From the NCBI GenBank assembly GCA_003194525.1, contig NBIV01000009.1, positions 372,001 to 436,000 on the forward strand: a stretch of 64,000 bases of DNA. The letters run 5' to 3'. The stretch's first letter is position 1. Each line of letters starts with the position of its first letter. This document shows, piece by piece, positions 1 through 64,000 of the stretch. A model generated the notes under the pieces. It saw only the letters and a list, made by a program, of their open reading frames with translations, was not told the DNA's origin and searched no databases. Origin of the DNA: Gracilariopsis chorda (Eukaryota; Rhodophyta; Florideophyceae; Gracilariales; Gracilariaceae). The translations under genes and the position numbers were made by a program.

Positions 1-2640
1 CCAGATTCCTCGGATGGACGAGTAAATCAGCTCGCTTAGAAGTGCTACGGTTTTCACTGCTCTTCAATCTAATAGGGGGTTATTGGCTAGTTTCTATCCG
101 GAAGGAGAACCAAGAAAGAACTGCGTTTGTGTGCCATTAGGGAGTATGTCGTTTTAAACAATTTCCCTTTAAGTTAACCAATGCACCTGCTACGTTCCAA
201 CGTTCCAGATACATTTTACCGCCCAAGTTCAAATGGACAACATCATTGGTGCATCCGACCGATATAATATTGGTTCTCTAACAACCTGGATGATCATATA
301 ACCCATGCGAGGAACGTCATGCGTGTGCTTCAAGGTGCAGATATTACGCTAAAAGCTCAAAATGTTTGACTTCTTTCTAGATTAGGCGAAGTATCCTGGA
401 CAAATAATCCGCCCCAGACAGCTCTAGATAAATGGACTAAGAGTTAAGTCGCTGGAGAACGCGAAGCATCCCACTACGCAAACGGAACACCGACCATTTC
501 TAAGATTTCATAACGTATATCGTCGGGTTGTCGCGGATTTTGCGGATTTCGGGGCTTCTCTGAATGCTCTCCTGGAGAAGGGACTACCAGTGTAACTAGA
601 ACCTCTTGCACAGTCGGACGCATCGGTTTTCACATCCCTCATCAACGCCTTTACCCGTCCACCAATATGGGCTCTGATAAATATTGGTTTACCCTATGAA
701 GTGGATATTGATGCGAGTAATAACCAGGTGCCTTTTGTACAATTACAAGTGCCCAAAAACTCTGAACCTTCGCCAATCAGAAATTAGTTTCCAAATTTGA
801 TCGTTCACGAACGTTAGTCCTCGGGTTTTGAAGGATAGTGCCTTGCCGATGTATAGACACTTTCCATTTACACTTAATAATATTGTACAGCCACCCGTTT
901 TTGGATATATACGGCTCATTTCTGCTTCTTTTAGCTCATAGGGATTGCCAAACCACTGCAACGCGTCATGTGGTGTCGCCTCCGACTCTGAGAGTTTAAT
1001 ATCGAAGAACTTCATAAAAAGGGCACCGTTAACACAGAAGCCGACGCTTTGTGCCACATGGGAGTTACTGCCGAATTAAAACTGGTCGGTGATCTTGAGA
1101 TACTTTGTTTCTTGGTTGAAAACGATGAACGGAATACCAGGATTTGTCAGAGGACATTTGTGACGCTATTAGTCCCTCTAAGTGTTCGAGGCTGCCGGAC
1201 GAAGGCTTCTTAACGTTTATTACTCGAGAAGCGTTGATTGGCAAATAACTATGCCGCCCGTTATAAACCCAGATTTGCGCTGGATTCAATGGAGAATATG
1301 GCTAACCCTTTTTGACAAACGATCATGGATACATTGTCAGGTTGTTTCATTCTTCCCCACAGGTTAGGTATCCCATTCATTACGTGAAAGTTTTCCAACT
1401 GTCTCAATATGTGAATCTTGAAACACACCCATGAGTTACAAAGCTATATTTGACTCTCCGCAAACATTTCTATTGGCCCGTCATTGCGCTCGACTATTAT
1501 GCAATTCGTGGCTTTTGTACGGAATGAGCTAAGAACAAGGTAAAGCTACGGAAACAATCAAAGAGGTTAACGCTGTTCCCAGCTCACGCTCTACTAAGAA
1601 TCGTGGCCATTTATATATTCGGCGAGTTGATTTGGATACCCCTATGGAACCATTATCTGCTGGTAACACCCGACTGGTTTTCTAAACTCGTATATACAGC
1701 GCCGCTTAAGTGGATTACCACTGCAGCGGCAGCAAAAGCCCTGGTCCCCCATTGAGTATTCGTTCACGTTCCACTAGTCAACGTACTACCCACACAGGGT
1801 CCACAGTTTATGTCAAAGTTCTTTAAGACTTGTTCCGTATTCTTGGTGTTCTAAATATACTTGTCACTACATTTAAATAGTAAGGAAATGGACAAGTGGA
1901 ACAGTTTACTCGTACGATGCTGAATGCATTACGACTCTATGTTGCAGATAATCCCAAAGACTGGGACTTGAAAACCAATGCGGTTAGATATGCCTACAAT
2001 ACCCAAATCTATTGAGGTCCATCGCTCTCACCTTCTGACTTGGTTTTATCCCGCATTTTACCCCCTGTAGCAATTGAGGCTGACCTAAGAATTTCGGCGT
2101 ACCCTCACCACCGTTACAATGGAAATATTGGCAGGAAGGCTTGAAGAATATGGTCCCGGTCACCCAGGGAGCTATTGATAAAGCTCCACTTGCGTACAAG
2201 CGTAATTCTGGCAAGAACATAGGTTAACCACTACCGCAGGTTAGAACAAATGAATTTGTTTTCATTCGTAAGAAGTACTTTAATCCTGAAAAGAAAAAGC
2301 ATGATAAGTTTTTTTTAAATCATTGACAAACAACATCATCTGGATTTTACTGCCAACGAAACAGTTGTCTTGTATATTGACGACCAACAGGACCTAGTTT
2401 CAGGCTAGAGCGTTACTCTACCTCCTAACACAACCCTTGATACCCAGCATACCTCTAATAATAGTCTGGACTAATACAACGTGCTCGTGGCTCCTTCTCC
2501 ATCGCGATCGGCGATTCTACCGCATCCGTATCGTGGTTTATCGGGTTTTCCGAAGGAAAAAGATGTCCATCTTCTGAACAGCTCCTCAGATACTCCCTAT
2601 CACTCAGCTTGACTCACCCTTCCAAACACTCTACTCACCT
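1..2640 (+). mobile_element. Gypsy-A pol relic (RT, RNase H, integrase)
   Basis: This is an old Ty3/Gypsy polymerase region running off the left edge of the window. Reverse transcriptase-like sequence lies at the start, RNase H-like sequence around 450-720, and the integrase core around 1,380-2,220, followed by a proline-rich tail to about 2,640. The order and many short stretches match Gypsy-B (minus strand, 47-50.6 kb); for example the integrase segment near 1,915-1,960 corresponds to the one near 48,300. It is broken in many places and clearly older than Gypsy-B. It probably belongs with the antisense gene and LTR at 12.3-15.2 kb, since these lie in the same orientation and element order. 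That pairing is an inference, because about 9 kb of unrelated sequence lies between. Confidence 0.8.
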
Positions 2641-2740
2641 CCGTGGCTCCACATAAGAAGGAGAAGGGAGGTAGAGTTGCCCTCTATGTACTGGCGTCAC
2701 TATAGCAAAGTATTTCTAATCACCAATTGTTCAATTACAC

Positions 2741-3201
2741 AATGGCAAAGGTGGAAGTGGAGCGCGGCAGGAAAGATGAGAACGCCGCTATGGAAAGCAG
2801 TAGAGGGGCAGAAAGAGCTGTAGCAGCATTGATCGCCTTCTGCAATCAGGAATTTGCAGTAGCGATAACACGTGAAGTATTGTTCTTCAGATTAGTATCG
2901 AACCGCGTTCGGTGTCGTCCCACCTTGACTTTGGCTACCTAGACGAGAACGACGACCCGGATCGGTTGTATACCACGCTTTGGTGCTTCAAATCCCTGCT
3001 TGGTGAAAAGAACGAGACTTTCGTGAAACTATTGAACAGGAGGAATGTTGAGACATATGCCACGGCGTGCGGGAGGTTCACGCGTACGTACGTTAAGCGG
3101 TACAGAGCCGCTATACGCATATATACCCATGAATCAAACTATCCAAACATTTTTACACTTGCCAAACGTCACGCGTTGTTATCGAAAATCTTTTCAACCT
3201 G
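2741..3201 (+). pseudogene. Unrecognised coding-like stretch in two overlapping frames
   Basis: Two open frames overlap here. The first opens at 2,741 (MAKVEVERGRKDE...) and closes near 2,942. The second runs from before 2,912 to 3,201 and has a balanced, protein-like composition (LDFGYLDENDDPDRLY, then a basic C-terminal half). The switch of frame near 2,910-2,940 could be a frameshift in a decayed gene or a short intron. I recognise no domain, membrane segment or signal peptide. It lies just downstream of the Gypsy-A pol tail and could be element-derived or host-derived. Confidence 0.3.
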
Positions 3202-3239
3202 ACGAAACTATCTTCTTCTCTGTGCATATTCTCTGAAAA

Positions 3240-3690
3240 TGTAAAAAAAACATCATTATAAACTTTATCACTGTTTGAAAGGCTTATTCATGTCAGTAAT
3301 TCATTCTAATCTATTCTTTGTAAGTGACCTAGCCTTTCAGCAAACATCAGCTGCTAGGCAAATGACATCTTGCTGAACAATAATCTGGAAACTAAAGGAA
3401 CAAAAATATGGTTTTTGAAAATATAGAGCGACGGATAGACATCTTTGCTTGAGCCTTAGACTTCATACTGTCGCAGAATTCCTGCTATCATACTCTCAAA
3501 TTCAGTGACTCAAGCAGTTACTGCTCACTAAAGCCGTTCTTATGGCGGCAACTCACAGTGTGAGCTGCCGTCATAAGAAAGCAGGGAGCCTCACAGAATC
3601 GTAACGTTGGAATTCTGGCTACGTTAAACAACATACTTTTAGTATCTTCGCAGGCTTTTCTGTTCTGTTTCCTTTATATCCTCTATGTTT
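3240..3690. other. No gene seen
   Basis: This is AT-rich sequence with no coding-like frame on either strand and no repeat or hairpin that I could support. It separates the unknown ORF pair from the AMSH-like fragment. A pyrimidine run ending in GCAG near 3,695-3,700 could be a 3' splice site for the following fragment, but this is weak. Confidence 0.4.
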
Positions 3691-3707
3691 GTTTTGCAGG
3701 CATAGGC

Positions 3708-4163
3708 ATGAACTCTCCTGAATGTTTACCAGTATTTTTTTGGTGCAAGAACAAATACTGTCGTGCTCTACAGGATCTAGAAAAAAAGCTTCATGAATCC
3801 GTAACTGATTTGGAGCAAACCATTGCATTTTCCAAAACAGTAGAAGAATTTGTTGATGTCAGCAACTACTATTTTCGGGGGCTACAATTCGATGCAAATT
3901 CTTTGTAGGCGTTAGCGTTGTTTGAGCGCGAAATGAAAGAAGCCACTCTCTGTTACTATCGCTTTGTCAGCATATATGTGAAAATCACCCACCCTCACCT
4001 CAATCTAAATCTTCTTGCTCTCCAAAGTAGCGCTAACTGCTCATTTGTCAGCTTTCAACTATTTCCACACATCATGATACAAACCAAGGTCACTCCTACA
4101 AGACTTGTTCATTGTTCCATATCGCTGCAGACTCCTGCACTACGAACGATTCTTCGCCGGTAA
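3708..4163 (+). pseudogene. AMSH/USP8 N-terminal (USP8_dimer-like) fragment
   Basis: A single frame from 3,708 to 4,163 is interrupted by one TAG at 3,906. Across the stop it reads VDVSNYYFRG, then FEREMKEATLCYYRFVSIYVK. The helical spacing (P/VxxYYxR, an acidic stretch, then AYxLYxRFxxL) recalls the USP8 dimerisation/AMSH N-terminal domain, which in STAMBP and USP8 binds ESCRT components on endosomes. No JAMM metalloprotease or USP domain follows. The next feature is the N terminus of a Tra1 relic, so this would be an isolated fragment. The domain call is by eye from a short, degenerate stretch; it could simply be a helical protein of another family. Confidence 0.35.
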
Positions 4164-4746
4164 TTTTGAAGTTCATTGTGCTTGATTGGAAGATCTAGGC
4201 ACGCCATTAGAAACCCGCAGGGAGCTGGCAACAGAAATCCGCGATTCAATCGAGCTCCATAACTTGCAAGAATATCAATCTTCTCTGAATATCTTCCTCC
4301 CCGCGTTCAAGACTGTGTGTAACCAACTCACGGGGCCACAGGAGGTAGGCAACACCACGCATCTAGTTCAGGATGCCATGGACGTTCTTTGCGAGGGGAT
4401 GACGCTCTCCCTTCATCTCATAAGAAAAGACCACAAAAAAGCACTCGAATGAGCATGATCACCAATAAAAAAGGGTTGCAATAAATTACCAAAGAGATAC
4501 GGGACCTCCGGCAAAGCTTCAGAAAGGTAAAGATGGACAGCTGCTCACGACATCAGCGGCAGATCCCAGTACGGCTGTTGCTTCAGAAATTGCGCAAGAT
4601 GCTGATGAATTCCAGCCCCATACAACAATGCTTGACTGACTTGAGAGGTTTCTGGTGCAAATGCCCATAAGACCAACAGAACGGAAGGAGACGTCTCTGA
4701 TAAAAAGGATTCTTTGAAGTTGCTTGAGAAAATATAACAACTATGG

Positions 4747-4808
4747 TCGGATGCTTCCATCCACCTGAACTTTGTGGAACGGCTGTTAACTCTAAAACCT
4801 GAGAAGCA
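4747..4808 (+). repeat. Short direct repeat, copy 1 (partner 8,265-8,330)
   Basis: About 60 bp beginning CTTCCATC and containing CTGAACTTTGTGGAACGG recurs about 3.5 kb downstream with CTGAACTTTGTAGAACCG, at roughly 80% identity by eye. In one frame both copies read LNFVE followed by a leucine pair. The two copies sit near the two ends of the Tra1 relic, so they may mark a duplicated or rearranged part of that gene. Confidence 0.6.
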
Positions 4809-7800
4809 ATCGAATTTACTGCTTTAACTGCGTCAGTTGGCAAAGACAAATCAATTACCATGTCCACAGGGAGCTACACGGTGGATATCAAGAATCGTAA
4901 GACATATCAAAGAAGCGATAAGACAGACCGCGTTCGGATGACGAGAATCGCAGTGCGGAACAGTGCATTGCTCATATTACTACTTGTGTCCTCTATAGCA
5001 ATCAAGTATCAGGGATTGACATTTGTCGAACAGAACAAAAACGCGATCAGAGCCTTAATCCAGCCATCAGTGTGTTACAACCAGTGGTGAGCACAACACC
5101 CGTAAAATAGGACTTTTTGATTTGGCCTAACAGATGGGTTCCAATAGGTGATGCACTCACTAATATAGGAGCGGAGACCGGGGGAATCCTGAAAAGAGAT
5201 CCGCAAGCACCAAGAGGAGAGCAGGTTTACTAGGCGTACGATAAACTTTCAGGCACTACTATGGGACGCGCTGGGTATCGGCGGTTTAGAAACCACACCT
5301 AGAGGATGACGTAATAGTGTCCCTCAAAGTGAGTATCACGAGGTGGAACCAGACGAACTAGAACAAGCCTGGAGGGTGCTTACTTTACTTCCCCGGAGGT
5401 GGAACTCCAGCGGCGCACTATATACAGTGGCGTGAGCTGACCTTGACGGAAACTATCTACTCTACCCTATAAAAATCTATGTTAGGATATTATACCTAGT
5501 TGAATTATAGTCCGTTGGAACAATTTATCGGGAGTAGTGGTCTACGTGGAACCGGTTAGAAAATACAATTACTCCGTTAGGAATCTTTCGTAAGAGCGCA
5601 TCCATAGGAGCATGTATAGTATTCACTATACTACAATAATTTACGAAAAATGCTATCTCTACGGCGTCACAGTTCTCTTCTCTTATCCTAATTGTGCTCA
5701 AGAAGCTTAAACCTTTGCCTATTAACAATATATCGCAAAAGTCCGGTATTTCCGAGGCTTTGGTTAAGCCTGGAGAAGAGCAATCTAAGGACCCGGAGAG
5801 CTCGAAGAAATCACCTTATCCGTCCTTTTAGGCACGAAGCGAGTGCGGGGATCAAACTTGGGTTGCGAAATTTATGACAGAACTTCATAAAGCTGTGGAA
5901 ATGTGCCTGAACTCAAACGACCACCGTCACAACTACTGCAGCATATTGGTACTCAAAGATCTGTGGACGGCTTCGCCTCAGAAGTTCTTGAAGTATAAAG
6001 AGAAAATTATGTGACTTCTGCAGCGCATGGTCAAAAAATTTCTGACGAGTGGGCAAGCGGAAGGAACTCTGAGTGTGGCATCTTCAGTTCAAGGACCACA
6101 TCACGCGAACGGAAAAGGTCAGAAAGTAGTTGAAAGGGGCTCCGGTCCGACGGCAACAAAATCTAATATGAAGGTGGGGAGTACAAAGGCACAGGAATCT
6201 GTGGGTGATGCAGCGAACGGTGCAAAAGGAAAAGTGGTTGTGGAAATAGATTCACTGTTTAAGATATATGAAATTGAGTGTTTATCTCTATGTTTATCTC
6301 CGGTCGACTGCTACATTGCAACAATTTATCCAAACCCAGAACGGCAGGGTATCCACGCACTTTTGCAACTGATTGACAAAGACATAGATGTTGAACTTCT
6401 GATTCAAGTCGTGAAGTACGTCGAGAGCTTAGTGTTATGGAGTCCGAGCGGTCATGGAATTCATCCTAGAGAGAGGGAGCCACTTACAACTCAGTTGTGG
6501 CAGAGAATGATAGCCTTTGAGAAAATCAAGGTGGAAGGATAGCAACGCTTGATGAACGGTTATATGTTGATCATTTTGAATTTGTTTAGAAGCGGTGAAT
6601 CTCCTCATCGGCATCCTGTGGTGCTATCTGAGCTCAAACGTGGTTTCAAGATAGGTCTGAAATCTCATGGATTTTCTCTTCGGCAGAAATTCTTTGAGTT
6701 ATATGAGCCATATGTTGGTGGCTCGGCCCCATTCTGTCTTCATTACATAATACCGAAAAAAGAATGAGAGTTCCTCTCTGACACTTCATAGATCAGGAAC
6801 GGGACTGAATTGCTTATTTCATCTGCTTAGAAGTACCACAGATTGGAGCTAGCGAGCGGAGCACGCTTGTTTCCGAAGCTCGCACCTTACACTGAAGACG
6901 AAAATGTTGTTATGGAAGATGCCAGTCAACAAAGGAAGAACACCTCACAGGCCTTCAACCCTGGGATCTCAGATGTGTTCCTTCGGCAATTCGGGAGCGC
7001 GTTGGATCGATTGCGTTCTGGGGTTTTTGTGGCTTCGTTGATCAGTTTGATTAATCGAGATGAAGAAAATGCATGGAAGACATGGATCTTGGTGATACTA
7101 CAGGTATGGTCACAGCTTGCCCCTGGAGAACAGACCAGCTCAGAGAATTCTTTGTCATCTCTTCTAAACAAAGAGCACCATCAGACTCATGTCAGCTGGC
7201 CCAAAAATAACATCCAAGCACTACTTGAATATGTAGTCAGACTTCAGCCTCTTCTTTGCTTCAGAGCTAATTCAAGACGATATCTCGGATGTAGAATGCG
7301 TGGCATTCGGCTTCGAACTACTTGAAACTGAGACACGCTTTAGTTCTAACACGTTCAGAAGGCCAACAAATCAGCGATACGACGCGGCAAGTACTCCAGA
7401 CTAAGCTAGAAGACATTGCTGATTAAAGGATCAAGATTTTTGTTCCTCTACAAGAAAAGAATTATCTGCCTGGGGCGTCGAAAGCGAGGCCTCGCATGAA
7501 GCAAACTTATAGGTGGTTACAATTCGAACGAATGGGTGTTTTCGCACACGCTCAAGAGACATATAAGGAAGGAACGGGCAAGAACATATCAACAGGCTCA
7601 ATTTCCAGCAAGACTGGCCAGCTTGGTTCTCATAAAAAGGTAGTTTTGCGAAGAAAGATGCATTGAAAGTGCCAAGAACTTGTTTCAATGGGAAGTACTC
7701 ACCGAGCTCTCCAGAACTGCGGTTACTCCTAAATTGCTTCATGAATGCCTCTGGAGGGTTGGGGATTGGACGGCTCTGAAGGATCTGTTGCGGAAGAAGC

Positions 7801-7875
7801 CGTCTCAGAACCGCTCAAAGATGCTGATCTACAAGGCCTATGTTCACCGTCAGCAGAATAACATTGAGTAAGGTG

Positions 7876-7898
7876 AAACCTTTGTGAAGCAAAGGTTT
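7876..7898. repeat. Hairpin with 9-bp arms
   Basis: AAACCTTTG at 7,876-7,884 and CAAAGGTTT at 7,890-7,898 are perfectly complementary around a 5-nt loop. It lies immediately after a stop inside the Tra1 relic (stop at 7,869-7,871), so it may be chance structure in decayed DNA. Confidence 0.45.
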
Positions 7899-8264
7899 GA
7901 GTGAAAATTTGAGAAACTCACTTGTCTACAGGCATCGGCTGATTTGATTGTATAGAGACGACTCTGGTTCCCTTCCAACAACTTGTTGAGGTTCAAGAAT
8001 CAACATATATCTTGAAGGATTTGAACGCTCTCAGCAGACATGGCAATGCTAACATTGAAGTTGAGTAGAACGTTGAGAATTTACAAAATATTCTGAATAA
8101 ATGATCCGAGCGACTGCCTTCACCCAATGAAACCCTATGGATTTGGAATAACATAATCTCGTGAAGAAACCATGTTCATGCCGTAGTGGTTATTGTCTTG
8201 GAAGTGCTCAAAGAAGCTGCATATTATGAGATAGAGGCACCTCAAAACGTGTTACAACTATTGC

Positions 8265-8330
8265 CTGATACTTCCATCCCACTGAACTTTGTAGAACCGT
8301 TGTTAGCTCCACACCTTACAGAGAAGCAAG
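8265..8330 (+). repeat. Short direct repeat, copy 2 (partner 4,747-4,808)
   Basis: This is the second copy of the repeat described at 4,747. It follows the last FAT-like stretch of the Tra1 relic and is in turn followed by weakly coding-like sequence to about 8,460. An ancestral repeated helix in the protein is an alternative to a DNA rearrangement. Confidence 0.6.
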
Positions 8331-8656
8331 GACGCCCTTGCCTGCGAATATCTACTTAACAACTACATAACAATAAACTGCTGATTCTGTTGTTCCAGAA
8401 TGGCTTCCATCTCGACCATGTCAAGGAGTGGCAAAGTGTCATCGTTGACGTCCTCCCAGTCCAATGCTCCCTCTAATTCCCCACTGACCCATTCTCTCTA
8501 CACCTGCGTAGCTCAAGAATTCTGCTTCAGTTCCTTCTGCAGTCGACGTGGATTTGATGAGCTCGTGGCCTGTGTTGACCTGCTCTTTTAAAACACTACG
8601 CAAAGAACTCGTTGAGTTGAGGATGGCGCTGTTAAATGCGCAAACGACCATCTTCC

Positions 8657-10619
8657 TCAAGGTTTCTGGGTGTAGACGGTTTCATAAGGACCTCCGAAAA
8701 CGTTTTTGAGCACAAAACCTTCGTCAGAGGAGGAAGAAGACGCACTCACAGAAAGAATACGCAATTCAAACGTGCGCAATAAATACTTGTTCTTCTGTAT
8801 CCAGTACATGCCTGGCATGTTTCTATACGCGAGCAGAATGCAACGTCCACAATCATCGCCTAATTCAATGTTCCATTCAATTCGCGTAAGCGTAAACTCT
8901 TCGAACAAGTGCTGTGTAACACGATCCACTACACTAGCGCTGGACAGCTTCGAAGTTGGAGGAAAAGCAACTGACAGTACAAACATGCGCATATGGTTTC
9001 GGATATGCACATTATACTCCGGTATGTCTTCGCGAGCGCTACGAATTTCCATACCGTATGCAACATAATGCAGTGGGGTTTACAGCGAAGTTCGCCGCTT
9101 TCTGCAAAGAAAAAGGTATTCAAAGATCTCCAACAATTTTCCCATCTTCTCTGGTGTAAAAAACGAAGTAGTAGACAGTTCATTCAGCTATCGACGCAGT
9201 TGAAGGGTGACTAGCAGCCGCTCCGAAATGAACCTTCCTTCATTATAGAAGACTCTAAAACAGTGCCGCACAAGTCTCAGCGCATGATATATATCTTAAC
9301 AAGTCCCATAGAGCGTGTCACCCCCAACCAGACTATCGAAAAATATTCTTCTGTTATTGGTGGAACATCCAAACAGATTTTTGCAAAGTCCTGAAAACCA
9401 ACAAGTCTTCGATAGATAGTATGGCGGCGTGAAAAAAGATTGCACCATACTGTCCAGGCTTGTGAACCTCGGTGTTGCCATCTTGGCAGGCAATATTGCA
9501 GTTCGTGGTGGAGGTACTCGCGAATATGCATCAAATTGTTTTGTGTTTGACTGGTACCCACTGTTTGGCAACGCTGCGTTATACCCTTTTCTCAGTTCCC
9601 TAAACCTAAAATAAAGCTTTGGGTGGTTTCTCAGATCCGTTACGAGCGTTGATATCACATCTAAAACTTCTTTGATCTACTCCTAACTCCCAATATGCTG
9701 CTTTAACAAGTTTGCCAAATGGGTTTGCTCATGGCAACAAACCAGCGAATTGAAACGAGCTGCGAGCTTTCCTTTTTGTTATTTTGCATGCGCTGGTGTT
9801 ATTGCTCGTCAAACGGCATATATGTTTCATGTACCCGAATTCCTCCATGGTGTTCACCAAAATATGCACATAAAATGAAGCGTCGCAACGTTCCGAACCC
9901 GCATATATGGACTGCAGAGAGAAAGTTTTTCAGACACGGTTGATTCCAGTGATCGGCAGCAGAACGTGGACGACACCTGCTTGCTGTTCATCTTTCCACC
10001 CATCGAAAATTAATGTTTCAAAGCTGTGTTGCAAGCCCGCGGTAGTTCAACCCTTGAAACGGGTTACAACCCTCTGATAGTATCCAGCGAAACTTTTTGA
10101 GGCGATGAGAGTAGTGCTTTGAATAATATGCGCATAAACATTTAGGAGCTTCAGAAGGAGATAAAGCTGGTTCTTGCCCTCTTTCCTGCCGATCATAGAA
10201 AATGGTAACATATCGTTAACAATGAGCGTGGTGAAAAGCTCGAGAATTCATGAACGCCTCTCATACGAGTCCAAACTGTTCGTGCTTAGCTCACCTACCT
10301 CGCTCTTTTTCGATTTAAGTAGCTTACTTAGGTGGGTTTGGACCGCGCTGTGGCTACTTTTTCGTAACAGTTGGTTTGGGGTTTCCAGAACTCCATAAAC
10401 AGTCGCTGAGCTACCCATCTTTCGATAATGATCGACACAATCAACATTTTCTAAAAGAAGGCAATCTTTGATCCGTTTAGGTGTGTTATGGCAGTCTGAG
10501 TCATGCTTTCCTCGCTCCTTCGCATTTAATATCGACTTCAAAGAGACATAACCCCAGGCTTTGCACGATATCTGCATCCGAACACCGGAACTGGAAGAGT
10601 TTGAAACGAATTCTTGCAC
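8657..10619 (-). pseudogene. hAT-family transposase relic (DUF659-like)
   Basis: Read on the minus strand, this region carries a hAT-type transposase in pieces. A stretch before 10,248 resembles the BED-to-DUF659 linker (QTHLSKLLKSKKSE). LFTTLIVNDMLPFSMIG lies near 10,180-10,240. SFETLIFDGWKDEQQAGVV lies near 9,960-10,020, followed by LLPITGINRV; the FDGW core followed by a hydrophobic strand is typical of the first catalytic region of DUF659 hAT proteins. HILVNTMEEFGY and an N-T-S-A-C stretch near 9,800-9,870 correspond to the second catalytic region. The last open frame (8,657-9,052) is coding-like but I cannot place it in the hAT C-terminal dimerisation domain. Several stops and frame changes show it is dead. 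No terminal inverted repeats or 8-bp target duplication were found. Confidence 0.6.
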
Positions 10620-11149
10620 GAAACATTCCGTGATCCACCAACTTTGTTTGCGTCCTGTACGTCTTTTGAAGCTTTGAGAAGAAATTTCTGATGGAAGTAC
10701 AGCTCCGCCTCATATCATAGAGCGCAGAGGAGAAAGGGTCGCGTGTGGGTTTGGGTGACAAAAGGGGAAGTGGAAAACAAGAAGCGTTTGACAGAGAACT
10801 TAAATGAAAAGAAGAGATTCTAGGGAGAAACGGCGAATTGGGTTGCATACAATTCTTTGAAGAGCCAAAGCTTGCAGCATAGTCTACCCTACGGTGCGCA
10901 CGAGCCAAAAATATTTTATTATTCGATTGAGGTAAATATTACGCGCCTTTTTGTTGTGGGTTGTGTCAGCAGCAAGTGTCTTTTCTACGCCTGCTTTCAA
11001 ACCTAAAAAGGTCCTTGATGGATTCGCGTTTGTACGTCGCTAAGTGGACTTTGCTCTACTAACTGACCAGAAACATGTGAAGACGATTTCTCCAGATTAT
11101 TCTTCAGTGTAGTAGCTCAACCTGGTACACGCTTTAAAAGGACTGGCTA

Positions 11150-11180
11150 TTTTCAAAGGTTGTAATACAACCTTTGAAAA
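11150..11180. repeat. 31-bp perfect palindrome
   Basis: TTTTCAAAGGTTGTA at 11,150-11,164 is followed, after a single A, by its exact reverse complement at 11,166-11,180. Such a perfect structure with a 1-nt loop is unusual among decayed sequence. It lies between the hAT relic and a small plus-strand ORF that opens inside it at 11,174. It could be the end-to-end junction of a small inverted element. Confidence 0.85.
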
Positions 11181-11515
11181 GAGTCACGGCGGCCGGTTAT
11201 GTAACGATGTCACGGCAGAGACTCAAATTTATTGCACGACCCTACAATATTTGGGAGCGAAGAAACGCAGATTTAGACGTAGCACGCTTACAGCACCGTG
11301 AGGCGCTAAGGTGCAAAAGTAACAGAAACCGTAACAGTGTCCACGACAACCCGTGGCATCCATCGAAAAGGCTTTACCTGAAGCGCCATCGACACTCTGT
11401 GGATATTCAGCGGTGGCTATCATCCAATCAGGATACAGTTTGCACACACTGTAGGCGGTCGTTCTGCCTCGATGAACAGGCCGTGCAGCACACTAGTATC
11501 TCTCTTAAACGGTAA
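11174..11515 (+). CDS. Hypothetical small basic protein (113 aa)
   Basis: This is an uninterrupted frame of 113 codons, rich in Arg and His, with a CTHCRRSFC cluster near residue 90 that could in principle bind zinc. I recognise no family. The ATG lies inside the right arm of the 11,150 palindrome. It stands between a hAT relic and Gypsy-A distal sequence and has no supported promoter or partner gene. It may be a chance ORF. Confidence 0.2.
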   Translation: MKRVTAAGYVTMSRQRLKFIARPYNIWERRNADLDVARLQHREALRCKSNRNRNSVHDNPWHPSKRLYLKRHRHSVDIQRWLSSNQDTVCTHCRRSFCLDEQAVQHTSISLKR

Positions 11516-11829
11516 TCCCGACGCTGCTAGAAGCTAACCAAATCTCAGGAGCTACCGTTTGTCGGGTATTGACTCTCGAGAGCTCACGTGACAAAGTATT
11601 ACTCAAGAATGCCTATTCTATTTGTGCATAACTTCGGTTTTACGCTACATCGCGTATAACAGATGTTACTGTTCAGCCGACTCGACGGACTCACAGAAAG
11701 TAAACTCAAAGTCCATGGCGATTCAGAACCAGAATACTCTCCCTCTGGATTGGAAAAGAATCCCTGGTCCCCACAAGGGGTTCCATTTTATGGGATTCAG
11801 TCATGGGGCACAAGAAACCAGACACGTAT

Positions 11830-11975
11830 TTTCGAGAATTTGTTATCGAACGAATCGTGCGTCATGAGTATGGTCCAGAAGGAGAGGTGTATTGTTAATT
11901 CTGTTGGTATGGACAAACTCTAGAATAGGATGCTATAGAAGCCATCAAACACCTGCCTAGGTCTATAGTCCTGCA
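11830..11975 (+). mobile_element. Chromodomain-like stretch, probably Gypsy-A integrase tail
   Basis: One frame reads FVIERIVRHEYGPEGEVY, followed by WYG and an acidic stretch. This is the first half of the chromodomain fold found at the C terminus of chromovirus-type Gypsy integrases, where it targets insertion to marked chromatin. It lies in the same orientation as the 1-2,640 pol relic and the LTR at 14,228. It is a fossil and broken. A host chromodomain gene is the alternative. Confidence 0.5.
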
Positions 11976-12309
11976 AGATCAGTGAACGACTTCGACATCC
12001 ATACCAGCAACGGTGGATAAAGCACAAGTAGTGTATGATCGTACCCGCTCTCAGAAGCATGCTATGTGACCGCGAAGCGGAGAACCTCGAAGAAGAGGAG
12101 AAAAGGAAGAAGATACTCACGAATAGAAAAAGGAGATGATGAATTGTAGCAAATAGAACGCTACCCAGTTAATGGTTAGACCGAATTAACGGTTTCAAGA
12201 AGAGAATTCATAATGATGAAGAACACTATGAATTGGGGAATGCAGAAAAAGGACAAAGAAATACGTACGAAAAAGCACAAATTTGGTTTAACCCAAATGC
12301 TATGGAAAG

Positions 12310-14200
12310 AGTTATAACTGATATGTAAAGGTCAGAACAAAGAGTACAATACATCCCGACGAAAGGCCCACCCCAAATTGACTGGTTGACTGAGAATAGT
12401 TTGCCACAGTGAGAGCCCAGTCTTCTCTAACATCTACTATGTCCGGATGTACCGCGATTCCAGAGTTTTTGAGATCCTTGCGCAACGCCATGAAATGAGG
12501 GTCTGTTTGAACCGAAGGCGGTACTTTTGCTAGGGGATGGGGCACAATCATCTGATTTACGAAGCCCCACCCCTCAGAAGCACCCGATTGGTTGGAAGCC
12601 CCAGCGTTGCTGGGCTCAAACGGATCACCTACTGGTCCATTGTAAAGGCCACCGCTCTAATTAGCCCCTTCATGCATCATCGGATCATTGGGGTCTAACA
12701 AAGGCTCGTTATCGTCATAAGACATGAGTATTGTCGGATGTCGGACTGGTGTAGTCTCCAGAACCCTGCGTTGCTCCACTGCGTGAGCACGGGAAACCAT
12801 TGAATTTACATACGGTTCGTAATAAGTAAAGTCGTTAGCAGTTGAATGCCGGCCACCCCGAGACTTTTTACGAAGATTCCTTGGACCCTTACCAAGTTTA
12901 TTTCACGGAACAGTATCCCCGTTGACCGCTTCGATCACATCCACGACGTTTAAGACTTCAACCACATTGTCGTGGAATCCCAAGGAGACTAATAGGTCGA
13001 GCTGTTAGATGATGATTTTAACCATCAGCGAAATAAACCATAGACGTTAGTTCTCATAAGCTTTCCAGAGGAGGAAAAACACTATATGGGCAGCCCACTC
13101 TGCGACAATGAGTGACCGATAGCCTGAATTCGGATTATCAGTGATGCTGAAACTTATATAAGTTGACCAGGGAGCAGTTCCTGGAACCACCACTTGAGTA
13201 CCTCAACCTAACACCATCATGGCTGTAATGCTGCAAAGCGACTATGAAAAGTTTGTGGATGATACGTTTTGGATTCGATATGGGTTTACGTCATAAGATA
13301 ATTCTCTCGGACAAGTGCCTTGCGCTTAAACCGAATCTTCTTGGAGGACGCTGCTTGAGTTTTGGAACGCCAGATGAACAGAAACTCTGCAAAGATTATT
13401 GTTATGGCCCAGCCATGCATTTTGGACTAGGTGGTTACCTGCGTTTCGGTTTTGAAGTGAACCGTGTCGTGCTCGACAGGGTTATCTCCATAGGATAATT
13501 TGCCATCGGTGCGATACTTCAATGCATCGAAGTGGTATTCGCTGGGAGTCAGGTGTCGAATAGAAGTATGCATTAGCCGGTTATACGCAAGGCGCGTCAT
13601 TTCTACTCGGGACGTGTCCATGTTCTATCTACGACAGAGGTATATCCTTAAAAAGGTTAGGATCTAACGCAGTGCGTTCTCACAAATCTCGTGAAGTGAG
13701 CACGTCAAGTAGAAGCTGACCAGAGAGAGCGCCGTGGTGTGTGCAGGAATGGATCAACGGCAGTTTAAAAACATCAGAAGGGTGAAACCAAGGAGCCCTG
13801 GGATAAACCAAAGGAATTTGGAACAGATCACGTGCTTCCAGAGTTACACTGTGGACAAAGCCGAGTTGGATGATGACACCCAGAATAACCTGAGAGAAGT
13901 GCCACCCACGGACGAGTACTGGAACGGTTATCGGACGGTTACCATGATGCAATAAATCGTAAGGAAACGGACTCAGTCCAGAAGATGAAGGAGCAATATT
14001 CCCAGACTAAGAAACACCCACTCCAGGGTTGTGTTGGATGCAATTTTCGGAGATCATTGGTGAACATGAAGTATGAGATTCGATTGTTTTGGTACTAGCT
14101 CGTCGCGTTATGCCTAGAACCAAAGCAAGGTTGGCGTTAGCTTTGAGGAGTTGGATTCTTCATACCCTTTTTCGCCTGCTGGTTATTGGCTTTCGTTGCG
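12310..14200 (-). mobile_element. Gypsy-A antisense gene relic
   Basis: Minus-strand coding-like sequence lies between the chromodomain stretch and the plus-strand LTR, opposite to the element's own direction. Short motifs match the antisense gene of Gypsy-B in the same order. RAPWFHPS is near 13,790; a YHFDALKYRTDGKLSYG-like stretch near 13,500-13,550; LLWKAYEN near 13,055-13,080; YYEPY near 12,810-12,830; then a Gly/Ser-rich stretch and a C-terminal segment ending near 12,320. It is broken in several places. No known domain is recognised. The match to Gypsy-B is seen directly; its function is unknown. Confidence 0.7.
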
Positions 14201-14211
14201 ATGATTCCTGG

Positions 14212-14227
14212 TCTAAGGAGGGGATCC
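14212..14227 (+). promoter_or_regulatory. Polypurine tract before the Gypsy-A LTR
   Basis: TAAGGAGGGGATCC abuts the TG of the LTR at 14,228. The equivalent AAGGAGGGGGGA abuts the 3' LTR of Gypsy-B (minus strand, upstream of 43,015). In LTR elements this tract primes plus-strand DNA synthesis. Its position fixes 14,228-15,168 as a 3' LTR of a plus-strand element. Confidence 0.7.
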
Positions 14228-15168
14228 TGTAGAGCAATTCGTATGCACATACCCTGTAGGCGGGGTGGATCATGAATGATTGAATGCAGACGTGGCATCG
14301 GTTCAAATGAGGTAAAAGTGGACCCTTCAAACTATTATGTGAAATTCGATATGAACTTTATTTGGTATTTTTGGAACCTTCATGGGTTGTATATGATATA
14401 TCGAAGCAAGTAACTTGTGGTAAGAGTACGGAAACTACTCATGGGCGGCATGACTCACACGTTTCGTATTTTGCCTTGGCCGGCCATGCCACTCATTGAC
14501 ACAAACGGGTGGACCACACGTGTGGCACAGTAGTAGTATTTTTGTTCTAATATGACCAAATACTAGTAAAAAGAGGATGGACCTGAAGTTTCGCCCTAGA
14601 GTAAAGTTCAGCTGTAACTCAGATCTTAGTCTATCGCCTGCGCGAATCAATAACTCTCTCCTGGAATTTCACCGCGTCCAGTTTCGTAATACTCATCTGC
14701 ACAGTTTCAACCAGAACTTCTGATCTGTCGTACCCCGTGCTGTTGCTCAGGGTCAACTGTCACTACCATTTTGGTAAATTTTTTAGTCTAGGAAACGATA
14801 ATCTTTCAACTCAATATTGATTTTTTGCGTTGTTAGATGGATAAGGACACCCAGACCGTAGGATTTCTCTCGGCTTTCTGCGTGAAGTGCCGGGTTGTAC
14901 CTTTCTTCCATTCCTCCTATCTCTCTCGCACAATTTTCGTTTAAGTACTACGTCAGCGGGACACACTGCATACACGGATCTTTGCACTAGTTCGACCGGC
15001 TTGTAACCCGATTCCTGGTAACAACTCCGTCGGTATAGCATGAAATCACGTTCGTTTTACGCCCAAACACCGCCCTGATCGGAGTACCATGTCACCGAGC
15101 CTACCTCATAATACAGCGGGGGCGCAAAATTTTTGAGAGGACTTCCCATGTAGGTATATTGCTCCACA
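14228..15168 (+). mobile_element. Gypsy-A 3' LTR (941 bp)
   Basis: It begins TGTAGAGCAA and ends GCTCCACA, so the ends form a short inverted repeat. Two other copies of the same LTR, at 30,052-30,993 and 31,560 to about 32,507, define its length. Shared blocks include GACGTGGCATCGGTTCAA near the start and a conserved region around 15,010-15,030. No clear target duplication is visible on the right, consistent with great age. Divergence from the other copies is substantial by eye. Confidence 0.85.
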
Positions 15169-17080
15169 TCCCACTCGGCCGCTTGAAGGATCACAATATC
15201 CAGATGGTTACTCCAACTACCTTGTCGTTCGTCTTCGTATAAGGTTTATTTGCCGGCGCTCCCGTTTTTTGTAGTCACTCTCGTCGTTCAGCATTTTCTC
15301 ACTCATTTCGTACTTCTCCATTCTTTCTTTTCCCTTCTCAAAGTGGCTTTTCCGCGATCCGTGGCCCGTGTCCGCACGAGCCACTCACATGGAAAAATAA
15401 TTCTTCCGAGGACACTCACCCACACAAAACGCCCTCTATGGATACCCAATTCATGTGTCAAAATCTCTGCGCAAGTCACGACAGGTGGTCTCTGCCGTAC
15501 AACCCAACTTGACCGTGCAACATCCAGAAAAGCTCTACGCAACTGTATTCCTCTCAAGTGAGAAAAGATCCCGAACGTCTTTCGGTTTTATCACGCTCAC
15601 GGGCATTTCACCAGCCGAAAAACGTCCACGCTAAGAAGGGCAGGACGTGTACTGCTTGGCTTCTTTTCACTTCGGTGCGCATTTTGGTTTCATTATATTT
15701 GTAGCCAAGTAACATATCAAGTCTGTAGCCCAACACCCTCAAAGGCTGGACTTAGCGACGTAGTGCCTAGCTCTTTACTTGCCTCGTTACTCCGGAAATT
15801 TTCGGCGTAATCTCCCTCCGCCTTAAAGGGCAACACAAATTCCCCGTTGCGCTTGGCCACCAAGTAACGGTAAGAAAGCTCAAACAAGTACAATTGGCGG
15901 TTTTCCCAGTCGCGCAGCAAGGCAGAGAGGCCCAAGAATGACTGGAGGGAACCTTGATAGTCCCGTGGGACGATAGGAATGGTGGCTACTGGGGTGCATG
16001 TTCCATGGTACGCCCACACTACACACCACATATGTCGAACTCTGAAACATGCGTGCATGCCCTATGCAATTTCAAACAGACTACACTTGGATCAACTCCT
16101 TCGGATAGCCGATTTGGCCCGTAGTATTGCACATACTGATGCTTCATGCGCATGCTGAGAAATCGTAAGAATGTTTTGAGTGCAGGGAGCTCCACTCGCG
16201 GTATGAAAAGCGCTGAAGTACCTGAGTTTCCATGTTGTAGACGAAACAAGTTATCGCCCTTTTTGGACGGTACTAGACGGTACTTTCTCGAGGTCTTTAT
16301 TCGATTTACCTTGCAGATAAACACGCGCAGTTGGCGTAGTGCACACATAGAGAACAATACTCGCCCTGAACGTGATTGAAGCATTTCGTCCCTTTAGGAC
16401 AAAGTCGAGTCCAAAAAGGGGAGAATGTGGGTACACATGCACTGGAAAGCCACCAAACGGCATTCTTTGGAAGAGAAAATGGCATGGTACACTGCCACGC
16501 TTGCTACAAGCTTGGAACGCAGTGTATCCTGGCCAAGAGAAGGTTAAGATATGCTCACAAGTCCAAGATTGTACTTAGTTTGCTGATTGGAATCTTTCGT
16601 ACAGTGAAGACGGCTACCCACCGGAGCCACTCTGTCATCAACTTGAGTTACGTCGAACAACCCGCCATGGCCTTTAAATGACGTATGGGATGCCCGATAG
16701 AGGTACTAAAACCCTGGAGATACGGTTGGCAGATGACAGTAAATTAATGGGTACAAGTACTCTTCAATCCTTCTTGACAACCCGCGCGTGTGGTTTTCAA
16801 TGATATTGATTTGGTGTTCTAAACCTCTGCTGTTGGTGCCACCTCAAAGCTGCTGCGTAGTAATAGCCAACGAGATCCACGAATTTCGAAGAGAGAAAAC
16901 ACTCAGTCTAGCAGTCGTCTTGAGAACATGTACACATGTGCATATATAGCGAGCACACAAAAGAGCTATCCGAATTGCAAAACAACATGGAGAAATGAAA
17001 GCGACCCCTCAAATACCGTCCCAAGTAGACAAATCTAATTATGTAATGTCATAAGCACTTTAAATCACTAAAGCTTCTTT
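15169..17080. other. Weakly coding-like interval, no recognised gene
   Basis: The minus strand has two adjoining frames, 16,019-16,384 (121 codons) and 15,717-16,058 (113 codons), that may be parts of one decayed protein. The second includes SLQSFLGLSALLRDW and a basic and acidic tail. The plus strand has a frame at 16,376-16,681 with a CHACYKLGTQC cluster. A frame at 15,250-15,561 is pyrimidine-biased and likely chance. None resembles a family I can name. A GTACACATGTGCATATATA stretch near 16,930 is low-complexity. Confidence 0.35.
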
Positions 17081-17099
17081 TTTGAAGCTTCAATTCAAC

Positions 17100-17796
17100 C
17101 AATCGTCTGTTTCATTTCTGCAAGTGCTCGAGCACGCTCTTCTCTTTCCGTTTCGAAAAATTTCTTTTCATCCTCCAACGTATTGTCAGCTTGTTTTCTT
17201 GAAGCTTGAAAATGTTGGCAAGCTTTCTCGGTTCTATCCCTTTCCATATTCCAGCTTTCCTATTCAAACTCGAACCGCTTTTGCTGTAGTACTTAGAGGT
17301 CTTTTGATACAACCGGAAGAAGAACTGTCATGTTTTCAACGGACTTTGAAGCCTCCTAGCGTCGAGCACGTTTCCTGCCCGACAATGTCAAAATATTGCT
17401 TTCTCCATCACTTTTGACTGCGCTGATATTGCTCTTCATTGCTTTCTTGCGTATTTCCTCCGTGACTTCAATTAGGGTTTTCTCATTGCCCCTAACCTCT
17501 TCCTTTTCAACTTTCACTGCTTCTCCTTTCTCCTCAATTTCATAGATAACATCATCTAAGAGGCCTTGTTTTTCATCAGACTTCTCAACAATACTGGTTG
17601 GCGGAACATTGTGCTTACTCTCCGCTCGGCATATACCTACGAGTCTCTCACAACGATGGATGATGGTGTTTCGTGATGGTTGATTCATATACGAAAACAC
17701 TGCGCTAGGGACAACTGTAAGAAAAGTGCTGAGAACTTTGTCGAATTTCACGTCAGTGTTCCACCAGTCGGGAACTTGTTCGTCTGCTTCTCGCAT
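17100..17796 (-). pseudogene. SANT/Myb-like plus coiled-coil protein, probably a transposon accessory gene
   Basis: The minus-strand frame 17,356-17,796 (146 codons) begins MREADEQVPDWWNTDVKFD and continues with a helical stretch and an RCERLVGICR helix. It then has a long acidic Glu/Lys linker (VIYEIEEKGEAVKVEKEEV) and ends in a basic GRKRARR. Sequence upstream in the same frame (to about 17,850) also looks coding but is separated by one TAA at 17,818-17,820. Downstream, in another frame, a Glu/Lys/Gln coiled coil continues to about 17,110. The order of trihelical DNA-binding-like domain, acidic linker, nuclear-type basic patch and coiled coil resembles accessory proteins of DNA transposons such as Harbinger. 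It could equally be a host nuclear protein. Frame changes suggest decay or unseen short introns. Confidence 0.4.
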
Positions 17797-18146
17797 AGCT
17801 AGACGAAGGAAGATATCTTATGTTTCGGAACACCGAAAGCGCCTGAGTTCGTGTGTGGTGGATGATGTGTTGGACGGCTTTAGTAGTTCCACAAAATTCA
17901 TTTGTATTATAGCGGACAAACATGGTGTTCTCTGCACAGCCTTACCCATATTCCACGAGTTCTTAGAATGACCTGCCATGCTCATGATCACAGACCTGTT
18001 TGAACTTTAGTCGTAGCTTTTGGAAGAGGTATACCACTAGCTACTCATATGGATTTTGGTTTCGACGTTAAGTCGTATAAACGTTTTGTACGTTTCGTAG
18101 CCGCAGATGAGACGTGTGTCCCGTTCATGGCGTTTTGTAGCCCTAC

Positions 18147-18495
18147 TGTCAAAGCAAAGAAAGTATGCCAACTTGTACGAATTTAGAACAAACTCCAAAT
18201 TAATTCCTAAAATTTCTGGAGAGCATTGCTTTCATTCAAAGATATTCATGGCTAGGCATACTGAAAAGCAAAAGTATTAGTTTATTGAGGTCTATGCACT
18301 AGTCTTAGTTCTATATAAGGGAAAGGGAGTTGCTGCGGCCCACAGCGCCTCTTTCTCTTTCTTCCCCACCCAACTTGGAATGGGGCAAAAAGTCTAGAAG
18401 TACATCGCCACGAACATTCAGGTAAAGAGCACTTTTATTTTGGTTTTCTGTGTGTTTGCTACAACCGGAGGTGCTTACAGTCGATGATTCCTACA
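18147..18495 (+). mobile_element. Gypsy-C 5' LTR (about 349 bp)
   Basis: Homology to the 3' copy is visible in blocks: GCTAGGCATA near 18,252 against GCTAGACATA near 33,573; the pyrimidine-rich CTTTCTCTTTCTT region; and TTTTCTGTGTGTTTGCTACA near 18,440 against the copy near 34,830. A TATA-like CTATATAAGGGAAAG at about 18,310 would suit a promoter. The sequence just after the LTR (CTGGTAACATTGCC) is where a primer binding site is expected. Confidence 0.6.
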
Positions 18496-19410
18496 TCTGG
18501 TAACATTGCCTTTTGCTACTACTAACCAATTAACAGTGTCTCACACTCCCGGCAGTCAGAGCGACAAACGTGACGGTACTGATAGGACCATACAGCCAAC
18601 AATCAATCTAAAACGGCAAGTTTTGGTAATCAGACCCAGGGAAGTGCCAACCAGCAGTCATCAGTCGAAGCGATTTTAAGTCACTCTGTTGACAAATCTT
18701 TTTCATGTAACAAACCACCAGCTGTTACACGTTTTCCAAGCCTCAGCCACACTCTAAGTTATAAAAAGGGCAAAATGTCCAGCTTTCGGAAAATAAGGAA
18801 ACCAGGGCCCATTCTTCATCAACGGCTACTTAATCAAGTATCCGTGATGTTACCGACGGTCAACAATACGTTGACTTCAGTGACTACGTACCACTTCAAC
18901 GTTGGTAATTGACCCAGTAACTGTCTTGACAAAATTTTAACACCAGTAACCAGAGCCATATCTGAAGGTAATCCAATTGACAGACGTCAGCTAACACGTG
19001 ACAACCTGACCGTCAGCAATGGTGACATCGGTATAGTTTGTAACACGCTCTATACAAGATATTCGTTCAGGGACCAGCCCATCAGGATTCAGGGTCGCAT
19101 GTTGTCGCGTACATCTGCAATTTGTGGACAAAATGAAGGTGCATTGCTCCGTCTGTAACTTGTGGTGTAACAGCGTTCTGTCGTACAGTCATTACTACGT
19201 TACAGAAGTTCATCAGAAAAGGGTGTCAGTCTTCCTGACATACATGAAAATAAAGCTACGTTTCCAGACAGTTCTTATAATACAAATGTTCCAAAACGCC
19301 CAAGACAACTGCTGATAATATAGACCAAGTCAATAAGCATTCTAAGTTTAAGGATCTCGAGATTTGATTAAATATCTGCATTACTCTGCGTACAATATCT
19401 GTGAACTATA

Positions 19411-20620
19411 ATGACCAAACCGCATAATTCATCATATAATCAAAGTGTACAACGTATAGAACAACTTGAAGAACACGTTAATAATCTACAAAAACAACTG
19501 CATAATGCTAACCAAGGCTTTATTTCCTTATTTAATACTAACCAATCTAGTTTTACACTAAAAAGTAGGTAAAACTGAAAACGTTACCTGTAAAGATATG
19601 GGTAGTTTAGTAAAGGGCCTATAAAATATTTTTTATAGTAAGCCTCAAGCACCAAGTGATGAAAATAAAATTAAGTACACCGTTAGTGATATGAGCGGTG
19701 ATGAACTAAAATGGTGGGAAGCTACCACCATTGATGGTGGTGAACTAATGTCATACGTATAGAAAAATCGAAAGTCATAGAATATTTTGAGCATATTAAT
19801 AAAGAATTAACCTGTAGCAAAATACTAAGTGAGTTGAAAAAGAGTGCTAAGTTTAGTACTGTACGATCCTATAACCATTATTTTACAAAGTGGTTATTAC
19901 AGATACTAAGCACTAGTATAGAAGAACAATTATTTCATTATAGTCAAGGACTAGAACCAAAAACAAAACTGTAGTAACAAGGTCTGAGCCCAATGATATT
20001 CAAGAAGCAATGACGATTGTTGATAGATAGACCACATATTCTGTAACGATACCTGAGCAGTAAATCGCTTGGAAGGTAGCGGCTGTGTGTGTAGTGAGCC
20101 AACGCCAATGCAAAATCTCAATATGAGAAGAATACCCCGCATGTCAAAGGGAGAAAAGAAACGATTTTTCGAAGTTCAACTTTTTCTTGTTTTTAATAGA
20201 AAAGATTGCATGGCAAGGAATCATTATAAGAGAAATAACGGGGGAAATAATCTAAAAAGCTAATCAAAGCGTTAATGCCTCGTAAATCAGCACAGCCTGA
20301 TGATGTAACCCATTATGATTACCTTAATTGTTTAAAGCACAGAAATAGAAGTCAAAAGAGGATTTCAATACACCATAAAGCAAAACATATATAAATATAT
20401 TGGCATTTTTCCGGTTAGAGAAAGGAAAGTCTCTACAAGAAATAAGTTATTAATCTTCAATGGAGAAGTAAGAAGTGTAGAGGCATATAAATGAAATGTC
20501 TTAGTAGACATTGGTTGTGAAAAGATTGTACTTTCAAAAGCGTTTCAGAAAAGTTGAATATGGAAGTTAATAAGTCAGACTTACAAGGAGAACTGTGGCA
20601 TAAAACTCTCGTTTCTATGA
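19411..20620 (+). mobile_element. Gypsy-C gag and protease relic
   Basis: A frame opens at 19,411 with a helical N terminus (QRIEQLEEHVNNLQKQLH, coiled-coil-like). It is followed by a SGDELKWW-type stretch characteristic of Ty3/Gypsy capsid proteins near 19,700. Aspartic-protease-like sequence follows at about 20,440-20,600. The protease resumes after the Helitron at about 26,806. It is broken. Confidence 0.6.
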
Positions 20621-20629
20621 ACATGACTT

Positions 20630-22155
20630 CAAGTGTCCAGCCTACCTAAGGATTTCTCTGGGAATGAGCTCAGTGACCCCTTAGAATAAAGGAATAAACA
20701 CACATTTATTTCCCTCCAAAGGACTAGCCAATGGTAGTAAAACGATGTGCCATACTGGTGTGACTCGTTCGAGGACGTCCAAGATCTGTCACAGCCTCGA
20801 CGTCTATAACCTCCGTCCAACCCTTCTCACACGTGGATATTACTGAGGACCAGCGTACAAGCAAATCTTTGCTGCACCCAATCAGGCGGTAGTCCTCCAA
20901 TTCCGTGTACACGGTGTCTACCTTCGGGCCAACGGAGCACGAAATCCCTTCCAAAAAAAACCCAGTTTGAAATTGCACGGTGCACATCAATATGCTTCAA
21001 TGCAGCCTGTCTTATGCACAACTTTTCCAATACTCTGCACAAGCGCGGTGGAATAGAATCCATAGGGTCGCACGCACGGCATAGTCGTATGTAGAGAACC
21101 TCTGTTTGGGACATATCGACCATGGCTTTAGATGATAGTTGGAACCAAGAAGCAAGTAGAGTGATAAAGTTTGCAGGTGGCTGCTTGGATAAACGTTTTC
21201 TGCAACTTAAGAGTACATTATAGCTTAATTAGAGAATCGTCAGAACATTACACAATAGGTAAAATAGAAAGGTATCCTATTCAAACAACAAAATAAATTA
21301 TGTACAGTACCACATACGCTTACCCTTCTAACAAAAATAGTTATAATTTACGTAGTGCATATGTAGGCTGCACAGTCCTGCAAAAGTAAACCGTTCTATC
21401 AGAAATAGTTATATTTTACGTAGTGCATGGATAGGCTGTGCAGTACTGCATACGTATACCTTTCAAACAAAAATAGTTTTAATCTATGTAGTGCCTACGT
21501 AGGCTGTGCATTACTGCAAACGTATACCCTTCTAACAAAATAGTTTAAATATATGTAGTGTATACGTACGCCACACAGTACTACAAACGTAGAACAATCT
21601 AACAAGACTAAGAATTAACAATACGCTGCATACGTGGGCAAACCGTACTCGATATGTAGTGACGTCTGAAACCAATACTAAACAATAATGCAATGAATAT
21701 GCACTTAGTAAAGTACTACGTATATGAACTATCAATGTAATGCTGGTGTCAGGAACATTTTGAGACAATGAAGACAATATGTATACGTATATGTGATACA
21801 GGAAACTATTGTGCGACACCAATTCTCTACTTAAGCAGCAGTAATGGTATAGATTCCATCAAAAGGTCATCACCCAATCTCTCAATCTGTCACCCGTTTC
21901 TTTAACCCGACATGAGTTTTTCTTCGCATCGATCGATATCATGACATGGTGGACCCCGCTTGGGAGCAGGGGCTTCCATTAAAGAGAGAATATACAGACC
22001 GTGGATGATTGAGATATAACGAATGAGCTTGTGCAGACGGACTAAGAAACGAGAACAGAGCATCTCCAAAATGTTATGGAAACCATAACTCCGAAGAGAT
22101 GTACTTGAAGTACTACCATTCTTCTGGCTTTCAATAGGAACGAGATAGGACTGTT
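20630..22155. other. Helitron 5' region without recognised genes
   Basis: Minus-strand frames at 20,724-20,990 and 20,827-21,123 are not convincing as genes. From about 21,300 to 21,610 there is a 68-bp tandem repeat (listed separately). The rest is AT-rich. It may include sequence the Helitron picked up, but no source gene is recognised. Confidence 0.4.
21300..21610 (+). repeat. 68-bp tandem repeat, about 4.5 copies
   Basis: TTCTAACAAAAATAG-like starts recur at about 21,326, 21,394, 21,462, 21,530 and 21,597, a period of 67-68 bp. Each unit carries ACGTAGTGCATATGTAGGCT-like and TACTGCAAACGTATACC-like blocks, the latter rich in TACGTA. Units differ from each other by roughly 15-25% by eye. 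The spacing is uniform but there are no unique spacers, so it is a minisatellite and not a CRISPR. Confidence 0.85.
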
Positions 22156-22962
22156 ATGCCGTTCCTTGGCAGACCTTGTCAAGGCATTCACTATGAAGCG
22201 AAATATGTCGGGGATGCAAGAGCAGAAAGTATCCGTCAAGGGCTTGCACGTCCAAGTTCTTCACGTACGGATTACCGAGCAGTCACTGGCACACGTCCAG
22301 CGTGTTGCAGGACGTACAGTGCGAACCGTCATCGAGGAACTCGATTTGTTCTCGAAGACTCGTGGTCTGTGCTCCATATTCGTATGTGCAAGTATTGTGG
22401 CGCAGTTCGGCTTGGTTTGGAGACGGTGGGAACATGCTGTGGATGTAAAAGCACCAGATGGATTGGCTTTTCATCTATAAAATTGCATATCAATTCGCAA
22501 CTTGAGGACCTATATCGCTTAAGTTCATTTCAAGCGCTGTCAACATACTTAAATGTGTTATCTGCAACAGTTGTAACATTTATGGATATGAAGTACGTTC
22601 ATAGTGGAGGTCCATCCTTTCTTCGAATTCAAGACAATTTGTCTCTTCTTGTTTCATGGTAGGACACGCGTTACATTTGTGTTTGGTCAGAAGGTCCTCC
22701 CACTCCCAATTAAATGGATTATTCTTCTTCTTACACGAAAAGGATGGTGTCTAACCAGAATATTCGATACGTGGTTCTGAAGTTGTACGACGTCTTGCAA
22801 CCAAGACCACACATAGTACGACAGAGGTATAGAAATTTTTTCAGACCAGATGAAAGAGTTCGGAGGAGATCAAACGCAGACGATTCTACTCTGGACATCT
22901 CTGCAGACGCTATTCAGGAACTAATAGTTGTCAGAACTATCAAGGTTCTCATGAAGCTCTAA
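22156..22962 (+). pseudogene. Helitron RepHel N-terminal part (zinc finger, helitron-like domain start)
   Basis: The frame 22,156-22,662 includes MCKYCGAVRLGLETVGTCC around residue 77. This is the C-x2-C ... CC finger common at the start of helitron RepHel proteins. It is followed by a FQALSTYLNVLSATVVTFM stretch matching the conserved helitron-like N-terminal region (usually F-x-x-x-I-R-x-Y-N-x-x-F-x-F-x-S). The next frame, 22,714-22,962, reads VVLKLYDVLQPRPHIVRQRY. Joins between frames are not resolved; a short intron or frameshifts are both possible. Confidence 0.6.
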
Positions 22963-23168
22963 TCGATGTGAACTCCGGTGCTGGATCTTTACCAAAAGAC
23001 AGCCGAGGCAGACCTCTCGCAATGAGAGATCCTGTCGCAGAGACAAGTAGACTGTCCAGGTCTGAAGCCCCAGTTGCCCTGCTGGTGGGAGGAAGAGAAT
23101 CACATCAGATATTATCCTGAAACCTTCGACATCGAGTTATCAAATACAAGCGTTTGAAGCCTGATTGA

Positions 23169-24463
23169 ATGGATGCTGAGAAAGGGGCTTTTCTACTGCT
23201 CTACCCTTACGGTGAGACTAATGACCCGTACGATACAGCAACATATATTTCATCCAGAGATGCGAACAAACGAGACGAAAGAAGCCTAACATGGGCACAC
23301 CACTCTAAGCGAAGACTGTATACCCGTAGTGTTCTGCCGAAATATGGCATTCTTTTTCAGCAATGGTTACTTTGTACTAGCGCAAACATTTGAGACTTGA
23401 AACTGCGTTGCTTGGGAACAAAACAAATGAGAATCGTTGAAAAATGTGAGCTGCGGGGTGGAACCCATACCGGAACAGATGAACGTGGCCCTCCCGGTAC
23501 ACTCTTCTTCACAGATAATCACAAAAACTCTCTTGCGTACTGAAAACAAAAACCACTGGATGTGAATGCAATGGTCACTCCACTGGACTCCTCAAAGCTT
23601 CTCGTCAGAGTCGAAATGAACATAAAGCTAGAAGAGATGAAAAGGCTTAGTATGGACAACAACAACACCGGAGGATTTTCTCCACAGAGAGAAAGAAGCA
23701 TTACGTTTGATAGGCTGGATCTTATTGCAAGAGTTGTACAGCCAGTATGCAACGTAAATCATGAAGCATGAACAGAATAATTCAGAACAGCTCTTTGGCT
23801 TGAAATGCATTGGGGTTGCCACCAAACTTGTGATCTAGGACAGAAACGCTCCATATCATCATTTTCTTCTTTGTTTGGAGGGGGCTTAATTGAAGATCCA
23901 GAGATCATAGACACTTTGATCAAAGCCAAACTGTCTCATGGTGACTCGCCTGGAGATCAGAAACTCCGAAAACTTTTGCAGAAAATCAACATGCAGAGAC
24001 GTGCTCCATATTTCCGTGGTCGTACCTTTGACTTGAGGTGCCTATTAGGGTATGATGGACAAAGAATTGTTGCTTAAACAGCGATAAATGAGTATAAAAA
24101 CCGAGGGACCTATCGGGAAAGAATGACAGAAGAATGGAAGGGGTTCCGTGCAATCTGGATCTCAGAATAAAGTACAAGGGTCACATCAATGTTCGAAGAA
24201 CCCAAAGTGGCAGTGCTGTAGCATACCTGATGAATTATTCTGTGAAGAGTGCCAAAGAAGACGATTCGGTTGTATTTAATCGAATGGAAAGCCAATCAGG
24301 TGAACAGAGCCACATAACTCAGAATAAGATCAGGCCTTACATGAAAGCGAGAATGGTGAGCGCAGTTGAAGCTGCATGGACCCTCTTTGATGTCAGGGAT
24401 GTCCACAAAGCCCAAAGGTACAGGCACTTGACATACACGTCAATGGAGATTGACAGGTTTTGA
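23169..24463 (+). pseudogene. Helitron Rep (HUH nuclease) region
   Basis: LLLYPYGETNDPYD at 23,190-23,230 matches the LLFPYGE block that precedes the Rep domain in helitrons. Further frames follow at 23,562-23,771, 23,805-24,077 and 24,134-24,463. The last reads VAYLMNYSVKSAKEDD, then RMVSAVEAAWTLFDVRDVHK, equivalent to the Y-x-x-K-Y and SxxEAxW-x-L blocks after the catalytic tyrosines. I could not see an intact His-hydrophobic-His motif. It is degenerate, with several frame changes. Confidence 0.6.
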
Positions 24464-25194
24464 GTCGAAACATAACTCTGCCCAGACATCTGAATTCATC
24501 CCTACTGGAAAGATGTTTCAAACGTCCCTCCCGCTACATGGATTTGGACTAAATGGCATAGTACGAGACTGTGCTTGTATACGATAAGCTACCCCGGTCT
24601 GTAGCAGACTCTCAATCTACTAGGGTGTGATCAAGACAACGAATGTACTTCGTTCAACGATCCGAAAATGATCGAGTTGTGACTCGAATTTGATTTGCCT
24701 CTCCCGCAAGTCCGTTACTTTTCGCTATTTGATTATTGTTCATGAACTCTGCATTCAGCTCTTCGATGATCAGAAACGTGTTGGGAGCCAATCGTACTCA
24801 ACTTATAGAGAAGCCGCAGTAGCCTGTGGAATACATATCCATGGTGAAGAGTACGAAACAGCTTTTGATAAGGCAGTAGGTTACCATTCTACTGCTGCTG
24901 AGATGGTTTTATCGGTCGTCAAATCCTGTCAACGAGGGGTGAATCCTAAAACCGTGATTCAAGTGCACGAACGAGCTCTAACTGCAGAGAAAACCCAAGG
25001 AAGCAGAGCGAAGAAAATAAGAACTACGTCGAAGAATCATTGAAAGTTTAGGCAAAAATGGTGGCTAGCATATCAGAAGTAGTCCCTTCTTTTATTATAA
25101 TTTATCACAAGTTCATCTCAGAGAGAGCGAACTACAATTAGCAGAGGAAGGAGACGAAATTCGTCGCAGCTTTTCTTCAAGGTCCAGGCGAAGG

Positions 25195-26660
25195 TTGAAA
25201 GAGCGATATGATGATTTAGAAGAATGCCAGAAGCAAGTTTATGACAAAATAATGAGAGAGTCCGGAAGAATCAACACCTACGGAAGCGTTTTTTTCTTAA
25301 AAAGACGAGCGGGAACGGGGAAGACCTATCTCCTCTCTTTGCAGAGAGATATTGCTGAGCACAAAGTGCTACAAATGCAGATGACAGCCACGACAGGTAC
25401 TGCTGCTCATCTAGATGAAGATGGAAGAACTTTGCATAGTTTGGTTGGATTGAGAGTCGATGAGAACAAAGATTCGCAAGGTAGAGAGCGTCGGACACTT
25501 TCCAAGTACGGATAACGATGGCAGAGAGCAGAACGAATCCGGGAGACGGTTTTGCTGGTACTTGATAAACCATTTATATGCCCGAAAATGCTCTTTGAGA
25601 TTGTGAATACCGTAATGAGGGACCTAAGGAACTGAATGAAAGACTTTTGTGACATGATCGTAGTTATGGCCAGCGACGATATGCCACTGCTTCCAGTGGT
25701 ACCAAGAACCGGAACAGTGTCCGAAAGAGATGAACCAGTTCTTTTTATTTCAGTGAGTATCCAACGTGAGCTTCTATGGTACTTTGGCGAGCTTTCGGAC
25801 ACAGGATTCAAGGTTCTTAGCATTACAGAGCAGGTTCGTCAATAAGATGATCCCGTTTTTGACAAAGGAGTGCTCAGTCTTGGTCGTGTGGCTTTTGCGG
25901 CATCTCTAAGGATCCCAGTCCTGCTTACATCAGATATATACTAAGCATACAGCTTGCTCTGGAAATGGTTTTCAAGACGGAAGAAGGAATATGTCAAGCT
26001 CAACCGATTGATTGCTGCACCAACAAATCAATGAGCGGAGGGCCATAACTAGAATGCATTGGAGTACTTCCCGTGAAGGATGTTTGACTTGAAGTCTGCA
26101 CTGACAATCGATCCCAATCAAGGTCCAAACCGTGAAAAATTTCACACAAATAGTATTATTGGACCTGAACTGACGCATATTTACGTTTCAACTGGAATCC
26201 TGGACCATCATTTGAAACTGATATTGGGTACTCCTGTTATGGTGATTCGAAATGTACTTCATCCTCACTTCCTGAATGGAAAGATGTTCATTGTTACCAA
26301 CATTCCTCGCATAGAGATTCGGCGCTCGGCCATTACCGAACATGGAGAAGTTCAGGAAAGCTTTTTCCTGCACTGCATTGAATTCATCTTTGCGTTTGCA
26401 GATGTAAAAGTCAAACTTTGACAGTTTCCCATCAGATCGGCATTTGCACCAACTTTGCATAACACGCAAAGACAAACGCTGAAAAAATTGATAATGGACT
26501 TTCGATCAACCTTTCACTCGCCAGCTCAGATCTATGCTGAACTTTCGCGAGTGAGAACATCTGATGATGTGTTACAGCTTCATAATGAAAAGACACGCCT
26601 CCAAATGCGCACAATTTCCATCCAATGCCGGTAAGCATCAAAAAAACCTGTCTCACAAGA
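25195..26660 (+). pseudogene. Helitron PIF1-like helicase region
   Basis: The frame 25,195-25,515 reads LEECQKQVYDKIM, then RAGTGKTYLL (Walker A, residues 38-46) and ATTGTAAHLDEDGRTLHSL (motif Ia). The Walker B region lies near 25,550-25,600 (LVLDKPF-like). Later come ILGTPVMVIRNVLHPHFLNG (26,222-26,281) and RSAFAPTLHNTQRQTL with YAELSRVRTSDDV (about 26,430-26,570), the standard C-terminal motifs of helitron helicases. In vivo this SF1B helicase would unwind donor DNA 5' to 3' during rolling-circle transposition. Stops and frame changes, for instance at 25,513 and 25,843, make it a pseudogene. Confidence 0.8.
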
Positions 26661-26775
26661 AGCTGTAGACTTTGTAAAGGGGGTTCTTTAATTCGACTTA
26701 GTTTCCATTCTGCGTAACCCAAAATTTTTGGGGATATATTATGGAAACTCTCGGCCGCATCGCAAAGCGCTGCAT

Positions 26776-26805
26776 GTGGCCGTAGGCCACTTCTCCTTTT
26801 GCTAA
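26776..26805 (+). repeat. Helitron 3' terminus: hairpin plus CTAA
   Basis: GTGGCC (26,776-26,781) and GGCCAC (26,785-26,790) pair around GTA. CTAA follows eleven bases later at 26,802-26,805. A GC-rich hairpin 10-12 nt before CTRR is the hallmark of Helitron 3' ends. The base after CTAA is C and not the usual T, so the precise end could lie a few bases further on. Confidence 0.65.
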
Positions 26806-27736
26806 CTCTAAAGATTAATGAAGCTTGCTTTGACACTAAAACATATGTGATAGACTTGATACTATTTGACTTAATCTTAGGCAAGTCATGGTTATGAGAA
26901 ATAAATACTCTTATATATTTGAAGTTAAACCATGTGCTCATTATTTTGGAAGGTAAGAAAATTATTCTGGACGTAGACTCTGGGAGATATGACGCTATGT
27001 CCCTACCGACATTCGTAGTTACCAGTAGTGAATTCGTTAAGCATGTAAGGAAATATAAATCTATGATATATCATGTTGTTGAGAAGGCCAGTCGAGACAA
27101 GTCTAAGTCTGAGACTAAAATAAAATTAAGGTTTAGACAAAGCTTTACGTTAAAGTCAAAGAGTGGATAAAATTTGCTTAAGAGTACAAGTATCATTGAG
27201 GTAAAACAGCTGTTAAACAATTATGAAGATATCTTCCTGGAGAAGCTACCAAGAGAATTACCTCCTCATAAAGAACTGGAAGTGGGGATAGATCTCGAGG
27301 AAAGAGCAAGCCCTATCTGGAAACAATTTATAAGGTGTCAGAGGTGGAGGTACAAGAAATGAGAAAGCACCTTGCAGTGCTACTGGTTGTGGTTTCATAA
27401 TACCAAGTGTTAGTTCTTGGGGAAGCACCGCTCGTTTTATTAAAAAGAAAGATAGAGGGCTAAGAGTGTCCATTGATTATCGTGTGCTTAACAAGCATAC
27501 GATAAAATATCAAATACCATTACTAAGAGTTGATGAAATTTGGAGCCAAATGGGAGGGGCAAAAGTATTCTCTACCGTTGATCTCAGAACAGAATATAAT
27601 CAAATGAGAATAAGAGAAAGTAATAGAGAGAAACCAGCCTTCCGAACTAGAGATGGTTGGTTTGAATATCCAATTACACAGTTTGGTGTTACTGGAGCCC
27701 CGAATACTTTCAAGCATACATGACTATTCTTCTCAG
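26806..27736 (+). mobile_element. Gypsy-C protease end and RT first half
   Basis: Protease-end coding resumes (DLILFDLILGKSWL near 26,850-26,890). A linker follows, and the RT then runs from about 27,420 with VSIDYRVLNKHTIKYQIP and VFSTVDLRTEYNQMR, ending at the solo LTR inserted at 27,742. A second copy of the 27,425-27,736 segment lies at 61,940-62,250. It is broken. Confidence 0.75.
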
Positions 27737-27741
27737 GAAAC

Positions 27742-28700
27742 TGTAGCGTACTGGGGTTTGCCATTCTATAGAGACCAGAGGCCTTGCTTTTACAGTGCAG
27801 CCGCACTGTTAATTTACAGGGCGGTGCCCTGACAAGCGTACAATTGTACAATTATTTATTTCACTTATTAGAGTTGACTAGCTTTACGAAAGCTCTTGTA
27901 GGGCCAGGCTATATCTGTGTGCAGCACACTCCAGCTTGTAAGTAAAGTACGCTGGCCTTATGGAGGCTTCCGAAATCCAGTTCTGTTACGGAAACCGCAA
28001 GTCCTTCCGGACTTACTCCGGTGTTGAAGCCGACAATACGGGCTATAGCCTCGGCAACTATAGTCGAGGTCCACCTTGTGGTCATCACTTGCCCAGTATT
28101 ACCCATTTCGTACTCGTTGCTACCGACCTTTGGCCGCTGGTGGTGCACGTTGCGCTCTTGCTTAGCCTGTTAGGCTACCGGCAACCCTGCCGTCTAAGTA
28201 GACAGCCGAACTGTTGTATCGAACGCAATAATTAGATGCCGACGCAAACCCCAGTTAGTGAGCATTGCCCACTTTCAGTGCCAGACGGCGCAGGCGTAGC
28301 ATATATACACATCTGGGCTCTGGCGCAATTTCAGGGATACTCGGCTCTCCTGTTGTCACCCATTGGGTGTTCATTGAAGCGTTGTACACGATGCAAGCGT
28401 AGGTCCTCGTCCGGGCGCTTGCCCAATCTCCGGGATATGCGCATGTTCCCTGTTGCTACGCGAAGTTCCTGGTAGACCGATAGGTCTCTTGTCGAATCCG
28501 ACACGTTTGTTGTACTTCTATTGTACGCTTGTCCCTTTGGGAGCTGTGGGCATCGCCCACTACACGTACTTCCGTTAAAAACATAGAACCGATATCGGGA
28601 TTCGAACTATTCTCGGCCTGGTAGGCTCCTCCTGCTACGTTCTGCCTGCTGCTAGCTGCGCTGATAGCGGCTGGTCTCCACTGCATCACATTGCGCTACA
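27742..28700. mobile_element. Solo LTR of a fourth family (LTR-D, 959 bp), TSD GAAAC
   Basis: It begins TGTAGCG and ends CGCTACA, with a 5-bp duplication GAAAC at 27,737-27,741 and 28,701-28,705. No internal coding is recognised, so it is read as a solo LTR left by recombination. It splits the RT of Gypsy-C; RT-like sequence resumes right after at 28,706. The first roughly 350 bp recur at 62,256-62,715 after the same RT segment and the same GAAAC. Confidence 0.85.
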
Positions 28701-28705
28701 GAAAC

Positions 28706-29560
28706 ATCTTGACGAGTTCGTATTAGTTATAGGTGGATGCCATACTAATACATTGTAAAACCAAAGAAGAACATCTTAGACATCTCGAACAAGTATTTGA
28801 GATTCTAAGGAAGAATAAACCACATTTCATATTGTCAAAATGTAAGTTTATGGTGCGAACTTCATCGATTACGTAGGACATATAATAACAACAGAAGGAC
28901 TTAAAGTCAACGTATAGAAAACAGAAGCCATAATGAATTGGAAAATTCCTACGAGAATAAAAGAGCTTCAACGGTTTTTAGGATCGTGAAATCATTACAG
29001 AAGGTTTCTGAAGGAATTTTAAAAAATTGTCTGACCTTTCACGAACGCAACTAAGAATACGAATTCTTTTATGTAGAGCTCAAAAGAAAATGGTTCATTT
29101 CAACAACTGAAAGATGCATTAAGGACTAATCAACTTCAAAGATGTGGATGTCCATCACTACGCTATGAGTTGGCTGCAGACGCATTTCAGACAGCATTTG
29201 GTGCAGTACTATGACAATCAGAAAATGTATTAATAGAACCGTTGCTTTTGCTTCAAGAAAACATCCGCAACTGAGCAAGGATACTGTGCACATAAGAGAG
29301 AACTACTGGGTATTGTCTATGCATTAGAAACATGGCCATCATATTTGCATGGAGCCAAATTCATATTATATATTGGTCACCATTCTTTTAAATACTTAGA
29401 AAACAAAAAGATTTTATCCAGAAAACAAGCAAGATGGGTTGCGTTTATGCATGAATTTGATTGTGAGATCAAATACGTTAAATGCAGTTCAAATAAAGTT
29501 GCCGATGCATTATCAGGAAAATAAAAAGAAATACCGCGATTATCAGATGCTTTTATAAAG
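28706..29560 (+). mobile_element. Gypsy-C RT second half and RNase H
   Basis: RT sequence resumes directly after the GAAAC repeat. RNase H-like sequence follows at about 29,150-29,520, including a block near 29,440-29,520 reading HEFDCEIKYVKCSSNKVADA, the conserved end of Gypsy RNase H. It is broken. Confidence 0.7.
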
Positions 29561-30051
29561 AAACTGATGAATATAACAACAACTCAAGTACAAGAAAACG
29601 TATCAACAAGACTAATTACAGATTATACGCAAGAAGATTTCTATAAAAATGTAATGGATAATCCCAAAGAACCATGTAGCAAAAGAAATCATAGACAATA
29701 CCTTGAAAATCGTCTATGTATTCCAAAAAGGAAATTATGAGACCCAATTCTATATGATTGTCACACGTCTAGACTCGGCGCCGATAGAAGATCACAAAAA
29801 AATATTGTCTCGATTAGAAGATCCTATTTCTTGCCAAAGATAAATATGGAGAGTTAGGAATACATTAAAATGTGGTATGGATGTCAAACTTCTTAACGTA
29901 GTAATCATCGATCTCGAGAACTGCTAGGACCATTTCTCCTTCCAGCAAAAAGTGTCACGTTCTTTCAATAAATTTTATATTCGATTTCCCAATAAAATTA
30001 AAAACAAAATGTGTTCAATATTGGCAGTTGTAGGCAAACTATCAAAGAGAA

Positions 30052-30993
30052 TGTCGAGCTATGCGTGCAAGCATACCCTCTAGGCGAGGTGTATCATAAA
30101 TGATTCAATACCGACGTGGCATCGGTTCAACTCAGGTATGGCTGGACCCTTGGAAATACTGGGTGAAATTCGATATGAATTTTAATTGGTATTTTTGGAA
30201 CCTTCGTGGTTTCTGTGGTATCTGGAACAGATGGACGAGTGGCGAACATGCGGATATTATTCACGATTGGCATGATTCACACGTGTCGTGTTGCTCCGTG
30301 GCTGGTAGTGCCGCCAAGTGACAGAAGAGTGTGGACCACAAGTGTGGCACACTACAGTAGTAGTATTCTTAGTTTATGGTGACCCAATAGTACTTAAAGG
30401 AGGACGGCCTTGCCGTTTCACACTTAAGTAAAGACAAGCTCTGACTCGGCTCTGAGTTTATCGCCTGCACGAAGTGACCAACTCCTGCTGGGGTTTCACC
30501 ACGTTTGGTCTCGTTATACTCACCGGCACAGTATCATCGAAGACCGCTGATCTGTCTTACCACGTGGGTCTGCCCAGTGTTCACTGTTTTTCCCGTTTTG
30601 GTTACTTTCTATTGTCAGAACATATAGCCGTTCGACTCAGTATTGAGTTTTGCCGTGCTGGCTAAACAAGCAACACCCCCCACCCCCGAGTCTCTGTTTG
30701 CTTTCTGCATGCCCTGTCGGGTTGTACCTTTCTTCTTGGTTTCTACCGTTATTCTCCTTCCCTGTCTGGATTCTCTGCGGACCAGAACACCGTTCACACA
30801 GACTTGTGCACTACGTTGACAAGCCGGTAATCCGATTCTCGGTATCACCTCTGTCTGTATAGCCAGAAGCCACCTTGGTTTTTACACCCGAACACCGTGT
30901 GGTATGGATGTCCATTTCGTTGCGCCTACCTCACAAGAGAGCAAGGCTGCGAACACTTTGGGAGGAGTTCCAGCCTAGGGATATTGCTCCACA
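30052..30993 (+). mobile_element. Gypsy-A solo LTR, TSD GAGAA (942 bp)
   Basis: It starts TGTCGAG and ends GCTCCACA, flanked by GAGAA at 30,047-30,051 and 30,994-30,998. It is the same family and orientation as 14,228-15,168 and nearly the same length. It interrupts the integrase of Gypsy-C. A perfect 5-bp duplication fits a Ty3/Gypsy integrase. Confidence 0.9.
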
Positions 30994-31559
30994 GAGAACA
31001 CATTTCATACCAATGAAATCCGACGTAAATGCAAAAGATAGAGCAAAGGTATTATGTACAGAAGTTTATACACAGCATGAAATACCACGAAAAGTACAAT
31101 CAGACCGAGATTCAAGATTTATGGGAAGTTCCTGGAACCAGTTAATGTGAACCCTGAAAGATAATCTTAACTCATCTACGGCATTTCCTCCGCAAACCGA
31201 TGTTCGAGCAGAACGATGTTTCAGAACTTTAGGAGAAATGTTTCGATGGTTCATTAGAAACTCTCAAGAGATTAGGACACCTATCTTCTTGGACTGGTAT
31301 TTGAATACAACAAGCAGAAAAGTGAAGCAAAAAAGATGACTCATTCTTCCAGGAAACTCGGCAACATCCCGTCCATATCACAGACATCTTACATCATGAG
31401 GAAACTCCAACAACAGTCAAAGCCACGGACAATTTCTTGGAACGAATCAAGTACGTCACCAATATTGCAAAGTCAGCTGAAAGAGCAAGTAATCTAAGAA
31501 TGATAGAGAACACAGACAAGAAACAAAAAAAATAAATCTTCAAAGAAGAACATAAAGTG

Positions 31560-32507
31560 TGTAGAGGAACGCGTATGCGTATGCCCTCTAGGCGAGTTCG
31601 ATCATGAATGATTCAGTGCCGACGTGGCATCGGTTCAACTCAGGTGTGAATGGACCCTCGGAAATTTTGGGTGAAACTCGATACAAATTCTATTTGGTGC
31701 TTTTGGAACCTTCATGGGTGATTTCTATAATATCTGATATAAGTGGAGGCATAGTAAGCGTATGGACATTATTTATGACTGGCATGATTCACACGTGTTG
31801 TGGTGCGCCTGCCCGGCCATGCCCGGCCATGCGTCTCATTGAAAGAAATGTGTGGAACACACCTGTGGCACACTACAGTAGTTTCATTATTAATTTTATC
31901 CTGACCCTATACTACTTAATGGAGGACGGCCCTGCCATTTCACCCTGAAGAAAAGTCAAGCTGTGACCCGGCTCTGAGTTTTCGCCCGCGCGAAGTGAGT
32001 AACTTTCTCTTGGAGTCTCACCGCGTTCGGCCTGGTTACATTCACCTGCACAGTATCATGTAGGACCATTGATCTGTCTCACCCGCTACTTTTCCCAGTG
32101 TTCACTGTGTTAACGGTTTAAGTTACTTTTTAATGTGGCCAAAAATAGCCGTTTGACTCAATATTGCGTTTTGCAATGCTGGATGAATAAGCCACACCCC
32201 AACCGCCGGGTTTCTCTCGGCTTTCCCCACGACCCGCCGGGTTTTACTCTTTTCTTTCGTATCTTCCCCCCTCCGCCTTACTTTGCTTTGGATTCTCTGT
32301 GGAGCAGAACACAGCTTACATGGACCTGTGCACTACGTTGAACAGCTTGTAACCCGATTCTCGGTAACAACCCCGTTGGTATAGCCTGAACCCACCTTGG
32401 GTTTACACCCGAACGTGCGGTTTGGAAGGCCCTGTCGCTGTGTATACCTCGCAAGAGAGGAAGGCTACGAACGGCTTGGGAAAATCTCCTGCCTAGGGTT
32501 AGTGCTC
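31560..32507 (+). mobile_element. Gypsy-A solo LTR, second copy in Gypsy-C integrase
   Basis: It starts TGTAGAGG, shares the GACGTGGCATCGGTTCAACT and downstream blocks with the copy at 30,052, and ends near 32,507. Integrase-tail coding of Gypsy-C continues on both sides. The right end and its target duplication are less clear than for the 30,052 copy. A small internal duplication (GCCCGGCCAT twice) is at about 31,810-31,830. Confidence 0.8.
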
Positions 32508-33701
32508 TGTGGAACGCAAAATTTAAACTTAAAGTCAAGTAAAGTCAAAGTGCTTTCTCCCATGTTCTTAGGAACTTATTCATTCAAGAAAGTGTTTGCA
32601 ACGTCCAGAACCTTTGAACTGGAGTCACCGAAAGAGTTCAAACAACTTCATCCTACCTATATCGTTAGTGAAGTGATTTATTGAGAAAGAAAACTCCAAG
32701 TAAATTAAAGAGCAAGTGCAAAGAAAACACTTCTTCCAAAAAGAGGACACCAGTATTGATCAGGTATTAAACCACCACATTCAAAAGAGAATGCTGGAGT
32801 ACTTTGTGCAATATAAAACGCGAGACGATACTGAGATCTTCTGGGTTGATAGTCACAATATCATTACTACCTTCAATCCACAGATTATGGAAAATTACAA
32901 ATCCAAACTTATTGCAAATCATGGGCCTTCACATTTATTTATTTACTAGTACTTTAAGTAACTTATTGCTTGGGTTCGTTATGGCCGAAACATCTGTTAG
33001 GCGTTTTAGAGAAAAATATGTTAATTTCACCACCACCCCGGTTATATTTAGAATTAGATGCACAACTTTTTTGGAGTATTATTAAATCGTTAGACCATTT
33101 AGTGGGACTAAAGAGCAGTTTAAAATACTTGGAATGTCTTGAAACAAATTCAACCAGCTCTATTACTTACAATTAATGGCAAAATCGTAGACTTTTTGGT
33201 ACTTCACTACTCCCTGGCAGGTGAGAAATTAAGGCACATAAAAAAGACGAATAAACTTAAGCCAAGAATTTAAACAGCATTGTCAAAATTGGGAAGCAAT
33301 CAACCATTTCATAATGATATTTTCTCGCAAAACGATCCTCTTATCTTCATGTATCCATACAACAATTCGTAAACCTTAGAAATGGACAGAGCAGATATGT
33401 TTAAGATGAATAAGGATTTTATGGGGAAGAAACTGTTATGAAATCATGAAACTGAACAAATAGATGCATGCATAAATGTTTCAAACTAGAATAAACAGAA
33501 AGTTTTAGACGACACTGCTTGAATTTTAGACAGAATTGTTTGAGTTTAAAAATATAATGATAGCTAGACATAATAAGCATCAACAATAATCGTTTACTGA
33601 GGGTTTAGCATTATTTGGAGTGCTAGTTAGGGAGAATATTGGTGATGCAACCCCCCGTGTTTCTCTTTCTTTGTTCCTTGTCGGTCGCGAAGTTGGTAGA
33701 G

Positions 33702-33722
33702 TGTTCCAGCACTGCTGGAACA
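33702..33722. repeat. 21-bp palindrome at the left end of the 33.7-kb insertion
   Basis: TGTTCCAGCA at 33,702-33,711 and TGCTGGAACA at 33,713-33,722 are exact reverse complements around one C. It straddles the target repeat and the first bases of the inserted unit. A related GTGGAGTGCTCCAACA follows at 33,728-33,743. Confidence 0.8.
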
Positions 33723-34756
33723 CACGTGTGGAGTGCTCCAACAGTGTCTAGAGCCTTTTAAGCTTCGCTGGCCCAGCATTACCACTGTATTTCGGTGATG
33801 CAGGCGCCAGTTGCTAAATTAATATTGGTTAGTGTGCAGCTCCAGAGGCTTCTGGAAGCCAATGGAGTAACCTACACGCACACATGAGTACTTATAAAGC
33901 ATTATTGCGTTCTTTTGTTGTTTTGCACGCTCTTTGACTCTACAAAAGGCCGAGTTGTGTCTCGGATTTTAGTCCGGACTCCTCTAAAGAACCTAATCTC
34001 CACGTCCTCACCTCCATAACTGTCTCGACTTTTACTATCAACCATCAACTCCCAACCGCATTTAGTAAAACGCTCGTCGCTTTATGCATACTTTGAGTGG
34101 GTCATTACCCTGTCTGAGACCAGTTGACGTGCCCTTGGCTTAGACCAGAGACGGTTAGTGTGTATTAAAAACGTTTTTGTCATCTGTGAGCTCCAACGAG
34201 CGCTCTGTTTGGATACCGGTGACAGTGCAAAGACCTGGTGGATTCCGAACGGAAGTGTTTGATGGGACGCTGTCTGCAGGCGACTGGCCGTGCATCCTCT
34301 CCTGCAAAGGGTCAGATTAGATATAAAATGAAAGCATATATCGCTATTAGTAGTCAATTTTTGGAAGCTGTGTACATATTGTACGCAATTGCTTCTGTCA
34401 GGTGCAGAATTACGTAGGCTACAGAAATCACTTGACATCTGGAGTTTCTTACCGAAAGCCAGGAGTCTGAGTCGTAGTTACCTTTTAAATAATATTTAGG
34501 TTTCGTGACCTTGCAGAAAGTAATAAAAAGAATTTCTTTGGATTTGGACTTGTCCTCTTGTTTTTTGGTTGTTTTTATTGTTGCAGGTTGAGTTCTTTTG
34601 GTCTCTGCATTGGTTGTTTGTTTGATCTTTTGTTCGTGTCGTTTATTTTTTTGGGGGCTTTGAGCTACAAGGAACACCTTTTTTAGGCTAATTTTTCATT
34701 TATTCTGGCCCCCTGTGTCACCGTCTCGTGATGGCGCCCACATTCCTCAAGCCATT
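33704..34756. mobile_element. Unknown 1.05-kb insertion, 7-bp flanking repeat TAGAGTG
   Basis: TAGAGTG occurs at 33,697-33,703 and 34,757-34,763. Sequence left of the first copy and right of the second aligns to the uninterrupted 5' LTR near 18,370-18,400, so the insertion is supported by an empty-site comparison within the window. The unit has no obvious terminal inverted repeats, no LTR-like TG...CA ends, and no recognised protein. Its right third is T-rich on the plus strand. A 7-8 bp duplication would suit a hAT-type non-autonomous element or a retroposed sequence, but neither is shown. Confidence 0.55.
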
Positions 34757-34874
34757 TAGAGTGGTTTCCAGGGTTAAGAAGTATCTGCCCACCAAGGTTC
34801 AAAAGAAAGACCCTTTTTTTAATTTTCTGTGTATGCGCTACAGCAGTAAGTGCTTACAGGCCAAAATTGCTACA

Positions 34875-36298
34875 CCTGGTGTGTACCATAAGTGTAGGAG
34901 AATTTCTGTGGCATAAATCATCTAATAAATACCTTCGAGGTCTGCTGTTTTTTGAGAAATTATTTCGAACTCATCGAGAAGTGGAACGATAAGAAACATT
35001 GTGCTTGTCGTACAACTATCCTTTCCGGAGAAACGTGAAATGGCGTAGTCTCAATCTCTGAAGTCTGATATCTGAATCCAGCGACTTTTATTTACGATAG
35101 AGAAAGAACCTGGGCAGAAGGATTATATAACTTATATTAACTGTGGTTCTTTTCGTAGACCAAGCCCATGTTTCGAGTTGGATACACGCATCAACTCTTA
35201 ACCCTTCTTTGTTACTCAACATTAATTCTTCTATTACATACATAGGAATGAAACTTCTTGTTCTCGTTGAGAGTACGGGTATTGTTTCGAGTACGTCGAA
35301 AAAGGCGAAATTGGGTTAACAACAGATTCTTCGATGGGGGCGATCAACTTGATGCGCAAGGTGTAAACAATGCTAGTTCCTTGCGATGCCAACTATTCAT
35401 GCATCCCCGGCATTATGTTCTCTACAGTGGCCTAGTCAACGTGAGGGAAGTGCAGTGCACCTTGAGGAGAGCGCTTGAAGAAGGTATCTGTTTCACAATA
35501 CGGGAGAACGCAAGAGATAACAAGGTAAGATGCAATCACGAGACGGGATTGTTGAACACAGAAACAAGGCACGAAGAAGAAGGTCATTGGTGGGAAGAAC
35601 CTCGCAAGGGCCTACGTTCGATTTCAGCAACATGGCCTTGTTGTATATCTAGTGCGTCTTCTTCTTTTTTATGGACACACATTAAATGACTACGGCATTG
35701 TATATCTAGTGCTAAGCCTTTAACAATGAAGCTAGCGATGAACTTTTTAACCCTTTACGAATGACCAATCCCTCTGCCTCGAGCCCACCCGTAGAAGTAC
35801 AACGGTACTGTATGAAGGCAGAGAACAGTGTGTGGCAAGGTTATTGAAGAGGCGCAAGAGAGGCAACCATCAAATCCAACGAAACACCGGCCGTCGGCTT
35901 GCAAAATATGTTCGGCCACGTGACCTTGCTGCTCACACGCATAAAATGTCAGCTATTCTCGGTACCGCTGTATTTGATACATAGCCGCACTCGTTTTTGG
36001 TCATGTCGAGAGCCTAGGGTAGGAACGCCGGCATGTTATCCACACGTCATTTCCGACTTTAGGTTCTGCAAATCTGACAACATGTTTGCGAGAGGTGTAA
36101 ACGGAATGGTGCGTATGTATTTGGCCTTCTTTCCTCATCTACTGCTCCATACTTTTCTCTTCCTCTTTGGTTGCAAAACCACTGCTCTTTCGGTATAAGA
36201 AGAGGAAGAGGGGAGTGTCCCGATGTCTTGTGCTCCCAGAACGCTCTATCTGATAGGTTATTGCCTCTTGCTGGGATCTTTTGCAAAAAAGACGTGAT
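34875..36298. other. Interval with one hypothetical ORF
   Basis: The only frame of note is plus-strand 35,258-35,689 (143 codons). It has an Arg-rich N terminus, then HPRHYVLYSGLVNVREVQC and a charged C-terminal half with EEEGHWWEEP. I recognise no family and no signal peptide. Conservation elsewhere would decide whether it is real. An ATG at 35,248 in another frame gives MKLLVLVEST, discussed among rejected items. The rest shows nothing I can support. Confidence 0.35.
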
Positions 36299-36778
36299 AT
36301 GTTCAAAATTTCTCTTTCCAGCGTATTCATCTTCCTGCTTTGGTCCCGACAAGCGCTATGTGCAGACCCCAATGCCTTCATCATAACATGTACATCTGAC
36401 TTCGATCGTCGTTGCTTCGGAAGTGACAACCGCTGTTACAGATGCACTTACTTTGAGAATGGTAAAGGCGTTCGGATTGATCCGCCGAAGCACAAACTGC
36501 TTATCATGAAGGGACACCGAACTGGTAGCAAAGAGCGCAAGGGACGCAAATGGCCAGTTTACACTATGACCGGATACTTCAAAACCAAGAACTCGAAGTA
36601 TATTTCCGACTATCAGTGGAAGACTACATTCAAACGTTGGAAGCAACTGAGATGTGTAAGAACTAAACCTTTGGGGCGCGCTTTTGGCAAGTGCTGCGAT
36701 GCCTGCAGTTATAGAGAAGCACCCAAATGGAGTCGGTTCCAAGCACTTTGCTGTCGTGAATGCAACTATCTACTCTGA
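36299..36778 (+). CDS. Small secreted cysteine-rich basic protein (159 aa)
   Basis: This is an intact frame. I choose the ATG at 36,299 over the one at 36,281 because MFKISLSSVFIFLLWSRQALC gives a textbook signal peptide with likely cleavage after ADP or CA, which would send the protein outside the cell or to the secretory system. The mature part has about 11 cysteines in two clusters: CTSDFDRRC with CYRC near the start, then CVRTK, GKCCDAC and ALCCREC near the end. A Lys/Arg-rich, Trp- and Tyr-containing middle (KERKGRKWPVYTMTGYFKT) separates the clusters. Disulfides are likely. I do not recognise the family. It has no neighbour in an obvious pair, though another cysteine-rich secreted-type gene lies at 38.2-38.7 kb on the other strand. 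Confidence 0.65.
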   Translation: MFKISLSSVFIFLLWSRQALCADPNAFIITCTSDFDRRCFGSDNRCYRCTYFENGKGVRIDPPKHKLLIMKGHRTGSKERKGRKWPVYTMTGYFKTKNSKYISDYQWKTTFKRWKQLRCVRTKPLGRAFGKCCDACSYREAPKWSRFQALCCRECNYLL

Positions 36779-38182
36779 AAGATATGAACTTCTGGATCCC
36801 CTTTTCGAGAAGGAAACTTGAAAATTCTGAGAGCCAGATACAAATCTATGTGCATGCTACGCTTACTTTGTCGTTGAGTTCTTCGTTTTAGTTTCTAGTA
36901 CAAGCCCCCAATACTTTGCCGAAGGGTTGCGACATGCTCGTAGTGCTTGTGTTTCTTGTTCAAAAGCTTTGGATGGCAAATTGTAAGTCAAGTCACTTAT
37001 TGTCAATAGCATCGGTGGAGCCACCACCAAGCTCTTTGTTGTAGAGCACAGTATTTGTTTGTTACTGCTCTACACAGCAGTCGGCGCAGCTTCTCCGCGC
37101 TGGTTTTTACAAATATATTTTATCGTCTTAATACATGAAAGGTGCTAAAGAAATAGCATGACCTCTTCATAACAAAAGACTATTTTAGTTCTCCGTGAAG
37201 TGTTATAAGGATAATCTCCGTACTGTGAAAGCCTCAAAAAAGCTTCTTGTAGCTTTCTGCAGAGACTTTGTAAACAACGTTCTCGTTAATAACCGTCAGC
37301 ATATAGGATGTCTCTCACCACCCATACTCTTTGACATTTCGAATTGGACCTACCCCTTCTACTTAGAAACCACAGATCACTGCAGGAATTTGATCCGAGT
37401 GGTGACACAGAAGGAGTGCAATGAAGGCAAAGCCTGGCAGGATATAAGCCAGAGCTCTTGTGCCCAACATCTGAGTCCGCGATACACTGCGAGTTCCAGC
37501 AGTACTTCAGTAACTGTTTAATATAAGATATTAACGTCTTAAGAAAGATACCTGTACCACCGAGCATGCTCTGATTAGCAACTTTCTTCTGAAGCGCTCT
37601 ATCGTTCCCCCACACCATCTAAAGCAGACAAGATTATCCTTCTATAGAGTCGTGTTCGTGATCTGGAGTTCTATATTTTAGTGATAGCTCCAGTGCAATA
37701 AATTCCCAATGCGGCGGAAGATCGTGCCAACATCGTAAACACATATGGTGATGCCAAATCACTACAAGAAGTCTGCTCTCCTTGTACACTAAAGGCTTTA
37801 CCAGAACGAATCTAGTGCATGCAAAACGTGGAACAATCTAGTTTTCTCATCTGAAGCAGAAACCAGTAACAGATTCCAAACTTCCAGACTCAGCTTTTAC
37901 CTTCCCTGTACAGAAAGTAAGGACAATCCTTAGTTCCAGAGCACTGAGATGTGTTGAAATAACTTTCACAAGTTTTTGCGAATTGGGGGGATAGCACCCC
38001 CAGATATGGGAAGGAAGCTAAAACAACTATGACTGTACTTTGTACTCTGCAGTACAGAGTCTGTACCAGCTAGATACAAAGCCCGATACCGTCATGGATG
38101 TAATCAGCATTGGCAAAGGGAAAGACCAAGATAAACAAAGCGATACCTGTAGATAAGTATTATTCACGCTTACAGTTCCCAC
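36779..38182. other. Interval with one uncertain ORF
   Basis: The plus-strand frame 37,195-37,521 (108 codons) begins MKCYKDNLRTVKASKKLL, has four or five cysteines, and ends in a Ser/Thr-rich tail. It lacks a signal peptide and I recognise no family. A CTGTACT/AGTACAG pair near 38,034-38,065 could form a small hairpin. Nothing else is supported. Confidence 0.3.
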
Positions 38183-38719
38183 TTAGACTCCGCAAATCCC
38201 GACTATAGCTTCGCCTGCCACAATGCAGCCTAGCCCAGCAAGAGCTCCAGCCGGTGCTGCGATGAATCCAAGGACCGTGGAAGCAACACCACATGCTAAC
38301 CCGCCAGCGTTTGCTCCTTTGCAACTAGGCTTCTTGCCCTTCTTGGAGACGCAATTCTTTTGTCTCGCAGGAATTCGGCCAATACCGCTGCATCTCCTCG
38401 GGCCTGAACTTCTCGGGAGACGTCTTTTGCATCGTCCGCGCTTACCCCTGAAGCACCCCATGCGCATTGGCAACGGCGATTGCATCTCATCTTTATGCTC
38501 GCAATAGTCTCATACTATAGCACCAAGAGTCAACTCGTGCTTCGCTTCCCGAGTTCCACGTTTCCACAAGATATGCATGCCTTTCTTGCACTTCTCAACA
38601 ATTGACTCTTCATACTTTTCACTAAGGCGATCACAAGCATGAAGCACCACATCCGGGCAGTCATCAACAACGCTTGTGGAAGCCTGTTTGGTGAAAAGGG
38701 CGGAAAGTATCAAGAGCAT
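38183..38719 (-). CDS. Secreted-type cysteine-rich protein with one in-frame TGA
   Basis: Two frames on the minus strand are one frame separated by a single TGA at 38,507-38,509 (with the flanking codons: AIV, TGA, DYCEHKDE). The start at 38,719 gives MLLILSALFTKQASTS, a probable signal peptide. The N-terminal part has DDCPDVVLHACDRL and EKCKKG. The C-terminal part has a basic, cysteine-rich stretch (MGCFRGKRGRCKRR) and a Gly/Ala-rich hydrophobic end with small-residue repeats (GFIAAPAGALAGLGCIVAG). The TGA sits exactly two residues before a Cys (x-D-Y-C), where a cysteine codon TGC or TGT would be natural. Thus it is either a cysteine codon mutated to stop or a selenocysteine in a U-x-x-C motif. 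I see no simple intron that removes it. The family is unknown. Confidence 0.45.
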
Positions 38720-40012
38720 ATAACGGAGTACCGCAACATTCGAGACATGGTGTGCGCGCTAGATTCCCACTGGGTGCGATTTGGAGAACTGAGCGGGGTA
38801 CTGCAGTGTTTTCAGGAGGAGGGAGGCGTGGTTGTTGTGTCTGAGAGGTTGCGGAGAGTTGAGAGCAGTGGGACCTGGCTTGTATACCGCGACTGGTTTT
38901 CACTGCACCACCGCTCGGAAGCATGGATATGTATATAGACAAAGGTATGTGGTCTCTTATTGCTCTGACTATCGGGGACACGAAAAGAGAGCTGAGGTGT
39001 GCAGGACAATTGTGTTGTTCACATTTCGGATATTTGGAACCACGACTAAACTGGACAACAGTGTTGAGAAAAGGGATTGTTGGCGTCAGATAACTTCTCT
39101 CTTTCAATAGAACACACAAAAATTGAACTTCAGAAGACACACGGAGAAGCAGAAGAGGGAGTAAGCAGCACGGTATCATTGGTATCAACGGGAGAGCGCA
39201 GAGCTGTTTTCGAGATTGAACGCATATCAAGGTGTCTAACGTAGAGTTACAGTACTTTCATATATGTACTACCCCTATAAAGGGAAGGTTACCGTGGTAC
39301 CAACATTATCTGCGTCACTGTCCATAAGAACGAATCGTTGTCGGCTTTGTTGGCCAGCGTGAACAGGCTGAAATTTGAGCTACTTTCCCTTGTACAGTTC
39401 ATCTGTTCGTTGAAAACACATCTAACGCACACTCTGCGTTTGCACCTGCTTCGATGTCAATGCATGGGGACAAAAAAGCAAACAACATTGTAGCCCTTGA
39501 CGCGCTACATTGAAAGGATAGCCGCATTGTTGCTTTCGAGCTCGAGAGCCTTCGATCATCTACGCTGAGGCAGAACATTTACCCTACTGTTTTTCTACAG
39601 CGGCGAACTAAAGGTTACGTTTGTTGGCACTGTTGCAAGTTGTTGCTATCTTTAGACGTCTGTATCGTAAAGACATTTTCGCCACGCGCGTTCCACTAAA
39701 CTTTCATAGCTGTGGGTCTCGCCAAGTAAGACAATTGGGAGGAAAGCAAGATTGCATGGGACAATTCGTTACACACCGCCAACGTCAGATACGTCCAGTG
39801 GACCGCCGGTCTAGCTGGCAAAGAGCACGGCAGGTCAAAGTCGAAGAAGTAGCTCAGAGACAGCGAAATAGAGTAACATTCAAAGTGACAGTACCAAAGT
39901 AACAAACCTTTAACAACAAGAACAGTAGGCTTTAAAATGTGAAACTTAACATAAATCCACTAAACTCAGTAAGTCCAAAAACAACTTCCTAGCCAAAACA
40001 ACACATTTGTGA
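38720..40012. other. No recognised gene
   Basis: Frames on both strands (for example minus 38,664-39,230 and plus 39,621-39,902) are not convincing. The 39,621 frame is Gln/Arg-rich without hydrophobic core pattern. No repeat was seen. It ends at the TGA target duplication of the Harbinger element at 40,010-40,012. Confidence 0.4.
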
Positions 40013-40031
40013 GGCCCTGTCTTAACAAGCG
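40013..40031 (+). repeat. Harbinger left terminal inverted repeat
   Basis: GGCCCTGTCTTAACAAGCG, identical to the reverse complement of 59,192-59,210. It is preceded by the TGA target duplication. Confidence 0.9.
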
Positions 40032-40506
40032 CGTTCACCCGTTAACGTCAACGGTGTAAACAAGCGATAATTTGCGTCTTTCAATAAACTTGTTGTTCTA
40101 AATTAATGTTTCATTTGCCCCGTGCCCCGAATGGACCCTTCATGTTTTTCTCGCCAGCTCTTTCTACAATGCACCTCTTAACTGCTCTATTCTATGCTAC
40201 GCAGCCCAACTTGATCCCAAACAGTAGTAGAAACAGGGGTAAGGCCATTTCAATTGATCCTGCACTACACCGTAATACGTCAAGTCGTTTAAGTGTCTGT
40301 GTTGCTCTCCTATCAAAATAACAATGTAGGACGTAACAAAAAAATATTATTTCTTCGTGGCCTTGTAGCTCTTATATCACAGCACAATTGAGGATTTATT
40401 AAACAGTGGCATAACAATCGTAAAGTATATGTGACATAGCTGCGTTGATGCCAACCAGTTTTCATAACCGTATGCTAATGCGAACTGCCGTCGCTGTTGA
40501 TCTTTT

Positions 40507-41706
40507 TTGGGCTTTCTACAGAACGCACGAAATTCAATTAACGCCATAAAAGCGGTGCAAATTCATCTTCCAATCACTATTAGACGACCCATAACCCATG
40601 AAGTCCTCTTTAGCAACCTCAAATATCATGACCACAAACAAATTTTTCGACTAACGACAGATGAATTCGAAACCTTATTTAGCAGGGTTTCGCATGACTT
40701 GAAGAGAGGTGTACAAATGGGCTAGACATCCAAACAGAAAACGATCACACCATGAACGCGGCTTTTAATTACCTTGCAAGTTCTACCAGAGTAAGTTTAC
40801 AGAGACATTATGCTATCATTTCATGTTGGTCGCTTTACGGCCTATCAGGTATTTCATGCGACACAAAAAGGGCTTATGAAGGGTTTGATTCTACCTGGAC
40901 TGACGCAAACGGCGAAAGAGCTTGAAGAGCTCTCGTTGGGCTTCAAAAAATCCCATAAGAGACTGGATCCGTTGACCAGCTATGTCGGAGCGATTGATGG
41001 CATTTCTATAAGAATAAAGAAGCCATCTTGCTCTAACGCTGCACCATTCTACTGTCGTGAGGGGTCTTATTCTCTACCGTTTCAGGCTCTGGTTGACTCG
41101 AAATACCACTTTTTAGATGTTTTTATACGATGCGTGGGATCTACTCATGACCGACTTGCTCATTCCGTTTCCCAATTAAGGCAGTATCTTGCCACCAAGA
41201 GACTCCGAATTGAATATTGGATAGCCGGGGACGAGGCGTATCTTTGTAATAACAGTCTCATTTGCCCTATCCCTTTGTCTCAGACAAAAAGCTGCTGGGA
41301 AAATGGCTTCACTTTCTACCTCTCATCTCTACGAATCCACGTGGAGCAAGCCTTCTGGATGTTGGTTGCACGGTGGCGTGTGCTAAGAGATCTAGAGTTT
41401 TCCGTTGAAGTTAGTTCAGAAATAGTAGCCTTATGCATGAAGCTGCACAACTTCTGCGTAGAAAACAAGCCTGAACAAATGGAGAACATCAATGCTGACG
41501 ACGTTTGTCAGAGTAATAAAAACGTGCTTGCTTGGTACGACTGCTGCAAGGAGAGGATGGCTAGCTGGGTGAATGCAGAAGAATTGGAGCTCGAGGGAGA
41601 GGAGGATGTATTGACGAAGAGGGATGAATTGTTTGATGTCATTAAAAAGAAGGGTCTCACACGTCCCTTGCCTCCGGGAGTGCCATTTCGTGCTGCTGAG
41701 CTTTAA
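40507..41706 (+). CDS. PIF/Harbinger DDE transposase
   Basis: It cuts and rejoins transposon ends in the nucleus. The long frame from 40,810 (298 codons) carries the DDE_Tnp_4 nuclease. Asp63 is in GAIDGISIRIK, Asp141 in IAGDEAYLC, and Glu179 in RIHVEQAFWMLVARWRVLR. A STHDRLA block (110-117) and the C-terminal KLHNFCVEN (211-219) are typical of the family. All three catalytic acids are present. The same frame is open upstream from 40,507 to 40,722 (72 codons, including ITHEVLFSNLKYHD and FRLTTDEFETLF, the usual N-terminal region). Three stops at about 40,723-40,800 separate the parts; a short intron or decay would explain this. Known relatives run 350-450 residues, so both parts are probably needed. 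The accessory gene converges on it from the right end. Confidence 0.8.
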
Positions 41707-42081
41707 CCTTGCTCTAAATTTGCTTTACTTCGAAACTTTTTTCACGACAGCTTGTCTTCGAACAGACACTAGCTCTCCCCCGGATGATCTCAGAGAGAGA
41801 CGTTCAACATGCAAGCCGCGTTTCGTGGTGAAAGAGTTACCGACGCAACTCGGCCATGACTCCTGTCTGTAGCCAAAGATGTAGCGCACCGTCGGGTAGG
41901 AATACTGAGATAGTGTCAGAAGGAGCACACCTCTGCTTGAAAGCAGGGTGGAAACCAGGTGCAACTCAGCGGATCAAAAGTTAGTAGGCGATGAAGAGTA
42001 CGTGATAATGTGATGTGTGATCAAAGACAAATGTTCTATCACGGACTTCTCGTTCGAACGCTTCTTCTTCTATGCCCATCG
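41707..42081. other. Harbinger interior between transposase and Gypsy-B
   Basis: This is presumably 3' flank of the transposase gene and possibly the far 3' end of the converging accessory gene, cut off by Gypsy-B. The minus-strand frame 41,725-41,964 is not clearly coding. CATCG precedes the Gypsy-B LTR at 42,077-42,081. Confidence 0.4.
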
Positions 42082-43015
42082 TGTGGAGCAAAACCAGTGA
42101 GAGTTGTAGCTCTCAAGGCGTCCGTGTCCTTGCTCCCTATGAAGGGTAGACTCAGCGGACGAGCCCTCTACTACTTACGAGTGTCAGGTGCAAAATCCAA
42201 CGGTGGATGCTGGCTATACCTGTAGAGGTGAACACGCAGAATCCTGAAAAGAACGAGATCAGAGAAGAATCCGAGTGAGGGAAAGTAGGCAGCGTACACA
42301 GCAAGTAAAATGTCCCAAACTGGAAAGAGGCCAAGCCCGAAAAGGGGTGAGGATCATGCTCAAATCGGCAACAGACACGAAAACCAAAGAGGAAAATATT
42401 AGAAGTAACCAAACAACAACCCAATACTGGGGCGGAGATCTGTCCTGCAACAGGATACACAAAATATAACCCACACAGTTACACCCACGGTGGGTGTACT
42501 TACACGGAAGTCCTTGGTGGTCCTGAGGGGATAGTCGTACTGAAACGAAACGTGGTTACTCTCCACATGGTGTCGTCAACCTACGCAGGCAGTTGCAACC
42601 AGAGCCAATACTCTAGTTAGGATGCGAACCTCAGTTCAGTTTACTTGATGGTGACGACGGCGAGGTCAGCTTCACCTAAGTAGGTTCTACAGTAATTAAC
42701 TAAAACAATTAACAAAAGTTGTGCAAACCTGCGGAGGTCCATAAAAGTGGGGAACCCACTGTCAGGGTCCACAGGTGCCACTCGCCCAAGGCGTATATCC
42801 GTAATCGGATCCAACGTCTGTATACGCGTACCAAGCATCCTGCCCAATTGAGGATGTTCATAAACTGCCTTGCCAGGTGAAAATCCAACCAAAATCCACC
42901 AGAATTCAACCCAAAATTCGGCGAAGAATCCTAACCTGAGAGGTGTTGAGCCAAGGCCTTGCCACATCCTATGAGAAGGATCATCACTGATATAAAAGCC
43001 TCGCGTTGCTCCACA
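42082..43015 (-). mobile_element. Gypsy-B 3' LTR (934 bp)
   Basis: It is identical in length to the right-hand LTR and matches it throughout, with the strongest identity at 42,600-42,760. On its inner side AAGGAGGGGGGA (minus strand, 43,016-43,027) is a polypurine tract, which shows that the element reads right to left. Confidence 0.9.
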
Positions 43016-43095
43016 TCCCCCCCTCCTTAAGGGTGCAGTCCCACCTATCCGTCGACGGAGAGCTACCTCCGTGGGGTCTATAAGAGAAACTCTCG

Positions 43096-44929
43096 ATGCC
43101 GAGTTCCACCGGCCGCCCGGTTTCTGCAATAACGTCCCAACATGGGAATTTGTTTGAACCTTCGAACTCCGGAAAAGTTTCTGCTTCTTTTGTATCTCCT
43201 TCCAAAGATATGAACCCGTTTCCTACCAAGCCGCTTCCGGGTGCCTCCAGGTCTGGTGCCCCTCCGCTCCGAGGGCGTCACCCTCTGCGGGTTCGATGCG
43301 CGGTGCCTACGCTGGGTTTTGGGCTGCCCCGTTACCTCAAGGTCAAGGCCATCCCGTTCTTCAGAAGCATCTGCCTGCTCAGCAACCACACCCTCAGGGT
43401 TTGGATGTGGACGCCATTGCGTGAAACTCAGCTCAAGCGCTGCCGTTGACGGCTAATTCCAGAGGCTGGACATCACGAAAATCTCTTGAGATTAGGGACC
43501 CGTTATTCGATCAGCTGATCTTCTGCCGAGCTCCATGGTTTCACCCTTCCGCGGTCGACGACGACGACCTAATTGACCGCTATGCGGAGGAAGGTATACT
43601 TCCCGTTGGGATTCCCATTGAGATGGTTCGCTCTCCCGACTGACGGGCCCGTATCGCAATCGATCCACACTTCTTGTACCGTCGCCGCGGTTAGTCATTC
43701 GACGATGCCCAGGCGGCAATGGTGCGGCTTTCGTACCAGTGCGTAGCGCGGGCTTGAAATGAGCAGTTAGTACCGGCAAGTTATCGGTTCGATGTGTCGC
43801 ACTTCCAGACCTACGGCGAGGTATCGTTTAGAGCCGCTCTAGCGGCGTTTTCTGAACAGGAGTTGCGTTGCGATCAGCTCCAAATTTGGGCAAGTATGCT
43901 CCTGTGTAGTCGCCCCTGGCTTAGCGCTGAGTTCCGATACATCTGGAGATCGATGACGCAGTACCCCTTTGACTGACTTGTTCGGTTTGAGCGCACATCG
44001 TGGTCCCGTTTCGGGTTTCTTATCCCGTATCCTCACTTGGAGGTCGAAAACGTGCGCAGCCATGCGAGGGCTACCCGGTACGACCACTCCCCTATTGGTT
44101 GAGCAAGGTTGAAGTACCCCGTGCGGTCTTTGCAGAGCTTTTTAAGGGCATCTATTACTTGGGGTCGCAGCTTATCGGGAACTCGACGTCTGGGTACTGG
44201 TCCTTGGTGGCAGCCAAATGGGCAGCCCGCGTAGCGGTTCATCTCCTGTGGGAGGCCTATGACAATTACTGTATCTGGTACATTCCTCCGCTCCTGCGTT
44301 GGGTCATGCGATATCTGGATTTGTACCCGGCATTGGGGTCCGAAGCCAACGTGCCAGAGTTACGACAGATCCTGGGCTTCATCGATAAGATCGATTGGCA
44401 CCGGGTTCCGGTTCCTAACCAACCCGAAGGCGAAGGATCCGCCCATGACCGGTCACCAGGTCGGTGTAGTCCCTTTTCGGGTAACTTCGTACATTATGAC
44501 CCTTACGAGGGTGCCTTGATCGACGAACGTCACGCCGCAGCTTTAAGAGACGCTCCGCGTTCAATGCCGTTCGGTCACCCTGTTGGGTTCGTGTACGCTG
44601 TAGAATGGGAACCGCCCATCGATTGGGATGATCCAACCATCGATGATGGTGCCAACCTTCATGCAGGTTCTAGTAGCGTTCCGGCCTCCGGCCCGTCCTC
44701 GGGAGGTAGTGCCCAGCAGGCCACCGGTGCTAGTGCGTCAGCCCCAGCTGGGTGGAATGTCAACACTCCTCCGAGTCAGGCGCTTTCTTTGCAAGCGGCG
44801 GCCTTGCACCAGAACCTTCTAGGCCTTGGCGTTCCGATCCCTGCGGGTATGAGGGATGGAGGAAAGATGGTGGCATTTGCGGCTTCGCATCAGAACCAGG
44901 GTGGTGGTAGTGGTCCTTTTCAGCACTAG
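43096..44929 (+). mobile_element. Gypsy-B antisense gene
   Basis: Coding-like sequence lies on the strand opposite to gag-pol, between integrase and the 3' LTR. The longest open stretch is 44,000-44,929 (309 codons); coding character extends left to about 43,100. Motifs shared in order with the Gypsy-A antisense relic are RAPWFHPS (43,527-43,550), FDVSHFQTYGEVSF (about 43,785-43,830), LLWEAYDNY (44,243-44,269), HYDPY (about 44,492-44,506), DDGANLHAG and GWNVN. The C-terminal third is Ser/Gly/Ala-rich and ends HQNQGGGSGPFQH. I see no zinc finger, protease, nuclease or envelope features and no membrane segment. Antisense ORFs in a similar place are known in some plant Tat-lineage Gypsy elements; I cannot say whether this one is related. 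It is broken. Confidence 0.65.
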
Positions 44930-47024
44930 CGGTAGCTTCATGATAGCTCTGAATAAACCAAGCTAGTGGTACTCTTCCTTCTCTTCCTATTCCTCTCCAA
45001 GGATCTTCTTCTTCTTATTACCTTCGTGGTGTACATTATCTTCTTCAATTTATTCATAAACCGTATATCGGTAGTGTATAAGAACCGTTAATTCGGTATT
45101 TCACAATTGATCCCCTTCTTCTCATACAACATACTCATCCTTGACTCTTTCGAGTGGCAGGGCCATCCGCACAGCGGGCTCGTTCACACTGCACCGAGCC
45201 ATGGTAGGGTTACCCGACTTGAGCCTCATCCAAGTTTGGAGGTAGTGGCAACCGAACCTTTCGGTGATACGAGATTATCTTAGACCTGGGAAGGTGCTCG
45301 ATAGGTTCGATTGTGTCCCCTTCGAGATTGTATCCATACTAGCGAATTTGGTAGCGCAGTTCCCCTGCGGGGGTGCGAACGTTACGCACGATGTGTTCGA
45401 TCATGAACTCTTGAGAGTGCGCTTCCGGGCTCCCGGTTTCCGTAGCCATTTCCGGCGGCTTCAATTCCTTAAGAGGGCCAAATTAAGCTATAGATACACC
45501 TCAGGGAGGAGGTATCGTCCTCAGAGATGTCAGACTCATCCCAAGGGTTCAGCAGTATCTATGATACGGAGGTTCGACTGTAGTGCAATACCCCGAGATG
45601 GGAGCAGACACACAAGGCTGTTCGACGTCCTCCTCTGTGAGGGTAGCGCAGCGGCAAAACCACCTGTGGTGAGCACACGAAGCCGGGTGTAAGACCGGGA
45701 CTCACCGTCACGACTAGCGTACAGGTGTAGAAACCAAGACAGACCACGAAGTGGGAAAGCGGAAAATGCAGCGACACACGAGTGGTGGGCGACGCGCAAG
45801 AGTGGTGCGGTGTCCACACGAGTGGGGCGGTGGTAGAGGAGCAACGGTAATCACTGGTAGTCGCAGAAACAACGACACCTGTATACGGGACAAAAGAACA
45901 ATAACCGCTGTAAAAGCGTGCACAGAAACAAAAACAGTAGTTGTAAGAATGTGCTGAAGCTCCACGAGGTGGGTAACTAGGCCTTCACAGGATGGCGTCT
46001 CTCCAGATGGAGGTGGACACTCACCAGGGAACCTGAGTTAGAGCCAGACACTCGCTTGTTGCGTTTACTTTGACCGGGGCAGCCGGAGCTCACACACATA
46101 AGTAGTGGTGGCCCGCGCCCTGACAGTACAGTAGTAATTAACTAATAATATCCCTAAGGGGGTGCGAAACTCTACACAAGTGTGGCACAAGCCAGCATTG
46201 CTTTGCACTACACCTGTCAACCAAATTGAGGCCCTTCAAACGGAAACAACATACCGGTGTAACACTCATACTCCATGGTAGAGAGGTTAGCATCGCCAAC
46301 GTGGAATATGACTGCACCACGTGCTGATACCGCTATTAGCGTTGCATTTCATCGACTGTTCACGCTAGCAGCGTTGCAACTCGCCCTGTCTGAGTTTGAG
46401 TGACGGAGCTCAACTACACGAGTCTGACGAGCGTCCGTTTCCCAAAATTGGGCAATAGGCAAGTGAACAGTAGCCTTGGAATTTCGGGAGGTGAACTGGA
46501 TTCGGTGTGGTGGACCGTTGCGACAGAGAACACCTCCTGCTGCACAACCTGCGACGTGGTGGCGATTCAACCTATCACGGTGCACAATATGCTCAGGCAC
46601 ACACCCACGTGGTGGGATACTTTGGTGGTTGCATGCGCCGTTGCAGGCTCTGCACCTCAAAAAATTGCAGAAATTGCATGACCTCAACCAGGTTCAACAT
46701 CCAATCCCCCCAAGAGGGTATGATGCACGTGCTGTGATTCTATAAACATTGCAAAAGTTTCCAGTGCCAAGAAAACCAACTGCACATGCAGTCCACCCAA
46801 GAAAGTAGCGTGCAGAGTCTTGCATCTCAAGAAATTGTGGACAATACGTGGGTAGGTCCATGCGCGCGCACGTCAACTCCAAGAGTTCCAGCGGCTGCCA
46901 TAGAGAGTGCTAGAGCAAACTGCCTTTTGCACGTGTTCTCGGCTGACCGTTCCCCAAACGGGCTGCACGGTGCATCCTTCACGCTTGCGCGTCGCCACTT
47001 TAATGGTGTTTCACCAACAAACGG
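44930..47024. other. Gypsy-B spacer between antisense gene and pol tail
   Basis: There is no supported gene. The plus-strand frame 45,264-45,692 and several overlapping frames around 46,350-46,750 are unconvincing. There are short direct repeats: ACACGAGTGG at about 45,777 and 45,817, and a CTTGCATCTCAAGAAATTG-like block near 46,818 resembling CACCTCAAAAAATTGCAG near 46,652. A long CACACG/GTGTGG bias runs through 45.7-46.6 kb. The spacer length (2.1 kb) is large for the family and would include the end of the antisense transcript. Confidence 0.45.
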
Positions 47025-48077
47025 TTAGTATCTGGCGTCACGGTGCTTTGACGTAGCGTCGGAACTTGCGAATGTACGCCACGGGGTGCGTTTTCCTTCA
47101 ACTCTCCCAAATTGGGTCCAAATTGGAGTAGCGTCCCTTACGGAGGGTTGCACAGAATCTTCTTCGAATTCCAGTAGTAATCCAGCGATGCCAACGTGGT
47201 CAGTACTCTTCCCAAAGAGTTCTTCGTCTCTATCCTCCATAAAACGGTCAGAACCCATGTTCAGATCCGAAGATACAGCTTTCTCGACCCGTGAGGGTGC
47301 GTATGTACTGCTAGTGACCCGCGAGGGTTCCGACGAACTTCCCAACGGGACCTCAGTCTTATTGACGTGGTCGTCCCTTAAAGGGGTCTTCTCTTCATTA
47401 CCGACGGTATTCATGACCCGATAATCGGGGGTGCTCGTATCAAGAGCGCGTCCCACCTCAGCGGTCGGATTTGGAATAACCTTCTCATCGGTGTGAACGC
47501 TTCCACTTTTTGGCTTAATGGGCGACGCCGGTGCAACCGAAGCGGTGGTCTTATCCCGCTCTCCCTCCTTAGGCGGAGCGCCGGGTGGTGAGAGAACCTC
47601 GAGTGGGGGTAGAAATCCTAGAGTGTCGGGATCCTGAGCACACGAGGGTTTAACAGACTCAGGTTTGTGAGTATCGGATACGATGGATAGATCGGATAAC
47701 CCACGTTCCGGGTGCGGGAGTGTTGCCAGCCTCTGCGTTAATGTGGGTGCCTGTTCCAGCTCCAAGGGCGGTAATACCCTTGGAAGTGGTTTCGGTGAGA
47801 TAAACACTTCCAGATTTGGATTTGGTGCTCTTGTGACGCGATTTCGTGATATGCGCTCATGCTGGTTATTGATATCCAATACCACGTTGTCCGTGTCAAG
47901 TGAAACCATGCTGTGAGGTCCTTCCAAGATGGTGGGAAGCTTATGGCTGCGTTCCTTCTCAGGACTATAATATTCGTTTTGGAGGAACACGTAGTCATCT
48001 GACCGCACTTGCGAGAACGGCCGTATCAAAGTTACGCTTGTAAGCGTTTTGTGCTTTCTCCGTCGCTCTGCGAGCAT
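47025..48077 (-). mobile_element. Gypsy-B pol tail, Pro/Ser/Glu-rich extension
   Basis: This is a 350-codon open stretch continuing from the integrase end (YVFLQNEYYSPEKERSHK is an integrase C-terminal-like start). It is followed by a disordered-looking, Pro-, Ser-, Thr- and Glu-rich extension such as LPPLEVLSPPGAPPKEGER. Gypsy-A has a matching start at about 2,240-2,540. No chromodomain is seen here, unlike the 11.8-kb stretch assigned to Gypsy-A. It ends 2.1 kb before the antisense gene's stop. Confidence 0.7.
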
Positions 48078-49007
48078 CTGGGACCATCTGGATTAGCCAC
48101 TTCTTCCATGCTTCACGGTACAACCTTGGGGAAGGGTAACTTGAAAGAGTTGGCTGAGCCTCAATGGCAACCGGAGTCAGTATTCGTGAGAGAACCAACT
48201 CAAACGGTGATCGCGAAGTTACCCTGTGCACTTGGGTGTTGTATGCGTAAGTTATAGCGGCCGTGTACAGGTCACCTTCCCTAGGGTGGTCCGCAACATA
48301 AGAACGCAATGCGTTAAGCATCGTACGGTTAAACCGTTCTACCTGACCATTACCCTGAAAATGATACGTAGTAACAAACAGATTCTCTATATCCAGGATT
48401 CGGCATAAATCTGCAAAGAACTCCGAAGTGAGCTGAGATCCGTTATCGGAGAGTAGCTGTACCGGTGAGCCGTAGACAAAGACCCAATGGGTGACAAACG
48501 CTTGTGCCACGACACTGGCGGTAATCCGTTTCAATGGGATCGTTCGTACGAGCTTCGAAAACCAGTCGGTTATTAGAAGTAGATACTTATGACCGCGGGG
48601 GGTACGAATAAGTTCCCTATGATATCGATTGCGAAGAACTGTAAAGGACCCCGAGCTGGAAACAGCGTCAACTTCTTTGGGTACTTACGCAGCTTGAATT
48701 CTTTTTTAGCACTCTCTGTGCACGAGCGACGAACTGCATAGCAGTCAAATGCCATGGCGGGCCAGTGGAAGTCTCTTCTTAGTGTGAAATACAGCTTTCT
48801 TCCGTCTCGGTGGGCTTCAACCTTCACGAAGTGTGAGAAGTGTAGAATACGCTGCTGCAGCGCGTGAGACACTATAACCTGGGGTCGAGATTCAACCAAC
48901 CTGACGAAGTATCTTTGATCATTAACCGAGAATGGTATCTGGTGTCCACCATTAAGTCGGGAGCGAATCTGCGTACAGAAAGCATCTCTTTGCTGTTCAC
49001 GTATCAT
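47995..49007 (-). mobile_element. Gypsy-B integrase
   Basis: The N-terminal zinc-binding region (HFSHFVKVEAHRDGRK, then C-x-x-S-C-type spacing) is near 48,730-48,900. The catalytic core follows, with AIDIIG near 48,620, LLSDNGSQLTSEFF near 48,420-48,460, and GQVERFNRTMLNALRSYV near 48,290-48,350. In life it inserts the DNA copy into the host chromosome. It is a fossil and broken. Confidence 0.85.
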
Positions 49008-49435
49008 CTACTCTGGAGTAATCAGTACAAAAGAACCGGCAGGCGGCTCCGAAGGTTCGGCGATGAGACTATCGTCGCATAAGTCATCTGTCAGGATTTC
49101 AGCACCATCGTCTCGGTCAGCAACCATGAAGCATGGAATGTCGAGATCTTCGGTAGGTTCCGCTTTGGCGGTTGTTCCCAGAGTAGATAACGCATCAACC
49201 TAAGTGTTAAAGGCTCCCTTCTTGTACAGGACGTCAAAAACGAGTTCCGAAAATCAGAGGTGCCAACGCATTAACCTTCCTGAAGGTTTGGAGATCTCGA
49301 ATAGCCAACGAAGGGAGGTATGGTCCGTATGTACTTTAAAGTGAGTAACCATCAAGTAGGGTCGAAGTATGGACAGTGCCCACACAACGGCGATACACTC
49401 TTTCTAAGAGACTGAATAGTTACGTTCGTGCACGT

Positions 49436-49870
49436 TCAACGATCGCGATCGAACCCTATAGGGTGCCGTTCGCCATCTTCAGATACCTGGAACAGCGCAC
49501 AACCAAACTGGTTCGCACTTGCATCAGTGTTGACCTCAAATGGTAACCCAAGTTGGGGTAGTTCCAAAATAGGCGATGACTTTACGGCGTTCACTAAAGC
49601 CGTAAAGGCAGACGCTTCCGCGTTGCCAAATGTTTCCAGATTGACTGCTTGTCCCTTGGTCAGGAGCTTGTTGAGGGGAGTAGAAATTTCCGCAAAGTTC
49701 GGAACAAACCGCTGATACACGTTACAGATTCCTAGAAAGGAACGAAGCTCCGTCTGGGTTCTAGGGTGTTTTGGTTCCTTTAAGGATTTCACTCGTACTT
49801 CCTCAATGGCTAAATTTCCAGGACGGATTACGTGCCCCAAATACTTCACCGAATTGGTTACAAAACTCAC
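49436..49870 (-). mobile_element. Gypsy-B RNase H region
   Basis: RT-to-RNase H connection (YLGHVIRPGNLAIEEVRV, then LRSFLGICNVYQRFVPNFAEI) and the first RNase H strand (LPFEVNTDASANQFGCALFQ). The order and spacing are normal for Ty3/Gypsy pol. Confidence 0.85.
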
Positions 49871-50585
49871 ACTTCTTGAGTTTCAGAGTGATTCCTGCAT
49901 TGCTGAGTACTTGCATAACGTCCCTTACATGGGTTGAGTGGTCATCCAAATTGTTGGAGAAAACGATGATGTCGTCAAGATACACCAACCAGGTTCTCCA
50001 TTTAAAGCGAGCTAGTAGAATGTCAATGGCCCTTTGAACGGTCGTGGGTGCGTTCGTTAGCCCGAAGGGCATGCGCCGAAAACGGTATAGTCCTTTATGG
50101 TAAACAAAACCGGTTTTATCGTGATCTTCCTGGTGGATAGGAACTTGCCAATTACCCCAGTTCGCATCGAGTGCAGTAAACACCGTTGCAATCCCAAGTG
50201 AGTCGAGATATTCATCAATCCGTGGTATAGGATACACTTCTTTCACCGTAACCGCGTTTAGACGGCGGTAGTCAATGCAAAAGCGCCATGATTTATCCGG
50301 TTTCGGAACTAACACCATTGGTGAAGCCCAAGATGACTGAGCAGGTTGGATAACGCCAGGGCGTAGCATCTTCTCGACTTGAGATTTTTCCTCTTCACGA
50401 GCCTTCGGGCCAGCCCTATAATGGTGTTGTGCGATTGGCCGAGTGCTCGGAAGCGGATCCATACGATGTTCTGTAATCCCTATTGTTCCCAGGGAGCCAT
50501 CCCACATGGGATTGAATTCAGGTAACATATTGCGTAATTTATCGCGATGAGATTCTGGGACATGGTCCAAGTTCAACTTCTCCAA
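49803..50585 (-). mobile_element. Gypsy-B reverse transcriptase
   Basis: Clear Ty3/Gypsy RT: SWASPMVLVPKPDKSWRFC, IDYRRLNAVT, FTALDANWGNWQVPI, MPFGLTNAPTTVQRAID and the active-site YLDDIIVFS near 49,960-49,985. This is the best-preserved pol domain in the window. Confidence 0.9.
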
Positions 50586-50710
50586 TTCTTTACAGGATCC
50601 AATTGCTCCATACCTGGAGGCAGGGCTGCGTGTTCCGACAGGGTTGGATTCTCTGCATCCGAACCACCTTCAGTGATCACTCGCTCGGTTTCCGTGAGGT
50701 CCTTCACCTC

Positions 50711-51569
50711 TTAGGGGTCTGTAAGCCCTAAGACTTTGGCCAGAGTCATCTTTGTTGGAACGATCGCCATAGGGTGAGGTAGAACCGAACCAAGTATCTG
50801 GTTTTTGACTAACCACTGCGTAGTGTGGCCAAAGTTTGCTACCAGAACCTTAAAAGGTTTGTCCGGTGCCACGGTAATGAGTCCATTGGGCAGAGCGAGC
50901 TGACGCTGCTCATAAAATGCCATGATCGGTTGAAAAACATTTACAACAGTCTGCTCGGTACTTACTATGACCCATACCTGAGTTTCGGGTGGAACCGCGA
51001 CGGACTTAGCTACTCGAAGCTTCGTAGAAACGGGATCCGTATTCGTAACTTCCTGTGCGACGGGTAATGGAACACGCTTAGGCGTTGCACTCTTCAAGGG
51101 TTTCCGAACAATCTGAACACCACAACCGTTCTCAATTTTGACTGTCTTTGCCCTAGGGCGTATTGCTTTGACGAAGCGGTTGCAAAGGCACAACCCAGTA
51201 TGACGGGTGCAGCGAGGGATTTGCAGACTATAAAGTACAATTGTACTATGCAGGTTCCCAAACTTACAAGGAGAGCGATATAGCCAACTGTACGCAACGG
51301 GTTATTGTTAGCGTCCGCAGTATCCAAGCTTGGACCAAAACGAACGGATGGGGTATCAAATCTTTGTGGATTAGGTTTAGCGCAGCTCCTGTGTCCAAGA
51401 TGCACAACTGTCGAACCATATACTGGTTAGAAAGGCCCAGATCGGCATAAACGTTGTAGTTTCGCTTGGTCATAACACAAACCCGGTCCCGGATACGTAA
51501 ATGACGGGACCCTATCCACGGTCGACGCAACACACCGAAGTGTTCCGAGTTGACGTCTGTGTCAGCCAT
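50711..51569 (-). mobile_element. Gypsy-B protease region
   Basis: CILDTGAALNLIHKDLIP near 51,350-51,405 is the retroviral-type aspartic protease active site. A spacer toward RT follows, with a VNVFQPIMAFYEQ stretch near 50,925-50,970. The element is broken here as elsewhere. Confidence 0.75.
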
Positions 51570-51869
51570 TTTCCTAAAAAGGATTGTTACGACTGGGGAG
51601 CGAAGCTGCGGCGCCTCGGGTGTCTTCAGCTACGGCTTAGAAGACGCCCCTCTCGTAGGGGGAACTCCCAAGTCTAGGTTTTCGGAACGGAGTCCATCGG
51701 ATTCGGTGCACTTACCACTTCGTGGGTCATTGACTGTTTCCCAATCGCGGGTACTTACTTCTTACCAGGGTTGTCCAGATGAGCTTGGATAAGCTTTTGT
51801 CATCATAGGATCGACTACGAACCCGAACTTTCTGTTACGGTGTTAAGGCCTCGTACTGGGCGATAATTT

Positions 51870-53754
51870 TTGACCCTTCCCGAAGAGGGAGCGTGCATCT
51901 CGGTGCAATGTGACCAAAGAGATAGCATAGGTAACATATGAACGAGTTCGGGTCCTCTTTTGGACGAATATCCACCTGTCCGGGTGCTGTGTCCCTCCAA
52001 CCACGGCTTGAGAAGCGAGAAGCATTATTCGCGAAAGCGAGCAGTGCGGCAGGTACCTAGATTACGTTGGCATAAAACGCAGGATCTCCATCCGAGGTCT
52101 GAACAGAAGTCGACAGCAAATTCGTAGTACCCAATGAATCAGGGTGGCTTCCCAAGAAGTGGACGTGATCATGTACCTGACAAGGGGTGGTACCTTGTAA
52201 CAGGGATGACGACGGTGTAGATCTTTCCAAAAAGAGCGCTATCGACGATCGAGTCTTAGTGCATTGTCGGGCGCGAAGGGTATCTCCTTCAGCCTGTGCA
52301 TATTGCACTAGTTCCAAATAGGAAATATGTCGTTTCGCTTCCCGATGACGGGCAACCAAAGCCCTTATGGCAGGATCCAACCCATCCACAAACATTGTGT
52401 ATCTCTCCTGTGAGGACTACACATTACCAAAACGGTAAAACGCCTTATTCAAGCACGTTGAGTAGACCGTTTCGGTTTCCATCGGTTTTTGCTTCGTATC
52501 CCGTAGGGCCAGAATCGCTTCTTGGATCGCATTTCCAGTAGCATACGACCTGAGAAGGTACTGAACCGCTTCGGGCCAACACGTAACTCCGCATTCTGAG
52601 GCTCTGGACGATCCGTGAACGGAGTTAAACTGGTCTTGAGCCATTCCTTTGAGGAACAATGGTAGGCCGAGGTACACCTGCGCCTCACTCATGCCGTGTA
52701 TGTTGGCTTCCTGTACGAACCTCGCAAGGAAGTCTAGTACCAGAATCGGGTCTTCTCCTGTAAATTCCCTCTTCTGTAGGGCGATGGGCAAACGCTTAAT
52801 GTAGGCTTAAACCTTTTCAGATACTCGTTAAGAACGCTCTGCAGAGGAGTTTCCCAACCGGTAATAACAGTACGAAAGCAATTTCGGATACAGTGGATTC
52901 GTTGGTTTCAGCCCTTTGAGCCCCGAGTGTCTTTGTCCCTTCTTTCGTGACCGGATAGCACCTTTAGTAGTGTATGTAGCCTTGGCCCGCGTAGCAAAAC
53001 GACGGCGGTCACGATGCTCAATATCCGAAGAGTCGGATGAAGAAGTCAAAGAGTGGTGAGAGGAATCTGAATCAGATGAATCCAAATGCGTGCAAACATC
53101 CTTCCTGGATTTGCAGCGACTCTGTTTATGGGGCCTGTGAACTGATCATTCAGAGGACACGTTGTCGTTACCTTTGGGGTCAAAGGCTTCATCAATACGG
53201 ATTATTCCCTCCAGGGCATTTACGCGCGCCTTGACTCGATCACAGTTCATACGGACATCTTCTGCAAGAGCTCGGTACTCCTGAGCAAACACCGCTGGGG
53301 TACCAAGACTTGCTAAGATGAACTTCATATCTTGTCTCAGGAGACGAATCTCTTCTGAGAAATTCCTTACTTGGGCGTCCTCAACCTTACGCCCAAGTTC
53401 GGTAATCTCCGTCAAGACCTCCACGTGAGCTGCGTTAGCAATATACACGCGGGATTCTAAACAAGAGATTTCGTTACGCTCGGGGAACACTCGATTGACC
53501 GTTGAAGGTGTCTCAATCACTGATGGTTGGTTCACTGTAACGACCTGTTGAGGTTCTGAGGCAATTGAAGATGCTCTCCGAGAAGTTGGGTCGGTGTCGA
53601 CATTGTCCTGATCCTCGGGTGTAGATCTCCTAGAGCGGGGAGCCCTGGGGGCAGGTCTAGCTGCAGAAATAGATCCATTCCGAGAATGCGGAGCAGGTGG
53701 CGTCATGCTGCAGATAGACAACCGGTGGTGCTCGGTATACAATAGAGAAATCAA
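51870..53754 (-). mobile_element. Gypsy-B gag (capsid and nucleocapsid)
   Basis: The N-terminal part (53,146-53,754) is Pro/Ser/Arg-rich, followed by a helical RKVEDAQVRNFSEEIRLL region. The capsid-like part is at 52,400-52,800 (FTGEDPILVLDFLARF, then LPLFLKGMAQDQF). A basic stretch lies at 52,830-53,085. A zinc knuckle CYLCYLFGHIAPRC of the C-x2-C-x4-H-x4-C type is near 51,895-51,940. It packages element RNA in life. It is broken. Confidence 0.8.
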
Positions 53755-53965
53755 ACAACTTCCGGAAAACGGATTAGCGACAAAAGCAAACTTCTTCAGG
53801 ATGCCTTCAATGCAGGTTCACTGAATTTCACACGTCACAAGTAGGTCCTTTGCAATCTTGACTCCGGCTTCCGAAACGTCTTCCCAAATTGAATGCAACC
53901 TTCAAGAGACCTAGAATGGTTCCAAACTCCAATTCCAAATGTTGATTCTAGGTTGGGAGACCTCT

Positions 53966-54899
53966 TGTGGAGTTAAACTCATGAGGGTTGTAGCTGTCAA
54001 GGCGTCCGTGTCCCTGCTACTTATGAAGGGTAGACTCAGCGGACTACCCCTCTACTCCACACGAGTTTCGGGTGTAAATCCAACGGTGGATGCTGCCAAT
54101 ACCTGTACAGGTGAACACGCAGAATCCTGAGAAGAATGAGATCAGAGAAGAACCCGAGTGAGGGCAAGTAGGCAGCGTACACAGAAAGTAAAGTGTCCCA
54201 AACTGGAAAGAGGCCAAGCCCAAAAAGGGGTGAGGGTCGTGCTCACAGCGGCAACAGACCCAAGATACAAAGAGGAAAATGGTAGAAATAACCAAAGAAC
54301 AACCCAATACTGGAGCAGCGATCTGTCCCGCAACAGGATACAAAAACTATGACCCACACGGTTACACCCAAGGTCGGTGTACTTACACAGAAGTACTTGA
54401 TGGTCCTGCGGGGATAGTCGTACTGAAAAGAAACGCGGTTACTCTCCAGATGTAGTCGTGAACCTACGAAGGCAGTTGCGACCAGAGCCAACACTCTAGT
54501 TAGGATGCGAACCTCAGTTCAGTTTATTTGATGGTGACGACGGCGAGGTCAGCTTCACCTAAGTAGGTTCTACAGTAATTAACTAAAACAATTAACAAAA
54601 GTTGTGCAAACCTGCGGAGGTCCATAAAAGTGGAGAACCCACTTTCAGGATCCACAAGTGCCACTCGCCCAAGGCGTATATCCGTAATCGGATCAAACGT
54701 CTGTATACGCGTAACAAGCATCCTGCCCAATTGAGGATATTCATAAACTACCTTGCCAGGTGATAATACAACCACAATCCACCAGAATTCACCCCAAAAT
54801 TGGGGAAGAGTCCTAACCTGAGAGGTGTTGAGCAACGGCCTTGCCACATCCTATGAGAAGGATCATCACTGATATAAACGCCTCGTGTTGCTCCAAACA
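53966..54899 (-). mobile_element. Gypsy-B 5' LTR (934 bp)
   Basis: This is the partner of 42,082-43,015, read right to left. It ends near CTCCAAACA at 54,899. The next 30 bp belong to Harbinger sequence. Confidence 0.9.
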
Positions 54900-54929
54900 T
54901 CCCTCTCAGCACGAGAGATGGATACTGAG

Positions 54930-57730
54930 CGAGCTATTGAAAAGTCACTGTTAAGCCTCTCCAAATGAAGCAACTTTCTCCAAAAGTCAGTGAGCCAAGC
55001 ACCTCGCCTCGGCACTCTTTCCTGAAACGGTCTCATGCTGCATCGCGCGGCAGTCAAATCACCAGTGCGAACGTCTTCAGGCATAGTTGTGTGGGTCTTT
55101 GCCGTAAGCCTCGCCTCCTTGCTAGCTTCCTTGGCGCTTCGCTGTTCTCGTTTGACAGCTTCTGTAGTTCCATAGAGATGATTCTCTCTCTCTTTAGAAA
55201 TATCTCTCTGAAGCCCATTGGCTCTCTTCAAAACGCCGTTAAGTTTCGCCGCCATAACCTCGCTCGTCTCAAGCTTTGCGTTCAGTCACGCAATTTCAAC
55301 TTCCTGCGCCCTCTCAACTACCTTGGAGCTGTGAAGCTTCTTTTCAAGTGACTTTCGCGATCGCTTAAGATTCTCTACGTGTTCAGTAGTCGCCTTGAAA
55401 TTGCGCTCGACGCTAGAAGCTCCTCCTCCTTGAGATGTGTATTATCATGTAATTGTTCAAATAGTCTCTCCTTCTCTTCCAAAACCTTCGTTTCATCTTC
55501 TTCCTTCTTTTTCTTCTCAGCAGGCAGAAAATTCACCTCCTTCAACAACAGCCCCATTTCGTAACGCAAGCTTCTACATTCCGCGTTTGACTCGAAAAGC
55601 AGAGCTTGAGCTTCATTAAGCTGCTTCCTTGTCATATCCACTTGTTGGACGAGATTTCCGACGGACCTGGAAGACTGCTTTTCTATGCGCATCATATCCA
55701 ACGTGTTCCGCAGGGAAAGCAGATCGTTGTGAGTTTGTAGAACGATTGTTCGAGTTATGTCAGATCTAGAGTCGTTGCTGGACATTTTACTTCTCTTGCT
55801 CAATGTAGAGCTAGAGGCCCTCTCCCTCAGGTGGATCAGAGACGAATGGTGGGCAAAGGGCAGATTATTTGAGCCAAAGTGCAGGCGAATAGTCTGCCGA
55901 TGTACTTGCATAATATCACCTGCTATGAAAGAGAGTGAGGCTGAGTCGGAGAACGCTTCATAGAGTCAATACCAGAGCTCTTTCGCTCACAACTGCTGAA
56001 GTAGGTCTGGGCGATAGCAGCCGTGTGGGAATTCGGAGTTGTGGCATTCACCGTTTCATCTGCTGAATCACTACCACACTCATCCTCTGTTGCGCTCAGT
56101 GACGAAGTACCCTATCCCGAAACAGGCACGAAGTTCTTCTGGCATTGCGCAGGCGGTGGCGGTGGGAGCTGTGAACGATCCAGAGGAATCTCTTCACCGT
56201 TTGTTTAGTTTGTAGCGCAGTCAAACTCATCTCCACTATGACCTTTTTGAATTCTCTCTTGATAATCCATAATAGCAGACTCATTCTAATTTCGGCTTCA
56301 CTGCCAATGTAGCTTGTCTTCGTATCATCACTTCGTTGGCTGGTTCGAGAAAGTCGGTGAGGGTGTTGGATACGAGAGATGGAGGACTTACTTTCTGCCT
56401 CTGCCTCACTACTGCTTTTTAAACAAGGATGCCCGCCATCTTCCATGGCATCAAGATCTTTCAAAGCATCTATGACACCGTCATTACCTTCGACAATAGC
56501 TTCTCACGTCATGTGAGCACCAATGTCTTTGAACAAGATATCGCATGCGTGCTCTTTGACGAGTTCGTTAGACATTGGTACAGTAACGGGACTGGCCTGG
56601 TTGGAAACCTTGGCTTTACTCATTGACTTGGGAGTTCTTAACATAGTCGCCATTTCTTCTGAAGCTGGATTTGTTCCAGTATCTCTGGAAGCCGTATGAG
56701 ACGATTGCATGAGGAACGCTGCCAGCTGTTGGTTAACAGTCTCCATAGAAGCTCTCAATGAAGCATTCTCAGTTATCAACGTCTTTAAATCGCTGTCCTT
56801 CTTCTCCATCTCGGCCGTGAGTCCTTCAGAGAGCTTGGCAAACTGCATGCTGCGTGTTTTGCAGTGATTGAGTTTGTTCAATACGTAGAACGTAGTAAAA
56901 AATGAAGGAAAGAAACGGGTCAGAAAGAATAGATGTTTTGCAGTGAGGAACAATAATCCTTGCCCACCACCACCAGATGGCTAGTCTCTAGCACATTTCG
57001 ATCCATAACGATCACAAGAGTAGAACTGCTAGCGTCAGGTATTGCAATAAATCGTACCTATATCAGAACAAAGCATAGAAGAATATGAAAAGAATTCTTG
57101 GTTAGATATCTCTATTTCAATAAATCGAACCTAGATCAGAACAAAGCATAGAAGAATATGAAAAGAATTCTTGGTTAGATATCTCCATTGCGCAAGTCAG
57201 CCACCCCTGTTTTCTCACAGAAGTCTCTGTAGCGCTTGTCCTATCGATTAAGTTTCAATCGGAGCATTTCTTCGACTTAAACATCACCCAATTTTTGAGC
57301 TCGTTTGCAGAGCTCCGTGCTGGTGATAAGCTGGCCGATAAGTATGCCTTCCTCTTTGGCTTCATTGGCATAATTCCGAATCTGTCTGTGCGTGGTTTCA
57401 CTCTAGACTTTCTGCATCTCCATTTGCTCCTTTACATATCCCGTAAAGTTACTTAATGATTTTGACATATCCTCCCAGTTGTTTTGGAGTTCTGTGCTCT
57501 TGCCTTTTCGTAGCTTCACGTCTGATGCGCCCCCAGCAGAACATCCATTAATTTCTTCATCATATCCTCCGCCATCGTTGTTAACCAACTTTGATGCCAT
57601 CTGCAAGAGCTCTAGATCTTCCTGCTTGGTACCAATTCTACAAAGCAAGAGCATAATTAATGTTCTCTTCGAATCAGACGTGTAGCCTCCGTTTCCAGTT
57701 AGATCTAAGAAAGCTGTAATGTGCATTGGG
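54930..57730 (-). pseudogene. Harbinger accessory gene, 3' part (coiled coil)
   Basis: Minus-strand coding-like frames at 57,403-57,726, 56,504-56,953, 56,096-56,464, 55,375-55,911 and 54,866-55,255 carry long heptad-like Glu/Lys/Leu/Gln segments. Examples are LTAEMEKKDSDLKTLITENASLR and VDMTRKQLNEAQALLFESN, and KKKKEEDETKVLEEKERLFEQL at 55,450-55,520. Ser-rich stretches lie between them. They could be exons of the gene beginning at 58,742, or of two adjacent genes. Frame changes without obvious splice sites suggest partial decay. A 73-bp tandem duplication lies at 57,045-57,190. Gypsy-B begins just beyond the last frame. Confidence 0.45.
57045..57190. repeat. Tandem duplication, 73-bp unit, two copies
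   Basis: CAATAAATCG at 57,045 and again at 57,118. The two copies differ at only a few positions (for example ATCGTACCTATATC against ATCGAACCTAGATC), so the duplication is recent. Each copy contains AGAATATGAAAAGAATTCTT. Confidence 0.9.
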
Positions 57731-58742
57731 TCATTTTGACCAGAAGCAGATCACCTGTCAAACACAATATTGAAAGACTTCTTTGCTGCATAAAAATGAT
57801 CCATTAAGACGGAAGCCGTCATTTCAGCAAATGGATGACAATTTGAATCCATTTATTCTAGGTAGCCCGTGAAATCCTCTTTCGAATCAACTCGTATATC
57901 ATTAAACCTCGTGGCGATAACTCCCCAAAACGCATCGCGATTGACCCTATTGTCACTCTCTCCTCTCGTTAGTTCGGGCCCACATGCCTTGAATAAAGCA
58001 TGGCGGCAGTGGTCATCATCTTGAACCAGGACGAGCAGCCGTGCAAATTCCTTGAGGGAAAAATATGGTTTGCTTCAGCTAGCATCGAGATCAGTACTTA
58101 CCTGATTGCCTTTGTTCACGATAGCCATGAGCGAGTGCACAATTGAAGGTTTTTTGGCTGGATAAACATTTGCAAGACGTGTTTGTACTTCTGGAACGAT
58201 ATCCCATGTGCGAAAACTTGTTACTTGTTCATGAACCCAAAAATGAAAATCGCTACATGCTCTATTTTTTGTAGCAATTCTTCAAATGCAATACCGTTGC
58301 AATTGCCAGTAAAGAGATGGAGCATACATCGAGAGACCAGTTCGTCCTTTGAGCGATTCCGGATTTTTAGCTTCCACTGTTTGTCTACAAGATGCAAATG
58401 CTTGACAGTCCTGCCATTCAGATAAGTATAGAAACGTGCCATATTGTCTTTGTCTTCGAAAACCAAGGTTTGAAGCTGATAATTTTTAGGAGAGACACTG
58501 CTAGTTGTCGATTTGTCTACCGTTGCAGGAGTTGTAGAAGAGCTTGGACGCTGTCTGCGTGGGCTGCGACGGACAACTTGAGTCTGGGTAAGAAATGAAA
58601 CACTCTGAGAACGGGGAACAAGAGGGGATGAACTGCGATCTGGAACACTGGATACGGCTTGTAGAAATGAGTTTTGAACGGGCTGTTGTGATCGAGAATT
58701 CAAGTTCTGAGTCGGATCTGATGCATTAATAATGTTGGGCAT
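57731..58742 (-). pseudogene. Harbinger accessory gene, 5' part (SANT/Myb-like)
   Basis: The frame starts at 58,742. The N terminus is Ser/Gln/Pro-rich (residues 1-90) with a basic RRSPRRQRPSSS patch, followed by a folded-looking part (FEDKDNMARFYTYLNGR). From about 58,215 the sequence continues in another frame (QVTSFRTWDIVPEVQTRLANVY). It passes an intron at 58,051-58,101 and reads DNRVNRDAFWGVIATRFND (about 57,925-57,980). This is a SANT/Myb-like helix with the WxxIAxxFN pattern found in DNA-binding accessory proteins of PIF/Harbinger, which bring the transposase to the terminal repeats. At least two in-frame stops (about 57,850 and 57,755) suggest it is no longer intact, unless further introns exist. 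Confidence 0.5.
58051..58101 (-). other. Probable 51-bp spliceosomal intron
   Basis: On the minus strand AATCAG|GTAAGTAC opens at 58,101 and TTTTTCCCTCAAG|GAATTT closes at 58,051. Joining keeps the frame (NKGNQ then EFARLL). The 5' site is a perfect consensus and a pyrimidine-rich tract precedes the AG. It sits in the Harbinger accessory gene. Confidence 0.65.
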
Positions 58743-59191
58743 AGGTGCGTTAGTTGTTTGGCAAAGCTCATCGGAGGCCGGTGTTTAGGAAGGTTGAGCA
58801 CAAGGACCGGACTCTTGGAGCGGATAGACGTCTTTTGTCATTACAGAGCACTCAAAACAGTGGAAGATTCTTCGATTAATTGGATCTTGGTTATGCAAGA
58901 GTTGCTGTCGTGGGGGAGATGAAACGAAAGCGAAGGATAGCAGAGCGCATTTGTTGCGTTCCCCGGTGGGCACGAGCTGCCATGCACTCTAGTTTGCGCT
59001 GCTGTTTTGCAGTGGTCGATAACGAGACCCTGGACCACCAGATTGCAGTAAAGGCACATGATAGTTACAGAAATGGTCAACTGATGTATATTAAGAAAAA
59101 CCGAGGACCCAGAGAATGGGCTCGTAAGGTAGCCAATCGTCGTCGGACATGTTGTGTTCACGCCTGAACGCGTGAACGGATGAACGATTAA

Positions 59192-59210
59192 CGCTTGTTA
59201 AGACAGGGCC
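59192..59210 (-). repeat. Harbinger right terminal inverted repeat
   Basis: CGCTTGTTAAGACAGGGCC, the exact complement of the left repeat 19.2 kb away, followed by TGA at 59,211-59,213. A 9-bp GAACGCGTG-type subterminal motif lies just inside (about 59,166-59,180). Confidence 0.9.
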
Positions 59211-59213
59211 TGA

Positions 59214-60367
59214 GTGTCATTTTGCACGAGAAAACGACACGGGACGACGACAGTCCTTAATATGCCCCTTTCTTAGCTAAAAGAGGACAAGAAATGGGTT
59301 CGTGTCTCTAGAGTACCAGCACAGGCGTGCAATGCCAATTTAATGAATAGGCACAAAATATGACAAAGAACCAAGATGAAAGGTAGAACGGAAACCCGGC
59401 AATGACCGTACAACACAACGAGCGACAAATTCCGGGACAATTTAGCAAAGAGACTACATCAGCGGAAAACCTACGCGATCCAAACTTTAGAGCTAGCGTA
59501 GTGCTGATAATCAGTCCTAGTATAGCGCAATGGCCTACACGCACGACTAAAACCTTGGGTCTAGTGCGCGGCCGAAGTGCACCGTGCTACACAAGACGAG
59601 CCCAAACAAGGGCAGTGTAGTACAAGCACGTTAGAAGATGCGGGAGACCGAGCCGCAACACGTAAACGGTTGAGTGGTGAAGTGTGTGATTGATGGCAGG
59701 GAGGAGCAGACTGCTCTAACAGAAGGTGGGGGTGGCCAAAGAGAGGAGAAGTGGTCTGGCCCGAGTTGTCTTGGAGGCCACCGACGCCGGGCTTTCATAG
59801 ACAATTAGGCTGTGCGCATAGTCTCTAGTTATTCATACTAGGTCTAGATAATAACCCATAACAACCTGTCAGGGGACACTTTACTGCCATGTAAATCCAC
59901 CTTGGCAATGACCACTGTCCTGCTTGGTGTATTTTTGTGTCTATATAATATCTGGTGATCGCCGCAGATGATTTTAGCACCCTTGTGTCAACCAACCCGC
60001 TATGTACAGGCCTGCCACCACTGCCATCATTCGCGACATGACTGACGATTCCAGTATATCAGGTCATTCCATTCCATATTATTCTTTTATCGATATGGAA
60101 GCGAAAGGATATGTAGAAACGCATACCCTGGCGCCTACGGCTACTGAAATAAAAACGCTACTAATGCATTCCCTTCCTACATCAAAGGATTTGGTTGGTC
60201 TAAGGACTTATTATTGGAATTGGAGGAGATACTGCGTAGTATTTCTGAAAGCGAAAGGAAATTGGAAGAAGCTGCTGTATTATTGTTGTTGCTGTGCTGC
60301 CGTAGCTAGCGCGGGAAGCGACAGCGCCACCGCCAGGTCAAGCATAAGCATGATTTTCTACGCTACG
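59214..60367. other. Interval with one uncertain ORF
   Basis: The plus-strand frame 60,002-60,388 (128 codons) begins MYRPATTAIIRDMTDDSSI and includes VETHTLAPTATEIKTLLMHSL and GLRTYYWNWRRYCVVFLKAKG. It could be a small real gene or fragment and is not recognised. The rest (59,214-60,000) has no supported gene. A purine-rich GAGGAGAAG region is near 59,700-59,750. Confidence 0.35.
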
Positions 60368-60625
60368 TCAATGCGGCGGAAGTGGTAGAACATCAGCCCC
60401 CAAGAGTTTGAGCAGCACCATGTGCACGCCATACAACGCCACGTTGAGCAGCAGCGACAGGCGGCTGCTCGCATGTGTGTAGAACAGGTAGCTTGCGTGC
60501 CCGATTGCCAGGTAGCTCCACCTCCACATGGCCGGGTGAACCACGCCCGGCGGGCGGTACGGCCACTTGTGCAGGGTGCAGGGTGGTGGCGGCGGGGATG
60601 CAGATGGTGCGTGCCGCACTGGCAA
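60368..60625 (-). pseudogene. GC-rich membrane-protein-like fragment
   Basis: A minus-strand frame has strongly GC-ending codons (for example CTG, CTC, GTG, AGC, CAC), unlike the rest of the window. It reads VVHPAMWRWSYLAIGHASY, then SSRLSLLLNVALYGVHMVLL, compatible with one or two membrane helices. It lacks a convincing start: the upstream frame is Pro-rich. It looks like the last exon or a fragment of a multi-pass membrane protein; the pattern recalls the helices of lipid-modifying enzymes, but I cannot name the family. The adjoining 60,696-61,037 plus-strand frame is also GC-rich, but its Ala/Ser/Glu-rich composition is low-complexity. Confidence 0.35.
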
Positions 60626-61174
60626 TAGTACCGCCTACGTATGAATGCAAGCGGAGCCGCCGGCGACAGGCTGGAACTGACCCTCCGGGCACGGGGTGCA
60701 TGAGGTGGCAGCGCTGGTTAAGACAAGTTATAGCCGGACTGGTCAGAGCGTAGCTCCGAAGGCCACAGAGGGAGCTTCCGTGTCGTTGGGTTCACCCGTG
60801 TCGATTGATGTAGCTCGTTTTGTGGCAGAGGGTAGGAGAGAGGTGGTTGACGGAACGCAGCCAAAGAGGGCGTCATGCAGCGACGCAGAAGTTGAGAGGT
60901 CAAAGAGCGCGTCAACAAGCGCTGTGGTGGACGTAGCAGTGGAACCTGCCCATGAGAGTGGTGAAGGTAAGGGTTCAGGTGAAAAGAAGGCGACGGAGCA
61001 AAGGCGTCAGTCGCAGAGCACGTGGTGCTTGTCTTAAGCTGCCATCCTGCGCTCCAAAAAGCCGTCTGGTCGAGGAGTGAGCTTGTCTGTGCGGGAAAAC
61101 TCTGGTGGCGCGGTGGGTGCTTGTGCAGCGGCGGCGAACGAAAAAATGGACGGCATGCATACTTATGCGTGAGC

Positions 61175-61241
61175 ATGCCCTTGCCATGATGGTAGAACAT
61201 GTAAATTTCGGAGGCATGCCCTGACATCATGGCAAAGGCAT
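61175..61241. repeat. Inverted repeat, 17-bp arms, one mismatch
   Basis: ATGCCCTTGCCATGATG (61,175-61,191) pairs with CATCATGGCAAAGGCAT (61,225-61,241) around a 33-nt loop. It lies between the GC-rich island and the Tc1 relic and may be the end of a small element. Confidence 0.7.
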
Positions 61242-61260
61242 ACGTCCACGTTCAAAAAAT

Positions 61261-61782
61261 TCATTCTGAGGGCCCACCATTGGCGTCCAGCACCACATGC
61301 AGTAGACGTTTATTGATAGAACGGTAAAGCTTCCTTATAAAAGCTTCTCCGATATTATTCCAAACTAATTCAATTTTCGCACTTAGCTCTTCTGTCAGAT
61401 TCCTTGGACTGATAGCGCACGCCAAGCGCGTGAACTCGCGCTGCTGCAGAAGCTCGCAAACCTCACGAGCGCGCGCAAGGACTATGCAATAAAGCGCCCA
61501 AAGTCTACCATTTGAGGATAACGGAAGGACCAAAGGGGATACCGCCATCTTCGTCCCACTTTGATTTTGCCCTTGAAAGAATCTTGGCTCTTTGCAAGCC
61601 TGCCGCGCACCACTAACTTTATACGTGCTACAGACGCAATAGGTCCAGCTCCAAGCACCTCTACAAGGTCTACTGCTCACGACTAACCTCGTTTTGAAGC
61701 ATACAGGGATGTAAGAATATGGCAAGAAGCGGTGCATGAATGGGTTGAAAAAATTTCTATTGCGTCGAAAAGGCCCAGCCAA
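61261..61782 (-). pseudogene. Tc1/mariner transposase C-terminal relic
   Basis: This is a 173-codon open frame. Its last 40 residues (IELVWNNIGEAFIRKLYRS, then INKRLLHVVLDANGGPSE) match the end of Tc1/mariner transposases, where W-x-x-I-x-x-x-x-I-x-x-L-x-x-S-M-x-x-R-x-x-x-V-I-x-A-x-G-G is conserved after the last catalytic acid. The family is normally 340 residues, and the catalytic acids are not visible here. The N-terminal two thirds of the frame do not resemble the family and are probably unrelated or frame-shifted sequence. No terminal inverted repeats or TA duplication were located. Confidence 0.5.
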
Positions 61783-61939
61783 ACGCTGCTGAACTATCTA
61801 CACCATTCTTCGTCGCATACTCATCGAAAATGGCCTACCTCAGCTCAAAACAGCATCCTTGAAGACGCTTAGGCAAAAATCGAATAACAATTTGCCAGAA
61901 AGATGAAATTCAGGCTCTGAAAAAGATTGTGAACTTGGT

Positions 61940-62715
61940 TGCACCGTTAGTTTTATTAAAAAGAAAGATGGAGGGCTAAGAAATGTCCATCGATTATCGT
62001 GTCCTCAAAAAGCAGAAGATAAAATATCAAGTACCATTACCAAGAGTTGATAAAATTTTGAGCCAAATGGGAGGAGAAAAAGTATTCTCTGCCCTTGGTC
62101 TCAAAACAGAATATAATCAAATAAAAAAGAGAAAGTGATGTAGAAAAACAGCCTTTTGAACTAGAAATGGTCAGTTTGAATATTTCATTACACTGTTCGT
62201 TCTTAATGGAGCCCCGAATGCTTCCAAACATTAATGAATATTCTGCGCAGGAAACTGTAGCGCACTGGGGTTTGCCATTATATAGATGCAAGAGGCCTGG
62301 CTTTTATGGGGCAGCCGCACTGTTAATTTAGAGGGCGGTGCCCAGAATGTTTTGTTCTTTGCGGCACTGCCGCCTTGCATTTGGCGTGTATTGGGTGTGG
62401 CGTGTGCACGTGCGACACTGGCCCTTGGCCGACTACAGCGCACAGGCACATGTACAATTGTACAATTATGTACTTTACTTATTAGAGTTGACTAGCTTTA
62501 CAACAGCTCTCGGAGCGGCAGGCCATGTTAGAGTACTGCACGCTCCTGCTTGTAGGTGAAGTACGCTGGCCTCATGGAGGCTTCCAAAATCCAGTTTTGT
62601 TATGGCAACACAAGTCCTTCCGGACTTACTCCCGTGTTGAAGGCGGCAATACGGACTATAGCCTGCGCAACTATAGTCCAGGTCCACCTCGTGGTCCACA
62701 CTCGCCCAGATTCCA
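61940..62715 (+). mobile_element. Second copy of the Gypsy-C RT / LTR-D junction
   Basis: Positions 61,940-62,250 match Gypsy-C RT at 27,425-27,736 (nearly 90% by eye). They are followed by the same GAAAC and by LTR-D sequence from 62,256 that matches 27,742 onward to about 62,715. This copy has about 100 bp extra near 62,340-62,445. The match stops at both ends without LTR boundaries. It is broken. Confidence 0.85.
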
Positions 62716-64000
62716 GAATAACGCTAGAGATTAACATGAAATGCATCTTTGTGATCGTTGGAGCAAGTAGGAATAAATATTGTAGAAAGGGAGAAGGCGG
62801 GATTGCAAATGCGCACTTCTGCGTATGGTAATCACATCTCCACTTTCTCGCTGTGCAGGCCCAGTTTGTGGTGTGGTGCTTGCAAATGTAGAGATGATGG
62901 ACCGCAGAAAAGACAAAGAAAGCTCTGCTGATGAAACCAAGCCATGCAGACACGCGATGCAGGCAGGCTGCAACAGTGCAATGTAGGTCTGGCATGCAGA
63001 ATTTGACGCCAACGACGATGGGCGGAACGTCTTCTATCTAGCCAGTGCTAGAAGAAAGTAGAAACGCATGGATGAGCTTCTGCTTGAGCAGTGTAGACTA
63101 GATTCACATCACACGGACACCTCTTTTGAGGTATGGTATCAAAATTAGTGTGATTCTACCAGTGCTCTCTGATATAGACACGCGACGTGAATATAAAATT
63201 TACTTCAGCACCTCAAAGAATGATCAAATTTACCAGTCTACCAGACGAGTGCTATATATCGTGCATGCATGACGACCAGAGTAAGCTACTTCGATCGATC
63301 AGCTCATTGGTGGTGTTTTTGATCGCTATAACTCTATTTGACCATTTTCGCCTATGTCACAGTTACAGTTTCCGTCTGTCATGACTACCCAACGTAGCAA
63401 CTTAATACATCTGTACATGCGACAACAAACAGCCGCCGCAGTTGCTGTAGCTCTAGGAACAACTTAAAGTATTCAAAAATGAACTTGACTAAAGCCAGAT
63501 TGTAGAATACTAGGATTCAAAGAATATTTAACGTGGGCAGAGAAATTGGACTCTAAAATAACATGGTCTCAGTCTCATGTACTTTTTGTTCCTTCAGACG
63601 TCCTTTCAGAATTCCAAGAAATAGGTTCTTGAAGCTTGTAGAAGATCTAACTTATTTTCTCACGCATATGGAAAGGAAAGAAGAACAAAGCTGAGAAAAG
63701 AAAGGATTCTTCCCAAAATAAATATTGTAGTCTAACAAAGAATACATATAAATTCTAGATTGTTTGATAATCTAGACAATGGGTGTCGGATGGGTGCAGA
63801 AACGATCAAGTTTTACTTTTACCTGTTTTGGTCTTTTGTTCTGCGTCTTGTTCGTGTTGTTTGATGTATAATATGATGTTGGTATTGCTAAGAGCCGGGT
63901 TTATTTTTCTACTAATATTCGGTTTGTACCTCCGAGAGTTGCTGATTGTTGGTTGTATTTGTGTGTCAAAGCCTTTATTGAAGTTCAATGGAACAGATTA
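62716..64000. other. No recognised gene
   Basis: Minus-strand frames at 62,600-63,012 and a plus-strand frame at 63,187-63,384 are unconvincing. From about 63,700 to the edge, the plus strand is TG- and T-rich (GTTTTGGTCTTTTGTTCTGCG), like LTR or 3' UTR sequence, but no partner copy is in the window. CTAGATTGTTTGATAATCTAG at 63,757-63,777 is a near-perfect palindrome. Confidence 0.4.

Follow-up and report, generated by a model that had tools for sequence, protein, structure and literature searches.

The 64,000-nucleotide stretch of Gracilariopsis chorda DNA analysed here (contig NBIV01000009.1; hereafter the window) contains a Gypsy retrotransposon at about 42.08–54.90 kb, whose minus strand carries gag-like, protease, RT, RNase H and integrase regions and whose two LTRs are 90.7% identical across 943 columns (Table 1). 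On the plus strand at 43.2–44.9 kb, between integrase and the 3′ LTR, lies the broken remnant of a further gene, antisense to gag-pol and split into at least five frame pieces. We searched the window in six frames with a profile built from nine relatives of this gene (one other copy in the G. chorda genome and eight protein-database entries, the window copy itself excluded), obtaining four ordered plus-strand matches between 43425 and 44926; no match in the reversed-sequence control fell below E = 1.9. A second, older remnant of the same gene gave six ordered profile matches, at 13683–14006 (E = 5e-6), 13430–13624 (E = 1e-11), 13289–13426 (E = 0.025), 13050–13202 (E = 8e-9), 12906–13004 (E = 0.003) and 12660–12902 (E = 2e-6). 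The two antisense coding remnants, which the original prediction had paired by the shared order of their motifs, are thus genuinely homologous. The placement it gave, between integrase and the 3′ LTR, is likewise borne out, with pol of the window element on the minus strand at 53.7–48.4 kb and the gene on the plus strand. Both remnants are antisense to pol, although the pol remnant assigned to the second element only probably belongs to it. The start proposed at 43096, by contrast, is not the homologous one, which is the ATG at 43210, and the 309-codon stretch singled out there, while a genuine part of the gene, is only its second half. Judged by its sequence, the window copy is what remains of a real gene that has been broken several times.

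Table 1. Features of the window that bear on the antisense gene
Feature	Position	Strand	Evidence or remark
pol remnant, opposite strand to second gene remnant, probably of the second element	5..1824	+	Window search
Further, older antisense-gene remnant (~14.0–12.3 kb)	12660..14006	-	Six ordered profile matches
LTR-like repeat beside second remnant	14228..15168	+	69–71% similar to two further window copies
3′ LTR (pol orientation)	42082..43015	-	LTR against LTR alignment; ends by eye, approximate by a few bases
Complement of presumed polypurine tract, adjoining 3′ LTR	43016..43031	+	Similar pyrimidine run after LTR end in other copies
TATA-like box TCTATAAG of antisense gene (candidate)	43077..43084	+	7/8 to TATAWAWR; 68 bases from LTR-edge anchor; shuffle p 0.02
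Start codon (M-N-P...), homologous to start in other subfamilies	43210..43212	+	Comparison with other copies
N-terminal Pro/Ser-rich part, first frame piece	43210..43449	+	Frame reading
Frame piece with RAPWFHPS	43425..43640	+	Profile match, E 9e-18
Frame piece with FDVSHFQTYGE	43758..43973	+	Profile match, E 1e-14
Short frame piece	43977..44099	+	Profile match, E 5e-9
Longest open piece, second half of gene (LLWEAYDN, HYDPY, C-terminal part)	43991..44929	+	Profile match 43991–44926, E 2e-71
Integrase region of pol, broken	48430..49220	-	Window search
RNase H region of pol	49371..49940	-	Window search
Reverse transcriptase	49806..50585	-	PF00078, E 9e-30
gag-like region	52108..53718	-	tblastn with gag of related element, E 1e-144
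5′ LTR (pol orientation)	53966..54897	-	LTR against LTR alignment; ends approximate

Several other features lie around these two remnants. The LTR-like repeat beside the second remnant has two further copies, 1.5 kb apart, at 30052–30993 and 31560–32507. Some 10.5 kb (1825–12300) separate the second gene remnant from the pol remnant, reflecting either an insertion or an origin in different copies. Other RT/RNase H remnants occur on the plus strand at 27391–29217 and 61935–62216, with repeats common to 27.4–28.1 and 61.9–62.7 kb. Just outside the window element, at 40810–41706 on the plus strand, is a transposase-like gene with a 298-codon frame (DDE_Tnp_4, PF13359, E = 9e-22).

The antisense gene occupies about 247 distinct scored places in the 91.3-Mb host genome, a hand count that is a lower bound. 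With the 308-residue window piece as query, 128 genome matches were scored, a figure that counts the window copy (1163 first-look candidates); the protein P0005 gave 85 (1432 first-look candidates), and 34 further distinct places were chosen by eye among 180 matches of P0003 and P0002. The search for further copies that the original prediction had proposed thus found them in quantity, and this host-genome evidence is stronger than the few motifs in two relics on which that prediction was based. An open frame of at least 580 codons is present in 71 of the 128 matches and 62 of the 85, and many copies are free of stops over 580–670 codons; because certain frame lengths recur (about 643, 647, 609, 626, 664–673 and 622–632 codons), several subfamilies are suggested. 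P0003, the hypothetical protein BWQ96_10156 of G. chorda, matches six genome places at 97–99% over most of its length. Its gene model omits about 70 bases that lie within the open frame in several copies, either as an artefactual intron or as a genuine short one. On contig C15 (286569–305450), four copies of the gene are spaced 6,017–6,020 bases apart, less than a full element, perhaps a tandem array of a shortened element. The LTRs of the natural element C4 are 99.7% identical over 915 columns and are accompanied by a matching 5-base target-site duplication, which together indicate recent spread.

At close range, the position of the gene relative to pol is uniform. When each gene match was paired with whichever scored RT or integrase match lay closest to it, pol was on the opposite strand and downstream of the gene in all 120 close pairs: 49 of 49 gene–RT pairs within 5 kb for the window-piece query, 62 of 62 gene–integrase pairs within 6 kb for P0005 (88 of 300 integrase matches used), and 9 of 9 gene–RT pairs within 5 kb for further subfamilies. 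Env-like ORFs, by contrast, are sense ORFs on the pol strand. More distant pairs, up to 12 kb, numbered three in the window-piece set (two opposite, one on the same strand at 9.5 kb) and one in the further-subfamily set (same strand, 9.0 kb), and may join neighbouring elements. Gene matches with no pol match in reach (76 of 128, 23 of 85 and 27 of 37) say little on missing pol, because scoring was confined to the best pol matches and contigs are often short. Direct reading of L041 and L042, from two divergent subfamilies, showed this layout again; the adjoining 3′ LTR was read in the window element and in C4.

These same two subfamilies, both read to the end of pol, have a chromodomain there (PF00385, E = 1e-8 to 9e-10, above the curated cut-off); no chromodomain was matched by the 42 residues scanned from the decayed window copy. 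RT, RNase H and integrase stand in that order between LTRs, with a polypurine tract, in the window and C4 elements, the target-site duplication being clear in C4 only. By these features the elements classify as chromodomain-type Gypsy, a class assigned by domain rather than by an RT tree. The chromodomain alone does not settle chromovirus membership, because chromodomain Gypsy lineages outside the chromovirus clade are described in brown algae (PMC12477816).

To assess constraint, we compared ten of 30 loci pairwise by the Nei–Gojobori method. In 38 of the 45 pairs dN/dS was 0.12–0.34; three pairs were looser (L001/L002, 0.68; L005/L012, 0.65; L022/L027, 0.57), and in four the ratio was undefined with infinite dS, most between-subfamily dS values being saturated. 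Between the subfamilies of L005, L007, L008 and L022/L027, dN/dS was 0.12–0.29 where dS was defined, and less saturated pairs gave similar values (L007/L008, 0.29 at dS 0.54; L007/L009, 0.31; L001/L003, 0.30). When six pairs were tested in all six frames, the gene's own frame (+0) had the lowest pN/pS in five, the exception being the near-identical L022/L027, where two further frames fell below it; in every pair the first copy was stop-free in +0. Ten near-identical full-length copies (97.6–99.9% identity) showed a pN/pS of 0.75 over 45 pairs. The bias towards synonymous change that the original prediction had proposed as a check is therefore present between subfamilies and slight among these young copies, and weak constraint among the latter is expected if it is the lineage that transposes on which selection operates, with copies drifting once inserted. 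The substitution pattern indicates purifying selection on the antisense gene between subfamilies, not seen within young copies.

Identity among four elements is 58–78% in RT and 50–68% in integrase, against 35–56% among five antisense genes; with this lower identity, the antisense gene appears to evolve faster than pol. The two do not diverge in step. At 78%, C4 and C46 have the highest RT identity of any pair, but in the antisense gene their identity falls to 39% (loci compared: L031, L042, L043 and L027), while C4 and the window copy share 48% in the antisense gene and 73% in RT. This mismatch has two possible sources, exchange of a 3′ module or uneven rates.

Sequence and profile searches of Pfam, PHROGs and the PDB gave no convincing match for the protein and no relative with a known function, in keeping with the original prediction that it holds no known domain. 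Foldseek found no match in the PDB for two structure models (pLDDT 58 and 69; pTM 0.53 and 0.66), nor in BFVD for the better of them. As modelled, the protein would have a helical, largely ordered core of about 330–360 residues between disordered ends. Eight of ten proteins have an acidic C-terminal tail with a net charge of -6 to -24, P0004 and P0008 being without a negative tail, and the sole hint of a nuclear signal among the ten is one short basic match. Viral contigs searched with P0001 and P0004 contained no relative, and a profile search of a large protein database returned fewer proteins than single-sequence searches. Every relative with a named host comes from the Gracilariaceae: one hypothetical protein of G. 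chorda and seven unnamed proteins of Agarophyton chilense, with further relatives among ENA and Logan proteins standing outside this tally.

Upstream of the gene we found a candidate promoter. Seventeen loci were anchored at the LTR end followed by the pyrimidine run that complements the presumed polypurine tract, the LTR edge being confirmed by LTR-to-LTR comparison for two elements only, those of the window and C4; L047 was excluded, as the region looks rearranged. When the antisense direction was searched over 40–85 bases, the top TATA-like match lay 45–70 bases from the anchor, and without that restriction the mean TATAWAWR score of the 17 loci peaked at 68–69 bases (6.1 of 8; the average over 360 positions was 3.5, s.d. 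0.5). The match was perfect in six of the 17 loci (including two pairs of close relatives), 7/8 in seven and 6/8 in four (C39, C90, C83 and C160); the 17 loci are related and hence not independent samples. Single-locus shuffling gave p <= 0.0065 for the five perfect-box loci tested and p > 0.05 in four of 11 loci (C39, C46, C378 and C90), as well as in both C160 and C168. An ATG lies 101–143 bases past the box in 14 of the 17 loci, its frame checked in part, and an earlier ATG follows the box by 5–26 bases in 12. At C6 the fit is poor, the annotated P0003 start preceding the TATA-like box. The arrangement suggests that the antisense gene is probably read from its own, predicted promoter.

The nearest counterparts in layout are found in plants. 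Retand elements (Tat-lineage Gypsy) are described as bearing, lineage-wide, antisense TRP28 ORFs of unknown function that are suspected regulators, with products predicted to bind DNA (PMC11963269). The red-algal gene shares with them its antisense slot between pol and the 3′ LTR. It differs, so far as Retand/Tat is characterized there, in host and in two defining features, since Retand/Tat has TRP28 and no chromodomain whereas the red-algal elements have a chromodomain in two subfamilies and gave no TRP28 match (PF04195; Pfam to E = 1) in the window ORF, the C4 gene, P0001, P0003, P0004, P0005 or P0008. Because both features fail, we do not file the gene under Retand/Tat: the likeness to plant Tat elements raised by the original prediction extends to the layout but not to the TRP28 domain or the absence of a chromodomain, and the red-algal case looks independent. 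Grande gene23 of maize, also antisense between pol and the 3′ LTR, is reported to have a promoter upstream of the gene and a product that localizes to the nucleus (PMC7264820, section 7 for the latter). It matches the red-algal gene in slot and upstream promoter, although the latter's promoter is only predicted and host and element lineage differ; the likeness drawn here is one of layout. HBZ of HTLV-1, in the accounts drawn on here, resembles it as a minus-strand gene of an LTR element with a regulatory product; the red-algal element, however, is not a retrovirus, its candidate TATA-like box lies just outside the LTR, and no bZIP domain was matched in Pfam to E = 1 among the antisense-gene products scanned. 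Among the titles and abstract openings surveyed, subscription papers lying outside that survey, neither this gene nor antisense ORFs in red-algal Gypsy elements came up, though such reports may exist.

The antisense gene is well supported; its expression and function we infer. Our preferred reading, which we hold at slightly better than even odds, is that it encodes an accessory protein, which most probably regulates the element in trans, in a large, old chromodomain Gypsy lineage of the Gracilariaceae. RNA polymerase II would initiate within the element, a short way past the 3′ LTR, and produce an mRNA running against gag-pol; the protein, with its helical core, disordered ends and usually acidic tail, would then act in trans on element expression, silencing or integration, most likely by regulating LTR transcription in the nucleus or by counteracting silencing, and so help the element to govern itself or its host. 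We lean towards a regulator because the antisense slot would uncouple the gene from gag-pol, because the plant products are nuclear or predicted to bind DNA, and because an acidic tail suits a transcription factor-like role; it is thus analogy and the tail that suggest regulation. More tentatively, and at somewhat less than an even chance, this orphan family, which has no matched fold, may be an independently evolved antisense regulator with its core promoter beside the plus-strand priming junction, in red-algal chromodomain Gypsy elements.

The protein might instead be structural or particle-associated, a capsid partner or env-like substitute that is antisense by happenstance. An ordered core of ~330–360 residues between disordered ends would suit such a role, as would the high copy number, but antisense expression would presumably uncouple the product from gag-pol dosage, and the missing fold match in BFVD and the PDB, weak evidence in itself, points the same way; on balance we consider this unlikely. 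That the antisense RNA rather than the protein matters, pairing with genomic RNA and limiting copy number via small RNAs, appears improbable: the gene does occupy a 3′ portion of the genomic RNA, and functions of this kind have been discussed for the antisense transcripts of other elements (PMC7264820), yet dN/dS is well below 1 and long open frames persist across subfamilies, and a purely RNA-based function would not preserve a reading frame. RNA and protein roles are not mutually exclusive.

Two further accounts deny the gene a function in the element. Were it a separate mobile element or a captured host gene, inserted once and carried along as a functionless hitch-hiker, the lack of any relative found outside the family to show its origin would be understandable; its unvarying placement and orientation relative to pol in all 120 close pairs, together with constraint between subfamilies that share 35–56% protein identity, lead us to reject this as very improbable. 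The open frame might also be a by-product of opposite-strand coding or of base composition, and the mirror frame (-1) indeed looks conserved, with pN/pS of 0.47–0.64 in five of six pairs, almost as low as +0. That frame, however, contains 11–14 stops, no long sense-strand frame stands out over the stretch in the window, and distant relatives are found at the protein level, so that we reject both a chance frame and the mirror of a sense gene as exceedingly unlikely.

In the literature drawn on here, antisense accessory genes of LTR elements are described for flowering plants and certain retroviruses, the function of the plant genes being called unknown (PMC11963269, PMC7264820). The red algae provide a separate, high-copy case, with no TRP28 found, constraint quantified between subfamilies and a putative promoter. 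In public gene sets the protein has no assigned meaning, being listed as hypothetical in G. chorda and unnamed in A. chilense. Whether the layout has a single shared purpose could emerge from a comparison of such independent cases. If the reading as an independently evolved regulator is true, then the red-algal gene, Retand and HBZ together would indicate that antisense regulators arise repeatedly in the slot between pol and the 3′ LTR.
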